A stretch of DNA of 64,000 nt from Frateuria edaphi. Lineage in GTDB: Bacteria; Pseudomonadota; Gammaproteobacteria; Xanthomonadales; Rhodanobacteraceae. The stretch is from positions 2,294,001-2,358,000 of the forward strand of contig NZ_CP088251.1 in NCBI RefSeq assembly GCF_021117405.1. The letters are read 5' to 3'. The notes under the pieces were generated by a model. It searched no databases, was not told where the DNA came from, and worked only from the letters and a program-made list of their open reading frames with translations. This document shows positions 1 through 64,000 of this stretch, in pieces. Positions within the stretch are counted from its first letter, which is position 1; each line of letters begins with the position of its first letter. The position numbers and the translations under genes are program-made.

Positions 1-1742
1 TCGTGCGGCACCGACGGATCGAAGTCCAGGTGATGCCCGGTCTTCGCGTCGAATGGGATGTACAGCTTGCCCGCGACCTCCGCCCAGCGCGGATCGGCCT
101 TCTCGCCCAGCACTGCGGCGGCCTGCGCCGCCAGCCGCAGCGCCTTGCGCGCCGAGACGTTGGTGAAAGTGTCGTTGGGCACGTCATTGTAGTCCTCGTC
201 CACCGAGGTGACGTGCGGGATTTCATAGCGCTTGCGCTCAGGCACCCAGGTCGCGCGGCTGGCCCAGAAGTCGGCGACCGCGCGGATCACCGGCCAGCCA
301 TGGTCGCGCAGCCAGCCCTTGTCGCCGCTGGCCAGCCAGTACTGCCACTGCGCGATGGCCACGTCGGCATTGACGTGGATCTCGCGCTCGCCCAGCACGT
401 AGGCCGGGTGCGGCGTCTGCTCGGTGCCGTGCTGCGGGTCGGACTCCCACGGATACATCGCGCCGCGCAGCCCACGCTCACGGGCGCGCGCTTGGGCAGC
501 GGGCAGCGTGCGGCTGCGGAAGTCGACCAGCGATCGCGCGCGCTCCGGATGCAACAGCAGCAGCGCCGGGAACACCCAGGTGTCGTTGTCCCAGAACACG
601 TGCCCGGCATAGCCCGGCGTCAGGCCGCAGGCGCCACTGGGCCATGCGGTGCCGGGCGTGACGTTCGACAGCAGGTAGTACAAGTCCGAGTGCACCATGC
701 GCTGGGATTCCGGATCGCCCTCGATCCGGATGTCGGAGCGCCACAGGTCGTGCCAAGCGGCGACGTGGCCTTCGCGCAGGCGCGCGAAGCCGTTCGCGCG
801 CGCCTGCCGCACCAGCGCCAGGTCTGCCTTGGCGTCGCCACCCCAGCCCTCGCGCGACAGCGCCACGAACTTGCCAAAGGCGTAGGTGTGGCCCTTGCGC
901 ACCTTCGCCTTCAGTTCGAGGGAAAGCCGCCACGGGCTTCGGTAGACGCGGGCACTGCTCGGTGCGAGGCCTTCGGGTAGCGCCACGGCGACCGCCTCGG
1001 CCATCGACAATCCCTGTTCGGCGCGACCGTCCAGCGAGAGGGTCAGCCCCTTGGCATCGCCGTGCGCGTCGAGCACGTGGGTGTCGCCGTGGTACCACAG
1101 CGGGGCGCGGTCGGGCGTGGCCGGCGGGATAGGCTCGAGCTTGAGGTTGTTCGCCGCCACCGCCTCCTGCATCTGCTCGCCGGTGAGGCGGGCCAGGTCG
1201 AAGCGCGGCTGGTGCGGCGCCCACAACGCGAGCGGAAAGGACAGCTCCACCTCGCCGTCGAACTCGGGCGTGATCGACAGCTGTGTTGCCGCCAGGTGCG
1301 GCGAGGCCTGGCTGACCAGCGAGACCACCTCGATGCGCGTGGCGCGGCCGTGGTCGTCGTAGCGGTAGCGCGTGGTCAGCGTGCCGTCGTGCAGGTCCAG
1401 AACCTGTCGGTAGTCACCGAACACGGTTGGATCGAGCGCGACCTGGTTGAGCCAGAAATGCCCGGAAGACGAAGTGCCGGTGCTGTAGTCGATGCCGCTC
1501 CATCCGGGTATCGCCGCGGGACGGGAGACATCGCCCTCGGCGTAGTCCATGAAGGCGGCCATGTAGGACAGGTTGTCCTCGGTGCCGCGCGGGGCACTAA
1601 GTGTGGCCACATAGCCATTGCCGAGCTGGGTCGGAAAGTACGTGGGGAAGTCGCGGGCGGTGGCGGTGAGCAGGAAGCTCGGGTCGGTGGCGGCGGCCGG
1701 CGCGGAAAGTGCGAGGGCGGCGCAGGCGATCAGCCACAGCAT
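1..1742 (-). CDS. Secreted GH65-like glycoside hydrolase, 3' end outside the window
   Basis: About 580 residues are present and the C-terminus runs off the left edge. The chosen start gives the signal peptide MLWLIACAALALSAPAAA, followed directly by TDPSF, the same mature start as the neighbour at 1859-4105. The frame is open throughout and carries the paralogue's signature blocks, including DPRWAEVAGKLYIPFD and SVDEDYNDVPNDTFTN, where the Glu of the DE pair should be the family general acid. GH65 enzymes cleave or phosphorolyse alpha-glucosides such as trehalose, kojibiose or nigerose; the substrate here is unknown. The enzyme probably acts in the periplasm or outside the cell. It lies just downstream of its paralogue on the same strand, 116 bases apart, with a 60-bp palindromic repeat between them. 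The start is uncertain because the upstream bases hold only a weak GAGGG ribosome site. Confidence 0.8.
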   Translation of the reverse strand, partial: MLWLIACAALALSAPAAATDPSFLLTATARDFPTYFPTQLGNGYVATLSAPRGTEDNLSYMAAFMDYAEGDVSRPAAIPGWSGIDYSTGTSSSGHFWLNQVALDPTVFGDYRQVLDLHDGTLTTRYRYDDHGRATRIEVVSLVSQASPHLAATQLSITPEFDGEVELSFPLALWAPHQPRFDLARLTGEQMQEAVAANNLKLEPIPPATPDRAPLWYHGDTHVLDAHGDAKGLTLSLDGRAEQGLSMAEAVAVALPEGLAPSSARVYRSPWRLSLELKAKVRKGHTYAFGKFVALSREGWGGDAKADLALVRQARANGFARLREGHVAAWHDLWRSDIRIEGDPESQRMVHSDLYYLLSNVTPGTAWPSGACGLTPGYAGHVFWDNDTWVFPALLLLHPERARSLVDFRSRTLPAAQARARERGLRGAMYPWESDPQHGTEQTPHPAYVLGEREIHVNADVAIAQWQYWLASGDKGWLRDHGWPVIRAVADFWASRATWVPERKRYEIPHVTSVDEDYNDVPNDTFTNVSARKALRLAAQAAAVLGEKADPRWAEVAGKLYIPFDAKTGHHLDFDPSVPH

Positions 1743-1787
1743 CCAGAGGGCGATGCCCTCGAGCGATCCCTTGCCGAACAGCGTGGT

Positions 1788-1847
1788 TGCAGGAGCGCCC
1801 CCGGGCGCGACCCGGGCATGGCGGTCGCGCCCAAGGGCGCTCCTGCA
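1788..1847. repeat. 60-bp palindromic REP-like element with 13-bp perfect arms
   Basis: The element begins TGCAGGAGCGCCC and ends with its exact reverse complement GGGCGCTCCTGCA. Its interior repeats the GCGCGACC/GGTCGCGC core seen elsewhere in this window (10904, 12517, 16941, 47519). It fills most of the gap between the two GH65-like genes. Confidence 0.75.
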
Positions 1848-1858
1848 GGGATCGCGGT

Positions 1859-4105
1859 TCATGGCGCCGCCTTGCGTACCAGCTGCACCTTGCCGTCGGC
1901 GCCGCGCCCGACGTGGATGTCGAAGCGCTTCCCGCGGAAATGCACGCCCTTGAGCGTCAGGCCGTTCCAGCCCGGCGGCAGCACCGGCGCGTATCTCTCG
2001 CTGAGGCCGTCATCGTCGATGCGCAGGCCGGTGAGGCCGTACAGCATGCTCTGCAGGAAGCCGGACGAGGTCGCGAGGATGTACCCGGCGTTGTTGGCGG
2101 CGGTCTCGGTGCGCACGTTGAACGGGGCCTTGAGGAAGCCGACCAGGTTGCGCTCGATCCATGCACCGGCGGCGGCCGCATCGCCCAGTTCCGCGGCGCC
2201 GACGGCCATCATCACCATCATCATCTCGTTCGGGTCGTCACCGTGGCTCTTCAGTTCCTGCAACTGGAACTGGAAGTCGTTGCGGCGCACCTGCGGCGAC
2301 ATCGGAAGGTCCAGGTTCGGATACATCAGCCAGACCAGCGAGGAGCCCATCCAGGTGATCTTGTCGTGCGGCACCGACTTGTCGAAGTCCAGGTGGCGCT
2401 GCTCGGCCTCGTCGAAGGGGATGTACATCTTCGAGGCGATCTCGCTCCAGCGCGGGTCGGCCTCGGCGCCGACCACGCGCGCCGCCTTCACCGCGATCTG
2501 CAGCGCCTTGCGCGCGGCGGCATTGGTGAACGAGTCGTTCGGCACGTCGTTGTAGGCCTCGTCGGGCGAGGTGACGTGGTGGATCTCGTAGCGGTCGTGC
2601 GCCTTGTCATAGGTGACGCGGCTGGTCCAGAAGGTGGCGATGCCCTCCAGCACCGGCCAGGCCTGCGTCTTCAGCCACGCCTCGTCGCCGGTGGCGAGGT
2701 AGTACTGCCACTGCGCGATGGCGATGTCGGCGTTGACGTGTACCTCGCGGTAGACCTCCCACGCGAAGTGCGGCGTGACGTCCACGCCGGTCTGCGGATC
2801 GGCCTCCCACGGGTACATGGTGCCTTTGACGCCGTACTGGCGGGCGCGCGCCCGCGCCGGTTCGGTGGTGCGGTCGCGGAACATCACGATCGGCTTGGCG
2901 CGCTCCGGATGCAGCAGCAACAGCGCCGGGAACACCCACGAGTCGCTGTCCCAGAACGCATGGCCCGCGTAGTTGGGCGTCAGCGCGCAGGCGCCCATCG
3001 GCCAGGCGGTGTCGACGGTACTGTTGGACAAGAGGTAGTAGAGGTCCGAATGCACCGCCTTCTGCACCGCCGGGTTGCCGTCGATCACGATGTCGGACTG
3101 CCACAGCGCGTGCCAGGCGGCCTGGTGGTCGGCGAGCAGGCGATCGAAACCGGTCGTGCGCGCGGCGCTCGCCAGGGCAAGCACGTCCTTGTCGTCGCCC
3201 CAGCCGTCGCGCGAGAGCGCCAGGTATTTGGTGAAGACGTAGCGCTGGCCCTTGTGCAACGTCGCGGTGATCTCGATCGAGAGTTTGGTCGGCGTCCGTT
3301 CCAGCTTCACCGTATCGGGCGAAAGGCCCTCGGGCAGGCCGATCGCGGCGGCCTCCGCCATGCCAAGCCCATGCTGCGCCCTGCCCTTCAGCGCGAGCGT
3401 CAGCGCCCTGGCATCGCCATCGGCGGAAAGCACCTGCGTGTAGCCCGGATACCAGACCGGTGCACGGTCGGGCGTGGGCACCGGTTTGTTGTCCAGGCTC
3501 TGTCCGCTGGCGATCACCGCCGCGATCATCTCCTCCCCGCCCATGCTGGCGATCGGGAAGCGCGGCTGGTGTTCGGACCACAGCCGCAGCGGGAAGCTCA
3601 GCTGCACCGGGCCGTCGAACCGCGGGGTGATGGCGATCTGCGTGGCCGCCAGGTGCGGCGAGGCCTGGCTGACGAAGGAGGTGACCTGGATGTCGCTGGC
3701 CTTGTTCGCATAGGCGAAGCGGTAGCGCGTGGTCAGCGTGGCGCCCTGCATGTCCAGCGTCTGCGCGTAGTGCTGGAAGATGCCCGCGTCCAGCCGCGTG
3801 CGGTTGAGCCAGCCGCCGCCGGGGTTGTAGTCGATCTCGCTCCAGCCGGGAATCGCCGCCGGGCGCGAGATATCGCCCGGCTTGTAGTCCATGAACGCGA
3901 CCATGTACGCGGCGCTGGGCTCGGTGCCGCGCGGCGAGGTCATGGTGGAGAAGTAGCCGTTGGCCAGGTAGCTCGGAAAGTAGTTGCCGAAGTCCTTGGC
4001 TGTCGCCGTGAACTGGAAGCTCGGATCAGTGGCGGCGAAGGCCGGCGTGGCAACCAACGCAACGACGAGCGGGAACACCGCGAGTCCGACGGGAAAGCGC
4101 TTCAT
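1859..4105 (-). CDS. Secreted GH65-like glycoside hydrolase (alpha-glucosidase/trehalase type)
   Basis: This 748-residue protein has a signal peptide (MKRFPVGLAVFPLVVALVAT, cleaved near AFA-ATD). An N-terminal beta-sandwich-type region of about 300 residues is followed by an (alpha/alpha)6-type catalytic region. Family motifs are visible: GHAFWDSDSWVFP near residue 382 (substrate-binding Asp) and TSPDEAYNDVPNDSFTN near residue 514, where the Glu of PDE is the expected general acid. Secreted GH65 hydrolases include acid trehalases and kojibiose hydrolase; phosphorylases of the family are usually cytoplasmic, so the signal peptide favours hydrolysis. I prefer ATG at 4105 over the GTG six bases upstream because GAGGAG sits 5 bases before it. 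It lies downstream of the TonB-dependent receptor, with a terminator between them, and a LacI gene lies upstream. The exact substrate cannot be read from sequence. Confidence 0.85.
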   Translation of the reverse strand: MKRFPVGLAVFPLVVALVATPAFAATDPSFQFTATAKDFGNYFPSYLANGYFSTMTSPRGTEPSAAYMVAFMDYKPGDISRPAAIPGWSEIDYNPGGGWLNRTRLDAGIFQHYAQTLDMQGATLTTRYRFAYANKASDIQVTSFVSQASPHLAATQIAITPRFDGPVQLSFPLRLWSEHQPRFPIASMGGEEMIAAVIASGQSLDNKPVPTPDRAPVWYPGYTQVLSADGDARALTLALKGRAQHGLGMAEAAAIGLPEGLSPDTVKLERTPTKLSIEITATLHKGQRYVFTKYLALSRDGWGDDKDVLALASAARTTGFDRLLADHQAAWHALWQSDIVIDGNPAVQKAVHSDLYYLLSNSTVDTAWPMGACALTPNYAGHAFWDSDSWVFPALLLLHPERAKPIVMFRDRTTEPARARARQYGVKGTMYPWEADPQTGVDVTPHFAWEVYREVHVNADIAIAQWQYYLATGDEAWLKTQAWPVLEGIATFWTSRVTYDKAHDRYEIHHVTSPDEAYNDVPNDSFTNAAARKALQIAVKAARVVGAEADPRWSEIASKMYIPFDEAEQRHLDFDKSVPHDKITWMGSSLVWLMYPNLDLPMSPQVRRNDFQFQLQELKSHGDDPNEMMMVMMAVGAAELGDAAAAGAWIERNLVGFLKAPFNVRTETAANNAGYILATSSGFLQSMLYGLTGLRIDDDGLSERYAPVLPPGWNGLTLKGVHFRGKRFDIHVGRGADGKVQLVRKAAP

Positions 4106-4155
4106 GGGCACTCCTCTTTGCTGCCGGGCTTGTGCAAGGGCGGCACCGCCTGGCC

Positions 4156-4259
4156 GTCATTCCCGCGGAAGCGGGAGGCGCCTTTCAACTGCGACTGCTG
4201 GTCTTCGATGCCACGCTCGTCGAGGGCGGCCATGGATTTCCCGCTTTCGCGGGAATGAC
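4156..4259. repeat. Inverted pair of GTCATTCCCGC-type repeats
   Basis: Two copies of the widespread GTCATTCCCGCGNAAGCGGGA sequence face each other at 4156-4176 and 4237-4259. They enclose about 60 bases in the gap between the receptor and the glycosidase. Each copy is itself a hairpin. This resembles a MITE or REP doublet; no coding capacity was seen. Confidence 0.65.
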
Positions 4260-4293
4260 GCCCGGGCCGTTCCGGGTTCCATCCCGGGAACCC

Positions 4294-4332
4294 GAAAAAG
4301 GCGCCTGCGCCCGCCACCGGCAGGGCGCAGGC
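4294..4332 (-). terminator. Rho-independent terminator of the TonB receptor gene
   Basis: On the minus strand, 14 bases past the receptor stop, a perfect 10-bp stem (GCCTGCGCCC/GGGCGCAGGC at 4303-4312 and 4323-4332) is followed by GCCTTTTT. This should limit read-through into the GH65-like genes, so they may have their own promoter. Confidence 0.75.
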
Positions 4333-4345
4333 AATCCGGGGTGCT

Positions 4346-6934
4346 TCAGAACATGTACTTCACTTGCAGGTTGACCTCGCGCCCTTCCAGCGGACGGGCC
4401 AGGATCACGCCGGTGGTGCCGGCAGCCGAACCGAAGATGCGCGAGTTGCTTTCGGTCAGGCCCAGCTCGTTGGTCATGTTGGTGCCCTGCAGGCGCACCT
4501 GCCAGCTCTGCTGGATATTGGCGACGATGCCGAAGTCCCAGGTGTGGTAGCTGCCCAGTTGCTGCAGCCCGGAGATGTCCTGGGTATGCGGGCCGACATG
4601 CGTGAAGGTCACGAAGGCCAGCACGTCGCCCCAGCCGAACGGCATGTCGTAGCTGGGCGTGAACATGTAGCGCACCTTCGGCTGACGCTGCAGCTGTACG
4701 CCGTTGATGTTCGCGCAACCGTCGCCGGCGACCGGGTTGGTGTAGGGCAGGCACGAGCGGTTGTGCGAGTACACGCCGTCCAGGTAGTTGCCGACCAGCT
4801 GGAACTTCAGGTGCTCGATCGGGCTCCAGGCGGTGTTGATGTTCACGCCCTTCGAATCGGAACCATAGGTGCTCTGCGGCCCGTTCGGCACGCCCGCCGC
4901 GTCGGTCGGCTGGTACAGCAGGCCGTTGAACTGGCGGTGGTACACGGTGATGTCAGCGTAGAACTGCTCGCTCTGGTACTTGAAGCCACCTTCGAAGTTC
5001 TGGATCTTCTGGATCGGCGCGGTGTTGCCCGTGACGTTGCCGCGGATGCCGTTGTCGAAGTCGTCGAAGTGCGCACCGCGGTTGGCGCGGAAGTACACGC
5101 TCATGTTGTCGGCGAGCTCATAGTTGACGCCGAAGGTCCACGACGGATGGGTCTTGTCGTAACGCGTGTGGTCGAAGGTGCCGTCGCACACAGGCACCGC
5201 GTTATCATAGATCGTCCGAGGGTTGCCATCGAGGTCAATGACGCCGGTGACCGGATTACCGTCCGCATCCACGCGCCCGTCGCTCTGGAAATTGCACACG
5301 TCGTTGTAGGCGTCCTGGTTCTCGATGCGCCCGGACAGATCGATCAGCCACTTGCCCACGCGCCAGATGTCGGACAGGTAGAACGCCTTGTTGTTGGCGA
5401 CACCGTGCTGGGCGATGTTGTAGCCGCCGTAGTCCAGGAAGCCCTGGTTGTCGGTGAGCTGGTTGACGCCATTGGCATCGACGTAGCTGACCGTGATTGG
5501 CCGCGCGTTGGGCGTGTTGGTCATGAGCATCTGGTTGCCCAGCGCCCATTCGTCGTCCATCGTGTAGTGCGCCAGGTACAGGCCGGCGGTGAGCGTATTG
5601 CCCTCGAAGATTTCCTTGCTCAGGCGGAAGTCGTTGTTGATGTTCTTCAGGTGCTTGTGGATGAACCACCAGCCCTGGTGGATCACGCTCTGGTTGGGAT
5701 CGACCGCGCCGCCGCCGACATAGGTCGCGGTGGCCGAGCCGGGCGCCAGGTTGAACGCGCCGATCTGGCTCTGGTCGGTGTAGAGCATGTCGTTGAGGCT
5801 GCCCGGGTTGGTGCCGGAGAACAGCGCGTTGGTGTCGACATCGCCGCCGTCGATGAGGAACTTGTCAGACAGGTTCCAGCCGTTGCCCAGGTCGTAGTCG
5901 AAGTTGCCGCCGAAGAAGCCGAACTTCGCGCCGCGGCCGTTGGCCAGGTTGGCGTCGCGACCGCCGCCCGGGTAGCCGCGCAGGAACACGTGCTGGATGG
6001 CCGGGCCGTTGTAGGTGTCGGTGAGCGGATCGAAGCCCGGGTAGGCGCTGAAGTTGTCCGTGCCGCTCTGGATCAGCGGGATCGGCGTGATGAACTGGTT
6101 GCGGTCGTTGAGGTAGCGCGCGTACAGCGTCATCGAGCCGTTGTCGCTGTCGTGGGTGAACGTGCCGGTGAGCTGGCCGCCCTTGTCCGCCGCGAACTTC
6201 GGATCGCGCACACCGTCGGAGTCGCGGTAGAAGCCGCCGATGCTGCCGTAGGTGTTCTTGGCGATCGGGAAGCCGAAGAAGCCGTCGACGCGCTTGAGGT
6301 TCTCGTTGCCGTAGGTCACGCCGATGCTGCCCGAAGGCACCTCGGTACCCTGCTTGAGGATGAAGTTGGCGGTCGCGCCGATCTGGCCGTCGCCGAATAC
6401 GACCGACGGGCCACCCTGCACGATCTCGGCGCGGTCGACCGTGTCGTCGAGGCGGAAGATCGAGGTGGTCTCGAAGAACGACAGCGTGGGCATGCCGTAC
6501 AGCGGCGAGCCCATCATCTGGGTGCTGAAGTACGGCGCATCGCCGCCGCCGGGGAAGCCCGCGATTTCGATGTTGGCGCCGGTCTGGCCGCCGGTGGACT
6601 CGGGCCACAGGCCGGGGGAGATCTTCAACAGGTCGGCCGTGCTCTTGGGATTGGCCAGCCGGATCTGTTCGGCGGTGGCCGTGGTGACCGAGTAGCTGGT
6701 GTCGATCTTGCGCAGGCCGCCGGTGGCGGTATTGCCCGTCACCACGACCTGCTCGAGGTTCTTGGCGCTCGCCTTGCTGGGCGGCTGTTGCTGCGCCTGG
6801 GCATTGGCCGGTTGGGTGGCGTCGGTTTGCGGCGCCGTGTTCTGCGCCTGATCATCGTTCTGCGCCAGCGCGATGCTGGGCATCAGGCAGGCGGCTATTG
6901 CCGCGGATAAGGCCAGTCGCACGTGCTTGTTCAT
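4346..6934 (-). CDS. TonB-dependent outer-membrane receptor, likely for a glucan or oligosaccharide
   Basis: This 862-residue protein starts MNKHVRLALSAAIAACLMPS with a cleavable signal ending ALAQ. A Gln-rich linker and the stretch NLEQVVVTGNTA, a TonB-box-like VVVTG, come next. The plug domain contains DRAEIVQGGPSVVFGDGQIG, and a long 22-strand barrel ends in aromatic LQVKYMF, the usual outer-membrane sorting end. I placed the start at the internal ATG with GGGGAG 8 bases upstream instead of the longer MRGAKL form. Such receptors import bulky ligands using TonB-ExbBD energy. Neighbouring GH65-like hydrolases and the adjacent LacI gene suggest an alpha-linked oligosaccharide, but this is inference from context. 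A LacI-type palindrome lies about 140 bases upstream of the start. Confidence 0.9.
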   Translation of the reverse strand: MNKHVRLALSAAIAACLMPSIALAQNDDQAQNTAPQTDATQPANAQAQQQPPSKASAKNLEQVVVTGNTATGGLRKIDTSYSVTTATAEQIRLANPKSTADLLKISPGLWPESTGGQTGANIEIAGFPGGGDAPYFSTQMMGSPLYGMPTLSFFETTSIFRLDDTVDRAEIVQGGPSVVFGDGQIGATANFILKQGTEVPSGSIGVTYGNENLKRVDGFFGFPIAKNTYGSIGGFYRDSDGVRDPKFAADKGGQLTGTFTHDSDNGSMTLYARYLNDRNQFITPIPLIQSGTDNFSAYPGFDPLTDTYNGPAIQHVFLRGYPGGGRDANLANGRGAKFGFFGGNFDYDLGNGWNLSDKFLIDGGDVDTNALFSGTNPGSLNDMLYTDQSQIGAFNLAPGSATATYVGGGAVDPNQSVIHQGWWFIHKHLKNINNDFRLSKEIFEGNTLTAGLYLAHYTMDDEWALGNQMLMTNTPNARPITVSYVDANGVNQLTDNQGFLDYGGYNIAQHGVANNKAFYLSDIWRVGKWLIDLSGRIENQDAYNDVCNFQSDGRVDADGNPVTGVIDLDGNPRTIYDNAVPVCDGTFDHTRYDKTHPSWTFGVNYELADNMSVYFRANRGAHFDDFDNGIRGNVTGNTAPIQKIQNFEGGFKYQSEQFYADITVYHRQFNGLLYQPTDAAGVPNGPQSTYGSDSKGVNINTAWSPIEHLKFQLVGNYLDGVYSHNRSCLPYTNPVAGDGCANINGVQLQRQPKVRYMFTPSYDMPFGWGDVLAFVTFTHVGPHTQDISGLQQLGSYHTWDFGIVANIQQSWQVRLQGTNMTNELGLTESNSRIFGSAAGTTGVILARPLEGREVNLQVKYMF

Positions 6935-7063
6935 CAGCTTCGCTCCCCGCATAAGTGATGTTCAGACGGCATGGACCGCGCGCGCGGCCTGCCGCTTCGC
7001 CCTTGTTGCGCCCCACTTGTGTGCCTTGCACCCGCGGGCATCTTGCCGCAAGCGGGGCACATG

Positions 7064-7100
7064 TTTGCCTTGCTTTGACAGCGCTGTCAATTTGCCTTGC
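7064..7100. promoter_or_regulatory. Probable LacI-family operator: perfect palindrome inside a direct repeat
   Basis: TTGACAGCGCTGTCAA at 7075-7090 is a perfect 16-bp palindrome with the central CG step typical of LacI-family operators. It is bracketed by two exact copies of TTTGCCTTGC (7064-7073 and 7091-7100), and a further TGCCTTGC occurs near 7022. It lies between the receptor start and the 3' end of the LacI gene, so it is well placed to control the receptor. TTGACA within the palindrome could also act as a -35 element on the minus strand. Confidence 0.75.
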
Positions 7101-7126
7101 AACAAATTTCTTACACGTTCTTTCCC

Positions 7127-8134
7127 TTACGCCGCCTGGGCGGTGGACTCGCGCACTTCCAGCGAGAACGTGGCCTGCACCATCGCGCCGGGCCGCCCGC
7201 GCAGGGTGTCGAGCAACTGCAGCGCGGCGATGCGGCCCATTTCGCGGCTGGGCTGGTGGATGGTGGTGAGCGTGGGCCAGATCTGGCGCGCGATCGGGGT
7301 GTCGTCGAAGCCGCAGACCGAAACGTCCCGGGGCACCAACAGGCCGTGCTCGCCGGCCGCCCAGATCACGCCGGCGGCCATGTCGTCGTTGGCCGCGAAC
7401 ACCGCCGTCGGCCCGCGTCCGCGTGGCAGCGAGAACAGCCGCCGCGCCGCCGCCACGCCGCTGCCGAAGGAGAAGTCGCCCGGCACTTCCAGTTCCGGGT
7501 CGCGCTGCAGTCCGGCCTCGGCGAGCGCCGCGCGATAGCCGGCCAGACGCCACTGGCTGGCGCCGTGGTCCGGATGCCCGATGACGTGCGCGATGCGCCG
7601 GTGGCCCAGCGCCAGCAGCGTCGCCATCATCTGGCGCGCCGCTTCCGGTTCGTCGATGAAGGCGCCGATGGTGCCGCCGCGCTCGATCGGCGAAACGCTG
7701 GCATAGAGCACGCGCCGCTCGAGCAGGCGCTGCAGCAGCGCGGGGTTGTCGGTGATCGGCGGCGTCAGCAGCAGGCCGTCGGGGCGGTGGTGCGAGAGCA
7801 GCCGGTCGACGCGGTCGACGAAGCCGGTTTCCTCCACGTGAAGCGGCCGCACCATCATGCTGTAGTGGTGCAGGTCGCAGGCCTCCAGCACGCCGGCCTG
7901 GATCTCGGTGAGGTAGTTCGACGAAGGGTTGTCGTAGAGCATCGCGATCAGGAACGAGCGGTTGCTCGCCAGGCTGCGCGCCGGCTGGTGCGGGCGATAG
8001 TCCATCGCCGCCATCGCGGCAAGCACCTTCTCGCGCGTGGGGCCACGCACGTTCGCTTCGTCGTTGAGCACGCGGGAGACGGTCTTGGGCGACACCCCCG
8101 CGGCGCGTGCCACATCTTCCAGGCGAACCCGCAT
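7127..8134 (-). CDS. LacI-family transcriptional regulator
   Basis: At 335 residues this is the usual LacI length. The N-terminal helix-turn-helix reads VRLEDVARAAGVSPKTVSRV (residues 3-22), followed by a hinge-helix region (RPHQPARSLAS) and a periplasmic-binding-protein-like sensor domain ending near VFAANDDMAAGVIWAAGEHG and SVCGFDDTPIA. ATG at 8134 has AGGA 6 bases upstream; the open frame extends far beyond it into the next gene but has no sensible coding there. It most likely represses the receptor, and perhaps the GH65-like genes, until a sugar effector binds. The palindrome at 7075-7090 is the obvious site. The gene shares the strand of the receptor and could form part of its transcript. 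Confidence 0.9.
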   Translation of the reverse strand: MRVRLEDVARAAGVSPKTVSRVLNDEANVRGPTREKVLAAMAAMDYRPHQPARSLASNRSFLIAMLYDNPSSNYLTEIQAGVLEACDLHHYSMMVRPLHVEETGFVDRVDRLLSHHRPDGLLLTPPITDNPALLQRLLERRVLYASVSPIERGGTIGAFIDEPEAARQMMATLLALGHRRIAHVIGHPDHGASQWRLAGYRAALAEAGLQRDPELEVPGDFSFGSGVAAARRLFSLPRGRGPTAVFAANDDMAAGVIWAAGEHGLLVPRDVSVCGFDDTPIARQIWPTLTTIHQPSREMGRIAALQLLDTLRGRPGAMVQATFSLEVRESTAQAA

Positions 8135-8211
8135 GGCGCGTCCTGCATCGACAGCTGGTGGCGGTCGACTATGCGTGCTGCGCCGGCCGGGCACAAGCGG
8201 AAGTTGGACGG

Positions 8212-10044
8212 CTACTTCAGGTCGAGCGCCGCGCGCGTAAGAACCTGCTCGCCCCGCGGGTGTCCCGATGGCGTGCGTATGTCGACCGGCCATGGCGCGT
8301 TTTCGAACAGGTGCGCCCACAGACGGTCCAGCGCGGCGTAGCCGTAGGGCAGCAGCGGCAGGTGCCGTTCGCCGAAGCCGGGCAACGGCAGGAACGCATC
8401 GAAGTGCTGCGCGTGCGGCACCTTCCAGTACAGCGGCCGGCGCCCTGCGGCGCGCAGCCAGGCGATGTACGGTTCGGAGGTGAAGGCGGTCGGCAGCAGG
8501 CCGTCGTCGGCTCCGTGCACCACCCACAGCGGCAGGTCCTCGCGCGGTAGCCGCGCCACGGTCGCCTCGATGCCCGCGTGCAGCGCCTGCGCGGAGGCGT
8601 CGTCGCCGTCCCAGAGCGCGCGCAGGCATTGTTCGCCGGCGAGCGTGGGATCGGCCGAACCGTCGGTGCCACCGAACAGGCCGATGCCGTTGCCAGGCGG
8701 AATGCCCGCGCTGTCCGACCACCACGCCGCACGGCTGGCCGCGTCTGCGATGCCGGGCGTGCCCTCCGGCGTGGCCGCGGCGTAGTGGAAGCCGCAAGGC
8801 ATGTTGGCCGTGCCGCGGCGCAGGTAGGCCGAGGCGTAGCCGGCGGTGATCGCGCGCCACAGGTCGAACGCGGTCGATGTGGCCGCCACCTGCATGGCCG
8901 CCTCGGTCCAGCCCGATGCGCGGAGATATTCGTACGCCTCGGCCGCCTGCGTCGCGGGCGTGGCGGACTCGAGCAGGCCCTGAGCGTGCAGGCTGGCGCA
9001 GCGTTGTGGCCACCCCCCGGTCATCGGCGCGCGCGCGAACGGCACCGCATCGAAGCGCGCGCTGGTCAGCGCGCAAGGCAGCCAGATCGCCGCCTCGGTG
9101 GCGTAGTCGTAGAGCTTGCGACCCTGCCCGGCCAGTTGCACGTTGGGCTCCAGCGCGACCACGCCGTCGAGCAGTTGCTCGTCGTCCAGGCCCGCGGCCT
9201 GCAGCACCGCGCCGCCGCCGTTGGAAAGCCCTGTCGCGATGATGCGCGTGTTCGTCGCCGTGAACGGCGCAAGCTCCGGATAGGCGCGATCGAGCATGGC
9301 CAGCCCGAAGCGCGCCGCCTGCAACACGTGGCGACCCCAGTCGGCCTCCGGGTTGTCGCCCGAGTGCAGATGCTTGACCGCGATGCCCGCGCCGGCCGGC
9401 AGCGGTGGCGGGGTGAACTCCAGTGGCGCCTCGCCGCGTTTCGCGCGGCGGCCATCGAGCGCCACGCCGCTGTCGTCGGTGTAATCGAAGAAGCCGCTGC
9501 CGGCACCCTTGTCGGTATAGGCCACCGCGCAGCCCTTCGGCAGGCCCCAGGCACCGGCCAGTGCGATCGCGCCGTAGATCCCGCGCGAGCCGGACGATGC
9601 AGTGACCACAAGGCAACGCTTGTCCTTGTCGAAGCCGTCCGGCGCCTGCAGCAGCACGCGATGGGGTTGATGCGCGCCCGGTATCCAGGCGAAGGCCTGG
9701 TATTCGCGCCCCGGCACCGACGGGACGCCTCCGTAGACCTGGCCGTAACCACCGAGGGGTCCGAGGTCGGCGATGCCCTTCCAGTTCATCTGGATCGCGC
9801 GGCGACGCAGTTCCTGCGGCGTGGGGCGAGCTGGATCGGCGAAAGGAACCGGTGCGCCGGCCAGGCCTGCGAGGCCCAGTCCGGCGCTGAGCAGGTCGTC
9901 ATGGTCGCGGTGGGTGGTGACCCGCACCTCACCCGGAACGAAATCGATCGATGGCATGGCAGGCTCCGCGGCCGCGGCGTGGACGGCGCCGCCAGCCAGG
10001 GCGGGCACCAGCATCAGGGTCAGCCGCTTCAGGAACGCGTTCAT
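8212..10044 (-). CDS. D-(-)-3-hydroxybutyrate oligomer hydrolase
   Basis: The 610-residue product has a signal peptide (MNAFLKRLTLMLVPALAGGA) and matches the 3HB-oligomer hydrolase family, which splits soluble 3-hydroxybutyrate dimers and oligomers into monomers. Recognisable blocks are VTASSGSRGIYGAIALAGAW, CAVAYTDKGAGSGF, the serine-hydrolase elbow TGLSNGGG near residue 273, and WVVHGADDGLLP plus PHAQHFDAF near the C-terminus, which should hold the catalytic Asp and His. Family members are about 600-700 residues, so it is full length. The start has AAGGTG 5 bases upstream. A copy of the GTACGAAGG motif lies 36 bases before the start. The gene diverges from the LuxR-type regulator at 10249. 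Together with the PHB depolymerase at 15892 it would complete extracellular or periplasmic PHB breakdown. Confidence 0.87.
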   Translation of the reverse strand: MNAFLKRLTLMLVPALAGGAVHAAAAEPAMPSIDFVPGEVRVTTHRDHDDLLSAGLGLAGLAGAPVPFADPARPTPQELRRRAIQMNWKGIADLGPLGGYGQVYGGVPSVPGREYQAFAWIPGAHQPHRVLLQAPDGFDKDKRCLVVTASSGSRGIYGAIALAGAWGLPKGCAVAYTDKGAGSGFFDYTDDSGVALDGRRAKRGEAPLEFTPPPLPAGAGIAVKHLHSGDNPEADWGRHVLQAARFGLAMLDRAYPELAPFTATNTRIIATGLSNGGGAVLQAAGLDDEQLLDGVVALEPNVQLAGQGRKLYDYATEAAIWLPCALTSARFDAVPFARAPMTGGWPQRCASLHAQGLLESATPATQAAEAYEYLRASGWTEAAMQVAATSTAFDLWRAITAGYASAYLRRGTANMPCGFHYAAATPEGTPGIADAASRAAWWSDSAGIPPGNGIGLFGGTDGSADPTLAGEQCLRALWDGDDASAQALHAGIEATVARLPREDLPLWVVHGADDGLLPTAFTSEPYIAWLRAAGRRPLYWKVPHAQHFDAFLPLPGFGERHLPLLPYGYAALDRLWAHLFENAPWPVDIRTPSGHPRGEQVLTRAALDLK

Positions 10045-10079
10045 TCCGGCACCTTAGCAAGCACGCGCGCGGACGCCAT

Positions 10080-10093
10080 CGTACGAAGGTCCA
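10080..10093. promoter_or_regulatory. Candidate response-regulator site (GTACGAAGGTCC)
   Basis: CGTACGAAGGTCCA lies between the divergent oligomer hydrolase and response-regulator genes. It matches the perfect inverted repeat at 19424-19437 (TGTACGAAGGTACA on the minus strand) at 12 of 14 positions, with an identical 10-base core. The only other copy of the nine-base core I noticed lies inside typA coding sequence (22700). Function is inferred from position and sharing. Confidence 0.5.
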
Positions 10094-10110
10094 TGCCGGT
10101 ACCGTTTTCC

Positions 10111-10135
10111 AGGAAAGCACCCTGTGCGCGACCGC
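10111..10135. repeat. Degenerate single REP-like unit
   Basis: AGGAAAGCACCCTGTGCGCG followed by ACCG is a mutated copy of the AGGAGCGCACCCTGTGCGCG unit seen intact at 10906. It lies in the divergent promoter region, next to the candidate regulatory motif. Confidence 0.5.
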
Positions 10136-10248
10136 CCGGTCCCCGACCATCCGTCGCCCCGCTTGCGTCACGTCCGCGTCGCGCACGGATGCGCTCCGGC
10201 AGGGGGTGGAACTCGACGCCACGGCGCGCACCCGCTAGTTTGCATGGC

Positions 10249-10908
10249 ATGCCTTCCCTGCTGATCGCCGACGACCATCCGCTGTTCCGCGCCGCGTTGC
10301 GCCAGGCGGCCATCGCCTGTGTCGCAGACTGCCAGGTCAGCGAAGCGGCCGACCTCGCCGATGCCCTCGCCGCGCTGACGGCCGCCCCCGACACCGACCT
10401 GGTGCTGTTGGACCTGCACATGCCCGGCAGCCAGGGCCTGTCCGGCCTGGCCGCGCTGCGCGGCCAGCATCCGGGCGTGGCAGTTCTGGTGGTATCCGCG
10501 CATGACGAGCCGCGCACCGTGCGCCGCGTGCTCGACCACGGTGCGGCAGGTTTCATCCCCAAGAGCGCCACTCCCGCCCAGATCGGCGAAGCGATCCGCA
10601 CCGTGCTCGACTGCGGCAGCTGGGTCCCTCCGGGCCTGGCCAGCGCAGTCGGCGCGCTCGCGCCCGACCCGAGAGACGCCGACCTCGCCGCCCGCCTCGC
10701 GCGCCTGACCGAACAGCAGTACCGCGTGCTGGCGCTGATCGGCGAAGGCCTGCTCAACAAGCAGATTGCCGATCGACTGGCCATCCAGGAACGCACCGTC
10801 AAGGCGCACGTGACGGCGATCTTCGAAAAGCTCGGCGTGCGCAACCGCACGCAGGCCGGCTTGCTGCTGCGTTCGCTGGACCTGGGCGAGCCGGCGCGGG
10901 TCCTGTAG
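10249..10908 (+). CDS. LuxR/NarL-type response regulator, CrbR/ErdR-like
   Basis: The 219-residue protein has a receiver domain with the acidic pair DD at residues 8-9, phospho-acceptor Asp55 in VLLDLHMPG, and Lys near residue 105 in FIPKSA. A C-terminal LuxR helix-turn-helix reads LTEQQYRVLALIGEGLLNKQ and continues IADRLAIQERTVKAHV. It is probably the partner of the transporter-type hybrid kinase at 12540-15845. In Vibrio and Pseudomonas the comparable CrbS/CrbR (MxtR/ErdR) pair controls acetate use through acs. Here the surrounding genes suggest control of PHB and 3-hydroxybutyrate use, which also feeds acetyl-CoA. The two genes are separated by an RluA-type gene and yaeQ. Its TAG stop lies within a REP-like repeat. 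Pairing with the kinase is inferred from type and location. Confidence 0.85.
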   Translation: MPSLLIADDHPLFRAALRQAAIACVADCQVSEAADLADALAALTAAPDTDLVLLDLHMPGSQGLSGLAALRGQHPGVAVLVVSAHDEPRTVRRVLDHGAAGFIPKSATPAQIGEAIRTVLDCGSWVPPGLASAVGALAPDPRDADLAARLARLTEQQYRVLALIGEGLLNKQIADRLAIQERTVKAHVTAIFEKLGVRNRTQAGLLLRSLDLGEPARVL

Positions 10909-10932
10909 GAGCGCACCCTGTGCGCGACCGCG
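10904..10932. repeat. REP-like unit overlapping the regulator's stop codon
   Basis: TGTAGGAGCGCACCCTGTGC followed by GCGACCGCGG starts inside the last codons of the response-regulator gene and supplies its TAG stop. It is the most typical copy of the repeat family in this window. Confidence 0.65.
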
Positions 10933-10964
10933 GCGGACCGGCACCGCGGACTGACGCTGCATTT

Positions 10965-11840
10965 CTACAAGGCTTCGAGCGACAACCTGCTGCGGAATTC
11001 CCGCGCCTGCCCGCTCAACGGATCGACGAACGCCAACCCGCGCGCCAGCAACTGCAGCGGCCGGCTGAAATCATCTTCCAGCCGTTCCTGCAGCTGCGGA
11101 TAAAAGCGGTCGTTGCGGATGGGTGCGCCCAGCGCCGCCATGTGCACGCGCAACTGGTGCTTGCGCCCGGTATGCGGCTCCAACGCGTAGCGCCAAAGCT
11201 GCGCGCCACGTTCGATCACACCCACGCGCGTCTCGCTGTTCGCTTCGCCCTCCACTTCGCGCATGCGGAAGAACGGCTCGCCCGCCTCCAGCCGCGAGCG
11301 GTGCACGTGCGGTAGCGCAAGTTGCGGCAAGGGCGCGGCCAGTGCCTCGTAACGCTTGACGATGCGCCGCTCGCGGAACAGCGACAGATACGCATCCCGC
11401 GTAGCCGGCTGCGCCGAAAACAGCACCAGCCCGGCAGTCTCGCGATCGAGCCGGTGCAACGGCACCAGTGCCGGATTGCCGAGCCGGCGCACGAGGCGCG
11501 CCAGCAAGGTCTGCTGCACGTAGCCGCCGGCCGGCACCACCGGCAGGAAGTGGGGTTTGTCGACCACCACCAGGTGATCGTCGACATGCAGCACGACCTC
11601 GTCGCCGGGGATCGCCGGTTCGCTCTCGACCTCGCGGAAATATTTCAGCTTCATGCCGGCGCGGCCGGGCGTGTGCTCGTCGATCGGCATGTCGCTGGCA
11701 TCCAGCACCCGGCCACGGCGGATCCTGTCCAGCCACTGCGCGCGGCCGATGCGCGGAAAACAGGCGCACAGCCCGTCGAGCGCGGTCGCCCAATCGCCTT
11801 CGGGCAGGTGCACGGTGCTCGGCGCGGTCGCATGGATCAT
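10965..11840 (-). CDS. RluA-family pseudouridine synthase
   Basis: This 291-residue protein carries the RluA-family catalytic block PLHRLDRETAGLVLF near residue 150, whose Asp is the uridine-attacking residue. Other family blocks are VVDKPHFLPVVPAGG and the C-terminal HTGRKHQLRVHMAALGAPI. It isomerises specific uridines in rRNA or tRNA; which one cannot be told, as RluA, RluC, RluD and TruC share these motifs. The residues before the catalytic domain (about 1-90) resemble a short S4-like region, which is weak evidence. The start is the ATG at 11840, close to the divergent yaeQ promoter. It interrupts the PHB regulatory cluster and has no evident functional link to it. Confidence 0.87.
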   Translation of the reverse strand: MIHATAPSTVHLPEGDWATALDGLCACFPRIGRAQWLDRIRRGRVLDASDMPIDEHTPGRAGMKLKYFREVESEPAIPGDEVVLHVDDHLVVVDKPHFLPVVPAGGYVQQTLLARLVRRLGNPALVPLHRLDRETAGLVLFSAQPATRDAYLSLFRERRIVKRYEALAAPLPQLALPHVHRSRLEAGEPFFRMREVEGEANSETRVGVIERGAQLWRYALEPHTGRKHQLRVHMAALGAPIRNDRFYPQLQERLEDDFSRPLQLLARGLAFVDPLSGQAREFRSRLSLEAL

Positions 11841-11867
11841 CCGGCCAGCTTAGCGCCGGCCGCGGCG

Positions 11868-11873
11868 TACAAT
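11868..11873 (+). promoter_or_regulatory. Possible -10 element for yaeQ
   Basis: TACAAT lies 27 bases before the yaeQ ATG, and no good -35 hexamer is visible 17 bases upstream. It is offered only as a likely -10 element. Confidence 0.35.
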
Positions 11874-11900
11874 GGCCGATTACCCGCAGCAGGCACGACC

Positions 11901-12455
11901 ATGGCCCTCAACGCCACCATCCACAAAGCCGAGCTGTCGATCAGCGACATGGATCGGCACTACTACGCGACCCACGCGTTGACGCTGGCCCGCCATCCCT
12001 CCGAAACCGAGGAGCGGCTGATGGTGCGGTTGCTCGCCTTCGCGCTGCACGCGGACGATCGGCTGGAGTTCGGCAAGGGCCTGAGCGACGAGGACGAACC
12101 AGCACTCTGGCGACGCGCGTACACCGACGAGGTGGAGCAGTGGATTGAACTCGGCCAGCCGGACGAGGCGCGCATCCGCAAGGCCTGCGGGCGCTCGCGG
12201 CAGGTCGTGGTGGTCAACTACGGTGGACGCGTCGCCGACATCTGGTGGGACAAGGTCGGCGCCTCGCTCTCGCGCAACGACAACCTGACCGTGCTCGACA
12301 TCGACGACGCGACCGTGCGCCAGCTCACCGCACTATGCGAGCGCGGCATGCGGTTGCAGTGCCTGATCCAGGATGGCGAGCTGCAGCTGATCAGCGGCGA
12401 CACCACCGTCGCGATCCGTCCCCGCGCACGCATGGGCGAATACGCCGCCGCCTGA
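11901..12455 (+). CDS. yaeQ: YaeQ family protein
   Basis: The 184-residue product matches YaeQ along its length: it begins MALNATIHKAELSISDMDRH, contains HPSETEERLMVRLLAFALHA in the middle, and includes WWDKVGASLSRNDNLTVLD. YaeQ has a PD-(D/E)XK nuclease-like fold and is linked in Escherichia to suppression of rfaH defects, but its biochemical role is unsettled. It is a common single-copy gene in Gammaproteobacteria. It is transcribed divergently from the pseudouridine synthase gene and convergently with the hybrid kinase. Nothing ties it to the PHB genes around it. Confidence 0.9.
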   Translation: MALNATIHKAELSISDMDRHYYATHALTLARHPSETEERLMVRLLAFALHADDRLEFGKGLSDEDEPALWRRAYTDEVEQWIELGQPDEARIRKACGRSRQVVVVNYGGRVADIWWDKVGASLSRNDNLTVLDIDDATVRQLTALCERGMRLQCLIQDGELQLISGDTTVAIRPRARMGEYAAA

Positions 12456-12516
12456 CGGACAAGGCTTCCCCGCGCAGGAGCGGGGTTGTCCGGGACTGCC
12501 ATGCGCAACCGTTTCC

Positions 12517-12545
12517 CGCGGTCGCGCACAGGTGCACTCCTACAC
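12517..12545. repeat. REP-like unit overlapping the hybrid kinase stop codon
   Basis: Read on the minus strand, TGTAGGAGTGCACCTGTGCG followed by CGACCGCGG matches the unit at 10904. It supplies the kinase gene's TAG stop, so both two-component genes end in the same element. Confidence 0.65.
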
Positions 12546-15500
12546 TCGCACCGCCGCCGCCACGCGCTGCAGCAACTGGCGCAACGCCAGCGGCTTGAGC
12601 GGCTTGTAGAGCACGCCGATCCCCGCATCGAGCAGGCGCTGGCGCAATTCGCCGTCACGGTCGGCGGTCAGCATCACCGTCGGCACGTCCGGGTGGCGCC
12701 CGCTCAGTTCGCGCCAGACGTCCCAGCCGGTACGCCCCGCGTCGAGGTGATAGTCGAGGATGTGCAGGTCCGCCTGCCACGGCGCCGCGAGCGCCTGGGC
12801 CGCATCGCGGGCGGCATGCACCTGCCAGCCCCAACCGGTAAGCAGCGTGCTCAGCGCGGCCAGCGCCGCCGGTTCGTTGTCCAGCACCAGCGCTCGCCCG
12901 GCCGACAGCGGCTGGAGCGTAGCCGCGGCTGCCGGCACGCTCGCCGGCATCCGTGCCAGCGGCACGCCCAGGTCGAACACGCTGCCCTGGCCCGGCCATG
13001 AGCGCAGGCCCAGCGGATGCCCCAGCAGACCAGCCATGCGCCGGGCGATCGACAGGCCCAGGCCCAGCCCCTGCCCGCCCGCGGCACTGCCGCGACGGAA
13101 CTCCTGGAAGATCATCGCGCGCTCCTGCGGCGCGATGCCCGGGCCGGTGTCCCACACCTCCACGCGCAGCTGCGCGCCGCAACGGCGCACGCCCAGCAGT
13201 ACGCGGCCGCGTTCGGCGTAGCGCAACGCGTTGGAGAGGAAGTTCTGCAGCACCCGGCGCAGCAGTTGCGGATCCGAATGCACCCAGGCGCGCGTGCCGA
13301 CCACGTCCAACCGCACGCCGCGGTCCTGGGCGATGGCGCCGAACTCGGCGGCCAGCGGATCGAGTACCTCGGCCAGCGCGAAAATGCGCGACTGCGGCTG
13401 CAGGCGGCCGCCCTCCAGACGCGCGATGTCGAGCAGGCCGGCGAGCAGGCCTTCGGTCGCGGTGAGCGCGCCATTGAGGTTGCCAGCGATGGCCGCGTCG
13501 GCTCCGTGTTCGGTCAGCGTATGCGCGAACAACTGCGCCGCGTGCAACGGCTGCATCAGGTCGTGGGTGACGGCGGCCAGGAAGCGGCTTTTGGCCTCGT
13601 TGGCGCGCTGGGCCTCGGCGCTGGCGGCGGCCAGCGCACGGGTGCGCTCTTCCACGCGCAATTCGAGCGTCTCGTTGACCTTCTTCAGGGCGTCCTCGGC
13701 GCGGCGGAATGCGGTGACGTCGGTGAAGGTGGCGACGAAGCCGCCGCCGGGCATGGGATTGCCGCGGATCTCCACGATCGTGCCATCGGGAAAACGCCGC
13801 TCGGACAGGTGCCGCGTGCCGGCCTGCATGTGGGTCAGCCGGCGCTGCACGCGCGTCTCCACGTCGCCTTCGCCGATCAGGCCCTCGCCAATGATGAAGC
13901 GCGTGAGGTCGGCGACCGGACGGCCGATCTGCAGCATGTCGTCGGGGTACTGGAACAGCCGCGCGTAGCAGCGGTTCCAGGCCACCACGCGCAGCTCCGC
14001 GTCGACCACGCAGATGCCCTGGCTCATGTTCTCCAGCGCCGCCTCCAGCACGCGCTGGTTGAAGCGCAGGTCCTGCGTGGCTTCGCCGACGATCGCCGCG
14101 ACGGTGTCCAGTTGCGCGCGGCCCTGCTTGTGCACCACTTCCAGCAGCAGCCGCGCCGACGCCGCGCCGATCACCGCGGCCAGTTCGTGCTCGACCGCGT
14201 CGACCCGCGCATGGCCGGCGGCACCCTGCTCCGGCGCGGTGGCGAACAGGTGCGCCACGCGCTCTGGCGGCAGGAAACGCTCGGCCAATGCGCGCAGCTC
14301 CACCACGCCAACGTCGCCGACGCCCGCCACGCGCGTGGCCTGGCCGAAGCGCGACTGGGCCACCAGCCACGTCACCGCCACGTTCGCCGCCAGGCTCAAC
14401 ACCACGGCGCGGCCCAACTGGCTCCAGTCGCCCAGCCCGAGCAGCCCGGCGGGCGACAGCCAGCCGAGCCCGAACGGGCCGTGCAGCAATCCCGCCGGCA
14501 TCGCCGGCCACAGCGAGGGCAGCACCACGTAGAGCCACACGAACGTGCCGCAGGCCAGCCCCGCGGTCACCGCACGCGGCCCGACCTGCGGCCGGTACAC
14601 GGCGGCGAGCAAGGCCGGCGCCAGCCCCGCCAGCGCGGAGAACGAGATCGCGCCGATGTCGGCCAGCGCCTCGTGGCTGGCCAGGACGCGGCTGTAGCCC
14701 CAGGCCAGCAGGATCACCACCACGATCGCCACGCGGCGCTGGTTGATGACCTCGCCACGCAGGTCGCCACGCTCGTCGCGGCCCCAGCCGGCGCGCACGC
14801 GCAGCGGAGCGATGAAGTGGTTGACGATCATCAGGCTGAGCGCCAGCGTGGCGACCACCACCATGCTGGTGGCGGCGCTCAAGCCCCCGAGGAACGCCAC
14901 CAGCGCCAGAGTGTGCTGCCCGCGCGCCAGCGGCAGCGCAAGCACGTAGAGGTCCGACGGTACGCCGCTGGGCCCGAGCCACGCGTCGCCGAGCTTCGCC
15001 AGCGGCAGGATCGGCAGCGCGATCAGCAGCATGTACAGCGGGAACAACCATCGCGCGGTGCGCAGGTGGCCGCCGTCGCGACACTCGACCACGCCGGCAT
15101 GGAACTGGTGCGGCAGGGTGAACATCGCCAGCGCGCCGAGCAGGATCAGGGCCGGGAAGCCGGTGCTCTCGTGCGGCGGCACCGGCACCGGCGGCAGGCC
15201 GGCGGGCAGTGGGGTGAACAGCAGCGTGCCCAGCGCCAGCATCGCGCCCAGCTTGAACAGCGATTCGAACGCCATCGCCAGCACCAGCCCGCGGTTGTGG
15301 GCCGTGGTGGACGCGCGGCGGGTGCCGAACAGCATCGCGAACAGCGCCATCAGCAGCGCGATGTAGAGCGCACTGTCCTGCCATGGCTCGGACTCGGCGA
15401 GCTGGCCGTGGCTGAGCAGCATGTAGCTCATCGCCACGGCCTTCAGCTGCAGCGCGATGTAGGGAACGATGCCCAGCACCACCACCGCGGTGACCAGCGC

Positions 15501-15845
15501 CGCCAGTCCCGAGTGGCGTCCCAGCCGCACCGCGATCAGGTCGGCCAGCGAGCCGGCGTTGTACTCGCGCGCCAGCTCCACCAGCCGCCGCAGCACGGCG
15601 ATCGCCAGCAGGTACATCAGGATCGCGCCGACGAAAGTCGGCGGCAGCCACCAGCCCGAGCGGCTGGCCTGGGTCACCGTGCCGTAGAAGGTCCACGAGG
15701 TGCAGTGGATCGCCAGCGACAGCGCATAGACGATCGCCCAGCGCTTCTCGAACAGCCGCGGGCGCCGCTCGCCGAGCAGCGCGACGCCGAACAGCAGGCC
15801 GAGCCAGCAGGCGGCGGCGAGGGCGATCAGCGTGGGGCTGGGCAT
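12540..15845 (-). CDS. CrbS-like hybrid sensor kinase with sodium/solute symporter domain
   Basis: This 1101-residue protein combines several modules. Residues 1 to about 480 form a multi-spanning sodium:solute symporter-like domain (TSWTFYGTVTQASRSGWW, GIVPYIALQLKAVAMSYMLL). A STAC-like linker at about 500-575 follows, then a PAS domain at about 615-720 (MSQGICVVDAELRVVAWN). A histidine kinase comes next, with phospho-acceptor His near 760 in AVTHDLMQPLHAA and an ATPase (NFLSNALRYA, DTGPGIAP, GLGLGLSIA). A C-terminal receiver has its Asp near 1029 in ILDYHLD. This order is that of CrbS/MxtR, sensors of acetate or carbon status. It lies 46 bases downstream of the PHB depolymerase gene on the same strand, so the two are probably co-transcribed. 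The expected partner is the LuxR-type regulator at 10249. Confidence 0.88.
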   Translation of the reverse strand: MPSPTLIALAAACWLGLLFGVALLGERRPRLFEKRWAIVYALSLAIHCTSWTFYGTVTQASRSGWWLPPTFVGAILMYLLAIAVLRRLVELAREYNAGSLADLIAVRLGRHSGLAALVTAVVVLGIVPYIALQLKAVAMSYMLLSHGQLAESEPWQDSALYIALLMALFAMLFGTRRASTTAHNRGLVLAMAFESLFKLGAMLALGTLLFTPLPAGLPPVPVPPHESTGFPALILLGALAMFTLPHQFHAGVVECRDGGHLRTARWLFPLYMLLIALPILPLAKLGDAWLGPSGVPSDLYVLALPLARGQHTLALVAFLGGLSAATSMVVVATLALSLMIVNHFIAPLRVRAGWGRDERGDLRGEVINQRRVAIVVVILLAWGYSRVLASHEALADIGAISFSALAGLAPALLAAVYRPQVGPRAVTAGLACGTFVWLYVVLPSLWPAMPAGLLHGPFGLGWLSPAGLLGLGDWSQLGRAVVLSLAANVAVTWLVAQSRFGQATRVAGVGDVGVVELRALAERFLPPERVAHLFATAPEQGAAGHARVDAVEHELAAVIGAASARLLLEVVHKQGRAQLDTVAAIVGEATQDLRFNQRVLEAALENMSQGICVVDAELRVVAWNRCYARLFQYPDDMLQIGRPVADLTRFIIGEGLIGEGDVETRVQRRLTHMQAGTRHLSERRFPDGTIVEIRGNPMPGGGFVATFTDVTAFRRAEDALKKVNETLELRVEERTRALAAASAEAQRANEAKSRFLAAVTHDLMQPLHAAQLFAHTLTEHGADAAIAGNLNGALTATEGLLAGLLDIARLEGGRLQPQSRIFALAEVLDPLAAEFGAIAQDRGVRLDVVGTRAWVHSDPQLLRRVLQNFLSNALRYAERGRVLLGVRRCGAQLRVEVWDTGPGIAPQERAMIFQEFRRGSAAGGQGLGLGLSIARRMAGLLGHPLGLRSWPGQGSVFDLGVPLARMPASVPAAAATLQPLSAGRALVLDNEPAALAALSTLLTGWGWQVHAARDAAQALAAPWQADLHILDYHLDAGRTGWDVWRELSGRHPDVPTVMLTADRDGELRQRLLDAGIGVLYKPLKPLALRQLLQRVAAAVRV

Positions 15846-15891
15846 GACGCGCTGAGCTCCCTATCCATTGCGGGACAGGGCAGAACGAAAG

Positions 15892-16914
15892 TCATCGCTT
15901 GGCGGGCAGCCCCAGCGCGCGCACGGCGTCGACCAGCCAGCGCAGTTGCACGCCCTGGCGGGTGTCGTAGTCGGCTCCGGAGTATCCCCACCAGTCCCAG
16001 CATGCTTGCGGATTCAATGGCGCGAAGCTCGCGCGTGCCTGAGGGTACAGCACGGCCACGTCGTAGGCGTCCGCCCAGCGGTTGAAGCCGGCGTCGCGCA
16101 CGAACGCCTCGCCCACCGCCTCGGCGTTCTGCTTGCATCCGTGCAGCGCGACCAGCAGGCCGCAGGGTTTGCCGGCGGCGCAGGAGGGCGGCAGGTAGAC
16201 ATAGCCCTCGGCGGCGAGGAAAGCATCCTTGCCGTCCGGGCGCAGCGCATCCTGGCCGAATGTGCGCAGCTCGCCGCGTGGCGCGGTCACGGCGTGGGCC
16301 GGTTTGCCAAACAGCTCGGCGAAGATCGTCCCTGCCGCATCGAAACCGCAGTGACCGAGGAACGGCGACACCGACGTGCCGCAATCGTCGCCCTTCCCAG
16401 CCACCGGCAGGTTGTGCGCGAAGGCGCGCGCGCCGTCGTCGCGTACCCGCATGCCCTCGAGGCCCGGCACGCTGTCACGCAGGCTTTCGTAGAAGCGCGC
16501 GCCCGCCTCGGCCACCGACGGCGCGACCATGGCGTCGTCCTTGCCGTGCAGCAGATAGACATGCGAACCCGCCAACTGCGCGAGCGGTCCGATACGCCCG
16601 TCGGCCGACAGCTTCCGTGCGCGTGCGACCAGCGCGCCCACGTCGGGCGCCGGCGCGCGTTTCATGCAGCTTCCGATCGCCGTGGCGAGCTGGCCGCCGG
16701 CGCAACCGTACGGGCCGCCGGCGACGATGGCGGCGCCATGGAAGATTTCCGGATAGGCGATCTGCGCCTGGGCGGCCATGAAGGCGCCGGAGGAGAGACC
16801 GGCCACGGCGACGCGCGCGGGGTCGAGCTGGAGTTTTGGCAGCGACGGGGCATCGCCGGCATGGGCGAGCGCGCTGGCGAAAAGGAGGGCCAGCAGGCTG
16901 AGGATCTTGCGCAT
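15892..16914 (-). CDS. Extracellular PHB depolymerase, type 2 catalytic domain
   Basis: The 340-residue secreted esterase has the signal peptide MRKILSLLALLFASALAHAG. The lipase box VAGLSSGAFMAAQ places the nucleophile at Ser42, and family-specific stretches FHGAAIVAGGPYGCA, LLHGKDDAMV, LLVALHGCKQNAEAVG and CWDWWGYSGADYDT follow. The early lipase box and the late HGCKQ oxyanion region are typical of the type 2 short-chain-length polyhydroxyalkanoate depolymerases. No separate substrate-binding or linker domain is present, so binding to polymer granules may be weak and the substrate may be amorphous PHB or long oligomers. It precedes the CrbS-like kinase in the same orientation with 46 bases between them. 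Products would feed the oligomer hydrolase at 8212 and the permease at 19521. Confidence 0.9.
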   Translation of the reverse strand: MRKILSLLALLFASALAHAGDAPSLPKLQLDPARVAVAGLSSGAFMAAQAQIAYPEIFHGAAIVAGGPYGCAGGQLATAIGSCMKRAPAPDVGALVARARKLSADGRIGPLAQLAGSHVYLLHGKDDAMVAPSVAEAGARFYESLRDSVPGLEGMRVRDDGARAFAHNLPVAGKGDDCGTSVSPFLGHCGFDAAGTIFAELFGKPAHAVTAPRGELRTFGQDALRPDGKDAFLAAEGYVYLPPSCAAGKPCGLLVALHGCKQNAEAVGEAFVRDAGFNRWADAYDVAVLYPQARASFAPLNPQACWDWWGYSGADYDTRQGVQLRWLVDAVRALGLPAKR

Positions 16915-16940
16915 ATCGATCTCCGGCGCGGTCTTTTTTT

Positions 16941-16995
16941 AAGGAGCGCACCCTGCGCGACCAGTAGATGGCGGTCGCGCGCAGGGTGCGCTCTT
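16941..16995. repeat. Inverted pair of REP-like units
   Basis: GAGCGCACCCTGCGCGACC (16944-16962) faces GGTCGCGCGCAGGGTGCGCTC-type sequence (16973-16993) across 10 bases. It lies between the TonB receptor and PHB depolymerase genes. It could end or attenuate transcription or protect 3' ends, as REP hairpins do elsewhere. Confidence 0.7.
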
Positions 16996-17088
16996 ACAGG
17001 ATGGCATCCCCCGCAGGCAGGAAAGGAGCCGGGCGGCGGGGAGGTGGCATCCCGGCGCCTTTCCTGCTGCAGAAGGAAAGGTGCGACG

Positions 17089-19314
<2,226 letters not shown>

Positions 19315-19416
19315 GACTCCCCTCCCCTTTGGACGCAACCGTCGAGGGTTGCCTGTGGACGCAGCCATCGACGATGGGTGCCTTGATGCACCGATCCTAG
19401 GCATGGGCACGCAACG

Positions 19417-19443
19417 GGGCACTTGTACCTTCGTACAGTGCCC
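19417..19443. promoter_or_regulatory. Inverted repeat in the divergent receptor/permease promoter
   Basis: The arms GGGCACTTGTAC and GTACAGTGCCC flank CTTC, with one unpaired T. The inner TGTAC-CTTC-GTACA (19424-19437) is a perfect inverted repeat. A third GGGCACTGT lies at 19472-19480. The inner part shares ACCTTCGTAC with the region before the oligomer hydrolase (10080-10093, opposite strand). It is probably a binding site for the LuxR-type regulator, about 85 bases from the permease start and 77 bases from the receptor start. Confidence 0.6.
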
Positions 19444-19520
19444 GGCCGGCGGCGCGCTGCCGATACTCGTCGGGCACTGTCATTGCGGCGCGGCTGCGCG
19501 CCGCCGGGGAAAAAAGGTCG

Positions 19521-20918
19521 ATGGCATTCCTGATCGTTCTGGTCGCGCTGGCGTTCCTGATGGTGGCGGCGTACCGCGGCTACAGCGTCATCCTGTTCGC
19601 GCCGATCGCGGCGCTGGGCGCGGTGCTGCTGACCGATCCGGCGCTGGTGGCGCCGATGTTCACCGGCCTGTTCATGGACAGGATGGTGGGCTTCCTCAAG
19701 CTCTACTTCCCGGTGTTCATGCTCGGCGCGGTGTTCGGCAAGCTGATCGAGCTGTCGGGTTTCTCCAAGGCGATCGTGGCGGCGACCATCGGGCTGGTCG
19801 GGCGCGGCCGCGCGATCCTTTCCATCGTGCTGGTGTGCGCGCTGCTGACCTACGGCGGGGTGTCGCTGTTCGTGGTGGTGTTCGCGGTCTACCCGTTCGC
19901 GGCCGAACTGTTCCGCGCCAGCGGCATCCCCAAGCGGCTGATCCCCGGCACCATCGCACTGGGCGCGTTTACCTTCACCATGGACTCGCTGCCCGGCACG
20001 CCGCAGATCCAGAACATCATCCCGACGTCGTTCTTCGGCACCACCGCCTGGGCGGCGCCGTGGCTGGGCACGATCGGCTCGGTGTTCATCCTGGTCGTGG
20101 GCCTGGCCTATCTGGAATCGCGCCGGCGCAAGGCCGCCGCCGCGGGCGAGGGCTACGGGAGCGACCTGGTCAACGAGCCGGCGCCGTTCGAGCACGGCAA
20201 GCTCGCCCATCCGCTGGTCGCGCTGCTGCCGCTGGTGCTGGTGGGCCTGGCCAACAAGCTGTTCACCGACTGGATACCGCGCGCCTACGGCGAAACCGCT
20301 TCATTCGCGCCCAGCGTGGTCGGCAAGGCCGAGCCCGTGGTCCAGGAAGTCTCCAAGCTCGCCGCCATCTGGGCGGTGGAGGGAGCGTTGCTCGTAGGCA
20401 TCGTATGCGTGCTCGCGTCCGCCTGGCGGCCGGTGGTCGAACGCTTCGCCGAGGGCAGCCGCAGCGCCGTGGGCGGCGCGTTGCTAGCCTCGATGAACAC
20501 CGCGTCCGAATACGGCTTCGGCGCAGTGATTGCCGCCCTGCCCGGCTTCAGGCTGGTGGCCGACGCGCTGCACGGGATCCCCAACCCGCTGGTCAACGAA
20601 GCGGTGACGGTCACCGCGCTGGCCGGCATCACCGGTTCGGCGTCGGGCGGGATGGGCATCGCGCTGGCGGCGATGGCGCATACGTTCATCGCAAATGCCG
20701 AGGCCGCCGGCATTCCGATGGAAGTGCTGCACCGCGTGGCCGCGATGGCGTCCGGCGGCATGGACACCCTGCCGCACAACGGCGCGGTGATCACCCTGCT
20801 GGCGGTGACCGGGCTGACGCACCGGCAGTCCTACCGCGACATCTTCGCCATCACGGTGATCAAGACGCTCGCAGTCTTCGTGGTGATCGCGCTGTTTGCG
20901 CTGACCGGCCTGACCTGA
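19521..20918 (+). CDS. GntP-family permease, likely for D-3-hydroxybutyrate
   Basis: The 465-residue protein is almost entirely hydrophobic segments, about 12 by eye, beginning MAFLIVLVALAFLMVAAYRG. GntP-family stretches include LYFPVFMLGAVFGKLIELSG, LTYGGVSLFVVVFAVYPFA, DSLPGTPQIQNIIPT and ALAGITGSASGGMGIALAAM. The family moves gluconate and related hydroxy acids with protons; a branch is annotated as D-beta-hydroxybutyrate permease, and this sequence looks like that branch. A ribosome site (AAAGG) lies before ATG 19521. It is divergent from the TonB receptor of the PHB locus, which strongly supports uptake of the monomer released by the hydrolases. A gluconate or other hydroxy-acid substrate cannot be excluded. 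Confidence 0.8.
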   Translation: MAFLIVLVALAFLMVAAYRGYSVILFAPIAALGAVLLTDPALVAPMFTGLFMDRMVGFLKLYFPVFMLGAVFGKLIELSGFSKAIVAATIGLVGRGRAILSIVLVCALLTYGGVSLFVVVFAVYPFAAELFRASGIPKRLIPGTIALGAFTFTMDSLPGTPQIQNIIPTSFFGTTAWAAPWLGTIGSVFILVVGLAYLESRRRKAAAAGEGYGSDLVNEPAPFEHGKLAHPLVALLPLVLVGLANKLFTDWIPRAYGETASFAPSVVGKAEPVVQEVSKLAAIWAVEGALLVGIVCVLASAWRPVVERFAEGSRSAVGGALLASMNTASEYGFGAVIAALPGFRLVADALHGIPNPLVNEAVTVTALAGITGSASGGMGIALAAMAHTFIANAEAAGIPMEVLHRVAAMASGGMDTLPHNGAVITLLAVTGLTHRQSYRDIFAITVIKTLAVFVVIALFALTGLT

Positions 20919-21052
20919 CGCCGGATGGGCTTGGGGCCCCGCCGCCCCTTTCCCGGCAGGCGGCCGGTGGCTGACGCCCCGCCCAACGGGATGCTCCCCA
21001 CCTGCGAACGGGCCTGGCGCGGGGCGTTCATGCGCGGCACGGGCAAAAACCC

Positions 21053-21074
21053 CCGCAAATCCGTATAATTGCGG
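21053..21074 (+). promoter_or_regulatory. typA promoter: TATAAT inside an inverted repeat
   Basis: TATAAT at 21064-21069 is a perfect -10 hexamer 63 bases before the typA start. It is enclosed by CCGCAA (21053-21058) and TTGCGG (21069-21074). No convincing -35 hexamer is seen. The palindrome could bind a regulator or form a hairpin. Confidence 0.55.
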
Positions 21075-21131
21075 AGTTTACCCCTCCGAAACTTACGTGG
21101 CGGCTGACCAAGCGCCGCCCGGGCCTGTGCC

Positions 21132-22961
<1,830 letters not shown>

Positions 22962-22988
22962 CCGCGTTCGATCCCGGTTGAAAAAAAG

Positions 22989-23012
22989 AGCCGCCGCAAG
23001 GCGGCTTTTTTT
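22989..23012 (+). terminator. Rho-independent terminator of typA
   Basis: AGCCGCC-GCAA-GGCGGCT forms a 7-bp stem with a stable GCAA tetraloop, followed by seven T. Seven A precede it, so it could also work in reverse. Confidence 0.9.
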
Positions 23013-23204
23013 CTCCCGCTTTTGCAGGAGCCAGGTTGTGGGCGATTCCCTCTCGCACCATCAAAACGAGACATCGCTCACAAGTGTTCTGCGAGAGAGA
23101 GGGAGTGGCCGGCGAGCGGTATGCCATGCACGCGGCGACCACGACGATGCGCGCAACGTCGATCCGAGCCTGGCGCGGGGGCGCCAGCGATGCGAGGGAG
23201 AGTC

Positions 23205-23519
23205 ATGGAGATTTCGAGCAGCCGCCCGGTGTCCTTCACCCAGGTCGGCAACGAGCTGGATGGCTTGAAGAACGAAGTGGAAGCGATGTCGCTGGTGCTG
23301 CGGGCGCTGGTCGAATCGCATCCGGCGCCGGCCGAACTGGTCAAGCGCTGGCGCGAACTCAGTCGCGAGCCGATCGAGCAGACCCGCCCCAAGGGTTGCC
23401 ACCAGGGCGTACTGACCCGGCGGGAGCGCCTGTACCAGACGCTGCAGCGCTGGTCGCACACGGTACACAGCGCCGAGATATCAGGCTCCCTCTCCCCGCC
23501 GGGAAGAGGGCTGGGGTAG
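23205..23519 (+). CDS. Small hypothetical protein whose tail is encoded by a repeat
   Basis: A 104-residue protein starts at an ATG preceded by GGGAGAG. Residues 1-90 look like a genuine small cytoplasmic helical protein (FTQVGNELDGLKNEVEAMSL, LVESHPAPAELVKRWRELSR). The last dozen residues (SGSLSPPGRGLG) are coded by a CCCTCTCCCCGCC-GGGAAGAGGG hairpin repeat that also supplies the TAG stop. The original gene may have ended elsewhere and been extended by the repeat. I do not recognise the family. No partner gene is evident; it faces the MscS-type gene tail to tail. Confidence 0.6.
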   Translation: MEISSSRPVSFTQVGNELDGLKNEVEAMSLVLRALVESHPAPAELVKRWRELSREPIEQTRPKGCHQGVLTRRERLYQTLQRWSHTVHSAEISGSLSPPGRGLG

Positions 23520-23520
23520 G
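23485..23520. repeat. CCCTCTCCCC-type hairpin repeat
   Basis: CCCTCTCCCCGCCGGGAAGAGGG is a stem-loop of a type widespread in high-GC proteobacterial intergenic DNA, followed by CTGGGGTAGGG. A related CCCTCTCCCCCGGAAGGGAG sequence lies near 48220. Confidence 0.55.
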
Positions 23521-23549
23521 GATCCGCGCCGGCCGCGGCCCACGGCGGC

Positions 23550-24602
23550 CTAGCGGTTGTCGCCCTTGGGAAACTTCACCCGCTCCGGCTCGGCGTTGAG
23601 CCGCGAGAGCATGGTGCCGATCAGCCGCGTCTTGACGCTGCCCGCCTGGCGCGGGTCGACCACGTAGCGAACGATCGCGTCCACCCAGGTGTTGGCGTCG
23701 ATGCGGAACAGCACCGATGGCCGTTCGTTGACCTGCAGCTCGTCCACGGGCGTCTTGGCGAGCACCTCGCGGAAGGTCCGCACGCGCTCGATCATGGCCT
23801 CGCCAAGCTCGTCCTCCGCCGCCTCGCGCATCACCTGCGCCACGAACGCGAAGTCGCTGTCGTAGGCCACCTGGAACTTGATCTCGTTCCAGACATACGG
23901 GAACACGGGCCAGGAATAGTTGTAGACCGGGCTGGTCAGCACGTTGGCGTTGGGAAACTTGATGATCCGTCCGCTCGGGTGGTCCGAGGAAAGGTACGGC
24001 CCGCCGACTTCCCACAGCGTGGTGTCCAGGTAGGTCACGTCGATCACGTCGCCGGTCGCGTCGCCGATCTGGATGCGGTCGCCCACGCGATAGGGCTCGC
24101 GCACCAGGATGTACACCCAGCCGATGAAGCTGGTGATCGGCGTCTGCAATGCGAAACCCAGCACCAGCGAGATCAGTCCCAGCGAAGCGACCGCGGCGTA
24201 CCAGTTGGCGAACAGCACCGACACCACGATCAGCGCCAGGATCACGTACATCACCAGCCGCAGGATGCGCTTGAGGTTGTAGCGCGTGACCGCGGTCTGT
24301 GCGCGCTCGATGGCGAACGCCCGCACCATCCGCGAAGCCACCAGCGTCAGCACGATCGCCATGGCGCCCACGGTCGCGCGCCGTGCCATCGGGAGGTAGC
24401 GACCGAGGATGCCGAAGAACTCCAGCCGCAAGAGGTAGAACAGCACACCCAGCGCCGCCAGCACCAATGCGTAGACGACCAGCCATAGCTTGTGACCCGA
24501 GCGCACCGCGCGCTGGTGCTTGTGGTGCGTCGCTGTGCTGGTGGCCAGCGCGCGACGCACGTCGGCGCGGCGTTCGACCTTGCGTACGGCCTTGTCGGTC
24601 AT
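23550..24602 (-). CDS. MscS-family mechanosensitive ion channel
   Basis: The 350-residue membrane protein starts MTDKAVRKVERRADVRRALA with a basic cytoplasmic N-terminus. About four or five membrane helices follow (LWLVVYALVLAALGVLFYLL, RILRLVMYVILALIVVSVLF). The last helix carries the MscS pore pattern (AVASLGLISLVLGFALQTPI), and the beta domain reads YRVGDRIQIGDATGDVIDVT. The C-terminal cytoplasmic region is full length. Such channels release solutes on osmotic downshock; the longer N-terminus resembles the YbdG/YnaI type more than minimal MscS. ATG 24602 has GGGAGA upstream; the longer frame overlaps promoter sequence. The gene is transcribed away from the cardiolipin synthase-like gene. 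Confidence 0.88.
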   Translation of the reverse strand: MTDKAVRKVERRADVRRALATSTATHHKHQRAVRSGHKLWLVVYALVLAALGVLFYLLRLEFFGILGRYLPMARRATVGAMAIVLTLVASRMVRAFAIERAQTAVTRYNLKRILRLVMYVILALIVVSVLFANWYAAVASLGLISLVLGFALQTPITSFIGWVYILVREPYRVGDRIQIGDATGDVIDVTYLDTTLWEVGGPYLSSDHPSGRIIKFPNANVLTSPVYNYSWPVFPYVWNEIKFQVAYDSDFAFVAQVMREAAEDELGEAMIERVRTFREVLAKTPVDELQVNERPSVLFRIDANTWVDAIVRYVVDPRQAGSVKTRLIGTMLSRLNAEPERVKFPKGDNR

Positions 24603-24725
24603 GCGTTCTCCCGGGGCGGTCCACCCACAGCAGACAACCGCGGCGGTGCCGGCCAAGTGAAGGCGTTGACCCCGGCTGCACGCCCGCGCCGGATGATGAG
24701 CCTGGTTTTCGCACGAGCGTCATGG

Positions 24726-24770
24726 GCGCGACCCGGAGCCCCCGGTCGCGCCGAGGGGCGCTCGTGCAAC
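24726..24770. repeat. Degenerate REP-like sequence
   Basis: GGGCGCGACCCGGAGCCCCC followed by GGTCGCGCCGAGGGGCGCTCGTGC resembles a decayed inverted pair of the GGAGCGC/GGTCGCGC family, lying just upstream of the cardiolipin synthase-like gene. Confidence 0.4.
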
Positions 24771-24788
24771 CACCAGCCAGGAGACGCG

Positions 24789-26126
24789 ATGCCCGCCGGA
24801 CCCGCCCGCCCTACCCGCGACAACGGCAAGGCCTCCCCGCCCCGGCCGCACTGGAAGCGGCGCCTGTTGTGGGCAAGCCTGGGCGCGTTCGCGGCGCTGG
24901 TGCTCGGTGTGCTGGTGCTCAACCTGGTCCCGCAGACCCAGCAGCTGGTCCATCCGCTGGGTCCGTTGAGCCCGGTCGAGAGCCCGCAGTTCCGCCGCGA
25001 AATCGGCAACCTGCTCGGGCCGACGATCGTCGACGGCAACGCGGTCGCGGATTTCCAGAACGGCGCGGAGATCTTCCCCGCGATGCTCGAATCGATCCGC
25101 TCGGCCAAGGTCAGCGTGGACATGGAGACCTACATCTACTGGTCCGGCCACGTCGCCGACGAGTTCGTGCAGGCGCTCACCGAACGCGCCCGTGCCGGCG
25201 TTCGCGTGCACGTGATCGCCGACTGGGTCGGCTCTTCCAAGATGAAGGAGGACGTCGTCGACGCGTTGCGCGCCGGCGGCGTGCATTTCGAATACTTCCA
25301 CCCACTGCGCTGGTACGACATCGATCGCTTCAACAACCGGACCCACCGCAAGCTGCTGATCGTCGACGGACGCGTGGCCTACACCGGCGGCGTGGGCATC
25401 GCCGACGAGTGGAACGGGCATGGCGACAAGCCCGATATCTGGCGCGACATGCAGATCCGCGTGACCGGCCCCGGTGCGTTGCAGATGCAGGCGGTGTTCG
25501 AGGACAACTGGATCACCACCACGGGCCAGGCGCTGCTCGGCTCGGAGTACTACCCCGACGTGGCGCCGGCCGGCGACGTCGCGGTGCAGACCGTCGCCAG
25601 CTCGCCCGAAGGCGGCAGCGAGAACCTGCAGCTGATGTACCTGATGGCGATCGACGGCGCGCGCAAGGCGATCGACCTGGAGGCCGCCTATTTCGTGCCG
25701 GACGACCTCACCATGGCCGCGCTCAAGCGCGCGCTCGCGCGCGGCGTGCGCATCCGGCTGGTGGTGCCCGGTCCGTACACCGACAGCGAGATCATCAACA
25801 GCGCTTCGCAGACGCGCTGGGGTGAAATGCTCCAGGCAGGCGCGCACATCTACCGCTTCCAGCCGGCGCTGTTCCACAACAAGCTGATGATCGTGGACGG
25901 CTACCTCACCATCGCCGGCAGCGCCAACTTCGACAATCGCTCCTTCAGCCTCAACGACGAGTCGAACGTGCTGGTGTTCGACCACGCTTTTGCGGCGCAC
26001 ATGACCGAGGTCGTCGATCGCGACATCGGGCGCTCGAAGGAGCTGTCGCTCGAACAGTGGCAACACCGGCCGTGGACGCGCCGCGTGCTGGACTGGCTCT
26101 CCGCGCTGGGCGCGGCGCAGTACTAG
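24789..26126 (+). CDS. Phospholipase D-type cardiolipin synthase-like enzyme
   Basis: The 445-residue protein has one N-terminal membrane anchor (LLWASLGAFAALVLGVLVLN, residues 26-45) and two PLD catalytic HxK(x4)D motifs: THRKLLIVDGRVAYTGG near residue 185 and FHNKLMIVDGYLTIAGSANF near 361. Other family marks are DMETYIYWSG and GSEYYP. Cardiolipin synthases of this kind join phosphatidylglycerol molecules or transfer phosphatidyl groups at the inner membrane. The single membrane segment and spacing of motifs suit a ClsB/ClsC-like or broader PLD-family enzyme, so the precise substrate is uncertain. ATG follows GGAGACGCG. The exonuclease III gene starts 12 bases after its stop, so both are probably co-transcribed. 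Confidence 0.85.
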   Translation: MPAGPARPTRDNGKASPPRPHWKRRLLWASLGAFAALVLGVLVLNLVPQTQQLVHPLGPLSPVESPQFRREIGNLLGPTIVDGNAVADFQNGAEIFPAMLESIRSAKVSVDMETYIYWSGHVADEFVQALTERARAGVRVHVIADWVGSSKMKEDVVDALRAGGVHFEYFHPLRWYDIDRFNNRTHRKLLIVDGRVAYTGGVGIADEWNGHGDKPDIWRDMQIRVTGPGALQMQAVFEDNWITTTGQALLGSEYYPDVAPAGDVAVQTVASSPEGGSENLQLMYLMAIDGARKAIDLEAAYFVPDDLTMAALKRALARGVRIRLVVPGPYTDSEIINSASQTRWGEMLQAGAHIYRFQPALFHNKLMIVDGYLTIAGSANFDNRSFSLNDESNVLVFDHAFAAHMTEVVDRDIGRSKELSLEQWQHRPWTRRVLDWLSALGAAQY

Positions 26127-26138
26127 GACAGGCTCCCG

Positions 26139-26930
26139 ATGGCCGCGCGAAAACCGCTCAAGGTCGCCACCTTCAACATCAACGGCGTGCGCACGCGCCT
26201 GGCCTCGCTGCTGGCCTGGCTGGAGCGCGAGGCGCCGGACGTCGTCTGCCTGCAGGAGCTCAAGGCGCCCGACGAGGCCTTTCCCGTCGAGCCGATCCGC
26301 GATGCCGGCTACGGTGCCATCTGGCACGGCCAGCGTTCGTGGAACGGGGTGGCGATCCTGGCCCGCGGCGCCGATCCGCTGGAAAGCCGCCGCGGCGTGC
26401 CGGGCGATCCGTCAGATGTGCAGAGCCGTTACCTGGAAGCGGCGGCGCATGGCCTGATCGTCGGCTGCCTGTACCTGCCCAACGGCAACCCCCAGCCCGG
26501 TCCCAAGTTCGACTACAAGCTCGCCTGGTTCGATCGCTTCATCGACTATGCGCAAAGCCTGGTCGAGAGCGAACACCCGGTGGTGCTGGCTGGCGACTAC
26601 AACGTGGTCCCCACCGACGAGGACATCTACAACCCGCGCTCCTGGCGCAAGGACGCGCTGCTGCAGCCGGAGAGTCGCGAGCGCTACGCCGACCTGCTGT
26701 CGCAGGGCTGGACCGACTCGCTGCGCGAGCAGTTCGGCGAGGAACGGGTGTACACGTTCTGGGACTATTTCCGGCAGCACTGGGAACACAACTCGGGGTT
26801 GAGGATCGACCACCTGCTGCTCAACCGCAAGCTGGCGCCGCGGTTGAAGGATGCCGGGGTGGACCGGTGGGTGCGCGCCTTGCCGCATCCGAGCGATCAC
26901 GCGCCCACGTGGATTTCGTTGCGGCGGTAG
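26139..26930 (+). CDS. xth: Exonuclease III / AP endonuclease
   Basis: The 263-residue enzyme shows the ExoIII signature: KVATFNINGVRTRLASLLAW with the metal-binding Asn, CLQELKAP with the metal Glu, GDYNVVPTDEDIYNP with the catalytic Asp and Asn, and the terminal LPHPSDHAPTWISL, with RIDHLLLN before it. It cuts DNA at abasic sites and removes 3' blocking groups. Length fits the family (about 260-270). It sits 12 bases behind the cardiolipin synthase-like gene, a linkage without obvious functional meaning. Confidence 0.94.
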   Translation: MAARKPLKVATFNINGVRTRLASLLAWLEREAPDVVCLQELKAPDEAFPVEPIRDAGYGAIWHGQRSWNGVAILARGADPLESRRGVPGDPSDVQSRYLEAAAHGLIVGCLYLPNGNPQPGPKFDYKLAWFDRFIDYAQSLVESEHPVVLAGDYNVVPTDEDIYNPRSWRKDALLQPESRERYADLLSQGWTDSLREQFGEERVYTFWDYFRQHWEHNSGLRIDHLLLNRKLAPRLKDAGVDRWVRALPHPSDHAPTWISLRR

Positions 26931-26987
26931 GTGGCCTGCGCCAGGGGAGAACCGTTCCCGCCCAACGCTTGAGGAAGGGAGCGGCTC

Positions 26988-27007
26988 GGGACGTTCCGAC
27001 ACCCGCC
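26988..27007. repeat. Left copy of a repeat flanking the M14 peptidase gene
   Basis: GGGACGTTCCGACACCCGCC matches the sequence at 29951-29970 at 17 of 20 positions in the same orientation. Both copies lie in similar GC-rich intergenic sequence on either side of the peptidase gene. Confidence 0.45.
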
Positions 27008-27113
27008 CTTCCAGGGCAGCGTCGGGCAGGGATCGGCTTTCCCCGATGCCACAAATGCAACGCGCCCCATTTCTGGCAAAGTGGCCCGGCCGTCCGCCCA
27101 ACCCGGGGAATCC

Positions 27114-29837
27114 ATGCGCCTCCTGCCCTGCCTCGCCGGCCTCGCGCTGGCCGCCACCTGCCTCGCCACCCAGGCCGCCGACACCCTCGCCGCCAGCGCC
27201 TTCGCGCGCGACCCGGCCCAGCCGGTCGACCAGGCCTACACCGCGCAGATCGCGCGGTTCACCACCGATCCGAAGTTCAACACGCCGCTGACCGACTACC
27301 TCCCTGCCTCGCCCGGCGTGCCGACACCCCTGCAGGTGCTCGGCCACATTGCCGGCGCGGCGGACTGGCTACCCTACTCGGACGACGTGTATCGCTACTT
27401 TCGCGCGCTGGACACCGCCAGCCCACGGGTGAAGGTGTTCAGCATCGGCAAGACCGAGGAAGGCCGCGAGATGATCGCGGTGGCCATCGCCGACGAAGCA
27501 TTGCTGGCCAACCTGCAGGCCAATGACGCACGCCTGGCGCAACTGGCCGATCCGCGCACGATCGGCATGGACGACGCCAGGGCCGATGCGCTCATCAGGG
27601 AAACCACCCCGGTCTACTACGTCACCGGCTCGATCCACTCCGACGAAACCGGCGCGCCCACCGCGCTGATGGAGCTGGCCTACCGGCTGGCGGTGGACGA
27701 TGCGCCGTACATCAGGAACATCCGCTCGCACGTGATCACCCTGATCACGCCAATCGTCGAGGTGGACGGCCGCGACCGCATGGTCGATCTCTACAACTGG
27801 CACAAGGCGCACCCGGGCCAGGACTATCCGGACCTGCTCTACTGGGGCCACTACGTCGCGCACGACAACAACCGCGATGCGATGGGCATGACCCTCGCGC
27901 TCACCCGCAACGTCGCCGACACCTACCTCGGCTGGCACGCGCAGGTGCTGCACGACCTGCACGAGTCGGTGCCCTTCCTCTACGACAACACCGTCGGCGA
28001 TGGCCCCTACAACGCCTGGATCGACCCGATCCTCACCAGCGAGTGGCAACAGCTGGGCTGGGACAACGTGCAGAAAATGACCCAGCTCGGGTTGCCCGGC
28101 GTATTCACGCACGGCGACTTCGACACCTGGAGTCCCGGGTACCTGATGTTCATCGCGGCCATGCACAACGGCATCAGCCGCCTGTACGAGACCTTCGGCA
28201 ACGGCGGCGCCGACACGCGCAAGCGCATCCTCGATCCGTCCGAATACGCGCGCACCTGGTACCGGCCCAACCCGCCGATGCCGGAGGTGACCTGGTCGCA
28301 GCGCAACAACAACAACTACGAGCAGACCGGCGTGCTTACCGCGCTGGACTACTTCGCGCACAACGGCCAGGCGTTCCTCAAGAATTTCTACCTGAAGGGC
28401 AAGCGCTCGATCGAGAAGCCCACCGAAGCCGGCCCCGCCGCGTACGTGCTGCCGGGCGACGACAAGCGATCCGGCACCCAGGCCCAGTTGCTGCGCGTGC
28501 TCGAGCGCCAGCACGTGGAGATCAGCCGCGCCAGCGCGCCCTTCAGCGTGACCCTGCCGGCCACCGATGACGGCAAGAAGCACACGCGCCGCTTCCCCGC
28601 CGGCAGCTACGTCGTGCGCATGGACCAGCCCTACTCGCGCATCGCCGACACCCTGCTCGACCGCCAGTACTGGTCGCCCAAGGACCCGCAGCAGCATCCC
28701 TACGACGACACCGGCTGGTCGATGGGCGACCTGTTCGATGTCGAGGTGGTGCGCGTCACCGATCCGGACGTGCTGAAGGCATCGATGGCGCGGCTGGACA
28801 AGCCGGTCAGCGTCCCGCCCGGCCTGGCCGGCGTCGACGCGACGGACGCGAAGCTGCCCCGCGTCGCGCTCATGCACACCTGGCTCAGCACGCAGACCGA
28901 GGGCTGGTGGCGCATGGCGCTGGACCAGCTGGGCGTGCACTACGACTACATCAGCACGCAGGACGTGGCGCGTATCCCGGATCTGCACGCGAAGTACGAC
29001 GCGATCCTGTTCGCTCCCGTCGGCGGCGCCAGCCTGCGCCATATTGTCGACGGCCTGCCGATGTGGGGCCCGCCGCTGCCCTGGCAGACCGGCCCGCTGA
29101 CGCCGAACCTGGGCCACATCGACAGCACGCCCGACATCCGCCCGGGCCTTGGCGAGGCCGGCCTCGCCAACCTCAAGCGCTTCGTGCGCGAGGGTGGATT
29201 GCTGGTCACCGCCGAAGACACCGCGCGGTTCGCGATCGATGCCGGCCTGGCGCCTGGCGTGTTCGTTACGCCCAAGACCAAATTGAAGGTGGTCGGCAGC
29301 GTGTTGCAGGCCGACTTCGTCGACCACGACAGCCCGGTCGCCGCCGGCTATGGCGACCACCTGGCGCTGTACAGCTCGGAGGGCCAGTCCTTCACCGTCG
29401 CCAACCTGCTCACCGGCGACCGTGGCCTGCCCAACGCCCGCGATGCCGAACGCCCCACCGGCCGCGGTGGCCCGCAGGACGAGGACATGCCCGAAGGCCG
29501 CCCGTTCGCCCAGCCGCCCGCCCTGCCCGACGCCAAGCCCTGGCAGGCCTTGCCGCTCAACGAGGACCAGGCCTACAACAACCCGTGGGTGATTCCGCAC
29601 GACCAGCGCCCGCGCGTAATCCTGCGCTTTGCCGATGCCAGGCGGCTGCTGGTTTCCGGCTTGCTCGACGGCGGCGGCGAAATGGCCGAGCGCGCGGCGG
29701 TGGTGGATGCCCGCTACGGCAAGGGGCATGTGTTGCTGTTTGCCGGCAATCCGATCTGGCGCGGCGAGACCATGGGGAGCTATCCGCTGGTGCTCAACGC
29801 GCTGACGCATTTCGATCGGCTTGACCAGGGGCGCTGA
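27114..29837 (+). CDS. Secreted M14-family zinc metallopeptidase, large form
   Basis: This 907-residue protein has the signal peptide MRLLPCLAGLALAATCLATQ-AADT. An M14 carboxypeptidase-like domain covers residues of about 60-400. The zinc motif HxxE occurs in TGSIHSDETGAPTALMELAY near residue 180, with a further His-Glu pair in LHDLHESVPFLYDN. The C-terminal half (about 600-900) resembles a class I glutamine amidotransferase-like or ThuA-like fold (KYDAILFAPVGGASLRHI, REGGLLVTAEDTARF, GKGHVLLFAGNPIWRGET). Similar two-domain peptidases are common in Xanthomonadales and Bacteroidetes, and their substrates are mostly unknown. The start was chosen for the signal peptide, with GGGGAA 3 bases upstream. 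It probably acts in the periplasm or outside, releasing amino acids from peptides. Confidence 0.83.
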   Translation: MRLLPCLAGLALAATCLATQAADTLAASAFARDPAQPVDQAYTAQIARFTTDPKFNTPLTDYLPASPGVPTPLQVLGHIAGAADWLPYSDDVYRYFRALDTASPRVKVFSIGKTEEGREMIAVAIADEALLANLQANDARLAQLADPRTIGMDDARADALIRETTPVYYVTGSIHSDETGAPTALMELAYRLAVDDAPYIRNIRSHVITLITPIVEVDGRDRMVDLYNWHKAHPGQDYPDLLYWGHYVAHDNNRDAMGMTLALTRNVADTYLGWHAQVLHDLHESVPFLYDNTVGDGPYNAWIDPILTSEWQQLGWDNVQKMTQLGLPGVFTHGDFDTWSPGYLMFIAAMHNGISRLYETFGNGGADTRKRILDPSEYARTWYRPNPPMPEVTWSQRNNNNYEQTGVLTALDYFAHNGQAFLKNFYLKGKRSIEKPTEAGPAAYVLPGDDKRSGTQAQLLRVLERQHVEISRASAPFSVTLPATDDGKKHTRRFPAGSYVVRMDQPYSRIADTLLDRQYWSPKDPQQHPYDDTGWSMGDLFDVEVVRVTDPDVLKASMARLDKPVSVPPGLAGVDATDAKLPRVALMHTWLSTQTEGWWRMALDQLGVHYDYISTQDVARIPDLHAKYDAILFAPVGGASLRHIVDGLPMWGPPLPWQTGPLTPNLGHIDSTPDIRPGLGEAGLANLKRFVREGGLLVTAEDTARFAIDAGLAPGVFVTPKTKLKVVGSVLQADFVDHDSPVAAGYGDHLALYSSEGQSFTVANLLTGDRGLPNARDAERPTGRGGPQDEDMPEGRPFAQPPALPDAKPWQALPLNEDQAYNNPWVIPHDQRPRVILRFADARRLLVSGLLDGGGEMAERAAVVDARYGKGHVLLFAGNPIWRGETMGSYPLVLNALTHFDRLDQGR

Positions 29838-29950
29838 GCCCCGAGACAGCATCGACCTGCTTCACGGGGTAAGCCAAAAGGCGGGGGTGGGGGATTCGGG
29901 CGAGGCGGAAGGTCGAGGCCTTGCCGAACCCTTCCCCTACCGGGGCGGGC

Positions 29951-29970
29951 GGGACTTTCGAACACCCGCC
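29951..29970. repeat. Right copy of the repeat flanking the M14 peptidase gene
   Basis: GGGACTTTCGAACACCCGCC pairs with 26988-27007 (17 of 20 identical, same direction). The 227-base gap it lies in holds no other recognisable signal apart from the start region of the PepSY gene. Confidence 0.45.
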
Positions 29971-30064
29971 TGCCTGAACAAATCCGCCGCGTCTCACAGC
30001 CTTTTCATCACCCATTGCCGTCTGCGCCTGAAGACTCGGGCGCACCATCCCACGGAAAACGGCC

Positions 30065-30484
30065 ATGAAAAAGCTCGCTTCGATGACCCTCGCGCTGGCC
30101 CTGGGCGCCTCCGGTGCAGTGATGGCGCAGCAGGCGATGACCGAGGCCCAGGTGCGCGAATCGTTGATCCACCAGGGCTACACCGACATCGACGACCTGA
30201 AGTTCGACGGCGGCATGTGGCGTGCCGATGCCGAGAGCGCCGACGGCAACGATGTGTCGCTGCGCATCGACCCCAAGAGCGGCAAGGTCTATCCGGACGA
30301 GAAGGTCTCGCGCCTGAGCGAGGACGACGTGCGCGCATCGCTCGCCACGCAGGGCTACACCAACGTGCATGACGTGGACTTCGACGATGGCGTGTGGCAC
30401 GCCAAGGCCGACGACAAGGCCGATCACCGCGTCAAGCTCATCATCGATCCGGCAAGCGGCCGCGTGGTCGACAGCGACGATTGA
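30065..30484 (+). CDS. Secreted protein with two PepSY-like repeats
   Basis: The 139-residue protein has a signal peptide (MKKLASMTLALALGASGAVM, cleaved near AQQ). Two tandem repeats follow. The first (MTEAQVRESLIHQGYTDIDD, then LKFDGGMWRADA) is matched by the second (LSEDDVRASLATQGYTNVHD, then VDFDDGVWHAKA). Each is followed by a charged beta element ending IDPKSGKVYPDE or IDPASGRVVDSD. This is the PepSY/BLA-like architecture found in periplasmic inhibitors or binding proteins. A possible role is protection against secreted proteases such as the M4 or M14 enzymes here, which is speculation. It is convergent with a tiny membrane-protein gene only 2 bases away. Confidence 0.75.
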   Translation: MKKLASMTLALALGASGAVMAQQAMTEAQVRESLIHQGYTDIDDLKFDGGMWRADAESADGNDVSLRIDPKSGKVYPDEKVSRLSEDDVRASLATQGYTNVHDVDFDDGVWHAKADDKADHRVKLIIDPASGRVVDSDD

Positions 30485-30486
30485 GC

Positions 30487-30636
30487 TCAGCGCATCGGCG
30501 CGCTCGCGGCCGGGCTGAGCCCCGGGTCCGCGGGCGCGGGCTGGAACTGCTGGCGCCAGCGCAGCGCACCCAGCACCAGCAGCACGAGCGTTGCCACCAG
30601 CAGAAGAATCAATCCGAGTCGACGTTTGCCCTTCAT
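30487..30636 (-). CDS. Single-pass membrane microprotein (49 residues)
   Basis: ATG at 30636 has GGGGGA 5 bases upstream and opens a 49-residue frame. Its basic start MKGKRRLG is followed by an almost uninterrupted hydrophobic helix (LILLLVATLVLLVLGALRW). The tail is Pro/Ala-rich (PAPADPGLSPAASAPMR). The charge pattern predicts the N-terminus inside and the tail in the periplasm. It is convergent with the PepSY gene, with stops almost touching. The family was not recognised; the strong ribosome site and clean topology argue that it is real. Confidence 0.6.
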   Translation of the reverse strand: MKGKRRLGLILLLVATLVLLVLGALRWRQQFQPAPADPGLSPAASAPMR

Positions 30637-30701
30637 GGCATTCCCCCAGAGTTCGACTGCTCCACGCTATCCGCGCCGTTGTCGTGGCCGCGTGCGCATG
30701 C

Positions 30702-31283
30702 CTACGCGCCGGCGGCCAGCGGCCAGCGGCCCAGCACGCGATATTCGGTGCGCCCCAGCAGGCTGTGGATGAGCACGAACTCCCGCACTGTCCATTCGAA
30801 CGGCTCGACCGGCTGCGGTGCGATGGTGAGGGCGTCATAGAGCAGCGTGACATGCGGCACGAACGCCGGCTCGCGCCGCGCCAGACCAGCGGCCGCAAGT
30901 CTCATCCCAAGACTCCCGTACAACCCGGCCAGGCCCGACGCCCGCTCGGCGCCGAGCAGCACGAACGGGTGCTTGCCGACGCGTCCGCGGAAACTGCCGA
31001 CGCGATCAAAACGCGCCTCGAACGATGGCAGCGCCACGCTGGCCGCGGCCGCGCACGCCCCATCCACCAGCTGCTGCGGCAGGCCGGCAAAGTCGCCCAG
31101 GTGATGCAGCGTCACGTGCAGGTGCCCGGTAGGCCGCGGTCGGCCGCGCAACCGGAGCTGTTCGCGCAACTGGCCCGCAAGCGAGGCGACCCGCTCGGCC
31201 ACGTCTGGCGGCGGCATGACGGCAAAGAACAGCCGATCGGTAGGATGCGGCTCGGCAAAGCCGCCGAAGGAGCTCTGATGCAT
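30702..31283 (-). CDS. thpR: RNA 2',3'-cyclic phosphodiesterase (2'-5' RNA ligase family)
   Basis: This 193-residue protein carries the two HxTx catalytic motifs of the 2H phosphoesterase family, HLHVTLHHLGDF near residue 52 and VPHVTLLYD near 144. Between them are RLFFAVMPPPDVAERV near the start and a typical RVGSFRGRVGKHPFVLLG strand pair. ThpR opens 2',3'-cyclic phosphates on RNA and can ligate tRNA halves in vitro. I took the ATG at 31283, as the longer frame runs back over the divergent cupin gene; its ribosome site is weak. Start confidence is lower than the function call. Confidence 0.87.
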   Translation of the reverse strand: MHQSSFGGFAEPHPTDRLFFAVMPPPDVAERVASLAGQLREQLRLRGRPRPTGHLHVTLHHLGDFAGLPQQLVDGACAAAASVALPSFEARFDRVGSFRGRVGKHPFVLLGAERASGLAGLYGSLGMRLAAAGLARREPAFVPHVTLLYDALTIAPQPVEPFEWTVREFVLIHSLLGRTEYRVLGRWPLAAGA

Positions 31284-31341
31284 GGTGTCGTCGGGAGGAA
31301 AAGCACCATTGTAGGAGCCGGTGCAGAATGGAGCGCCTTCC

Positions 31342-31806
31342 ATGACGAGCGTCCCCATGCCCAAGATCGATGTCCCGAAGGTACCCGAACGCCGCGGCTC
31401 GGGCTATCCGGCTCCCTACGCGGCGGCGGCGCGGGATCGCGTCAAGCAGGCGCTGGGCGATGCCGGTGGCCTGTCCGACTTCGGCGTCAACCTCACGCGG
31501 CTGCCGCCGGGCGGGTGGTCCAGCCAGCGCCACTGGCATGCGCGCGAGGACGAATTCGTCTACGTGCTGTCGGGCGAACTGGTGCTGGTAACCGACGCGG
31601 GCGAGCAGCCGTTGCGCGCGGGCGAATGCGCCGCCTTTCCGAAGAACGTGGCCGACGGCCACCATCTGATCAACCGCGGCAGCGAAGTGGCCGTCTATCT
31701 CGAGGTCGGCACGCGATCAGCCGACGACGCCTGCCACTATCCGGACATCGACCTGTACGTCGAAGGCGACCGGGGGTACGTCCACAAGGACGGTACGCCC
31801 TACTAG
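31342..31806 (+). CDS. Cupin-domain protein
   Basis: The 154-residue protein has one cupin barrel. Motif 1 reads SSQRHWHAREDEFVYVLSGE, giving HWH...E as metal ligands, and motif 2 begins near the FPKNVADGHHLINRG stretch with its His. N- and C-terminal extensions (SGYPAPYAAAARDRVKQALG; YVEGDRGYVHKDGTPY) are typical of a transcription-independent cupin family often found next to glutathione or sugar enzymes. No substrate can be assigned. ATG 31342 has GGAG 8 bases upstream; an in-frame GTG 21 bases earlier is less likely. It is divergent from thpR. Confidence 0.8.
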   Translation: MTSVPMPKIDVPKVPERRGSGYPAPYAAAARDRVKQALGDAGGLSDFGVNLTRLPPGGWSSQRHWHAREDEFVYVLSGELVLVTDAGEQPLRAGECAAFPKNVADGHHLINRGSEVAVYLEVGTRSADDACHYPDIDLYVEGDRGYVHKDGTPY

Positions 31807-31996
31807 CCCGCTGGCGCGCCTTGCGATTCGTGGAAACAATGCGGCGCATCGCGCTTCCTTGCCCTGGCTCCGCCATGGGCCACCGCAAGGGGGCGGGAGC
31901 CGGGGTGCCACCCGGCAAAGGACGCGCGATGCGCCAGCGGACGCGAGCTTGCCCACCCGCGCGTGAAGACGCCGGCGAGGAAGCGCGCAGCGTGCG

Positions 31997-32584
31997 TCAC
32001 TTGTCGCGCAACGCCTCGACCTGGATGCGCAACGCGACCTGCATGTCGAAGCCGTAGTCCTTGCCCGCATCCAGGCCGAACGCGCTGCGGTCGAAGCTGC
32101 CCAGCGCGTCGGCGCCGCAGTAGTCGCGCTTGAACAGCGGGTGCGGGATGCACTTGAAGTGGTCGATGCGCAACGCCATCGGCCGGGTCACTCCATGCAG
32201 CGTCAGGCTGCCTTCGACCCGCGTCGGCGCCCCATCGACGAAGCCCGCCAGATGGCCCTTGAACACCGCGCGCGGATGGTGCGCGGTGTCGAGGAAATCC
32301 TTGCCGCGCGCCCAGGTGTTGAGCGCCTCCTGGCCGAAATCGATGCTGTCCAGCGCGATGCTTACCTCGACGCTGCCGCTGCCGGCGGCCTTGTCCAGTT
32401 CCACCCAACCCTCGCTGTGGTTGAACTTGCCGCGCCAGGTGGAGATGCCCATGTGGTCGGCGTCGAAGCTCGGGTAGGTGTGGTCCTTGTCGAGCGTGTA
32501 GCGCACCGGCGCGGCGCTGGCGGCGCCGGCCAACAACAGCGCGGCGGGCAGCAGTCGGCGAGCAAGGCGGAATGGAATGCGCAT
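31997..32584 (-). CDS. YceI-family periplasmic protein
   Basis: The 195-residue protein has a signal peptide (MRIPFRLARRLLPAALLLAG-AASA) and one YceI lipocalin-like barrel: RYTLDKDHTYPSFDADHMGI, STWRGKFNHSEGWVELDKAA, SIDFGQEALNTWARGKDFLD, then GSLTLHGVTRPMALRIDHFK. The barrel binds isoprenoid-like lipids in known members and is often induced by base or stress. Two cysteines (CIPHPLFKRDYC) in the C-terminal part may form a disulfide. AAGGAG lies 6 bases before the ATG. About 190 bases downstream of its stop, up to the cupin gene, hold nothing I could identify. Confidence 0.9.
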   Translation of the reverse strand: MRIPFRLARRLLPAALLLAGAASAAPVRYTLDKDHTYPSFDADHMGISTWRGKFNHSEGWVELDKAAGSGSVEVSIALDSIDFGQEALNTWARGKDFLDTAHHPRAVFKGHLAGFVDGAPTRVEGSLTLHGVTRPMALRIDHFKCIPHPLFKRDYCGADALGSFDRSAFGLDAGKDYGFDMQVALRIQVEALRDK

Positions 32585-32784
32585 GGGGTCTCCTTCGATG
32601 GATGGCGCCCTCGGCGCCGGCATGGAGACCGACGCGCGACCCGGCCTGGAATCGACAAACGGGACCGCCCCAAAGGCAGCTGGGCAACCACGAAAATCGC
32701 CGCGGGAACTACCTACCGCGTCAGCTTTTTGCCGGGAAAGCTTGCTGCCATGATGCCTGCGCGGTCGACACCTCGGAGCCTTCC

Positions 32785-35664
32785 ATGGTCCAGAGCACGC
32801 GGCACTCCTCCACGTGGCCGGTGGGCCAAGGCGAGATGGCCGAGTGCATCCGTCGGCACGACTGGGCCACCACCGCGCTGGGGCCGATTGCCGGCTGGCC
32901 GCCGCATCTGCGCACCGCGGTCGACATCTGCCTGGCCTCGCCATTGCCCATTGCGATCCTCTGGGGCGAACAGCGTCTGCAGATCTACAACGATGCCTAC
33001 TGCGCCATCGCGCGGCATCGGCATCCTTCGATCCTGGGCCGGCCGGTGCTGGAGAACTGGACCGAGGCGCGCGAACTGATCGGCCCCATGCTGGACCGGG
33101 TGTTCGCCCATGGCGAGCCGAGCGAGGCGGAGAACTGGCCGGTCCTGCTGAAAAACGAGTCCGGGGCCGCGACCGAGCGGTTCTTCACCTTCACCTTCTC
33201 GGCCATCCGCGACCGCTACGGCCGGGTGACCGGCGCCTTCCACACCGCCGTGGAAAACACCTCGCGGCTGAGTGCCGAAGACCGCCTGCGCGACGTGATG
33301 GGCGAAGCCGGCCTGAGCGCGGGCTTTCGTGCGCTGTTCCAGGCAGCGCCAGCGCCATTGCTGATGCTCGCCCCGCCGGACTTCCGCGTGGTCGCCGCCA
33401 ACGATGCCATGCTGCGCGCCAGCGGCCAGTCGAGCGAGAACCTGCTGGGCCGTCCGGGTTTCGACCTGCTCGCATCCTGGCCCAATCACGCCGAGGTCGA
33501 GGAACAGCTGCGCCTTTCGCTGGGACGGGTGCTCCTTCACCGCGTTCCGGACACCCTGCCGATGGTGGTCCAGCGAAGGCGCTCGGGCCAGCGCAGCCCG
33601 CGCTTCTGGACCATCATGAACACCCCGGTGATGGACACGCACGGCCAGGTCGCGCTGGTGCTCCACCGCTGCGAGGACGTGACCGAACTTGTGCGCCTGC
33701 GCAGTGCCAGCGAAGCACAGGCGCAACTGGACCGCGACCAGCAGGCTTTGATGGCGCGCCTGCGCGACGCCGGCGTGGCCGGGCACGAAGGGACCGCGCC
33801 GGGACCGTCGCGCCTGTTCACCGCGATGCTCGACTCGATTCCCGACTACATCTACGCGTTCGATCGCGAACACCGCTTCGCCTACGCCAATCGCGCCATG
33901 CACCAGTTGTTCGGGGCCGCCGACAACCCCGTCGGCAAGACGTTCCAGGAACTCGGTTACCCGCCCGCGCTCGCGGAACGGCTGGACGGCCACCTGCGGC
34001 ATATCTTCGAGACCGGCGAAACGGTCGAGGACGAGGTCTTCTTCACCGGCCCGACCGGACCGCGGGCCTACTTCCAGTTCGTGTGGGGGCCGGTACGCGC
34101 CGACAGCGGCCGCATCGAGCAGGTAGTGGGCGTCTCGCGCGATACCAGCGAGCGCCGTCGCATGGAGGAGCGCCTGCGCCTGGGCGAGGCACGGCAGTCG
34201 TTCCTGCTGCAGTTGGGCGATCGCATCCGCGGGCTCACCGACGCCGCGCAGATCACCAGCACCGTCGGCGAAATGGTCGGTCGCCACCTGGACGTGGGCC
34301 GTTGCGGCTACGGCGAGGTGACCGATTGCGGGCAGTTCTTCATGGTCGAGCGCGACTGGACCGACGGCCGGATGCCGAGCCTGGCCGGACGCGTGCGGCT
34401 GATGGATTTCGGTGCCGCGGTGGTGGAGCAGTACCGCGCCGGCCAGACCGTCGTGCTCGACGACACGCTGGAAGACGCCCGCACGCGTGGTGCCGAACAA
34501 AAATATGCAGAGACGGGCCGCGTGCGTGCCGGCGTGGGCGTGCCGCTGTTCAAGGGGGGCCGCTTCGTGGCTGCGTTCTACGTGCACCAGAGCCGCCCGC
34601 GCCACTGGCGCGACGAAGAGGTCGCGTTGCTGGGCGAAGTGGCCGAACGCATCTGGGCGGCGGTGGCAAGGGCCCGCGCCGAGCGCGCGCTGCGCGAAAG
34701 CGAGCGGCGCTATCGCACCCTGTTCGACGCGCTCGACGAGGGGTTCTGCCTGCTCGAAAGGGTCGACACCGCGCCGGACCAGCCGTCCGACTATCGCTAC
34801 CTGGTCACCAACCCCGCGTTCGTGACGCACACCGGCATCGGCGGGGTGGTCGGCAGGACGATGCGCGAGGTGTTCCCGGATGCTTCGGCATTCTGGTACG
34901 ACACCTTCGACAGCGTCATCGGCAGCGGCGATGCCTTCCGCTTCGAGCACGGCATGGTCAGCCGCGGGCGGGTGTTCGACGTCTATGCCTGTCGCCTGGA
35001 CGACGGCACGCATCGGCGCGTCGCGGTGCTCTTCCACGACATCACCGAACGCAAACGCCATGAGCAGCACCAGCGGCTGTTGCTGCACGAGCTCAACCAC
35101 CGGGTCAAGAACACGCTGGTGACGGTGCAGTCCATGGCGATGCAGAGCTACCGACCCGGCGTCGATCCGGAACTGGCGCGGCTCCAGTTCGAGGGACGCC
35201 TGATGGCGCTGTCGCGCGCGCACGACATCCTCACCCGCGAAAGCTGGGGGCGCGCGCCGCTGGCGGAGATCGTGCGCGAGGCGATCGCGCCCTACCGCGA
35301 CCAGCACCACGACCGCCTGCGGGCGACCGGGCCGCCGGTCTGGCTTCCTCCGCGCCACGCGTTGGCCTTTGCCATGGTGCTGCACGAACTTGGCACCAAC
35401 GCGGTCAAGTACGGGGCGCTTTCCAACCAGGAAGGCCGGATCGACATCGACTGGCAGGCCAACGGAACGTTGCGCCTCACATGGACCGAATCCGGCGGCC
35501 CACCGGTCGAACCGCCGACGGGACGCGGCTTTGGCTCGCGACTGATCGAGCGCGGCCTGCGGCACGAAATCGGCGGACGCGTGGCGCTGGGTTTCGCACC
35601 CGAGGGCGTCATCTGCACCATCGAGGTGCCGCTGGACGGCCTGGAACCGCTGGATCGCTTCTGA
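32785..35664 (+). CDS. HWE-type sensor histidine kinase with PAS and GAF domains
   Basis: The 959-residue, apparently soluble protein has an N-terminal PAS-like domain (DWATTALGPIAGWPPHLRTA). Further PAS domains lie at about 185-310 and 345-460 (DSIPDYIYAFDREHRFAYAN). A GAF domain spans about 470-630 (ERDWTDGRMPSLAGRVRLMD), and another PAS about 640-755. The HWE kinase core has its phospho-acceptor His near 768 in LHELNHRVKNTLVTVQSMAM, with the family marks HELGTNAVKYGALS and WTESGG (the WxE box). It lacks a receiver, so a separate response regulator must exist. ATG 32785 has GGAG 6 bases upstream. The next gene, a GGDEF-EAL protein, begins 76 bases later in the same direction, suggesting a link to c-di-GMP. 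Confidence 0.88.
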   Translation: MVQSTRHSSTWPVGQGEMAECIRRHDWATTALGPIAGWPPHLRTAVDICLASPLPIAILWGEQRLQIYNDAYCAIARHRHPSILGRPVLENWTEARELIGPMLDRVFAHGEPSEAENWPVLLKNESGAATERFFTFTFSAIRDRYGRVTGAFHTAVENTSRLSAEDRLRDVMGEAGLSAGFRALFQAAPAPLLMLAPPDFRVVAANDAMLRASGQSSENLLGRPGFDLLASWPNHAEVEEQLRLSLGRVLLHRVPDTLPMVVQRRRSGQRSPRFWTIMNTPVMDTHGQVALVLHRCEDVTELVRLRSASEAQAQLDRDQQALMARLRDAGVAGHEGTAPGPSRLFTAMLDSIPDYIYAFDREHRFAYANRAMHQLFGAADNPVGKTFQELGYPPALAERLDGHLRHIFETGETVEDEVFFTGPTGPRAYFQFVWGPVRADSGRIEQVVGVSRDTSERRRMEERLRLGEARQSFLLQLGDRIRGLTDAAQITSTVGEMVGRHLDVGRCGYGEVTDCGQFFMVERDWTDGRMPSLAGRVRLMDFGAAVVEQYRAGQTVVLDDTLEDARTRGAEQKYAETGRVRAGVGVPLFKGGRFVAAFYVHQSRPRHWRDEEVALLGEVAERIWAAVARARAERALRESERRYRTLFDALDEGFCLLERVDTAPDQPSDYRYLVTNPAFVTHTGIGGVVGRTMREVFPDASAFWYDTFDSVIGSGDAFRFEHGMVSRGRVFDVYACRLDDGTHRRVAVLFHDITERKRHEQHQRLLLHELNHRVKNTLVTVQSMAMQSYRPGVDPELARLQFEGRLMALSRAHDILTRESWGRAPLAEIVREAIAPYRDQHHDRLRATGPPVWLPPRHALAFAMVLHELGTNAVKYGALSNQEGRIDIDWQANGTLRLTWTESGGPPVEPPTGRGFGSRLIERGLRHEIGGRVALGFAPEGVICTIEVPLDGLEPLDRF

Positions 35665-35740
35665 CCCGCCGGCCGCGCCTGCTGTGCGCGTGGACACAGT
35701 TCGGTTATCGTGCGCGGGCAGCCCTTAGGCGCAGGGGAGC

Positions 35741-37954
35741 ATGGTGGTTGACGCAAGCCCGATCACGTTCGGCTACTACACCGCCGCGCTGGTAGCGACC
35801 GCCGGCATCGCGCTCGCCTCGGGCACGCAGTTCGCCGTCGTCGGACTTTGGCGCCGGCGCGAGGCGATGTATCTCTCCTACGCGTCGCTGTGCCTGTGCA
35901 TCGCGACCCTCGCCTTCGCCAATGCCCTGCTGCACACTGCGACCAGCCTGGCCATGGCCACCGGCGCGTTGCGTACCATGATCGGCTCGGCGGCGATTTC
36001 CTTCCTGCCTTTCGTGATCTTCATCCGCGCCTACACCGGCGGACCGCCGCAGCCACGGCTGCAAGTGGCGGTGGGCGTGATGGCCAGCCTCTTCGTCTGG
36101 CTCAACCTGGCCCAGCCCGGCACTCTTTTCTTCACCCGGCTGGCGCCCGGCACGGGCATCGCCCTGCCCTGGGGCGAACGGCTGTACGACGTGGCCGGCA
36201 CCGCCTCGCCGTGGGGTCTGCTGTTCCACGCGCTGACCTATGTCGCCTTCCTCTGGGCGCTGGCGCGCGCGGTGAAACAGATGCGCGGAGGCGAGGGCCT
36301 GCGCGGCGCGCTGCTGGCGATCTGCCTGCTGGCGCAATTCGCCGCGCTGCTCTGGGGCGACGTCGTGGTGGACGCGCTCGACCATCACTATCCCTACCTG
36401 GACGCCTTCTCGTTCCTGCCCTTCGTGTTGCTGATGGGCCTGTCGCTGGCCGCCCAATTGCACCAGCGCACGGTGCAGCTGGAACAGACCACGCGCCGGC
36501 TGGAAGCGGAAGCGCACACCCGTCGCGAGGCCGAGTTCAACCTGCGCCACGTTGCCTACCACGACAGCCTCACCGGGCTGCCCAACCGCCTGCGCGCGCT
36601 CGACCACCTGGCCGAGCTGCATGCCGACACGCTGGCGCGGGGCCAGCACGGCGCCGTGCTGCTGATCGACCTGGACAACTTCAAGACCATCAACGACGCG
36701 CTCGGACATCCGATCGGCGACCGCATGCTGGAGGCCATCGCCGACCGTCTGCTCGCCGCCGCGCCACCGGACGCGATGCTCGCGCGACTGGGCGGCGACG
36801 AGTTCGTGCTGGTGCTGGGCCCGTTGGCGGGCGCGCCCGCGGCGGTGCAGGCGCAGGCCGAGCAGGCGGCCGAACGCATGGTCGCGCGCCTGGCCGAGCC
36901 GGTGACGGTGGACAGCCGCATCCTGGCGGTCGGGGCCAGCGTGGGCGTGGCCTTGTTCCCCGCCGGCGAAGAGGGCGTGGCCGACCTGTTGCGCCGCGCC
37001 GACATCGCGCTCTATCGCGCCAAGGCCGCCGGGCGCAATACGGTGCGCCTGTTCCTGGAGCCGATGCAGCAGGAGGCGGACACCCGGCTGACGCTGGAAC
37101 GCGGCCTGCGTACCGCGCTCGAACAGGACCGCATGCCCACGCAATTCGCCCTGCACTTCCAGCCGCAGGTCAACCGCCGTGGCGAACTGCTGGGCGCCGA
37201 GGCGTTGCTGCGCTGGCAGCATCCGCAACTGGGCGAGCTTTCGCCGTCGGTGTTCATTCCGCTGGCCGAGGAAACCGGGCTGATCCACGCGCTCGGCACC
37301 TGGGTGATCGGCCAGGCCTGCGCGCATATCCGCGCCTGGGACCGCGACGGCGTGGCCTTCGGTGGCCGCCTGGCGGTGAACGTGAGCGCCTGGCAGCTCA
37401 ACCATCCGCATTTCGCCGCGCAGCTGGAGGCACAGGTACGCGCGGCCGGCATCGAGCCATCGCGGCTGACCCTGGAACTGACCGAGAGCGCGCTGCTGCA
37501 GGACTTCGACAGCGCGCTGGACACCCTCAACCAATTGTCCGAAACCGGCTTCCGGCTCGCGCTGGACGACTTCGGCACCGGGTATTCCTCGCTGAGTTAC
37601 CTGCAGCGCCTTCCGCTGGACGTGCTCAAGGTGGACCGGGCCTTCGTCAGCGGACTGAGCCCGAACGCGGCCAACCCGCTGGCCAGCTTCATCATCGACG
37701 TGGCGCACCGCCTGGGCATCGCCGCCGTGGCCGAGGGCGTGGAAACCGTGCCGCAGCGCCTCGCCCTGGAACGGATCGGCTGCGATGGCCTGCAGGGTTT
37801 CCTGATCTGCCGGCCGGTGGACGAACCCGGCTTCCGCCGCTGGCTCGCCGAGCACCAGCAGGCGCGCACGCTGCCGCAGGCGCAACGCAACGTGCCCGAT
37901 GCGCCGGAAGCGCGCGACCTGGCTTCGCGCGACAGGAATTCGTCGGGAGAGTAG
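35741..37954 (+). CDS. Membrane GGDEF-EAL c-di-GMP enzyme
   Basis: The 737-residue protein has about seven or eight membrane helices in residues 1-245. A short coiled linker (LEQTTRRLEAEAHTRREAEF) leads to a GGDEF domain with intact RLGGDEFVLV near 351, but without an RxxD inhibitory site before it. The EAL domain starts near 486 (EALLRWQHP) and keeps the residues expected for activity: AVNVSAWQL, LELTESALL, DDFGTGYSSLSYLQ, VDRAFV and AEGVET. Both synthesis and breakdown are possible; the complete EAL set suggests it can act as a phosphodiesterase. The N-terminal membrane part is a sensor of unknown ligand. It follows the HWE kinase gene in the same direction and converges with the next GGDEF gene. 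Confidence 0.92.
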   Translation: MVVDASPITFGYYTAALVATAGIALASGTQFAVVGLWRRREAMYLSYASLCLCIATLAFANALLHTATSLAMATGALRTMIGSAAISFLPFVIFIRAYTGGPPQPRLQVAVGVMASLFVWLNLAQPGTLFFTRLAPGTGIALPWGERLYDVAGTASPWGLLFHALTYVAFLWALARAVKQMRGGEGLRGALLAICLLAQFAALLWGDVVVDALDHHYPYLDAFSFLPFVLLMGLSLAAQLHQRTVQLEQTTRRLEAEAHTRREAEFNLRHVAYHDSLTGLPNRLRALDHLAELHADTLARGQHGAVLLIDLDNFKTINDALGHPIGDRMLEAIADRLLAAAPPDAMLARLGGDEFVLVLGPLAGAPAAVQAQAEQAAERMVARLAEPVTVDSRILAVGASVGVALFPAGEEGVADLLRRADIALYRAKAAGRNTVRLFLEPMQQEADTRLTLERGLRTALEQDRMPTQFALHFQPQVNRRGELLGAEALLRWQHPQLGELSPSVFIPLAEETGLIHALGTWVIGQACAHIRAWDRDGVAFGGRLAVNVSAWQLNHPHFAAQLEAQVRAAGIEPSRLTLELTESALLQDFDSALDTLNQLSETGFRLALDDFGTGYSSLSYLQRLPLDVLKVDRAFVSGLSPNAANPLASFIIDVAHRLGIAAVAEGVETVPQRLALERIGCDGLQGFLICRPVDEPGFRRWLAEHQQARTLPQAQRNVPDAPEARDLASRDRNSSGE

Positions 37955-37998
37955 GCGGTTGCCGGGGGCGCGGGCCACAGGGGCCCGGACATCCGTGG

Positions 37999-39267
37999 TT
38001 ACGCCGGCTCCGGATCCACGTCCCCCTGTCCGCCGCGCTCGGCCAGCTTGCTGGCGTACATCGCGCGATCGGCCGCGGCATACAGGCGCGTTTCGTCCTG
38101 GCCGTCGTCGGGGTACAGCGCCAGCCCGATGCTCGCGCCGATCGACAGCTGCTGGCCCTGGAACTCGGTGCTCGCATCGAAGGCGCGCGCCAGGCGTTCG
38201 GCACGCACCTGCGCGGCGGCACGATCGGCCACCTCGGGCAGGATCGCGGCGAACTCGTCGCCGCCCAGCCGGGCGAGCGTATCGCCCGCGCGGATGCCCT
38301 GCTGCAGGCGCTGCGCCACGAAGTGCAGCAGCGCGTCGCCCGCCGCGTGGCCGAGCGTGTCGTTGATGCGCTTGAAGTCGTTGAGGTCGATGACCAGCAT
38401 CGCGGTGCGCCCGCCGCTCTCGCGCGCACGCCGCAGCGCCTGCTCCAGCCGGTTCGCGAAGACGCGCCGGTTCGGCAGGCCGGTCAGCGCGTCGTGCTGG
38501 GATGCATGCTCGGCATGGCCGATCTGCTCCTCCAGCAGCGTGAAGATCATGCCGGTAGCAACCAGGAACTTGGGCAGGTTCCATGCCTCGTTCTCGATGC
38601 CCCAGCCGGCCAGCCACGGAGCGAGCGCGGCGGCCACCGGAAATACCGCAGCCCAGGCGACGAAGCTCACCGTGGTGAACACCACACCCACCGACGGTCC
38701 GACCGCGCCACGGTAGAAGCAGAACGCCACCGCCAGGTAGTGCCAGAACAGCATCCAGTCGAGCGCCCGGTCGATCGCGCCGTGCCAGGCGAACATGCCC
38801 TGCAGCGCATAGATTCCGACCACCACCGGCACGCACCAGGACGGCTTGCGCCGATCGCGCCGGAACACCCAGGCGGTCGAGGCCAGGCCCAATACAGTGC
38901 ACAGGAGATAAGGGAAGCGCACTTCCGATCCGTAGGCAGCCAGCACGAAGAACGCCACGTCGGGCGTCGCCGCCAGCAACGTGACGCCCAGGTCCCGCCA
39001 CCACGCCAGGCGGGCGTCGGAACCGGCCCAGACGAAGGCGACGCTGGCCAGCAGCAGCATCGACAGCGAGACGGCCAGCGCGGCGTCCGCCGCGGGTCCC
39101 GGCGCGAGATTGCGTTCGACGAACTGGGCCACGATGTGCACCAGGATCATCGCCCAGCCGACCAGCCAGAGGCGCGGGCGCGTCTGCCGTGTCCGCCTGA
39201 GCAGTCCGGCGAAAACCAGCACCAGGCCGCCAATGGCGAGGAAGTCGGGGACGACAGACAGGTTCAA
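37999..39267 (-). CDS. Membrane diguanylate cyclase
   Basis: The 422-residue protein has about eight membrane helices in residues 1-240 and a C-terminal GGDEF domain (DALTGLPNRRVFANRLEQAL). The active site RLGGDEFAAIL is near residue 333, preceded five residues earlier by the RAGD inhibitory I-site. It should make c-di-GMP and be product-inhibited. The sensor part has no recognisable ligand-binding motif. It is convergent with the GGDEF-EAL gene (44 bases between stops) and divergent from the TPR-GGDEF gene. Confidence 0.92.
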   Translation of the reverse strand: MNLSVVPDFLAIGGLVLVFAGLLRRTRQTRPRLWLVGWAMILVHIVAQFVERNLAPGPAADAALAVSLSMLLLASVAFVWAGSDARLAWWRDLGVTLLAATPDVAFFVLAAYGSEVRFPYLLCTVLGLASTAWVFRRDRRKPSWCVPVVVGIYALQGMFAWHGAIDRALDWMLFWHYLAVAFCFYRGAVGPSVGVVFTTVSFVAWAAVFPVAAALAPWLAGWGIENEAWNLPKFLVATGMIFTLLEEQIGHAEHASQHDALTGLPNRRVFANRLEQALRRARESGGRTAMLVIDLNDFKRINDTLGHAAGDALLHFVAQRLQQGIRAGDTLARLGGDEFAAILPEVADRAAAQVRAERLARAFDASTEFQGQQLSIGASIGLALYPDDGQDETRLYAAADRAMYASKLAERGGQGDVDPEPA

Positions 39268-39422
39268 GCGTGTTTCTCCGCGCCGTGGGCAGGCGCGTTC
39301 GGCAAAAAGACTCCTGATCGCTTATCGGCCATGCGTGCGCAAGCTTGAATCGGCCCGCGGCAGGGCGCAACTGCACGCACGAGCCTGCTCAAGCGCCCGT
39401 CGGGCCCGGCCGATACAGGGCG

Positions 39423-41453
39423 ATGAAGAGTCTCCTGCTGTTGTGCCTGTTCCTGTTGCTGCCGCTCCGCGCGGTCGCGGGCGAGCATCTGGAGGATGTC
39501 TTGCGCGACCAGCGGCTGCACGGGTTCCGTTCGGTGGCTGCTGCGATGGAGCGCCTGCGCAATGTCGATGACGCGCCGGGGCCGGACGCGCCGCTGGACC
39601 GGCGCTGGCGCTACCAGAGCGCGATGCTCGATCTCGCTCTGGGGGGCGATCGGGCTGCGTCGGTGAAGGCGAGCATGGCCGCCCTGGAAACCATGGCGAC
39701 CGACGAGGGCTGCGTCCGCTGCCGCTTCGACGTGCTGCTGGCCAGAGCCCTGCTTGCCGTACGCGCCTCCACGCCGGCTGCGGGCCGGACCTATCTGGAC
39801 CAGGCTGCCGCCCTGCTGGCGCGATTGCATGACGATGGCGCACGCGAGGCCCTGTTGACCGCCCAAGCCTGGAACGGCGCGGTGGACGGGCGCTTCAACC
39901 AGTCCATCGAACTGGCCCTGGAGGCCTACGCGCTGGCAGCTCACCGCCACGACGAGGCGGCGCAGATCCGCCTGCTTGCCAGCATGATCGGCACGAATGC
40001 CGATCTGGGCGATCCCCGTCGTGCCATTCAGGTGGGCGAGGAGGCCTATGCACGCGCGGACGCGGTGAACTACCGGGCGCTCATGGGCACCATCGCCCTG
40101 GATCTTGGCCACGCCTATTCGCTGCTGGACGATCGTCCGCACCAGCGGGTCGCACTGGAACGTGCCCTGGCCCTCTCCGAACACGACCCCGACCAGCTCG
40201 ACACCCGGATCCTCGCGCTCAACAACCTTTCCGACTACTACCTCAGCCAGCCCGGGCAGGACCAGCGCGTGCTCGACTATGCGCACGGCGCGGATGACCT
40301 TGCCCGCGCCGCCGGCAGCGAGATCGACCGCGCCGCACCACTGGCCAACATCGGCATCGCGCTCGGCCGGCAAGGCAAGCTCGATGAAAGCGTGGCCACG
40401 CTGCGGCAGGCCATCGACATCGCCGAGCGCCACGGCAACACGACCTACGTCATCGGCATCACGCAGGAGCTGGTGCGGATCCTGGAAGGTGCCGGTCGCG
40501 ACCGTGAAGCGCTGGCGCAATTGCACAAGGCCGACGCGCTGGAGGCCGATCTCACCCGCCAACAGCGTGAAAAGGCAGTGCTGGACCTGCAGGAGAAATA
40601 TGCGGCCGAGCGCAAGAGCCAGCAGATCGCCCAGCTGTCGGCGCAGAACCAGCTCAAGCAGGCCCAGCTGGCTGCCGAGGGCTGGCGCAATCGCCTGTGG
40701 ATTGCGCTGGCCGTCATGCTCGCGCTGGGTTCGGTATGGCTGATGCATTCGATACGGCGTGCCCGCCAGGCCAATCGCCGTCTGGCCCGGCAGTCCTCGA
40801 TCGATCCATTGACCGGCGCGTACAACCGGCGGCATACGCAAGGGCTCCTCGATCGCCTGCAGCAGCCGGTGCGCCGGCGCGCGGACGACAGCGCATGGAA
40901 TGACGGCACCGGCCTGATGATCCTGGACCTCGATTTCTTCAAGCACATCAACGATGGCTGGGGACACGCCGCCGGCGATGCCGTGCTCGTCGCGGTCGCG
41001 CAACGCCTGCGCGGCCTGCTGCGCCAGGGCGACGCGATCGCGCGCTGGGGTGGCGAGGAGTTCGTGCTGGTGCTGCCCGACACGCCCGCCGGCGCGTTGC
41101 CGGCGCTCGCCCGTCACGTGCTGCACGCGATCGGCGACGCCCCGGTGATAGTCGCCGGCCAGGCGTTGATCGTCACCGCCTCGATCGGCGCGGTGAGCTT
41201 TCCGGCAAGCCCGGGCCAGGGTTGGGAGGCCGCCCTGGGCCTGGCCGATCTGGCGCTGTACCAGGCCAAGGCCAGCGGCCGCAATCGCGCCTTCTGCGTG
41301 ACTCGCGTCTCGGCCGATGCCGAGTCCTCGCGGCTGGCCCGCGACCTGGCCAAGGCGCGCGATGCCGGCGAGGTGGATCTGGAAATGGTGCCCGGCCCGC
41401 CCGCCCGTGAAGTTCCGGTCGCGGCCAGGGAACGCGTGGCGGTGTCGGCCTGA
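39423..41453 (+). CDS. Periplasmic TPR-sensor diguanylate cyclase
   Basis: The 676-residue protein starts with a signal peptide (MKSLLLLCLFLLLPLRAVAG). A long helical repeat region of about 370 residues with TPR-like units follows (AAPLANIGIALGRQGKLDES). A coiled coil comes next (AERKSQQIAQLSAQNQLKQA), then one membrane helix near 432 and a GGDEF domain with WGGEEFVLVLP near 542, plus a preceding RQGD I-site. This layout places the TPR sensor in the periplasm and the cyclase in the cytoplasm. ATG 39423 was chosen over an upstream in-frame start because it gives the signal peptide. Its stop is 14 bases from the convergent hybrid kinase gene. Confidence 0.9.
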   Translation: MKSLLLLCLFLLLPLRAVAGEHLEDVLRDQRLHGFRSVAAAMERLRNVDDAPGPDAPLDRRWRYQSAMLDLALGGDRAASVKASMAALETMATDEGCVRCRFDVLLARALLAVRASTPAAGRTYLDQAAALLARLHDDGAREALLTAQAWNGAVDGRFNQSIELALEAYALAAHRHDEAAQIRLLASMIGTNADLGDPRRAIQVGEEAYARADAVNYRALMGTIALDLGHAYSLLDDRPHQRVALERALALSEHDPDQLDTRILALNNLSDYYLSQPGQDQRVLDYAHGADDLARAAGSEIDRAAPLANIGIALGRQGKLDESVATLRQAIDIAERHGNTTYVIGITQELVRILEGAGRDREALAQLHKADALEADLTRQQREKAVLDLQEKYAAERKSQQIAQLSAQNQLKQAQLAAEGWRNRLWIALAVMLALGSVWLMHSIRRARQANRRLARQSSIDPLTGAYNRRHTQGLLDRLQQPVRRRADDSAWNDGTGLMILDLDFFKHINDGWGHAAGDAVLVAVAQRLRGLLRQGDAIARWGGEEFVLVLPDTPAGALPALARHVLHAIGDAPVIVAGQALIVTASIGAVSFPASPGQGWEAALGLADLALYQAKASGRNRAFCVTRVSADAESSRLARDLAKARDAGEVDLEMVPGPPAREVPVAARERVAVSA

Positions 41454-41467
41454 GGAGCGCGCGACGC

Positions 41468-44122
41468 TCATGCGCGGCGAGCCGGGGCATCCCGGCGGTC
41501 CGCACCGAGCATGTTCCGCACCTTGGCCAGCAGGTCCTCGTCGCGGAACGGCTTGCTCACGATGCGGTCGTCGCCGATGTCCTTGAAGGCACCGAAGTCC
41601 GCAAAGCCGGTAAGGAACAGGACAGGCAGCGACGGCCGCTTGGCGTGCGCCTCGCGCGCCACCTCCGAGCCGTTCATGCCGGGCATGGCGTAGTCCATCA
41701 GCATCAGGTCGACCTCGCCTCCTTCGCGGTCGAGCACGTCCAGCGCCGAGCCGCCACTGCCGGCCTCGATCACTTCGTAGCCGCGCTCGGCGAGGATCGC
41801 CGCGGTGACCTCGCGCACGCCGGTATCGTCGTCGACCAGCAGGATGCACTGTCGCACCGCGCCCCCGGCCGGGTGCACCGGCGCGTGCGGCAGGTCCTCC
41901 GCCTGGACGATGGCACCGGTCGCGCGCGGCAGGTAAACCTTGACCGAGGTGCCTTCGCCGAGCCGCGTGGCGATCCGCACGCCGCCGCCGGACTGCTTGG
42001 CGAAGCCGTACACCTGCGCCAGGCCGAGCCCGGAACCCTTGCCGACCTCCTTGGTGGTGAAGAACGGCTCGAACGCCCGCGCGAGCACGTCCGGCGCCAT
42101 GCCGCTGCCGTGATCGGTCACCGCGACCATCACGTAATCGCCCGGCGCGGGCTCCTCCGGCCGCGAAGCCAGGTCGTGCAAGGAGACGTTCGCCGTTTCG
42201 ACGATCAGCTCGCTGCCCACGGCCGACGCATCGCGCGCGTTGATCGCCAGGTTGAGGATCACCAGTTCGATCTGCGTCGGATCGACCAGCGCCGACCACA
42301 AGCCGGATTGCAGCTTCATGGTCAGCTGCACCGAGCCTCCCATCGAGCTCTGCAACAGGTCGCGCATGCTGGCGACGATGCCATTGAGGTCCACCGCCTT
42401 GGCCTCCAGCCGCTGCCGCCGCGAGAACGCCAGCAACTGCGCGGTCAGCTTGGCGCCGCGCGAGGCGGCGTCCTTCATGTAGGTCAGCCGTTGGCCAATC
42501 CGCGGGTCGTCTTCGAGCTTTTCGGCGCATACCCGCTCGAGCATGCTGATGTTGCCGGTGATGACCGTCAGCAGGTTGTTGAAGTCGTGCGCCACGCCCG
42601 AGGTGAGCTGGCCGACCGCCTCGAGCCGCTGCATCTGGCGCAGCGTGGCCTCCACCCGCTCTCGCTCCTCGATCTGGGCCAGCAGCTGGCGATTGGTCGC
42701 GGCCAGTTCGGCGGTGCGCTCGGCCACGCCACGCTCGAGCGCCTCCTGCGCATGGTGTTCGAGCGTGCGGTCGCGCAACACCTTGAGGTAGCCGAGCAGC
42801 CGGCCGCCACCATTGCGCAGCGGCATCATCAACGCGCTGGAGAAGAAGCGCGAGCCGTCCTTGCGCACGCGCTGGCGATCGGTCTGCGCGCGCCCGGTCT
42901 CGGCGGCGCACTTCATTTCCTCTTCCAGCACACCCTGGTTGCGATCCTCGGGCGTGAAAATGATATCGATCCGTTTGCCCAGTACCTCGTCCTCCCGCCA
43001 CCCCAGGAGCCGTTGCGCGCCGGGGTTCCAGAGCGTGATCCGCCCTTCCAGGTCGAGTGTCAGGATGCCGTAGCCGGTGGTGCTTTCGAGAATCAGCTTG
43101 AGCCGGTTGCTGGTCGCGCGCAGCGCGGACTCGGCGCGCGCGCGCTCGACGTTGGCCCAGGTGCGCTCGGCCACCTCGCGCACGACCGCCTCGTCCTCGT
43201 CGGTCCATCGCCGCGGCTCGCGTTGCTGTACCGAAAGAAAGGCGGCCAGCCGGCCGCCCTTGACCAGCGGCACGGTCAGGCTCGCACGCAGGCCGCCGAG
43301 CGCGTTGTGCACCTTGGCCGCCTCCGGATCGACCCGCGGGTCGTCGAAGGGGTCGTCGACGCGGATGGCGACGCCGGTCAGCGCTTCGGCGATCAGCCGC
43401 GGCCCGAACTCGGACAGGCGGTGCCGGCCCACGCCAGTGGGCATGCCGCCACGGGTCCAGTCACGCTCGACGGTGAAATATTCGCCGGTCTCGTCCACTT
43501 CGCAGTAACCCACGCGATCGGCCCGCAGGTGCCAGCCCAGCCTGCGCGCGGCAGCGGCCATCACGTCCCGCGGGTCGGTCAGGTCGCGCAGGGTGTCGCC
43601 CAGCCGCGTGCGGAAGCGCAGGCGCCGGTCGGCCAGCACGCGCTGGGTGGTCTCGATCGCTTCATTGATCAGTCCCTGCACCTGCCCGCCTTCGTCGCGG
43701 ACCGGGCCGATCCAGTAGTCGAAATAGGCGACCTCGCGAAAACCGTCCCGTTCCAGCAGGAAACGCGCATCGCGGAAACATCTGGGCCGGCCGTCGAGGA
43801 CGTGTTGGATCACCGGCTCGGTGATGTCGGGCGCTTCCGGCCAGACTTCGCGGAAGGGCCACCCCAACGCCTCCGGCTTGCTGCCCAGCAGCGGTCGGTA
43901 CGCATCGTTGTAGAGGCAGGTCAGCTCCGGGCCCCAGCCAAGTGCGATCGGCAGTTCGCTCTCCAGCATCATCGATACGAGCGTGCGCAGCGAACCCGGC
44001 CATCGCTCGAACGGGCCCAGCGGGGTGGTGGACCAGTCGAAAGAGCGGATGCTCGCCGCCATCTCGCCGCTACCGGCTATGAAATCGCCCCCTGTTGATG
44101 CTGGCGTGGAGGATCCTGGCAA
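41468..44122 (-). CDS. Hybrid histidine kinase with PAS, GAF and receiver domains
   Basis: The 884-residue soluble protein begins with a PAS-like domain ([20 protein letters not shown]) clearly related to that of the kinase at 32785. A GAF domain follows ([20 protein letters not shown]), then a PAS domain with a PAC motif ([20 protein letters not shown]). The kinase has phospho-His near 512 in [17 protein letters not shown], and its ATPase carries [17 protein letters not shown] and [13 protein letters not shown] receiver has Asp near 809 in [11 protein letters not shown] place the start at a TTG with GAGGAG 5 bases upstream; the first ATG, 60 bases later, would cut into the PAS domain, and the long upstream frame overlaps the flavoprotein gene's leader. 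The signalling partner is unknown. Confidence 0.85.
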
Positions 44123-44407
44123 GCGCACTCCTCGCGAGCCTCCCTGCGCGCCGGGCTGGTGAGTGGAAGTGTCGGTTTCCGGCGGTTCGTGCGATCCGTG
44201 TCGACTCCCCGCGCGCCGCCCGCGCGACCCACCAAGGCAGTCGGGGGCCCGCCGCAGGCCGCAACCTGTGACGCAAGTCACACTATCGGTCTCCCACTGT
44301 CGCCGCGTTGGCAAGGGTCCGTGAGGGCGCTGTCTCGTCGTGCCCGCTGCAGCCGGATAGGGCTTCACGCGCCGGCCACCCATGCTGGCGCCCCATGGCG
44401 CACCCGC

Positions 44408-45307
44408 ATGTCCGAACAAATGCTCGATTGCCTGATCGTGGGGGCCGGCCCGGCCGGCCTCACCGCGGCTACCTATCTGGCCCGCTTCCGACGCCGCATC
44501 CTGGTGGCCGACGCGGGAGCCAGCCGTGCGCGATGGATCCCGGCAAGCCACAACTGCCCGGGGTTTCCGTTCGGCGTGGCCGGCAACGAGTTGCTGGCGC
44601 GCTTCCGGCTGCAGGCACAGGCCTACAACGTGCCGGAAGTACGCACGCGCATCACCCAGCTCGACCGCCACCCGGACGGCTTTACCGCCAGCGACGGCCA
44701 GCGCCACTGGCACGCGCGCACGGTGATGCTGGCCACCGGCGTGGTCGACCGGCTGCCGTCGCTGGAGGGCGTGGAGGACGCGATCGCCGCCGGCACCGTG
44801 CGCCTGTGCGCGGTCTGCGACGCCTACGAGGCGCGCGACGACGTGATCGGCGTGTTGGGGCCGGCCGACACGGCGATCGGACACGCGGCGTTCCTGCGCA
44901 CCTTCTCCCGCCACGTCTGTGCAATAGTCGCGGACGACTCATCGCTGGACGAGCCGATGCAGCGGCGCGCGACCGACTGCGGCGTGCAGCTGTGGCCTGG
45001 CCCGCAACGCCTGGAACTGATCGACGGAGCCTGCCAGGCTTTCTTTGCCGACGGCCGCCGGCTGCGGCTGGAAACGCTCTATCCGGTGCTCGGCGCCGAC
45101 GCGCAGTCGGAGCTCGCATCGGCGCTGGGTGCCCGGTTGGACGACGAGGGCGCGCTTGTGGTGGACGATCACCTCGAGACCAGCGTGCCGGGCATCTATG
45201 CCATCGGCGACGTGGTCAGCGCGCTGAACCAGATCAGCGTTGCGGTGGGCCATGCGGCTATCGCCGCAACCACCGTCCACCGGCGCCTTCCGCCCAACCA
45301 CTGCTAG
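44408..45307 (+). CDS. Thioredoxin reductase-like FAD oxidoreductase
   Basis: The 299-residue flavoprotein has the FAD motif [17 protein letters not shown] near the start, the second FAD site [20 protein letters not shown] near the end, and a redox-type CAVC at about 134-137. The segment where NADPH binds reads [19 protein letters not shown], not the usual GxGxxA followed by an acidic residue, so the nucleotide-binding site looks altered. It could use a different electron donor or another partner protein. Length is typical of small thioredoxin reductases. The ribosome site for the chosen ATG is weak, and another ATG lies 12 bases downstream. It is divergent from the hybrid kinase gene, separated by 285 bases with no other gene. 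Confidence 0.78.
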
Positions 45308-45343
45308 GAAACCACGTAGGGTGGGCTGGAGCCACCCTACCCT

Positions 45344-46189
45344 TCATCGTGCCGACGCGGTGCCGGCCGGCAGCGTGGCGCCGGTGAGCAGATCGCGGAT
45401 CTGCCGCAACTTCGCCTTCACCTTCGCCTCGTCGTCCGCGCCCAGGCGCATCAGCAGTTTCTGTCCCGCCGAGCGCGCCTCCAGGCCTGGGTCGGCATAG
45501 CGGTAGAACACCTTTGGCTGCACCAGCGTCAACGGCGCATCCGGCACCGGCGCGGCCAGCATGTCGTCGATGGCCACCACCAGGCGGTCGTTGAAATAGC
45601 CCTTCGGGTAGCCCAGGTCGCGGTAGGCCTGCTGGAACAGCGGATAGTGCGCGACGTACCAGGCCACCAGCGCCTTGGGGTCGGCGCCCTCGAGCACCTG
45701 CATGTACGGCGCATAGCGCTCGGCATTGCGCGGGCTCAGCGTGACCGCGCCATTGGCCTGCTCGACCAGGAAAGCGCCCTTGGGCGTCTTCAGCGGCAGG
45801 ATGTTGGTGCCCACGCTCTGGCGCGGCAATGCGTCCACCGTGGCCACCACGCGACGGACGATCTGGTCACGCTGCAGCAGCCCGTCGAGCGAGTGGCCGC
45901 CCAGCGACAGCAGCGCGCTGGCGACGTCGGTATCGCTGGCATCCAGCGCCGGCAGCGGCGCGGTCGTGGCCGGCGCCGGGCCGGCCTGTGCAATGGGATG
46001 CTGGATCGCGGTGGACGCGGCGGCCGGGCCCGTACCGGCACTGCCGGGCATCGTCGACGTCGCCACCGGCGTGGGCTCGCCGCCGGCCTGGGTGGCCTTG
46101 CGCCAGATGACCACGGCTACCGCAATGGCCACGATCACCACCACGCCCGAAACCAGCCACGTACCGATCGAAGACTGCTTCTTTTTCAA
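45344..46189 (-). CDS. DUF3014 membrane-anchored protein
   Basis: The 281-residue protein starts MKKKQSSIGTWLVSGVVVIV, a single membrane helix followed by a Pro/Ala/Thr-rich linker. A globular DUF3014-type domain occupies about 85-265 (LLSLGGHSLDGLLQRDQIVR, YVAHYPLFQQAYRDLGYPKG, VFYRYADPGLEARSAGQKLL). Function is unknown; the domain faces the periplasm. The start appears to be TTG, since no in-frame ATG or GTG lies nearby. An out-of-frame 13-codon frame ends at this TTG (its TGA overlaps), so translational coupling is possible. Nothing in the neighbourhood indicates a role. Confidence 0.8.
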   Translation of the reverse strand: MKKKQSSIGTWLVSGVVVIVAIAVAVVIWRKATQAGGEPTPVATSTMPGSAGTGPAAASTAIQHPIAQAGPAPATTAPLPALDASDTDVASALLSLGGHSLDGLLQRDQIVRRVVATVDALPRQSVGTNILPLKTPKGAFLVEQANGAVTLSPRNAERYAPYMQVLEGADPKALVAWYVAHYPLFQQAYRDLGYPKGYFNDRLVVAIDDMLAAPVPDAPLTLVQPKVFYRYADPGLEARSAGQKLLMRLGADDEAKVKAKLRQIRDLLTGATLPAGTASAR

Positions 46190-46273
46190 TTGCGCATCCC
46201 GCCGTGTGATTTGCCTTCTCCCTGCATAACGCCCGTGGGCGCGATGTGCAACCCGCGCGACGGTGGCCGGCGC

Positions 46274-46972
46274 TCAGGGAGCCGCGCCGAACAGCATGCC
46301 CGCGCCGGTCGTCACGCCCATCGCCAGCGCGCCCCAGAAGGCGATGCGCATCGCCCCGACGCCGGTCGCGGCGCCACCCATCCGCGCAGCCGCGGCACCG
46401 AGCAGCGCCAGGCAGGCGAGCGATATGACGAACACAAGGGCCAGCTGCATCGACGCCGGCACCAGCGCCGCCACCAGCAGGGGGACCATGGCGCCGATCG
46501 CGAAACTCGCCGCCGAGGCTGCGGCCGCCTGCAGCGGGCGGGCGCGGAATACCTCGGTGATGCCCAGTTCGTCACGTGCGTGGGCATCGAGCGCGTCATG
46601 CGCCATCAATTGTTCGGCAACCTGCCGCGCCAGCGCAGGTTCGAGTCCGCGGCCCACGTAGATGTTCGCCAGTTCTCGGTGCTCGGCATCCGTGTCGGTG
46701 GCCAGTTCCTCGCGTTCGCGGGCGAGCTCGGCCTGTTCGCTGTCGGCCTGCGAATGCACGGAGACATACTCGCCCGCCGCCATCGACATCGCTCCGGCCA
46801 CCAGTGCGGCGACCCCGGCAAGCAGCACCGCGTGACGGTCGGCGTGCGCGGCCGCCACACCCATCAGGAGGCTGGCGGTGGAGACGACGCCGTCATTGGC
46901 GCCCAGCACGGCGGCGCGTAGCCAACCCATGTGGCCGGTCCGGTGGCGTTCGGGGTGATGATGGCGGCGCAT
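46274..46972 (-). CDS. VIT1/CCC1-family iron or manganese transporter
   Basis: The 232-residue protein matches the CCC1/VIT1 family. A His-rich start (MRRHHHPERHRTGHMGWLRA) is followed by AAVLGANDGVVSTASLLMGV and MSMAAGEYVSVHSQADSEQA, both family hallmarks, with a metal-binding helical cytoplasmic part rich in Glu. Three hydrophobic helices follow (FAIGAMVPLLVAALVPASMQ onward). Members move Fe2+ or Mn2+ out of the cytoplasm. GAGGAG lies 5 bases before the ATG. The His-rich N-terminus may bind metal. It is divergent from the Gly-rich hypothetical gene. Confidence 0.88.
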   Translation of the reverse strand: MRRHHHPERHRTGHMGWLRAAVLGANDGVVSTASLLMGVAAAHADRHAVLLAGVAALVAGAMSMAAGEYVSVHSQADSEQAELAREREELATDTDAEHRELANIYVGRGLEPALARQVAEQLMAHDALDAHARDELGITEVFRARPLQAAAASAASFAIGAMVPLLVAALVPASMQLALVFVISLACLALLGAAAARMGGAATGVGAMRIAFWGALAMGVTTGAGMLFGAAP

Positions 46973-47141
46973 AGGCGCTCCTCGGAGGCGGGTGACGCGA
47001 GCATACCGTTGCCAGCCTTCGCCCAACCGCTGGTGGCGAGTGCCGCCCCGACCCGGGCGGCAGGCACACCGCTGCGGCCGGTTCCACGACGTGATCACTG
47101 CCCGATGGGCAGCATGGGGCCAGTTTCGCGGAGGCGTCCCC

Positions 47142-47486
47142 ATGTCCCGATCGACCCCACCGACCGGCCCCGGCCAAGGCAAGACAACCAGCAATCCCGC
47201 CATCAGCGGTGCCGGCACCGGCATGGGCGCGGGCAATGCGTCTGGCCACGATGTCGTTGGCGGCGTGCAGGCCGGCACTGTCAACGATGCCGCGCAGGGT
47301 GCCAGCACTGGCGACGCGGCCGACCCAAGCCTGGGCAGCGGCATGGTGGTGCCCGAGCGGGGCAACCGGATGGGTGACGCCGCCACGGCGGGTGCCCCCG
47401 GCATGGATGAAAAGCCGCTGGGTATCGGCGGTGCGCCGATCGAACCGGACGACCCTTCCTACAAGCGATCACGCGCGGGGCGCTGA
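47142..47486 (+). CDS. Gly/Ala-rich hypothetical protein
   Basis: This 114-residue, probably disordered protein begins MSRSTPPTGPGQGKTTSNPA. It is rich in Gly, Ala, Asp and Pro with no hydrophobic helix. Repeated GAGTGMGAGN-like and GDAAD stretches occur, and it ends PIEPDDPSYKRSRAGR. GGAGG lies 7 bases upstream of the ATG. Comparable small Gly-rich, low-complexity proteins in Proteobacteria are often stress or desiccation related, but I do not recognise this one. It faces the ribosomal operon tail to tail. Confidence 0.55.
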   Translation: MSRSTPPTGPGQGKTTSNPAISGAGTGMGAGNASGHDVVGGVQAGTVNDAAQGASTGDAADPSLGSGMVVPERGNRMGDAATAGAPGMDEKPLGIGGAPIEPDDPSYKRSRAGR

Positions 47487-47518
47487 CGTCCGGAGTCCCG
47501 CAGCACGTGCCCGCGCAC

Positions 47519-47548
47519 TTGCAGGAGCGCCCTGGAGCGCGACCGCCT
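47519..47548. repeat. REP-like unit
   Basis: TTGCAGGAGCGCCCTGGAGC followed by GCGACCGCC is another copy of the palindromic repeat family, with a partial GGTCGCGGC counterpart near 47568. It lies in the 214-base gap before rplI. Confidence 0.5.
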
Positions 47549-47639
47549 AGCCACATCGACAACCACGGTCGCGGCTACGGGCGCGCCTGAACAGACCGCA
47601 CCACCAGCTGGCATGCGATCTTTCCCGCACGCTGGTGAA

Positions 47640-47676
47640 GAACTCAAAACAAGACGGGCGCCCAAAGGCGCCCGTC
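47640..47676 (-). terminator. Rho-independent terminator of the rpsF-rpsR-rplI operon
   Basis: A perfect 10-bp stem GACGGGCGCC/GGCGCCCGTC with a 4-base loop lies 25 bases past the rplI stop on the minus strand, followed by TTGTTTTGAG. Confidence 0.8.
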
Positions 47677-47700
47677 CGTTTACCGCGGTGACGAATCGGC

Positions 47701-48150
47701 TTACTTCTCGCCGACCACGATCACCTTGACCTGCGTCTGCACGTCGGCGTGCAGGCTGATCACGACGTCATACTCGCCGGTGTTGCGGATCGGGCCTTCG
47801 CCCTGGATCACTTCGCCCTTGCCGACCTTGTGGCCGGCCGCTTCCAGCGCCTCGGCGATCTCGCGCGGGCCGACCGAGCCGTACAGCTTGCCTTCCGGGC
47901 TGGCGTGCGCGGTGATGGTCACCTCGGCGCCTTCCAGCTTCGCCTTGCGCGACTCGGCCTCGGACAGCAGGTTGTTGGCCTTGGCCTCGTACTCGGCGCG
48001 GCGCTTCTCGAAGGCTTCGAGGTTGGCGGCGGTGACCGGCACGGCCTTGCCCTGCGGCAGCAGGTAGTTGCGGCCGTAACCGGGCTTGACCTTGACCTTG
48101 TCGCCCAGGTTGCCGAGGTTGCGGACTTTCTCGAGAAGAATCAGTTCCAT
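47701..48150 (-). CDS. rplI: 50S ribosomal protein L9
   Basis: This is a full-length L9 of 149 residues, with the N-terminal RNA-binding domain [20 protein letters not shown] followed by [17 protein letters not shown] long central helix ([20 protein letters not shown]) and a C-terminal domain ([20 protein letters not shown]) complete it. It binds 23S rRNA domain V near the L1 stalk. It is the last gene of the rpsF-rpsR-rplI operon, 99 bases after rpsR, with a terminator after it. GAAAGG-type ribosome sequence precedes the ATG. Confidence 0.98.
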
Positions 48151-48249
48151 GGGTCTTTCCTTTCGTTAGCGCCGGTGAGGCCGGCGCAGCCGTGGACGGT
48201 TGTCCGAAGTTGCGTCTGCCCTCTCCCCCGGAAGGGAGAAGGATCAAGC

Positions 48250-48480
48250 TCAGACGTCGTGGTTGTCGGTGTACGGCAGCAGGGCCAGGAAGCGGGCACG
48301 CTTGATGGCGGTGGCCAGCTGGCGCTGGTAGCGCGCCTTGGTGCCGGTGATGCGGCTGGGCACGATCTTGCCGTTCTCGGTGACGTACTGGCGCAGCGTG
48401 TTGAGATCCTTGTAGTCGATCTCCTTCACGTCTTCGGCAGTGAAGCGGCAGAACTTGCGGCGGCGGAAGAACTTGGACAT
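48250..48480 (-). CDS. rpsR: 30S ribosomal protein S18
   Basis: The 76-residue protein is a complete S18: [20 protein letters not shown] opens it, followed by the conserved [20 protein letters not shown] and the [20 protein letters not shown] helix, ending HDV. It pairs with S6 on the small-subunit platform. It begins 17 bases after rpsF, with no priB gene between them, unlike Escherichia. Confidence 0.98.
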
Positions 48481-48497
48481 GGCTGTGTGCTCCTGGA

Positions 48498-48932
48498 TCA
48501 GTCGCTGTCGCGATCGTTGTCGCGGTCTTCGCGCTCGCGGCGCGCCGGACGCTCGTCACCGTCGCCATCGTCGTCGCGGCGGCGCGAGGACTTGGCGTCA
48601 TCCTTCTCCTTCGACTTCAGGATGAAGGACGGCTCGGTGTCGGCTTCGTCGCGACGGACGACCAGGTGGCGCAGCACCGCGTCGTTGAAGCGGAAACCGG
48701 ACTCGAGCTCGTTCAGCGCGTTCTGGCCCACTTCGATGTTGAGCATGACGTAGTGCGCCTTGGCCAGGTTCTCGATCGGGTAGGCCAGCTGGCGGCGACC
48801 CCAATCTTCCAGACGGTGGACCTTGCCGCCGTCGGCCTCGATCAGCGCCTTGTAGCGGTCGATCATGGCCGGGACCTGCTCGCTCTGGTCAGGGTGGACC
48901 AGGAACACGATTTCGTAATGACGCATGGTCAT
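48498..48932 (-). CDS. rpsF: 30S ribosomal protein S6
   Basis: The 144-residue S6 has the conserved start [20 protein letters not shown] and core [29 protein letters not shown] and [15 protein letters not shown]. The C-terminal extension of about 35 residues is strongly charged ([20 protein letters not shown], continuing [10 protein letters not shown]). Escherichia S6 also has a modifiable acidic tail (RimK adds Glu), but this one mixes Arg and Asp. Two close ATGs are possible; I used the one at 48932, 11 bases after GGAG, while the second at 48926 gives the canonical MRHYE start. It is first in the operon. Confidence 0.96.
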
Positions 48933-49151
48933 TGTGGTGTTGGCTCCTTGTGGATGCGGCCCCGAGGGGCCTCGCAGCCTCCCGCGCGCGGCGGTGAGGC
49001 AAGTACCCGTCCGCGCCGATCGGGCATGGACAGAAGCGGAAGTGTATCGCGACGCGCCGGGTGGCGTAAAGCGGACGTGATTCCGCGGGCCGTTGGGCGC
49101 GGCCAACGACGCATGACGATCGAGGGCGCCCCTATGGGGAAACCGTGCCGT

Positions 49152-49478
49152 TCAGCCGACGGTGAAGCTTTCCCCGCACCCGCACTCCCCCGTGGCATTG
49201 GGATTGTGGAACACGAATGCAGCGTTGAGACCCTGGCGGCGGAAATCGATCACCGTGCCCTCCACCATGGGCAGGCTCTTGGCATCGATGATCAGGCGGA
49301 TCCCATCCACCTCCATCGCCTGGTCGTCCGGGCGCGCGTCCTGGGCCAGGTCCACCACATAAGCGAAGCCGGAACAGCCAGTGCGCTTGACGCCAAAGCG
49401 AACGCCCACGGCGTTGGGCGTCTGGGCGAGGAACTGGCGGATGCGCTCGCGGGCGGGGGGAGTGATCGAGATGCTCAT
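49152..49478 (-). CDS. A-type iron-sulfur carrier protein (IscA/SufA/ErpA family)
   Basis: The 108-residue protein has the three conserved cysteines of A-type carriers, in [17 protein letters not shown] and [17 protein letters not shown]. It holds and delivers [2Fe-2S] or [4Fe-4S] clusters to apoproteins. The CGCGESF ending and [13 protein letters not shown] resemble IscA/SufA more than ErpA (which usually has CGCGSSF). No isc or suf genes are near. It is divergent from asnS, sharing a 128-base promoter gap. Confidence 0.92.
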
Positions 49479-49606
49479 GGGCGCCTGAAGGTGAAGTAGG
49501 TCGCGGGCCTACATTATCATGTGGGTTTGCCCCGGCGCGCCGAGTACGGCGCGCGAATCGAACACGACAGCGTCCAGATGCGGCGCGCGCGCAGGAGTTT
49601 CAACCC

Positions 49607-51022
<1,416 letters not shown>

Positions 51023-51027
51023 TCGCC

Positions 51028-51819
51028 ATGCTCCGTCGCCTTCCGCTGACTCTCCTGCTGGTCGCCCTCACCCTGCTGCTTGGCGCATGCCACAGCGTCA
51101 AGGTGCTGGTGCCGCCGAACCTGCGCGCGCCGACCGACTCCGGCAATGCGCTGGCGCAGGCCAAGCTGCAGTTGCAGCAGGCCACGCCCTGCTGCGGCAG
51201 CTTCGCGGACTTTTCCTACCTGACGCCGCTGCCGTGGCGCCCGAAGAAGTTCGAACTGGGCCCCGGCAGCATGGTGGCCAGCTTGAATGGCGTGCGCAGC
51301 TACTTCCTCGCCTTCCGCCTGCCCACCGACGTCAAGCTGCCCTACCGGGTCGCGCTGAAATCCGAATTGAACGGCCGCTGGCTGCACTCGAGCTATCTGT
51401 TCGCGCCGACCACCGTGCTGCTGGATGCCGCGTTCCAGCCGGTCGACTCGCAGGACATCCCGCTGTGCGAGTACATGGGCTGGAGCAGCGCCACCACCGG
51501 TGCCTTCGGCCAGCTCAAGGTGACCAGCGACAAGGCCCGTTACCTGGTGGTCTACAGCTCGGCCGACCAACAGGCCAGCGATACCTACTGGGAGCAGTCA
51601 CCGGCCACGTTCTCGGCCGAGGCGCCGGTGCGCATGACCTCCAACGGCAGCTTCCGCATCCCGCACGGGCCTGACGGCACGGTCTGGATCGGCATGATGA
51701 ACGAGACCTACGCCAAGGCGGTGGAGAACGGGATCTGCGACAAGGCGCCCGAAGGCAAGGGCCTGCTCAACACGCTGCGCACCGCCCTGCCCACGCACTG
51801 GAGCAAGAGCGGCACGTGA
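51028..51819 (+). CDS. MalM-like periplasmic lipoprotein
   Basis: The 263-residue protein starts MLRRLPLTLLLVALTLLLGA-C, a clear lipobox with Cys21 as the lipidation site. The mature part resembles the MalM family: ATPCCGSFADFSYLTPLPWR, GVRSYFLAFRLP, then SELNGRWLHSSYLFAPTTVL with LLDAAFQPV, all of which have counterparts in MalM. MalM is a periplasmic protein of the maltose operon with no settled biochemical role. The family call rests on remembered pattern similarity. It starts 5 bases after asnS and its stop overlaps the start of the next gene (GTGA), implying translational coupling. Confidence 0.55.
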   Translation: MLRRLPLTLLLVALTLLLGACHSVKVLVPPNLRAPTDSGNALAQAKLQLQQATPCCGSFADFSYLTPLPWRPKKFELGPGSMVASLNGVRSYFLAFRLPTDVKLPYRVALKSELNGRWLHSSYLFAPTTVLLDAAFQPVDSQDIPLCEYMGWSSATTGAFGQLKVTSDKARYLVVYSSADQQASDTYWEQSPATFSAEAPVRMTSNGSFRIPHGPDGTVWIGMMNETYAKAVENGICDKAPEGKGLLNTLRTALPTHWSKSGT

Positions 51820-52148
51820 ATCCCCTCGTCGAACTTTACCTGTTGCTCCTGACCGGTGGCATCGCCTGCTTCGTGCTGTATTACCTGGCGCAGTACCGCA
51901 TCGCCCGGCTGTTGCGCGAGCGTCACCCGCAGCAGTGGAAGATCATTGCCGAGCCCGAGCAGGGGCGACCCAGCGGCATGCGCACCTGGATGCGCATGCA
52001 GCACGTGCTGCGCTCCTCGCAACCGCGCCTGCCGGAGCTGCTGCAGGACGATGCGATCACCCGCTGGTTCGGCCTGTGGCGGGTCTCGCCGTGGCTGGCC
52101 TGGGGCTGCTGGTTCGCCGCGATGTTCCTGCAGTGGAAGGCGCGCTGA
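51816..52148 (+). CDS. Small two-helix membrane protein, UspB-like layout
   Basis: The 110-residue protein has an N-terminal helix (VELYLLLLTGGIACFVLYYL), a soluble middle of about 60 residues rich in Arg and Pro (IARLLRERHPQQWKIIAEPE), and a C-terminal helix (VSPWLAWGCWFAAMFLQW). The same size and helix-loop-helix plan occur in universal stress protein B, and LRERHPQQW resembles its LRNCDP region, but similarity is slight. It starts at a GTG overlapping the lipoprotein's stop by four bases, so the two are translated together and may work together. Confidence 0.6.
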   Translation: MNPLVELYLLLLTGGIACFVLYYLAQYRIARLLRERHPQQWKIIAEPEQGRPSGMRTWMRMQHVLRSSQPRLPELLQDDAITRWFGLWRVSPWLAWGCWFAAMFLQWKAR

Positions 52149-52266
52149 CCCCGTCCCGACCCTCATAGGTACGGTTGCGGGCGGCACTTTCAGGTGCAGG
52201 GCCAGAAAGACTTCTCTCCCTCGGCGGCATTCTCGCAACATCACGTCCAATCCAAGGAGGCATGCG

Positions 52267-53055
52267 ATGCAACTGGATCTCACGGGCCGTCATGCACTGG
52301 TCTGTGGCGCCTCGCAGGGCATCGGCCGCGCCAGCGCCATCGAGCTGGCCGAATTGGGCGCGACCGTCACCCTGCTCTCGCGCTCGCCTGGTCCGCTGGA
52401 AGAGCTGGCCGGCCAACTGCCGCGTCCGCGCGAACAGGACCACCGCTGGCAGGCGGTCGACATGCTCGACACCACGCGCCTGCAGGGCGTGGTCACCGAC
52501 ATCGCCGCGATCGGCCCGGTGCACATTCTGGTCAACAACAGCGGAGGCCCGCCCGGCGGCCCGGCGAACACCGCCGACCCGGCCGCGTTCGAGGCCGCCT
52601 TCCGCCAGCACCTGATCGCCGGCCAGGCAATGGTGCAGGCCCTGCTGCCGGGCATGCGCGAGGCCGGCTACGGCCGGATCGTCAATGTCATCTCGACCTC
52701 GGTGAAGGAACCGATCTCGAACCTGGGCGTGTCCAACACCGTGCGCGCGGCGGTCGCCGCCTGGGCCAAGACGCTCTCCGGCGAACTGGCCGCCGATGGC
52801 ATCACTGTCAACAACGTGCTGCCCGGCTACACCCGCACCGGCCGGCTGGACAGCTTGCTGGGCACGCAGGCGAAGAACAGCGGCCGCAGCGAGAACGACA
52901 TCGCGCACGACCTGATGTCCACCGTTCCCGCACGCCGCTTCGGTGAACCCGCCGAGGTCGCCGCGGTGATCGCTTTTCTCTGCACGCCGGCCGCCGCCTA
53001 CGTCAACGGCGTCAGCATCGCTGTCGACGGCGGTCGCACGCGCGCGCTGAGCTAG
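52267..53055 (+). CDS. Atypical short-chain dehydrogenase with altered catalytic residues
   Basis: The 262-residue protein has a Rossmann SDR fold: ALVCGASQGIGRASAIELAE (the GxxxGIG cofactor loop), HILVNNSGGPPGG in place of NNAG, and an FLCTPAAAYVNGVSIAVDGG ending. The active-site segment reads ISNLGVSNTVRAAVAAWAKT, so the Tyr and Lys of the YxxxK pair are replaced by Ser and Arg. This fits the group of FabG-like SDRs without the normal tetrad, whose chemistry is unknown. Context with the aminomuconate genes suggests a role in aromatic or tryptophan breakdown. ATG 52267 follows AAGGAGG. Confidence 0.85.
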   Translation: MQLDLTGRHALVCGASQGIGRASAIELAELGATVTLLSRSPGPLEELAGQLPRPREQDHRWQAVDMLDTTRLQGVVTDIAAIGPVHILVNNSGGPPGGPANTADPAAFEAAFRQHLIAGQAMVQALLPGMREAGYGRIVNVISTSVKEPISNLGVSNTVRAAVAAWAKTLSGELAADGITVNNVLPGYTRTGRLDSLLGTQAKNSGRSENDIAHDLMSTVPARRFGEPAEVAAVIAFLCTPAAAYVNGVSIAVDGGRTRALS

Positions 53056-53177
53056 CTCGCAGGGTGGGCTTCGGCCCACCAGCTCTCCGCACGGCGGGTT
53101 GATGCCCATCCCACGAAGGCGTGTGCATACGCCTCCGTCCGGTGCAATCCCTCGTCCCAGGTCGTAAGCTTGTCCGG

Positions 53178-54644
53178 ATGCCTTCCTTGCGCCTCGCCAA
53201 CCTGATCGACGGCCGCCTCGTGGCTCCCAGGGCCGACCGCTGGCTCGACGTGTACGAACCGGCCACCGGCGAAGTCTTCGCGCACTGCCCCGATTCCGAC
53301 GCCGACGACGTCGCCGATGCCGTAGCCGCCGCACATCGCGCCGCACCCGCCTGGGCGCACACGCCGGTCGAACAGCGCGCCCGGCTGATGAATTGCCTGG
53401 CCGACCTGATCGAGCAGGACCTGGATGCCTTCGCCGCGCTCGAATCGCGCGACAGCGGCAAGCCGCTCACGCTGGCACGCAACCTCGACATTCCGCGCGC
53501 GGTCAGCAACCTGCGCTACTTCGCCGCCGCGATCCAGGGCTGGGACAGCCAGTCGCACGCCATGGCGCTCGGCCAGCCGGGCATCGGCGCGGTCAACTAC
53601 ACGTTGCGCCAGCCGCTGGGCGTGGTCGGCTGCATCAGCCCGTGGAACCTGCCGCTGTACCTGTTCACCTGGAAGATCGCGCCCGCGCTCGCCGCCGGCA
53701 ACACTGTGGTGGCCAAACCCTCGGAAATCACGCCCTGCACCGCCGCACGCCTGGCCGAGCTCAGCATCGAGGCGGGCTTCCCGCCCGGCGTGCTCAACAT
53801 CGTGCAGGGTCGTGGCCCGAGCGTGGGACAGCCGCTGGTCGAACACCCGCAGGTCAAGGCAATCTCTTTCACCGGCAGCACCGCGACCGGCGCGACGATC
53901 GCCGCCGCCGCGGCGTCGCGCTTCAAGAAAGTGTCGCTGGAGATGGGCGGCAAGAATCCGGCCCTCGTGTTCGCCGACGCGGACCTTTCCGACGCCAACC
54001 TCGACACGATCGTGCGCTCGGGCTTCGCCAACCAGGGCGAGATCTGCCTGTGCGGATCGCGCCTGCTGGTGCAGCGCTCGATCTACGAGCGTTTCCGGGA
54101 ACGCTATCTGGAACGCGTGCGGCAACTGGTGGTGGGCGATCCGGACGAACCCTCCACGCACCTCGGCGCGCTGGTGTCCCAGCCGCACTTCGACAAGGTG
54201 ATGGGCTGCATCGCCCAAGCTCGAGCCGATGGCGCTACCGTTCTGTGCGGCGGTGAAGCGGTGTCCATGCCGGGCCGCTGCGCCAACGGTTGGTTCGTCG
54301 CTCCCACCGTGATCGAGGGGTTGTCCAACGCCTCGGCGACCAACCAGACCGAGATCTTCGGCCCGGTGGTGAGCCTCATCCCGTTCGAGGACGAAGCCGA
54401 GGCGGTCGCACTCGCCAACGACAGCCGCTATGGCCTGGCCGCGTCGCTGTGGACGCAGGACCTTTCCCGCGCCCATCGCGTCGCCGCCGCGCTCGACTTC
54501 GGCATCGTCTGGACCAACTGCTGGCTGCTGCGCGACCTGCGCACGCCGTTCGGCGGCGTGAAGCAGTCAGGCCTTGGCCGCGAAGGCGGCACCGAGGCGC
54601 TGGCCTTCTTCACCGAGCCAAAGAACATCTGCATCCGCTACTGA
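53178..54644 (+). CDS. Aldehyde dehydrogenase, likely 2-aminomuconic semialdehyde dehydrogenase
   Basis: The 488-residue NAD-dependent ALDH shows PWNLPLYLFTWKIAPALAAG (oxyanion Asn), KPSEITPCTAARLAELSIEA, SFTGSTATGATIA (cofactor loop), SLEMGGKNPALVFADADL (general-base Glu) and the catalytic Cys in GFANQGEICLCGSRLLVQRS. The ICLCGSR and KQSGLGREGG patterns are typical of 2-hydroxymuconic or 2-aminomuconic semialdehyde dehydrogenases. The 2-aminomuconate deaminase gene two steps downstream supports the aminomuconate assignment. The carbonic anhydrase gene follows after 12 bases. Confidence 0.85.
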   Translation: MPSLRLANLIDGRLVAPRADRWLDVYEPATGEVFAHCPDSDADDVADAVAAAHRAAPAWAHTPVEQRARLMNCLADLIEQDLDAFAALESRDSGKPLTLARNLDIPRAVSNLRYFAAAIQGWDSQSHAMALGQPGIGAVNYTLRQPLGVVGCISPWNLPLYLFTWKIAPALAAGNTVVAKPSEITPCTAARLAELSIEAGFPPGVLNIVQGRGPSVGQPLVEHPQVKAISFTGSTATGATIAAAAASRFKKVSLEMGGKNPALVFADADLSDANLDTIVRSGFANQGEICLCGSRLLVQRSIYERFRERYLERVRQLVVGDPDEPSTHLGALVSQPHFDKVMGCIAQARADGATVLCGGEAVSMPGRCANGWFVAPTVIEGLSNASATNQTEIFGPVVSLIPFEDEAEAVALANDSRYGLAASLWTQDLSRAHRVAAALDFGIVWTNCWLLRDLRTPFGGVKQSGLGREGGTEALAFFTEPKNICIRY

Positions 54645-54656
54645 TCGGGAAAAACC

Positions 54657-55325
54657 ATGCCGCACACCCTCAAGGACCTGCTCGCCAACAACCGCCGCTG
54701 GGCCGCCAGCGTCACCGCCGCGGATCCGCACTTCTTCGAGCAGCTTTCGCAGCAGCAGGCGCCCAAGTATTTGTGGATCGGCTGCTCCGACTCGCGCGTG
54801 CCCGCCACGCAGATCGTCGACCTGCCACCGGGCGAGATCTTCGTCCACCGCAACGTGGCCAACGTCGTCGTGCACACCGACCTCAACGCGCTGAGCACCA
54901 TCCAGTTCGCGGTGGACGTGCTCAAGGTGGAACACATCCTGGTGGTGGGCCATTACGGCTGCGGCGGCGTGGGCGCGGTGCTGCGCAAGGACAAGCTTGG
55001 CCTGATCGACAACTGGCTGCGCCACGTCAAGGACGTCGCCTTCAAGCATGAGGCCTCGCTGCAGCCGCAGGTTCCGTTCACGGAACGACACGAGCGTCTG
55101 TGCGAACTCAACGCCATCGAGCAGGCGCTCAACGTCTGCGGCACCAGCATCGTGCAGGACGCCTGGGAGCGCGGCCAGAAACTCACCGTGCACGCCTGGG
55201 TCTACGGCCTCACCGACGGCCACATGCACGATCTTGGGCTGATCGTCACCGGCCGCGAAGGCATGGCCGAGGCCTATCGCACCGCGCTGGACGGCATGGC
55301 AGAGCGCTGGCAGCAGAAAGCATGA
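54657..55325 (+). CDS. can: Beta-carbonic anhydrase
   Basis: The 222-residue enzyme has the zinc-site motifs CSDSRVPATQIVDLPPGEIF (Cys and Asp/Arg) and VVGHYGCGGVGAVL (His and Cys). HRNVANVVVHTDLNALSTIQ is also characteristic. It interconverts CO2 and bicarbonate in the cytoplasm. Length fits Can. It sits between the aldehyde dehydrogenase and aminomuconate deaminase genes, and its TGA overlaps the deaminase ATG (ATGA). This raises the possibility that it handles CO2 from the decarboxylation step of the same pathway, an inference from gene order. Confidence 0.94.
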   Translation: MPHTLKDLLANNRRWAASVTAADPHFFEQLSQQQAPKYLWIGCSDSRVPATQIVDLPPGEIFVHRNVANVVVHTDLNALSTIQFAVDVLKVEHILVVGHYGCGGVGAVLRKDKLGLIDNWLRHVKDVAFKHEASLQPQVPFTERHERLCELNAIEQALNVCGTSIVQDAWERGQKLTVHAWVYGLTDGHMHDLGLIVTGREGMAEAYRTALDGMAERWQQKA

Positions 55326-55747
55326 GCGGGGGCATCCGCACCGAGGCGGCACCGGCGCCGGTGGGCGCCTATCCGCACGCCCGCAGGGTGGGCAACCTGC
55401 TGTTCCTCTCCGGGGTCGGCCCGCGCGAACCGGGCACGAACCGGGTGCCGGGAAACGTCCATGAGCACGACGGCAGCCTCGCCGCCTACGACATCGAGGC
55501 GCAATGCCGGCAGGTGTTCGCCAACGTACGCGCCGTGCTGGAAGCGAGCGGCGCGCGCTGGGAAGACCTGGTCGACGTGACCGTGTTCCTCACCGACATG
55601 GCGCGCGACTTCCCTGTCTACAACAAGCTTTACGCCGAGTACTTCGCCGGCGTCGACGCCTGCCGCACCACCGTGGGCATCGACGCCCTGCCGACGCCGA
55701 TCGCGATCGAACTCAAGTGCATCGCGGCACTGCCCGCCGAGCACTGA
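55322..55747 (+). CDS. 2-aminomuconate deaminase (RidA family)
   Basis: The 141-residue RidA-fold protein is of the aminomuconate deaminase branch: PVGAYPHARRVGNLLFLSGV, GPREPGTNRVPG, DIEAQCRQVFANVRAVLEAS, VDVTVFLTDMARDFPVYNKL and the C-terminal PTPIAIELKCIAAL. The enzyme hydrolyses 2-aminomuconate to 4-oxalocrotonate in tryptophan, aminophenol or nitrobenzoate breakdown. ATG overlaps the carbonic anhydrase stop by four bases. The upstream enzymes (3-hydroxyanthranilate dioxygenase, ACMS decarboxylase) are not in this window. Confidence 0.87.
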   Translation: MSGGIRTEAAPAPVGAYPHARRVGNLLFLSGVGPREPGTNRVPGNVHEHDGSLAAYDIEAQCRQVFANVRAVLEASGARWEDLVDVTVFLTDMARDFPVYNKLYAEYFAGVDACRTTVGIDALPTPIAIELKCIAALPAEH

Positions 55748-55750
55748 AAC

Positions 55751-55781
55751 AAAAGGCCCCGCCGGCAACGCCGACGGGGCC
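55751..55781. terminator. Hairpin terminator between convergent genes
   Basis: GGCCCCG and CGGGGCC enclose a smaller GGC-AAC-GCC stem. On the minus strand it is followed by TTTTGTTTC, ending the His-rich protein gene. On the plus strand there is no T run, but the hairpin could still stabilise the deaminase transcript. Confidence 0.7.
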
Positions 55782-55800
55782 AACGACGGCATCGACCGGA

Positions 55801-55998
55801 TTACTTGCCGGCAGCCGGCTTCTCCGCCGACTTCTTCATCGCCTTGTGGGCGTGATGATGATGGGTCATCGTCTTCTTCGGGGCCGCGGCCGCCTGCTCG
55901 GTCTTGGTCGCCGCCTTCGGGGCAGCGTCCTGGGCCAGCACAACACCGGAAAGAGCCACGCCCGCCACGAGCAGGGAAGCGATCACGAGCTTACGCAT
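55801..55998 (-). CDS. Small secreted His/Lys/Ala-rich protein
   Basis: The 65-residue protein has a signal peptide (MRKLVIASLLVAGVALSGVV-LAQ). A low-complexity mature part of about 42 residues is rich in Ala and Lys, with a histidine cluster (TMTHHHHAHKAMKKSAEKPA). GAGG lies 7 bases before the ATG. The histidines could bind metal such as Ni, Zn or Cu. The Ala/Lys/His-rich composition also recalls acid-shock (Asr-like) proteins. No family was recognised and no partner gene is evident. Confidence 0.65.
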   Translation of the reverse strand: MRKLVIASLLVAGVALSGVVLAQDAAPKAATKTEQAAAAPKKTMTHHHHAHKAMKKSAEKPAAGK

Positions 55999-56184
55999 AA
56001 GGAAACCTCGGAACTGGAATGAGCCGCGGACCCGGCCGGAACCCGGCATCGCGGGCGGCGCGGCGGATGCACGATGCGGCGGCCGCCGGATACGGCGACT
56101 GAACATCCAGCGCCCGGACATGCACGCCGCGCGCATCGGCCCCTTGACTTGCGACGCGCCGTTTTTTTTGCGAAAAAACTTGCG

Positions 56185-56961
56185 TCAGACGAGGCAGGCG
56201 CGCAGCAGCGGCTCGATCGCGTTACGCAGGACCGCGGCCTTGCTTTCGTCCCAGTCGAAGCTGTCCTCGTCCATGTAGTTGCGCTGGGTCATCTCCAGCT
56301 GCACTGCATCGACGCCGTCGTCTGGACGTCCATACTGCCGCGTGATGTAGCCGCCCTTGAAGCGGCCATTCACCGCGTAATCGAAGCGGTCCTGCGCACC
56401 CAACACGCCCTCCAGCCGCTGCTGCAGCGACGGCGAACAACTCGCACCGTCGGCGGTACCGAGGTTCAAGTCGGGCAAGCGCCCGTCGAACAGCATCGGC
56501 ACGCGGCTGCGGATCGAATGGCCTTCCCACAGCACCACGCGCCCGTGCAACGAGCGCAACCTCGCAAGTTCCTGCTGGAGCGCGGCGTGATAGGGACGCC
56601 AGTAATCGTTCACGCGGCGTTGAACTTCCGCCGCCTCCGGCTCGCCCTCCAGGTACAACGGCTCGCCATCGAAGCCGATGGTCGAAACAAGGCCGGTTTC
56701 GCGTTTGCCCGGATAGAGCGCGTGGCCGTCGGCCGGCCGGTTGAGGTCGACCACGTAGCGCGAGGCGAGCGGGCGCAGCAGGCTCGCGCCGAGCACCTGC
56801 GCCAGCGGTGCGTACAGGCGCGCGACGTGCCAGTCCGTATCGGGCGAACGACGCGCCGCCGGATGCATGCGCGCGGCGATGTCGTCGGGAATGTGGCTGC
56901 CATCGTGGGGCAGGCTGATCAGCAGCGGGACGCTGCCCTGGTCGAGGCGGAAGATGTCCAT
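56185..56961 (-). CDS. N-formylglutamate deformylase family amidohydrolase
   Basis: The 258-residue protein matches the N-formylglutamate amidohydrolase (HutG type 2) family: PLLISLPHDGSHIPDDIAAR, DTDWHVARLYAPLAQVLGAS, RYVVDLNRPADG, VVLWEGHSIRSRVPMLFDGR, and GYITRQYGRPDDGVDAVQLE with MTQRNYMDE. It releases formate from N-formyl-L-glutamate, the last step of the five-step histidine pathway. No hut genes are in the window, so a role on another N-formyl amino acid is possible. It ends a gene pair with gor, 30 bases apart. Confidence 0.88.
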   Translation of the reverse strand: MDIFRLDQGSVPLLISLPHDGSHIPDDIAARMHPAARRSPDTDWHVARLYAPLAQVLGASLLRPLASRYVVDLNRPADGHALYPGKRETGLVSTIGFDGEPLYLEGEPEAAEVQRRVNDYWRPYHAALQQELARLRSLHGRVVLWEGHSIRSRVPMLFDGRLPDLNLGTADGASCSPSLQQRLEGVLGAQDRFDYAVNGRFKGGYITRQYGRPDDGVDAVQLEMTQRNYMDEDSFDWDESKAAVLRNAIEPLLRACLV

Positions 56962-56991
56962 CGGAGCAGTGTAACGCCGGCACCGCGACCC

Positions 56992-58335
56992 TCAGTGCAT
57001 CAGCAGCAGTTCCTCCGACGAGGTCGGGTGGATCGCCACCGCGCTGCGCAACTCGCGCCGGGTGAGGCCCTGGCGCATCGCCACGGCGAAGCCCTGCAGC
57101 ATTTCGTCCACGCCCGGTCCCAGGACGTGCAGGCCCAGCACGCGCTCGTCGTCCCCCGTGCAGACGAGCTTCATGACGGTCGGTTCGCGCTGGCCCGCCA
57201 CCGCGAACTGAAGCGGCACGAAGCGCTTGCTGTAGACCCGCACCGTATCGCCGTGGCGCGTCCTCGCCTCTTCCTCGGTCAGGCCGATCTTGCCTAGCGG
57301 CGGATCGGTGAAGACCACGGACGGGATCGCCTGATAGTCGAAAGAGGCTTCCGGCTGGCCGCCGAACAGCCGCTCGACGAGCGCATACCCTGCCGAAACC
57401 GCCACCGGCGTCAGCGCGGGACAGGCGGTGACGTCGCCGATGGCGGTGATGCCCGCGACCGTGGTGTTCTGGTGTGCATCGACCTGGACGAAACCCTTTT
57501 CGTCGCGCGCCACGCCGACCTCCTCCAGTCCGAGCGCATCGCTATTGGGCTCCCGTCCGACCGCCCACAGCACCGCCTCGTACGGTCCGTGCGCGGCGCC
57601 GCGGGCATCATCCAGCAGCAGCGCGCCTGTTTCGCCGCGGGCGCCGTTGACGTTGCTCTGCGGCGTGATGCGGATGCCCTGTGCGCGCATCTGCGCGGCG
57701 AGCGCCTGCACCACCTCGGCATCGAAGCCGTCGAGCAGCTGCTTGCGGATCAACAGCTCGACCTCGCAGCCGAGCGCGCGCAGCAGGCAGGCAAATTCGG
57801 TCGCGACGTAGCCGCCGCCGACGATGCCGATCGAACGCGGCAGGGTCCGCATCGAGAAAATGTCGTCCGACACCATGCCCAGCTCGAAGCCCGGCAGGGG
57901 CAGCCTCCGCGGTCGTGCCCCGGTGGCGATGGTGATCTGCGACGCGCGGTACTGCTTGTCGCCGGCCTGCACGGTGTCGCGTGCCAGCAGGCGACCCGCC
58001 GCGCCGATCCAGGTCACGCCGGCTTCCTGCAATCGCGCGGTGTAGCGTTCGCGGATGCCTGCGATGTAGCGATCGCGCAGCAGGCGGAAGTGGTTCCAGT
58101 CCAGCTGGCCGGGCGTGAGGTCGAAACCGTAGTCGACCGCCAGCGCTTGCGCATGCGCAAGTTGCGAGGCAAACCAGAGCGCCTTTTTCGGTACGCAACC
58201 CAGGTTCGCACAGGTGCCCCCCGGCGGGCCCGGTTCCATCAGCGCCACCCTGGCGCCGTACCGTGCCGCGCGCTGGGCCACCGTCAGTCCGCCGGACCCG
58301 GCGCCCAGCACGATCAGGTCGAAATCGCTAGTCAT
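56992..58335 (-). CDS. gor: Glutathione reductase
   Basis: The 447-residue flavoenzyme has FAD motif VLGAGSGGLTVAQRAARYGA, redox disulfide GGTCANLGCVPKKALWFASQ, NADPH motif IGIVGGGYVATEFACLLRAL, second FAD site TTVAGITAIGDVTACPALTP, and the His-Glu pair in AIHPTSSEELLLMH at the C-terminus. The GCVPKKALW pattern is that of glutathione reductase, not dihydrolipoamide dehydrogenase. The segment after the NADPH motif (LRALGCEVELLIRKQLLDGF) carries an Arg-Lys pair suited to the NADPH phosphate. It reduces GSSG in the cytoplasm. The deformylase gene starts 30 bases after its stop. Confidence 0.92.
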   Translation of the reverse strand: MTSDFDLIVLGAGSGGLTVAQRAARYGARVALMEPGPPGGTCANLGCVPKKALWFASQLAHAQALAVDYGFDLTPGQLDWNHFRLLRDRYIAGIRERYTARLQEAGVTWIGAAGRLLARDTVQAGDKQYRASQITIATGARPRRLPLPGFELGMVSDDIFSMRTLPRSIGIVGGGYVATEFACLLRALGCEVELLIRKQLLDGFDAEVVQALAAQMRAQGIRITPQSNVNGARGETGALLLDDARGAAHGPYEAVLWAVGREPNSDALGLEEVGVARDEKGFVQVDAHQNTTVAGITAIGDVTACPALTPVAVSAGYALVERLFGGQPEASFDYQAIPSVVFTDPPLGKIGLTEEEARTRHGDTVRVYSKRFVPLQFAVAGQREPTVMKLVCTGDDERVLGLHVLGPGVDEMLQGFAVAMRQGLTRRELRSAVAIHPTSSEELLLMH

Positions 58336-58468
58336 GCCGCCTCCGTTGGCTTGCGTTTTCCAGCATGCCTTCCTGACGGTGACGGACGTGAGCAGGCACG
58401 TCCGCGTGCCCCTTGCCTGAAGGCCTGGTGAAATCTAGTCTGGCCCTGACCCTTCGAGGGAAAGCCGA

Positions 58469-59911
58469 ATGCCCTTTCGCTTCTTCACCGTCCTTGCCCT
58501 CGTGCTTGTTGCTGCGTCGATCCACGCCATGCAGGCGCGCGCCAGCGAGGTCTCCTCGCGGCAGCTGCTGGAGGCGATGCGCGGCACCAACGAACTGGGT
58601 CGCTACGGCTATCTGCTGCTGGCCATCCCGCGGCTCGATGCGCAGGACAAGCCGACGGCGCAACAATACTTCGCCTTCAGCGAAAGCGAGCTTGGGCTCT
58701 ATGGAGAGGCGGTACGCGATTTCCCGCTGAAGGCGCGCCTGCCCGCAGATACCGTGCTGCCTTCGCCCCTCGAATGGCAGGCCGCCGATGCGGTGGACAC
58801 CATCGTCAACCTGGCCGCGCGGCGGCGCGTGGTGATGGTCAACGAGGCGCACCACGACGCCCATACACGACTGCTCACGCTCGCGCTGCTGCCGCGGCTG
58901 CGCGCGCTCGGCTTCACCCATCTGGCCATCGAGGCACTGCTGGAAGACGGCGATGCGCTGCGCCAGCGCGGCTACCCGACCGGTCATAGCGGCACCGAAT
59001 ACGTGCGCGAGCCCGTGTACGGCGAAATCGTGCGCGAGGCGCTGCGCCTGGGCTACGTGCTGGTGCCCTACGAGTCGACCACGCTCGGCGGGCAGGACCG
59101 CGAAGCGGAACAAGCACGCGCGCTCTACCGGAAAGTGTTGGCGGGGAACCCGAAAGCAAAGCTGTTCGTCCACGCCGGTTATGCGCACATCGACAAGGCG
59201 AAGGGGCGACTGGGTGACGTGCTGCCGATGGCGGCACGCTTGCAGGCACTGACCGGCCTGGACATCCTCAATATCGACCAGACCGAGCTCCGCGAGGAGG
59301 AACCCTTCAACGAGCTCGAGGCGTACCGGATTGTCAAGAACGCGGTGCGTACCGGCGATTCCCTGCGTGGCGTGCCGCAGAACGGCCTGACGCCCCAGCT
59401 GGACACGCGTGTCGCCCTGCGCGAGCCCTACCACCAGCTTGTCGCAGCCTTCCACCCGCAGCGGGCCATCGTGCTGCGCCACGTGGGGGATGGACGGCTG
59501 TGGAGCGCGCGCCCGCGGCTCTACGACATGAACGTGATCCTGCCGCCGGCCAACGAGCATGTCAGTTCCTACGTGCGCGACCGCGTGATCTCGTTGCAGA
59601 TCGGCGGCAAGGCCACCATCGCACTTCCTCCGGCCGCCGACGGGCATCGTCCGGACTGGCTCTCGCTGAATGGCAAGCGCGTGGCGGTGGCGGTCAGTCC
59701 CGGCCTTTGCGAAGGGGCTTTTCCCTGCCTGGTGGAAGCCCACTACGCCGACGAGGCAGACGACGCCGTGGCCGCCGACCGTTACGTGTTCCTGGAAGGC
59801 GGCAGCGACAACACGCTCTGGCTGCGTCCCGGGCGCTACCGCCTGCGCACCATGAATGCCGCGGGCAAGGTGCTGGCCGAACGCCCAATACAGGTCGACG
59901 CGACGCATTGA
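58469..59911 (+). CDS. Secreted TIKI/ChaN/EreA-like protein of unknown function
   Basis: The 480-residue protein has a signal peptide (MPFRFFTVLALVLVAASIHA). Residues of about 100-310 resemble the TIKI/ChaN/erythromycin esterase-like fold: RRVVMVNEAHHDAHTRLLTL (metal-type Glu-His pair), LPRLRALGFTHLAIEALLED, VREALRLGYVLVPYESTTLG and AKLFVHAGYAHIDKAKGRLG. The last 130 residues form a beta-rich domain (GGKATIALPPAADGHRPDWL, GSDNTLWLRPGRYRLRTMNA). I could not assign a substrate; ChaN relatives bind haem and TIKI proteins are metalloproteases. It is divergent from gor, and an NlpC/P60 gene follows. Confidence 0.6.
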   Translation: MPFRFFTVLALVLVAASIHAMQARASEVSSRQLLEAMRGTNELGRYGYLLLAIPRLDAQDKPTAQQYFAFSESELGLYGEAVRDFPLKARLPADTVLPSPLEWQAADAVDTIVNLAARRRVVMVNEAHHDAHTRLLTLALLPRLRALGFTHLAIEALLEDGDALRQRGYPTGHSGTEYVREPVYGEIVREALRLGYVLVPYESTTLGGQDREAEQARALYRKVLAGNPKAKLFVHAGYAHIDKAKGRLGDVLPMAARLQALTGLDILNIDQTELREEEPFNELEAYRIVKNAVRTGDSLRGVPQNGLTPQLDTRVALREPYHQLVAAFHPQRAIVLRHVGDGRLWSARPRLYDMNVILPPANEHVSSYVRDRVISLQIGGKATIALPPAADGHRPDWLSLNGKRVAVAVSPGLCEGAFPCLVEAHYADEADDAVAADRYVFLEGGSDNTLWLRPGRYRLRTMNAAGKVLAERPIQVDATH

Positions 59912-59988
59912 AACTTGCAACCTGGCCTCACGAGCTTGACGCAAACCCTTGATTGGCTAAGCTCGGGTAAAACACTGCCGAGGTTGCC

Positions 59989-60546
59989 ATGACTGCGTCC
60001 GGATGCCGTACCGCCGCCGCGCGACTGCGCCTGGCCATGGTCGGGACGGCAGTGCTGCTGCTGGCCGCCTGCGCCGGCACCCCGCATCGGCGCGAGCCTA
60101 CGTTCAAGAGCTCGCATTCGTCGCTGGCGGACCTGCCCGCGAAGGCGCCATCGGCGGCGAGCGCCGGAACCGCCAACGATGTGTTGTTCCGCGCGATCGC
60201 GCTGGTCGGCACGCCCTACCACTGGGGCGGCAATACTCCCGAGGGCGGTTTCGACTGCAGCGGGCTGGTCGACTACATCTATCGCAACGCGGCGGACATC
60301 CTGCTGCCGCACAGCTCGCGCGCCATGTCCGACGTGGACGGCCGCAAGGTCAGGCGCATGACCGACCTGGCCAGCGGCGACCTGGTGTTCTTCGACATCG
60401 GCGGGGACATCAGCCACGTGGGCGTGTATGTCGGCAAGGGACGCTTCGTGCACGCGCCCAACAGCGGCGGCACGGTGCGGCTGGATGACATCGACGGGCC
60501 GTATTGGCGGGACCACTTCGCGTTCGGGAAGCGGTTGCTGGATTGA
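59989..60546 (+). CDS. NlpC/P60 family lipoprotein peptidase
   Basis: The 185-residue protein has a lipoprotein signal (AMVGTAVLLLAA-C near residue 28). An NlpC/P60 domain has the catalytic Cys in GGFDCSGLVDYIYRN, His in DISHVGVYVGKGRFVHAPNS, and a third polar residue in the HAPNS stretch. Such enzymes cut the D-Glu-meso-DAP bond of peptidoglycan stem peptides. It resembles the Spr/MepS or YafL type. GGTTGCC precedes the ATG; no strong ribosome site is seen. It is probably anchored in the outer membrane, facing the cell wall. Confidence 0.9.
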   Translation: MTASGCRTAAARLRLAMVGTAVLLLAACAGTPHRREPTFKSSHSSLADLPAKAPSAASAGTANDVLFRAIALVGTPYHWGGNTPEGGFDCSGLVDYIYRNAADILLPHSSRAMSDVDGRKVRRMTDLASGDLVFFDIGGDISHVGVYVGKGRFVHAPNSGGTVRLDDIDGPYWRDHFAFGKRLLD

Positions 60547-60635
60547 GGTGAATCCAGCCTTCTCCGGCAGGAGGGAGCAAAGAGAACGGCGGGGACAGGA
60601 GCGTTCCTCATCCCGATGCTCCGGCGGAAGAACGG

Positions 60636-60661
60636 CAAAGAAAACGGCGCCCGAGGGCGCC
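60636..60661 (-). terminator. Rho-independent terminator of slyD
   Basis: GGCGCC-CTCG-GGCGCC, read on the minus strand and followed by GTTTTCTTTG, lies 37 bases after the slyD stop. On the plus strand it may also serve the NlpC/P60 gene. Confidence 0.75.
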
Positions 60662-60697
60662 GCTTCGGTCATCGTTTGAAGCGCAGCCCGGCGCGCT

Positions 60698-61183
60698 TCA
60701 GTGCGCTTCCTGCCCCGGCGGATGCGCGTGACCGTGCTTGATCTCGTCCTCGGTAGCGTCGCGCACTTCCTCGATCGCCACGTCGAAATGCAGCGTCTTG
60801 CCGGCCATCGGATGGTTGAGGTCCACGTCGATCGTGCTCATGCCCACCTTGTGCACGGTCACGGCGCGATGGCCACCCTCCTTCAGCGACAGCACCGTGG
60901 CCATCCCCGGCTTGAGCTTGTTCGCCTGCTGGAAGTACTTCTTGGGCACGCGCTGGATGCGTCCGTCCTCGCGTTCGCCATAACCCTCGGCCGGGGCGAT
61001 GTCCGCTGCAAGCGTCTCGCCCGCCTCGTGGCCTTCCAGCGCCTTTTCCAGACCGGGAATGAGTTGGCCGTGGCCAAGCAGGATCCACAGCGCCTCGCCG
61101 TTGTCGTGCGAACTCTCCACCTTGTCGCCATCCACCGTGAGCGTGTAGTGGAACGCGATGACCTTGTCCTTGCCTGCCTTCAT
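60698..61183 (-). CDS. slyD: FKBP-type peptidyl-prolyl isomerase SlyD
   Basis: The 161-residue protein has the SlyD order: FKBP half (KDKVIAFHYTLTVDGDKVES, LILGHGQ-like LLGHGQLIPGLEKALEGHEA), inserted chaperone flap (GYGEREDGRIQRVPKKYFQQ) and the returning FKBP strand (DLNHPMAGKTLHFDVAIEEV). The C-terminal tail is short with a few His (HGHAHPPGQEAH), far less metal-rich than in Escherichia SlyD. It folds proline-limited proteins and may take part in nickel handling. A terminator follows. The MFS gene lies upstream on the same strand, 36 bases away. Confidence 0.93.
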   Translation of the reverse strand: MKAGKDKVIAFHYTLTVDGDKVESSHDNGEALWILLGHGQLIPGLEKALEGHEAGETLAADIAPAEGYGEREDGRIQRVPKKYFQQANKLKPGMATVLSLKEGGHRAVTVHKVGMSTIDVDLNHPMAGKTLHFDVAIEEVRDATEDEIKHGHAHPPGQEAH

Positions 61184-61219
61184 TGCCTGTCTCGTTGGGG
61201 TGCAAAGACCGCGATTCTA

Positions 61220-62449
61220 TCAGTCCGGCGCCCGGACGAAGCCCACCCCACGCGCCTCCGGGCCCAGCCAGGCGAGCAGCGCCAGCACCACTGCCACCAC
61301 CGCGATCCACGCCGCCATGGCGAGGGCGTAATCGCCACCGTGCGCCTTGGCGATCCAGGCCTGCGCCGTGGCGGTGACCGCAGCCAGCAGGTTGCCGGTC
61401 TGATAGGCGAAGCCTGGCAGTGTGCCGCGCACGTGGCCCGGCGAGAGCTCGTTCAAATGCGTGGGCACCACGCCCCAGGCGCCCTGCACCATCACCTGGA
61501 TAAGGAACGCGCCCGCGCCGTAGAGCACCAGCGTGCCGCCGTACATCCACAACGGGATCACCGGGATCGAAAGCAGTGCGGCGATCACGATCGCGCGCCG
61601 CCGCCCGATCCGCTCCGACAACGCGCCGAAGAACAGCCCGCCCACGAGCGCACCCAGATTCAGCAGCGCCACCAGCACGAACGCAGCGGTGGAACCCGTC
61701 GGCAAGTGCAGGTTGACCTCCTCGAACGTGTGGTAGAGGTCCTGCGATCCATGGCTGAACATGTTGAACGCGGTCATCAGCAGCATCAGGTACAGCGCCA
61801 GCTTCCAGTGCCCGCGCATGGCCTCGCGCAGACCACGCCGTGGTGCGGCACGCTGCTGCTTCCATACCGGCGACTCGGGCACCTTGCGACGGATGTACAG
61901 CACCAGCAACGCCGGCGCGGCGCCCACGACGAACAGCCCGCGCCAGCCGATGTGGTCGATCAGCAGCCAGTTGGCCAGCGCGCCGAGGAAGAAGCCGCAG
62001 GGATAGCCGCTCTGCAGCAGGCCCGAAACGATGCCGCGCGCCTTCGGCGGAATCGCTTCCATCGCCAGCGACGCGCCGATGCCCCACTCGCCACCCATGG
62101 CGATGCCGAACAGGAAGCGCAGCACCAGCAGCATCGTCAGCGAGGTGGAAAACGCGGTGGCCAGCTCGAACAGCGAGAACAGCACCACATCCAGCATCAG
62201 GATCGGCCGCCGGCCGTAGCGGTCGGCCAATCGCCCGAAGATCAGCGCGCCGAGGGGCCGTGCGGCCAGCGTGAGCAGCAGAGCCAGCGTGACGTCGGTC
62301 TTGTCCACCCCGAACTCGTTGGCCACGCCGACGATCACGAAAGTCAGCAGGAAGTAGTCGAAGGCGTCCAGCGTCCAGCCCAGGAAGCTGGCCAGCACGG
62401 TGTGACGCTGGTCATGGTCCAGCTCACGCAACGTGGACAGAACACTCAT
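61220..62449 (-). CDS. MFS transporter of the sialate/lactate (SHS) type
   Basis: The 409-residue, 12-helix carrier has MFS signatures FGRLADRYGRRPILMLDVVL between helices 2 and 3 and GALSERIGRRRAIVIAALLS in the second half. SHS-family marks include GWTLDAFDYFLLTFVIVGVA and GIAMGGEWGIGASLAMEAIP, seen in lactate/pyruvate (Jen1/LctP-like) and sialic acid carriers. ATG 62449 has GGGAG 7 bases upstream, better than the ATG 30 bases earlier. A monocarboxylate such as lactate or 3-hydroxybutyrate is a plausible substrate but not proven. Confidence 0.82.
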   Translation of the reverse strand: MSVLSTLRELDHDQRHTVLASFLGWTLDAFDYFLLTFVIVGVANEFGVDKTDVTLALLLTLAARPLGALIFGRLADRYGRRPILMLDVVLFSLFELATAFSTSLTMLLVLRFLFGIAMGGEWGIGASLAMEAIPPKARGIVSGLLQSGYPCGFFLGALANWLLIDHIGWRGLFVVGAAPALLVLYIRRKVPESPVWKQQRAAPRRGLREAMRGHWKLALYLMLLMTAFNMFSHGSQDLYHTFEEVNLHLPTGSTAAFVLVALLNLGALVGGLFFGALSERIGRRRAIVIAALLSIPVIPLWMYGGTLVLYGAGAFLIQVMVQGAWGVVPTHLNELSPGHVRGTLPGFAYQTGNLLAAVTATAQAWIAKAHGGDYALAMAAWIAVVAVVLALLAWLGPEARGVGFVRAPD

Positions 62450-62611
62450 GCGGCCGCTCCCAGCATCGAGACCGGTCATCAGGCTAGCACGCGGTCCCAG
62501 GGGGGCCGCCGCCAGGATGCTGCGCGGCAGGATGACATGCTTCCCGGAACGGCGTAGGTTGCCCTGTCGGCACGTTCGCTTCCTGGGGAGGGTCGGCGAG
62601 TGCCGATGTGA

Positions 62612-64000
<1,389 letters not shown>

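Follow-up and report, generated by a model that had tools for sequence, protein, structure and literature searches.

A CrbS/CrbR-like two-component system from a separate Lysobacterales clade adjoins polyhydroxybutyrate and 3-hydroxybutyrate-oligomer scavenging genes and probably controls them

Among the described systems, CrbS/CrbR (MxtR/ErdR) is an acetate system of Vibrio and Pseudomonas for which the ACTU motif has been reported (PMC5715377, PMC5436829, PMC8402216). The locus described here resembles it in having an SLC5-PAS-HK-REC kinase with a LuxR-type regulator and a short inverted repeat before the putative targets, but its kinase falls in a clade apart from the acs-linked kinases, its neighbours are polyhydroxybutyrate (PHB) and 3-hydroxybutyrate (3HB) genes, its candidate operator is TACN4GTA and not [GT]ACN4GTC, and its recognition helix carries QERT and not SEAT. 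RpuS/RpuR, the pyruvate system of Sinorhizobium fredii (PMC9100948), is another CrbS-like pair that has taken on a new substrate; its SLC5/STAC kinase is encoded beside the regulated transporter gene, but there the target is the pyruvate symporter MctP. CbrA/CbrB has been described as a histidine transceptor (PMC13022988, preprint). In Pseudomonas, HbcR and RpoN control (R)-3HB use (cited in PMC10482368); HbcR also serves 3HB use but is an enhancer-binding protein, whereas the locus encodes a transporter-type two-component system. A search of the open-access literature found, in the passages covered, no paper connecting an SLC5 kinase to PHB or 3HB.

The window, which is the whole 64 kb stretch of DNA analysed, comes from a genome of a single contig (3.77 Mb) that is close to Frateuria flava. 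The original prediction named six genes in it, all of which were found at their place by Pfam/NCBIfam models, fold or annotated homologues, and the path that it drew, from polymer to oligomer, across the outer membrane or periplasm and on to an imported monomer, is supported, with PhaZ, 3HBOH, the TonB receptor and the permease all present. The features are as follows.

8212..10044, minus strand: 3HBOH (3HB-oligomer hydrolase); PF10605 over cut-off, 415 bits, E 7e-124
10077..10096, no strand: candidate second operator CATCGTACGAAGGTCCATGC, 32 bases before 3HBOH; 11.9 bits
10249..10908, plus strand: CrbR-A, LuxR-type response regulator; Response_reg and GerE, helix QERTVKAH
10965..12455: RluA-like pseudouridine synthase (minus) and YaeQ (plus), an insertion between regulator and kinase
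12540..15845, minus strand: CrbS-A, hybrid kinase with SLC5, PAS, HisKA/HATPase and receiver; Pfam, fold, tree (clade A)
15892..16914, minus strand: PhaZ, extracellular short-chain PHA depolymerase of type 2, limited to the catalytic domain; NF050059, 2d80/2d81
17089..19314, minus strand: TonB-dependent receptor; PF00593 and PF07715
19421..19440, no strand: candidate main operator ACTTGTACCTTCGTACAGTG, in the gap from which the receptor and permease genes diverge; 25.5 bits
19521..20918, plus strand: probable 3-hydroxybutyrate permease; homologues annotated as GntP family permease

PhaZ scored 315.9 against NF050059 (cut-off 280), matched 2d80 with an E of 6e-46, and has its lipase box, GLSSG, near the N-terminus at about residue 40. 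3HBOH has the appearance of an exported protein, its signal peptide, like those of PhaZ and the receptor, being judged by eye, and its plasmid-borne relatives (4 records) reached at best 34% identity. For CrbR-A the ATG at 10249 was favoured over the TTG at 10240 because the relatives begin MPSLLIADDHPLF. The RluA-like and YaeQ genes were found in none of the 50 full-flank relatives and both are in Frateuria flava L076; this insertion is inside the locus but outside the system proper. The permease takes its GntP name from annotated homologues with up to 75% identity; it matched nothing in Pfam or NCBIfam, the GntP model included, its hhalign comparison with E. coli GntT was not significant, a PDB sequence search likewise gave no support, and its predicted model (pLDDT 60) had weak fold matches. 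Of eight homologues inspected, three (72-75% identity) adjoin 3-hydroxybutyrate dehydrogenase. On a Cupriavidus plasmid a sigma54-type regulator adjoins such a permease-BdhA pair. A search of the source genome with PhaC_N alone gave no matches; the PhaC found beside the locus in Lysobacter is of class III.

When the same gene set was sought in relatives the outcome was strongly positive. In 50 full-flank loci picked on kinase similarity alone, the permease, receptor, regulator and 3HBOH were all retained in 43, and the permease and receptor were missing nearby in 6. PhaZ was present in 29, which makes the depolymerase the least constant part of the set. Usually the core consists of the permease, receptor, kinase, regulator and 3HBOH, so that the common theme is 3HB oligomers or monomer. 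In a set of 147 genomes, with kinase A (CrbS-A) scored as present at a printed identity of at least 57%, the kinase occurred in 81, the permease in 75 and both in 72 (Fisher 1e-27), species counts that are inflated by shared descent. Seven genomes with weak or broken kinase matches (G074, G076, G079, G085, G091, G100 and G122) were counted as lacking the kinase, possibly wrongly, and two of them, G079 and G085, have the permease gene. 3HBOH was found in all 81 kinase A genomes, BdhA lies within 6 of the A loci and PhaC/PhaE adjoin many of the Lysobacter-type ones.

In the Pfam scan of the kinase, PAS_7, HATPase and the receiver were over cut-off, HisKA was slightly below and no STAC domain was listed. 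The Pfam SSF model did not match the kinase, and it was therefore dropped as the SLC5 test in favour of fold comparison. The predicted model (pLDDT 74.5) matched CHT1, SGLT2, NIS, SMCT1 and SiaT, which places CrbS-A with the SLC5-type histidine kinases, that is, a predicted SLC5 fold fused to a kinase. Its profile also matched a solved kinase structure, PDB 10ed (E 3e-63, 217 bits), which from the residue numbering we take to be CbrA. CrbS-A shares with CbrA the SLC5 fold and the Lys of the Na2 site (K198, conserved in all A and B rows), but the pocket residues differ and the likeness is that of the profile match only. In the tree, which was built by a quick method, the 24 rows of clade A grouped together with an SH-aLRT of 100 and separately from the acs-linked clade B, whose sister is Acinetobacter; the tree rows were without characterised Vibrio or Pseudomonas CrbS. 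L289, presumably RpuS as it is the only match on pNGR234b, is outside clade A and shares the His at the CbrA H257 position. Many relatives have both A and B, with B adjoining acs. On the strength of these separate clades and the relatives that have both, plain CrbS/CrbR orthology was rejected, and by sequence CrbS-A/CrbR-A is a separate Lysobacterales clade. Of the predicted CrbS/CrbR-type system joined to PHB genes, the physical link holds and the identity with the acetate system does not.

The pocket and the regulator differ as well. At the 11 positions matching the CbrA pocket, clade A has HTWTLTFGAHF and clade B YSWTYIYAARF, and 7 of the 11 differ at 90% conservation (P 1e-5). Because of this difference from the acs-linked kinases, acetate, which had been offered beside 3HB as the signal, is the less likely of the two. 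The recognition helix is QERTVKAH in 18/19 of the A regulators versus SEAT[VI]KAH in 17/17 of the B regulators. Against the NCBIfam ErdR model CrbR-A scored 220.7 bits (cut-off 390), a cut-off passed in none of 59 family genomes, B type included.

A palindrome, ACTTGTAC-N4-GTACAGTG, scored above 8 bits in 58/58 permease-receptor gaps and 53/54 3HBOH gaps by a matrix built from 24 distinct sites of these two gaps, the window not being in training; with the cross-trained matrix, 50/58 and 46/54 were above every shuffle. The two top scores in the 64 kb were again the permease-receptor and 3HBOH gaps. The ACTTGTACCTTCGTACAGTG site is the sole TACN4GTA there, and the CATCGTACGAAGGTCCATGC site matches the plain pattern with 3 mismatches. 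By eye, the operator lies about 20 bases upstream of -10-like boxes. Across the 147 genomes there were 77 TACN4GTA sites, 64 of them, the window's included, at most 450 bp from a permease start, and the operator pattern was present in 70/81 genomes with kinase A (missing in 11) versus 2/66 without. In genomes without A, 2/20 3HBOH promoters had the operator, and the bare TACN4GTA was also seen in 3/26 PpiB-DUF937 gaps. No PhaZ gap (0/31) or MDH gap (0/28) exceeded 8 bits and the operator preceded the kinase in 1/53, so that PhaZ and the kinase would be served by read-through from the receptor promoter or by separate control. A conserved signal before PhaZ was considered and rejected, because it seems to be where the receptor's coding sequence ends. 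The bdhA promoter of the source genome scored 12.6 bits, and among the 10 places with at most 2 mismatches in 3.77 Mb only the bdhA and permease sites exceeded 6 bits. Three genomes of genus g10 have strong bdhA sites (17.8-23.4 bits); overall the bdhA site was found in 6/29 genomes with A and 1/18 without. At up to 3 mismatches the pattern was not enriched in the source genome (134 matches a strand versus 196 for the backwards pattern) and its meaning is therefore confined to the few best or best-scoring sites.

Taken together, the operator, the recognition helix and the pocket suggest a dedicated 3HB system, and we consider it probable that a dedicated clade A SLC5-type two-component system controls PHB/3HB-oligomer scavenging. 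We infer that the SLC5 domain of CrbS-A would bind a small carboxylate from the pathway, most likely 3HB, and that CrbS-A would phosphorylate CrbR-A, which would bind the palindrome and activate 3HBOH and the divergent permease and TonB-receptor units, the latter perhaps extending through PhaZ and the kinase. PhaZ would then cleave the polymer, the TonB receptor may take up oligomers, 3HBOH would yield monomer in the periplasm, the permease would take 3HB in, and BdhA, encoded elsewhere with a weaker site, would oxidise it. With the same targets, the signal could be another short carboxylate of the path, such as acetoacetate, 3-hydroxyvalerate or the 3HB dimer; the altered pocket and the permease homologues that adjoin 3-oxoacid CoA-transferase as well as BdhA are consistent with this, but the constant presence in A genomes of 3HBOH, whose product by family name is 3HB, makes it rather unlikely.

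It is improbable that the pair is an ordinary acetate CrbS/CrbR that runs acs and is kept beside PHB genes by chance or through the acetyl-CoA end product, even though its domain order is that of CrbS and the source genome has kept acs with no SLC5 kinase besides CrbS-A. The canonical pair appears to have been lost from this genome, and its acs has a degenerate ACTU-like site upstream (6.3 bits). In the acs upstream scan 20 stretches were fetched and G012 (wrong side) and G020 (partial gene) were left out; good ACTU-like sites before acs are retained in 3/6 genomes with A and without B, where A may serve acs. Against the acetate reading stand the relatives with both pairs, the separate clades, the differences in operator, helix and pocket, and the 17 kb around the source genome's acs, in which no A operator was found (best 1.4 bits). 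Of 20 clade B stretches, L128 was excluded because its stretch misses the kinase; in 12 of the other 19 the pair lies with acs. The ACTU motif was found in 5/5 acs-c22 gaps, 5/58 permease-receptor gaps and 5/49 CrbR-3HBOH gaps, and ACTU control of the PHB locus was rejected as the motif is in few of the locus gaps. That slow genome rearrangement kept the neighbourhood with no joint regulation is very improbable, for although the flanking TypA (26/50), PpiB and MDH are also syntenic in Rhodanobacteraceae, the core survives in Lysobacter-type genomes with different flanks, YaeQ/RluA have been gained and lost, and the operator tracks the kinase across genomes and in some precedes an unlinked bdhA.

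The dedicated 3HB system may, with about as much to be said for as against it, add another class of ligand to those of the SLC5 transceptor kinases, with a Lysobacterales CrbS/CrbR-like pair that has a remodelled pocket for 3HB or its oligomers, a helix switch from GAC-N4-GTC to TAC-N4-GTA, and a dedicated regulon for environmental PHB that includes a TonB oligomer receptor and has outlived the acetate system in this genus. The signal that activates SLC5 kinases is unsettled, as is stated for CbrA in the preprint cited (PMC13022988), and therefore a kinase of this kind whose ligand can be predicted, and which comes with a reporter promoter, would be useful. If true, this would also be a natural related pair in which the ligand pocket and the DNA-binding helix have both changed and can be probed by exchanging a few residues, and a 3HB-responsive promoter would act as a sensor of bioplastic breakdown. 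It would reveal how PHB use is controlled in a large group of soil bacteria, with its circuit, operator and sensor.

Gene calling and family scans confirmed all the genes named in the original prediction of a PHB scavenging locus. The window is C1:2294001-2358000 of a 3.77 Mb genome on a single contig, and from low to high coordinate the genes are:

3HB-oligomer hydrolase (3HBOH), minus strand
CrbR-like regulator, plus strand
RluA-like gene, minus strand
YaeQ, plus strand
CrbS-like hybrid kinase, minus strand
type 2 PHB depolymerase (PhaZ), minus strand
TonB receptor, minus strand
permease, plus strand
TypA, plus strand

A GH65 glycosidase, a TonB receptor and a LacI regulator at 1859-8095, all on the minus strand, resemble a separate sugar-use cluster. 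When named genomes were scanned with the kinase alone, 80 loci, the best of 215, were obtained, the nearest named relative among the fetched loci being Frateuria flava (L076, kinase identity 95%). In the 50 loci with about 10 kb on either side of the kinase, the regulator was present in 49, 3HBOH in 48, the permease and the TonB receptor in 44 each and the depolymerase in 29; permease, receptor, regulator and 3HBOH occurred all together in 43, and YaeQ and RluA in none of the 50. Of the 32 loci with a kinase identity of at least 66%, 29 had the depolymerase; none of the 18 loci below that identity had it, and these are mostly Lysobacter-type, with PssA, PhaE and class III PhaC often coming after 3HBOH (one of each tested). 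The 3-hydroxybutyrate dehydrogenase BdhA adjoins the regulator in six loci (one tested), and a lipase lies next to the permease in 18 (for example, L085:3964-4662); the one lipase tested matched the PhaZ7 model NF050060 weakly, at 58 bits against a cut-off of 450, and is possibly a second depolymerase. Among 147 family genomes, the kinase was present in 81, the permease in 75 and both in 72, while 3HBOH was present in 116, including all 81 with the kinase.

The window pair is not CrbS/CrbR itself. Many family genomes carry, among the matches listed, a further SLC5 kinase, about 46% identical, and in 12 of 19 stretches around such kinases our own gene calls placed kinase, regulator and acs together; in the others the regulator or acs was slightly farther away or uncalled (for example, G016 and G039). 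In a tree of 69 kinases, made by a quick method and with several long branches flagged, the window kinase type (A) formed one group of 24 rows with support of 100, apart from the acs-linked kinases (B), which formed another group with Acinetobacter as sister. In the window genome A is the only SLC5 kinase, and no second regulator was found among the ErdR-like matches listed. In relatives such as L122 and L133 the B pair sits between acs and the c26/pdxJ genes; the window genome (locus L211) has acs but no B pair at the position where relatives have acs-CrbR-CrbS, and since this slot is empty B was probably lost. The ACTU site before its acs is degenerate. Seven genomes (L202-L208) have a third ErdR-like regulator, with the helix LAENTVKIH where read, adjoining a kinase (about 870 aa) that aligns to CrbS in its PAS-kinase part only.

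The CrbR motif given in the accessible text of PMC5715377, ACTU, was searched as [GT]AC[CT]N3GTC. All 5 of the acs|c22 gaps contained it before acs, as did 10 of 12 gaps upstream of prpE (propionate--CoA ligase; TIGR02316 for the one tested), which lies downstream of MDH in L045, L047, L069 and other A loci; this suggests that canonical CrbR may also govern propionate activation. The background was above zero (8 of 26 kinase|regulator and 7 of 33 PhaZ|kinase gaps), and control of the permease|receptor promoters through ACTU is disfavoured because only 5 of 58 of these gaps have it. As a control, ACTU preceded acs in 4 of 4 genomes with both kinases and 0 of 8 with neither. It was kept in 3 of 6 genomes with A and without B, in which A could thus be acting on acs, and was absent in one further genome of unclear B status.

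Counting spaced triplets in the gaps returned TAC-N4-GTA plus TGT-N8-ACA. The bare TACN4GTA was present in 41 of 58 permease|receptor, 20 of 49 CrbR|3HBOH, 3 of 26 PpiB|DUF937 and 3 of 5 BdhA|3HBOH gaps; the remaining listed gap classes lacked it. With a weight matrix built from 24 distinct sites, the window being left out, 58 of 58 permease|receptor and 53 of 54 3HBOH gaps exceeded 8 bits, and so did 0 of 31 PhaZ, 1 of 53 kinase, 0 of 17 LipA2|permease, 0 of 13 PhaE, 0 of 12 PssA and 0 of 28 MDH gaps. When the matrix was trained on only 8 permease sites, 46 of 54 3HBOH gaps scored above all five of their shuffles, and with only 16 3HBOH sites the same held for 50 of 58 permease gaps; in this cross-trained check 4 of 645 other gaps exceeded 8 bits, among them the 3HBOH gap of the window. 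The two best scores in the 64 kb were:

19421-19440, putative operator
10077-10096, putative operator

About 20 bases after these sites are -10-like boxes, judged by eye, a spacing that an activator site would show. Across relatives the receptor slot (17089-19314 in the window) holds either of two TonB receptor types, about 33% alike, and the promoter and operator stay while the receptor type varies.

At up to 3 mismatches the full operator occurred 77 times in the 147 genomes, spread over 72 of them, and the reversed pattern 11 times (by our own tally of the columns); 64 of the 77 were no more than 450 bp away from the start of a permease gene. It was present in 70 of 81 A genomes compared to 2 of 66 others. 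Of 35 genomes with 3HBOH and without A, 20 promoters were examined and 2, both of genus g17, exceeded 8 bits. In the window genome a looser IUPAC pattern at up to 3 mismatches was not enriched (134 per strand against 196 backwards), and the permease and bdhA sites were the only two of its ten places at up to 2 mismatches to exceed 6 bits. This bdhA (C1:3567543-3568316) is unlinked to the locus, and its site, of 12.6 bits, is 55-74 bases before the start. Because bdhA sites above 8 bits occurred in 6 of 29 genomes with A, the strong ones (17.8, 20.1 and 23.4 bits) being in genus g10, and in 1 of 18 without A, a congener of the window, bdhA would be a regulon member in some lineages at most.

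In the recognition helix of the regulator, 18 of 19 A rows had QERTVKAH and 17 of 17 B rows had SEAT[VI]KAH, SEAT being common to the Acinetobacter and Sinorhizobium meliloti rows as well. Over positions 4 to 448, the SLC5 domain aligned with PDB 10ed, which we take to be CbrA because its letters agree with the CbrA residue numbers of a preprint. In the accessible text of that preprint (PMC13022988), 11 residues surround the bound histidine. When these were mapped by hand, 7 of 11 pocket positions differed between A and B while being 90% or more conserved within each group, compared to 41 of 428 overall (P 1e-5), the pocket letters being HTWTLTFGAHF in A and YSWTYIYAARF in B. The Na2-site lysine is retained by both. 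One of the seven changes, Ser to Thr, is unspecific to A, Thr being present in most other family members, and His for Arg is found in L289 and L292 too.

The permease matched no model in Pfam or NCBIfam; its homologues, with identities reaching 75%, carry the annotation GntP family permease. A 3-hydroxybutyrate dehydrogenase was within 3 kb of the homologue in 3 of 8 records examined (two Azospirillum and one Cupriavidus taiwanensis, 72-75% identity); the other 5 had none nearby, one of them having CoA-transferase genes. No operator precedes PhaZ, and the depolymerase would be transcribed from the receptor promoter. That the TonB receptor imports oligomers is a guess from gene position. In the accessible parts of the open-access literature searched, no paper connected PHB or 3HB with an SLC5 kinase. 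We infer the ligand, the binding of the regulator to the operator and the direction of control, and the simplest account is that of a CrbS/CrbR-like pair that would be dedicated to 3HB supplied by outside PHB.
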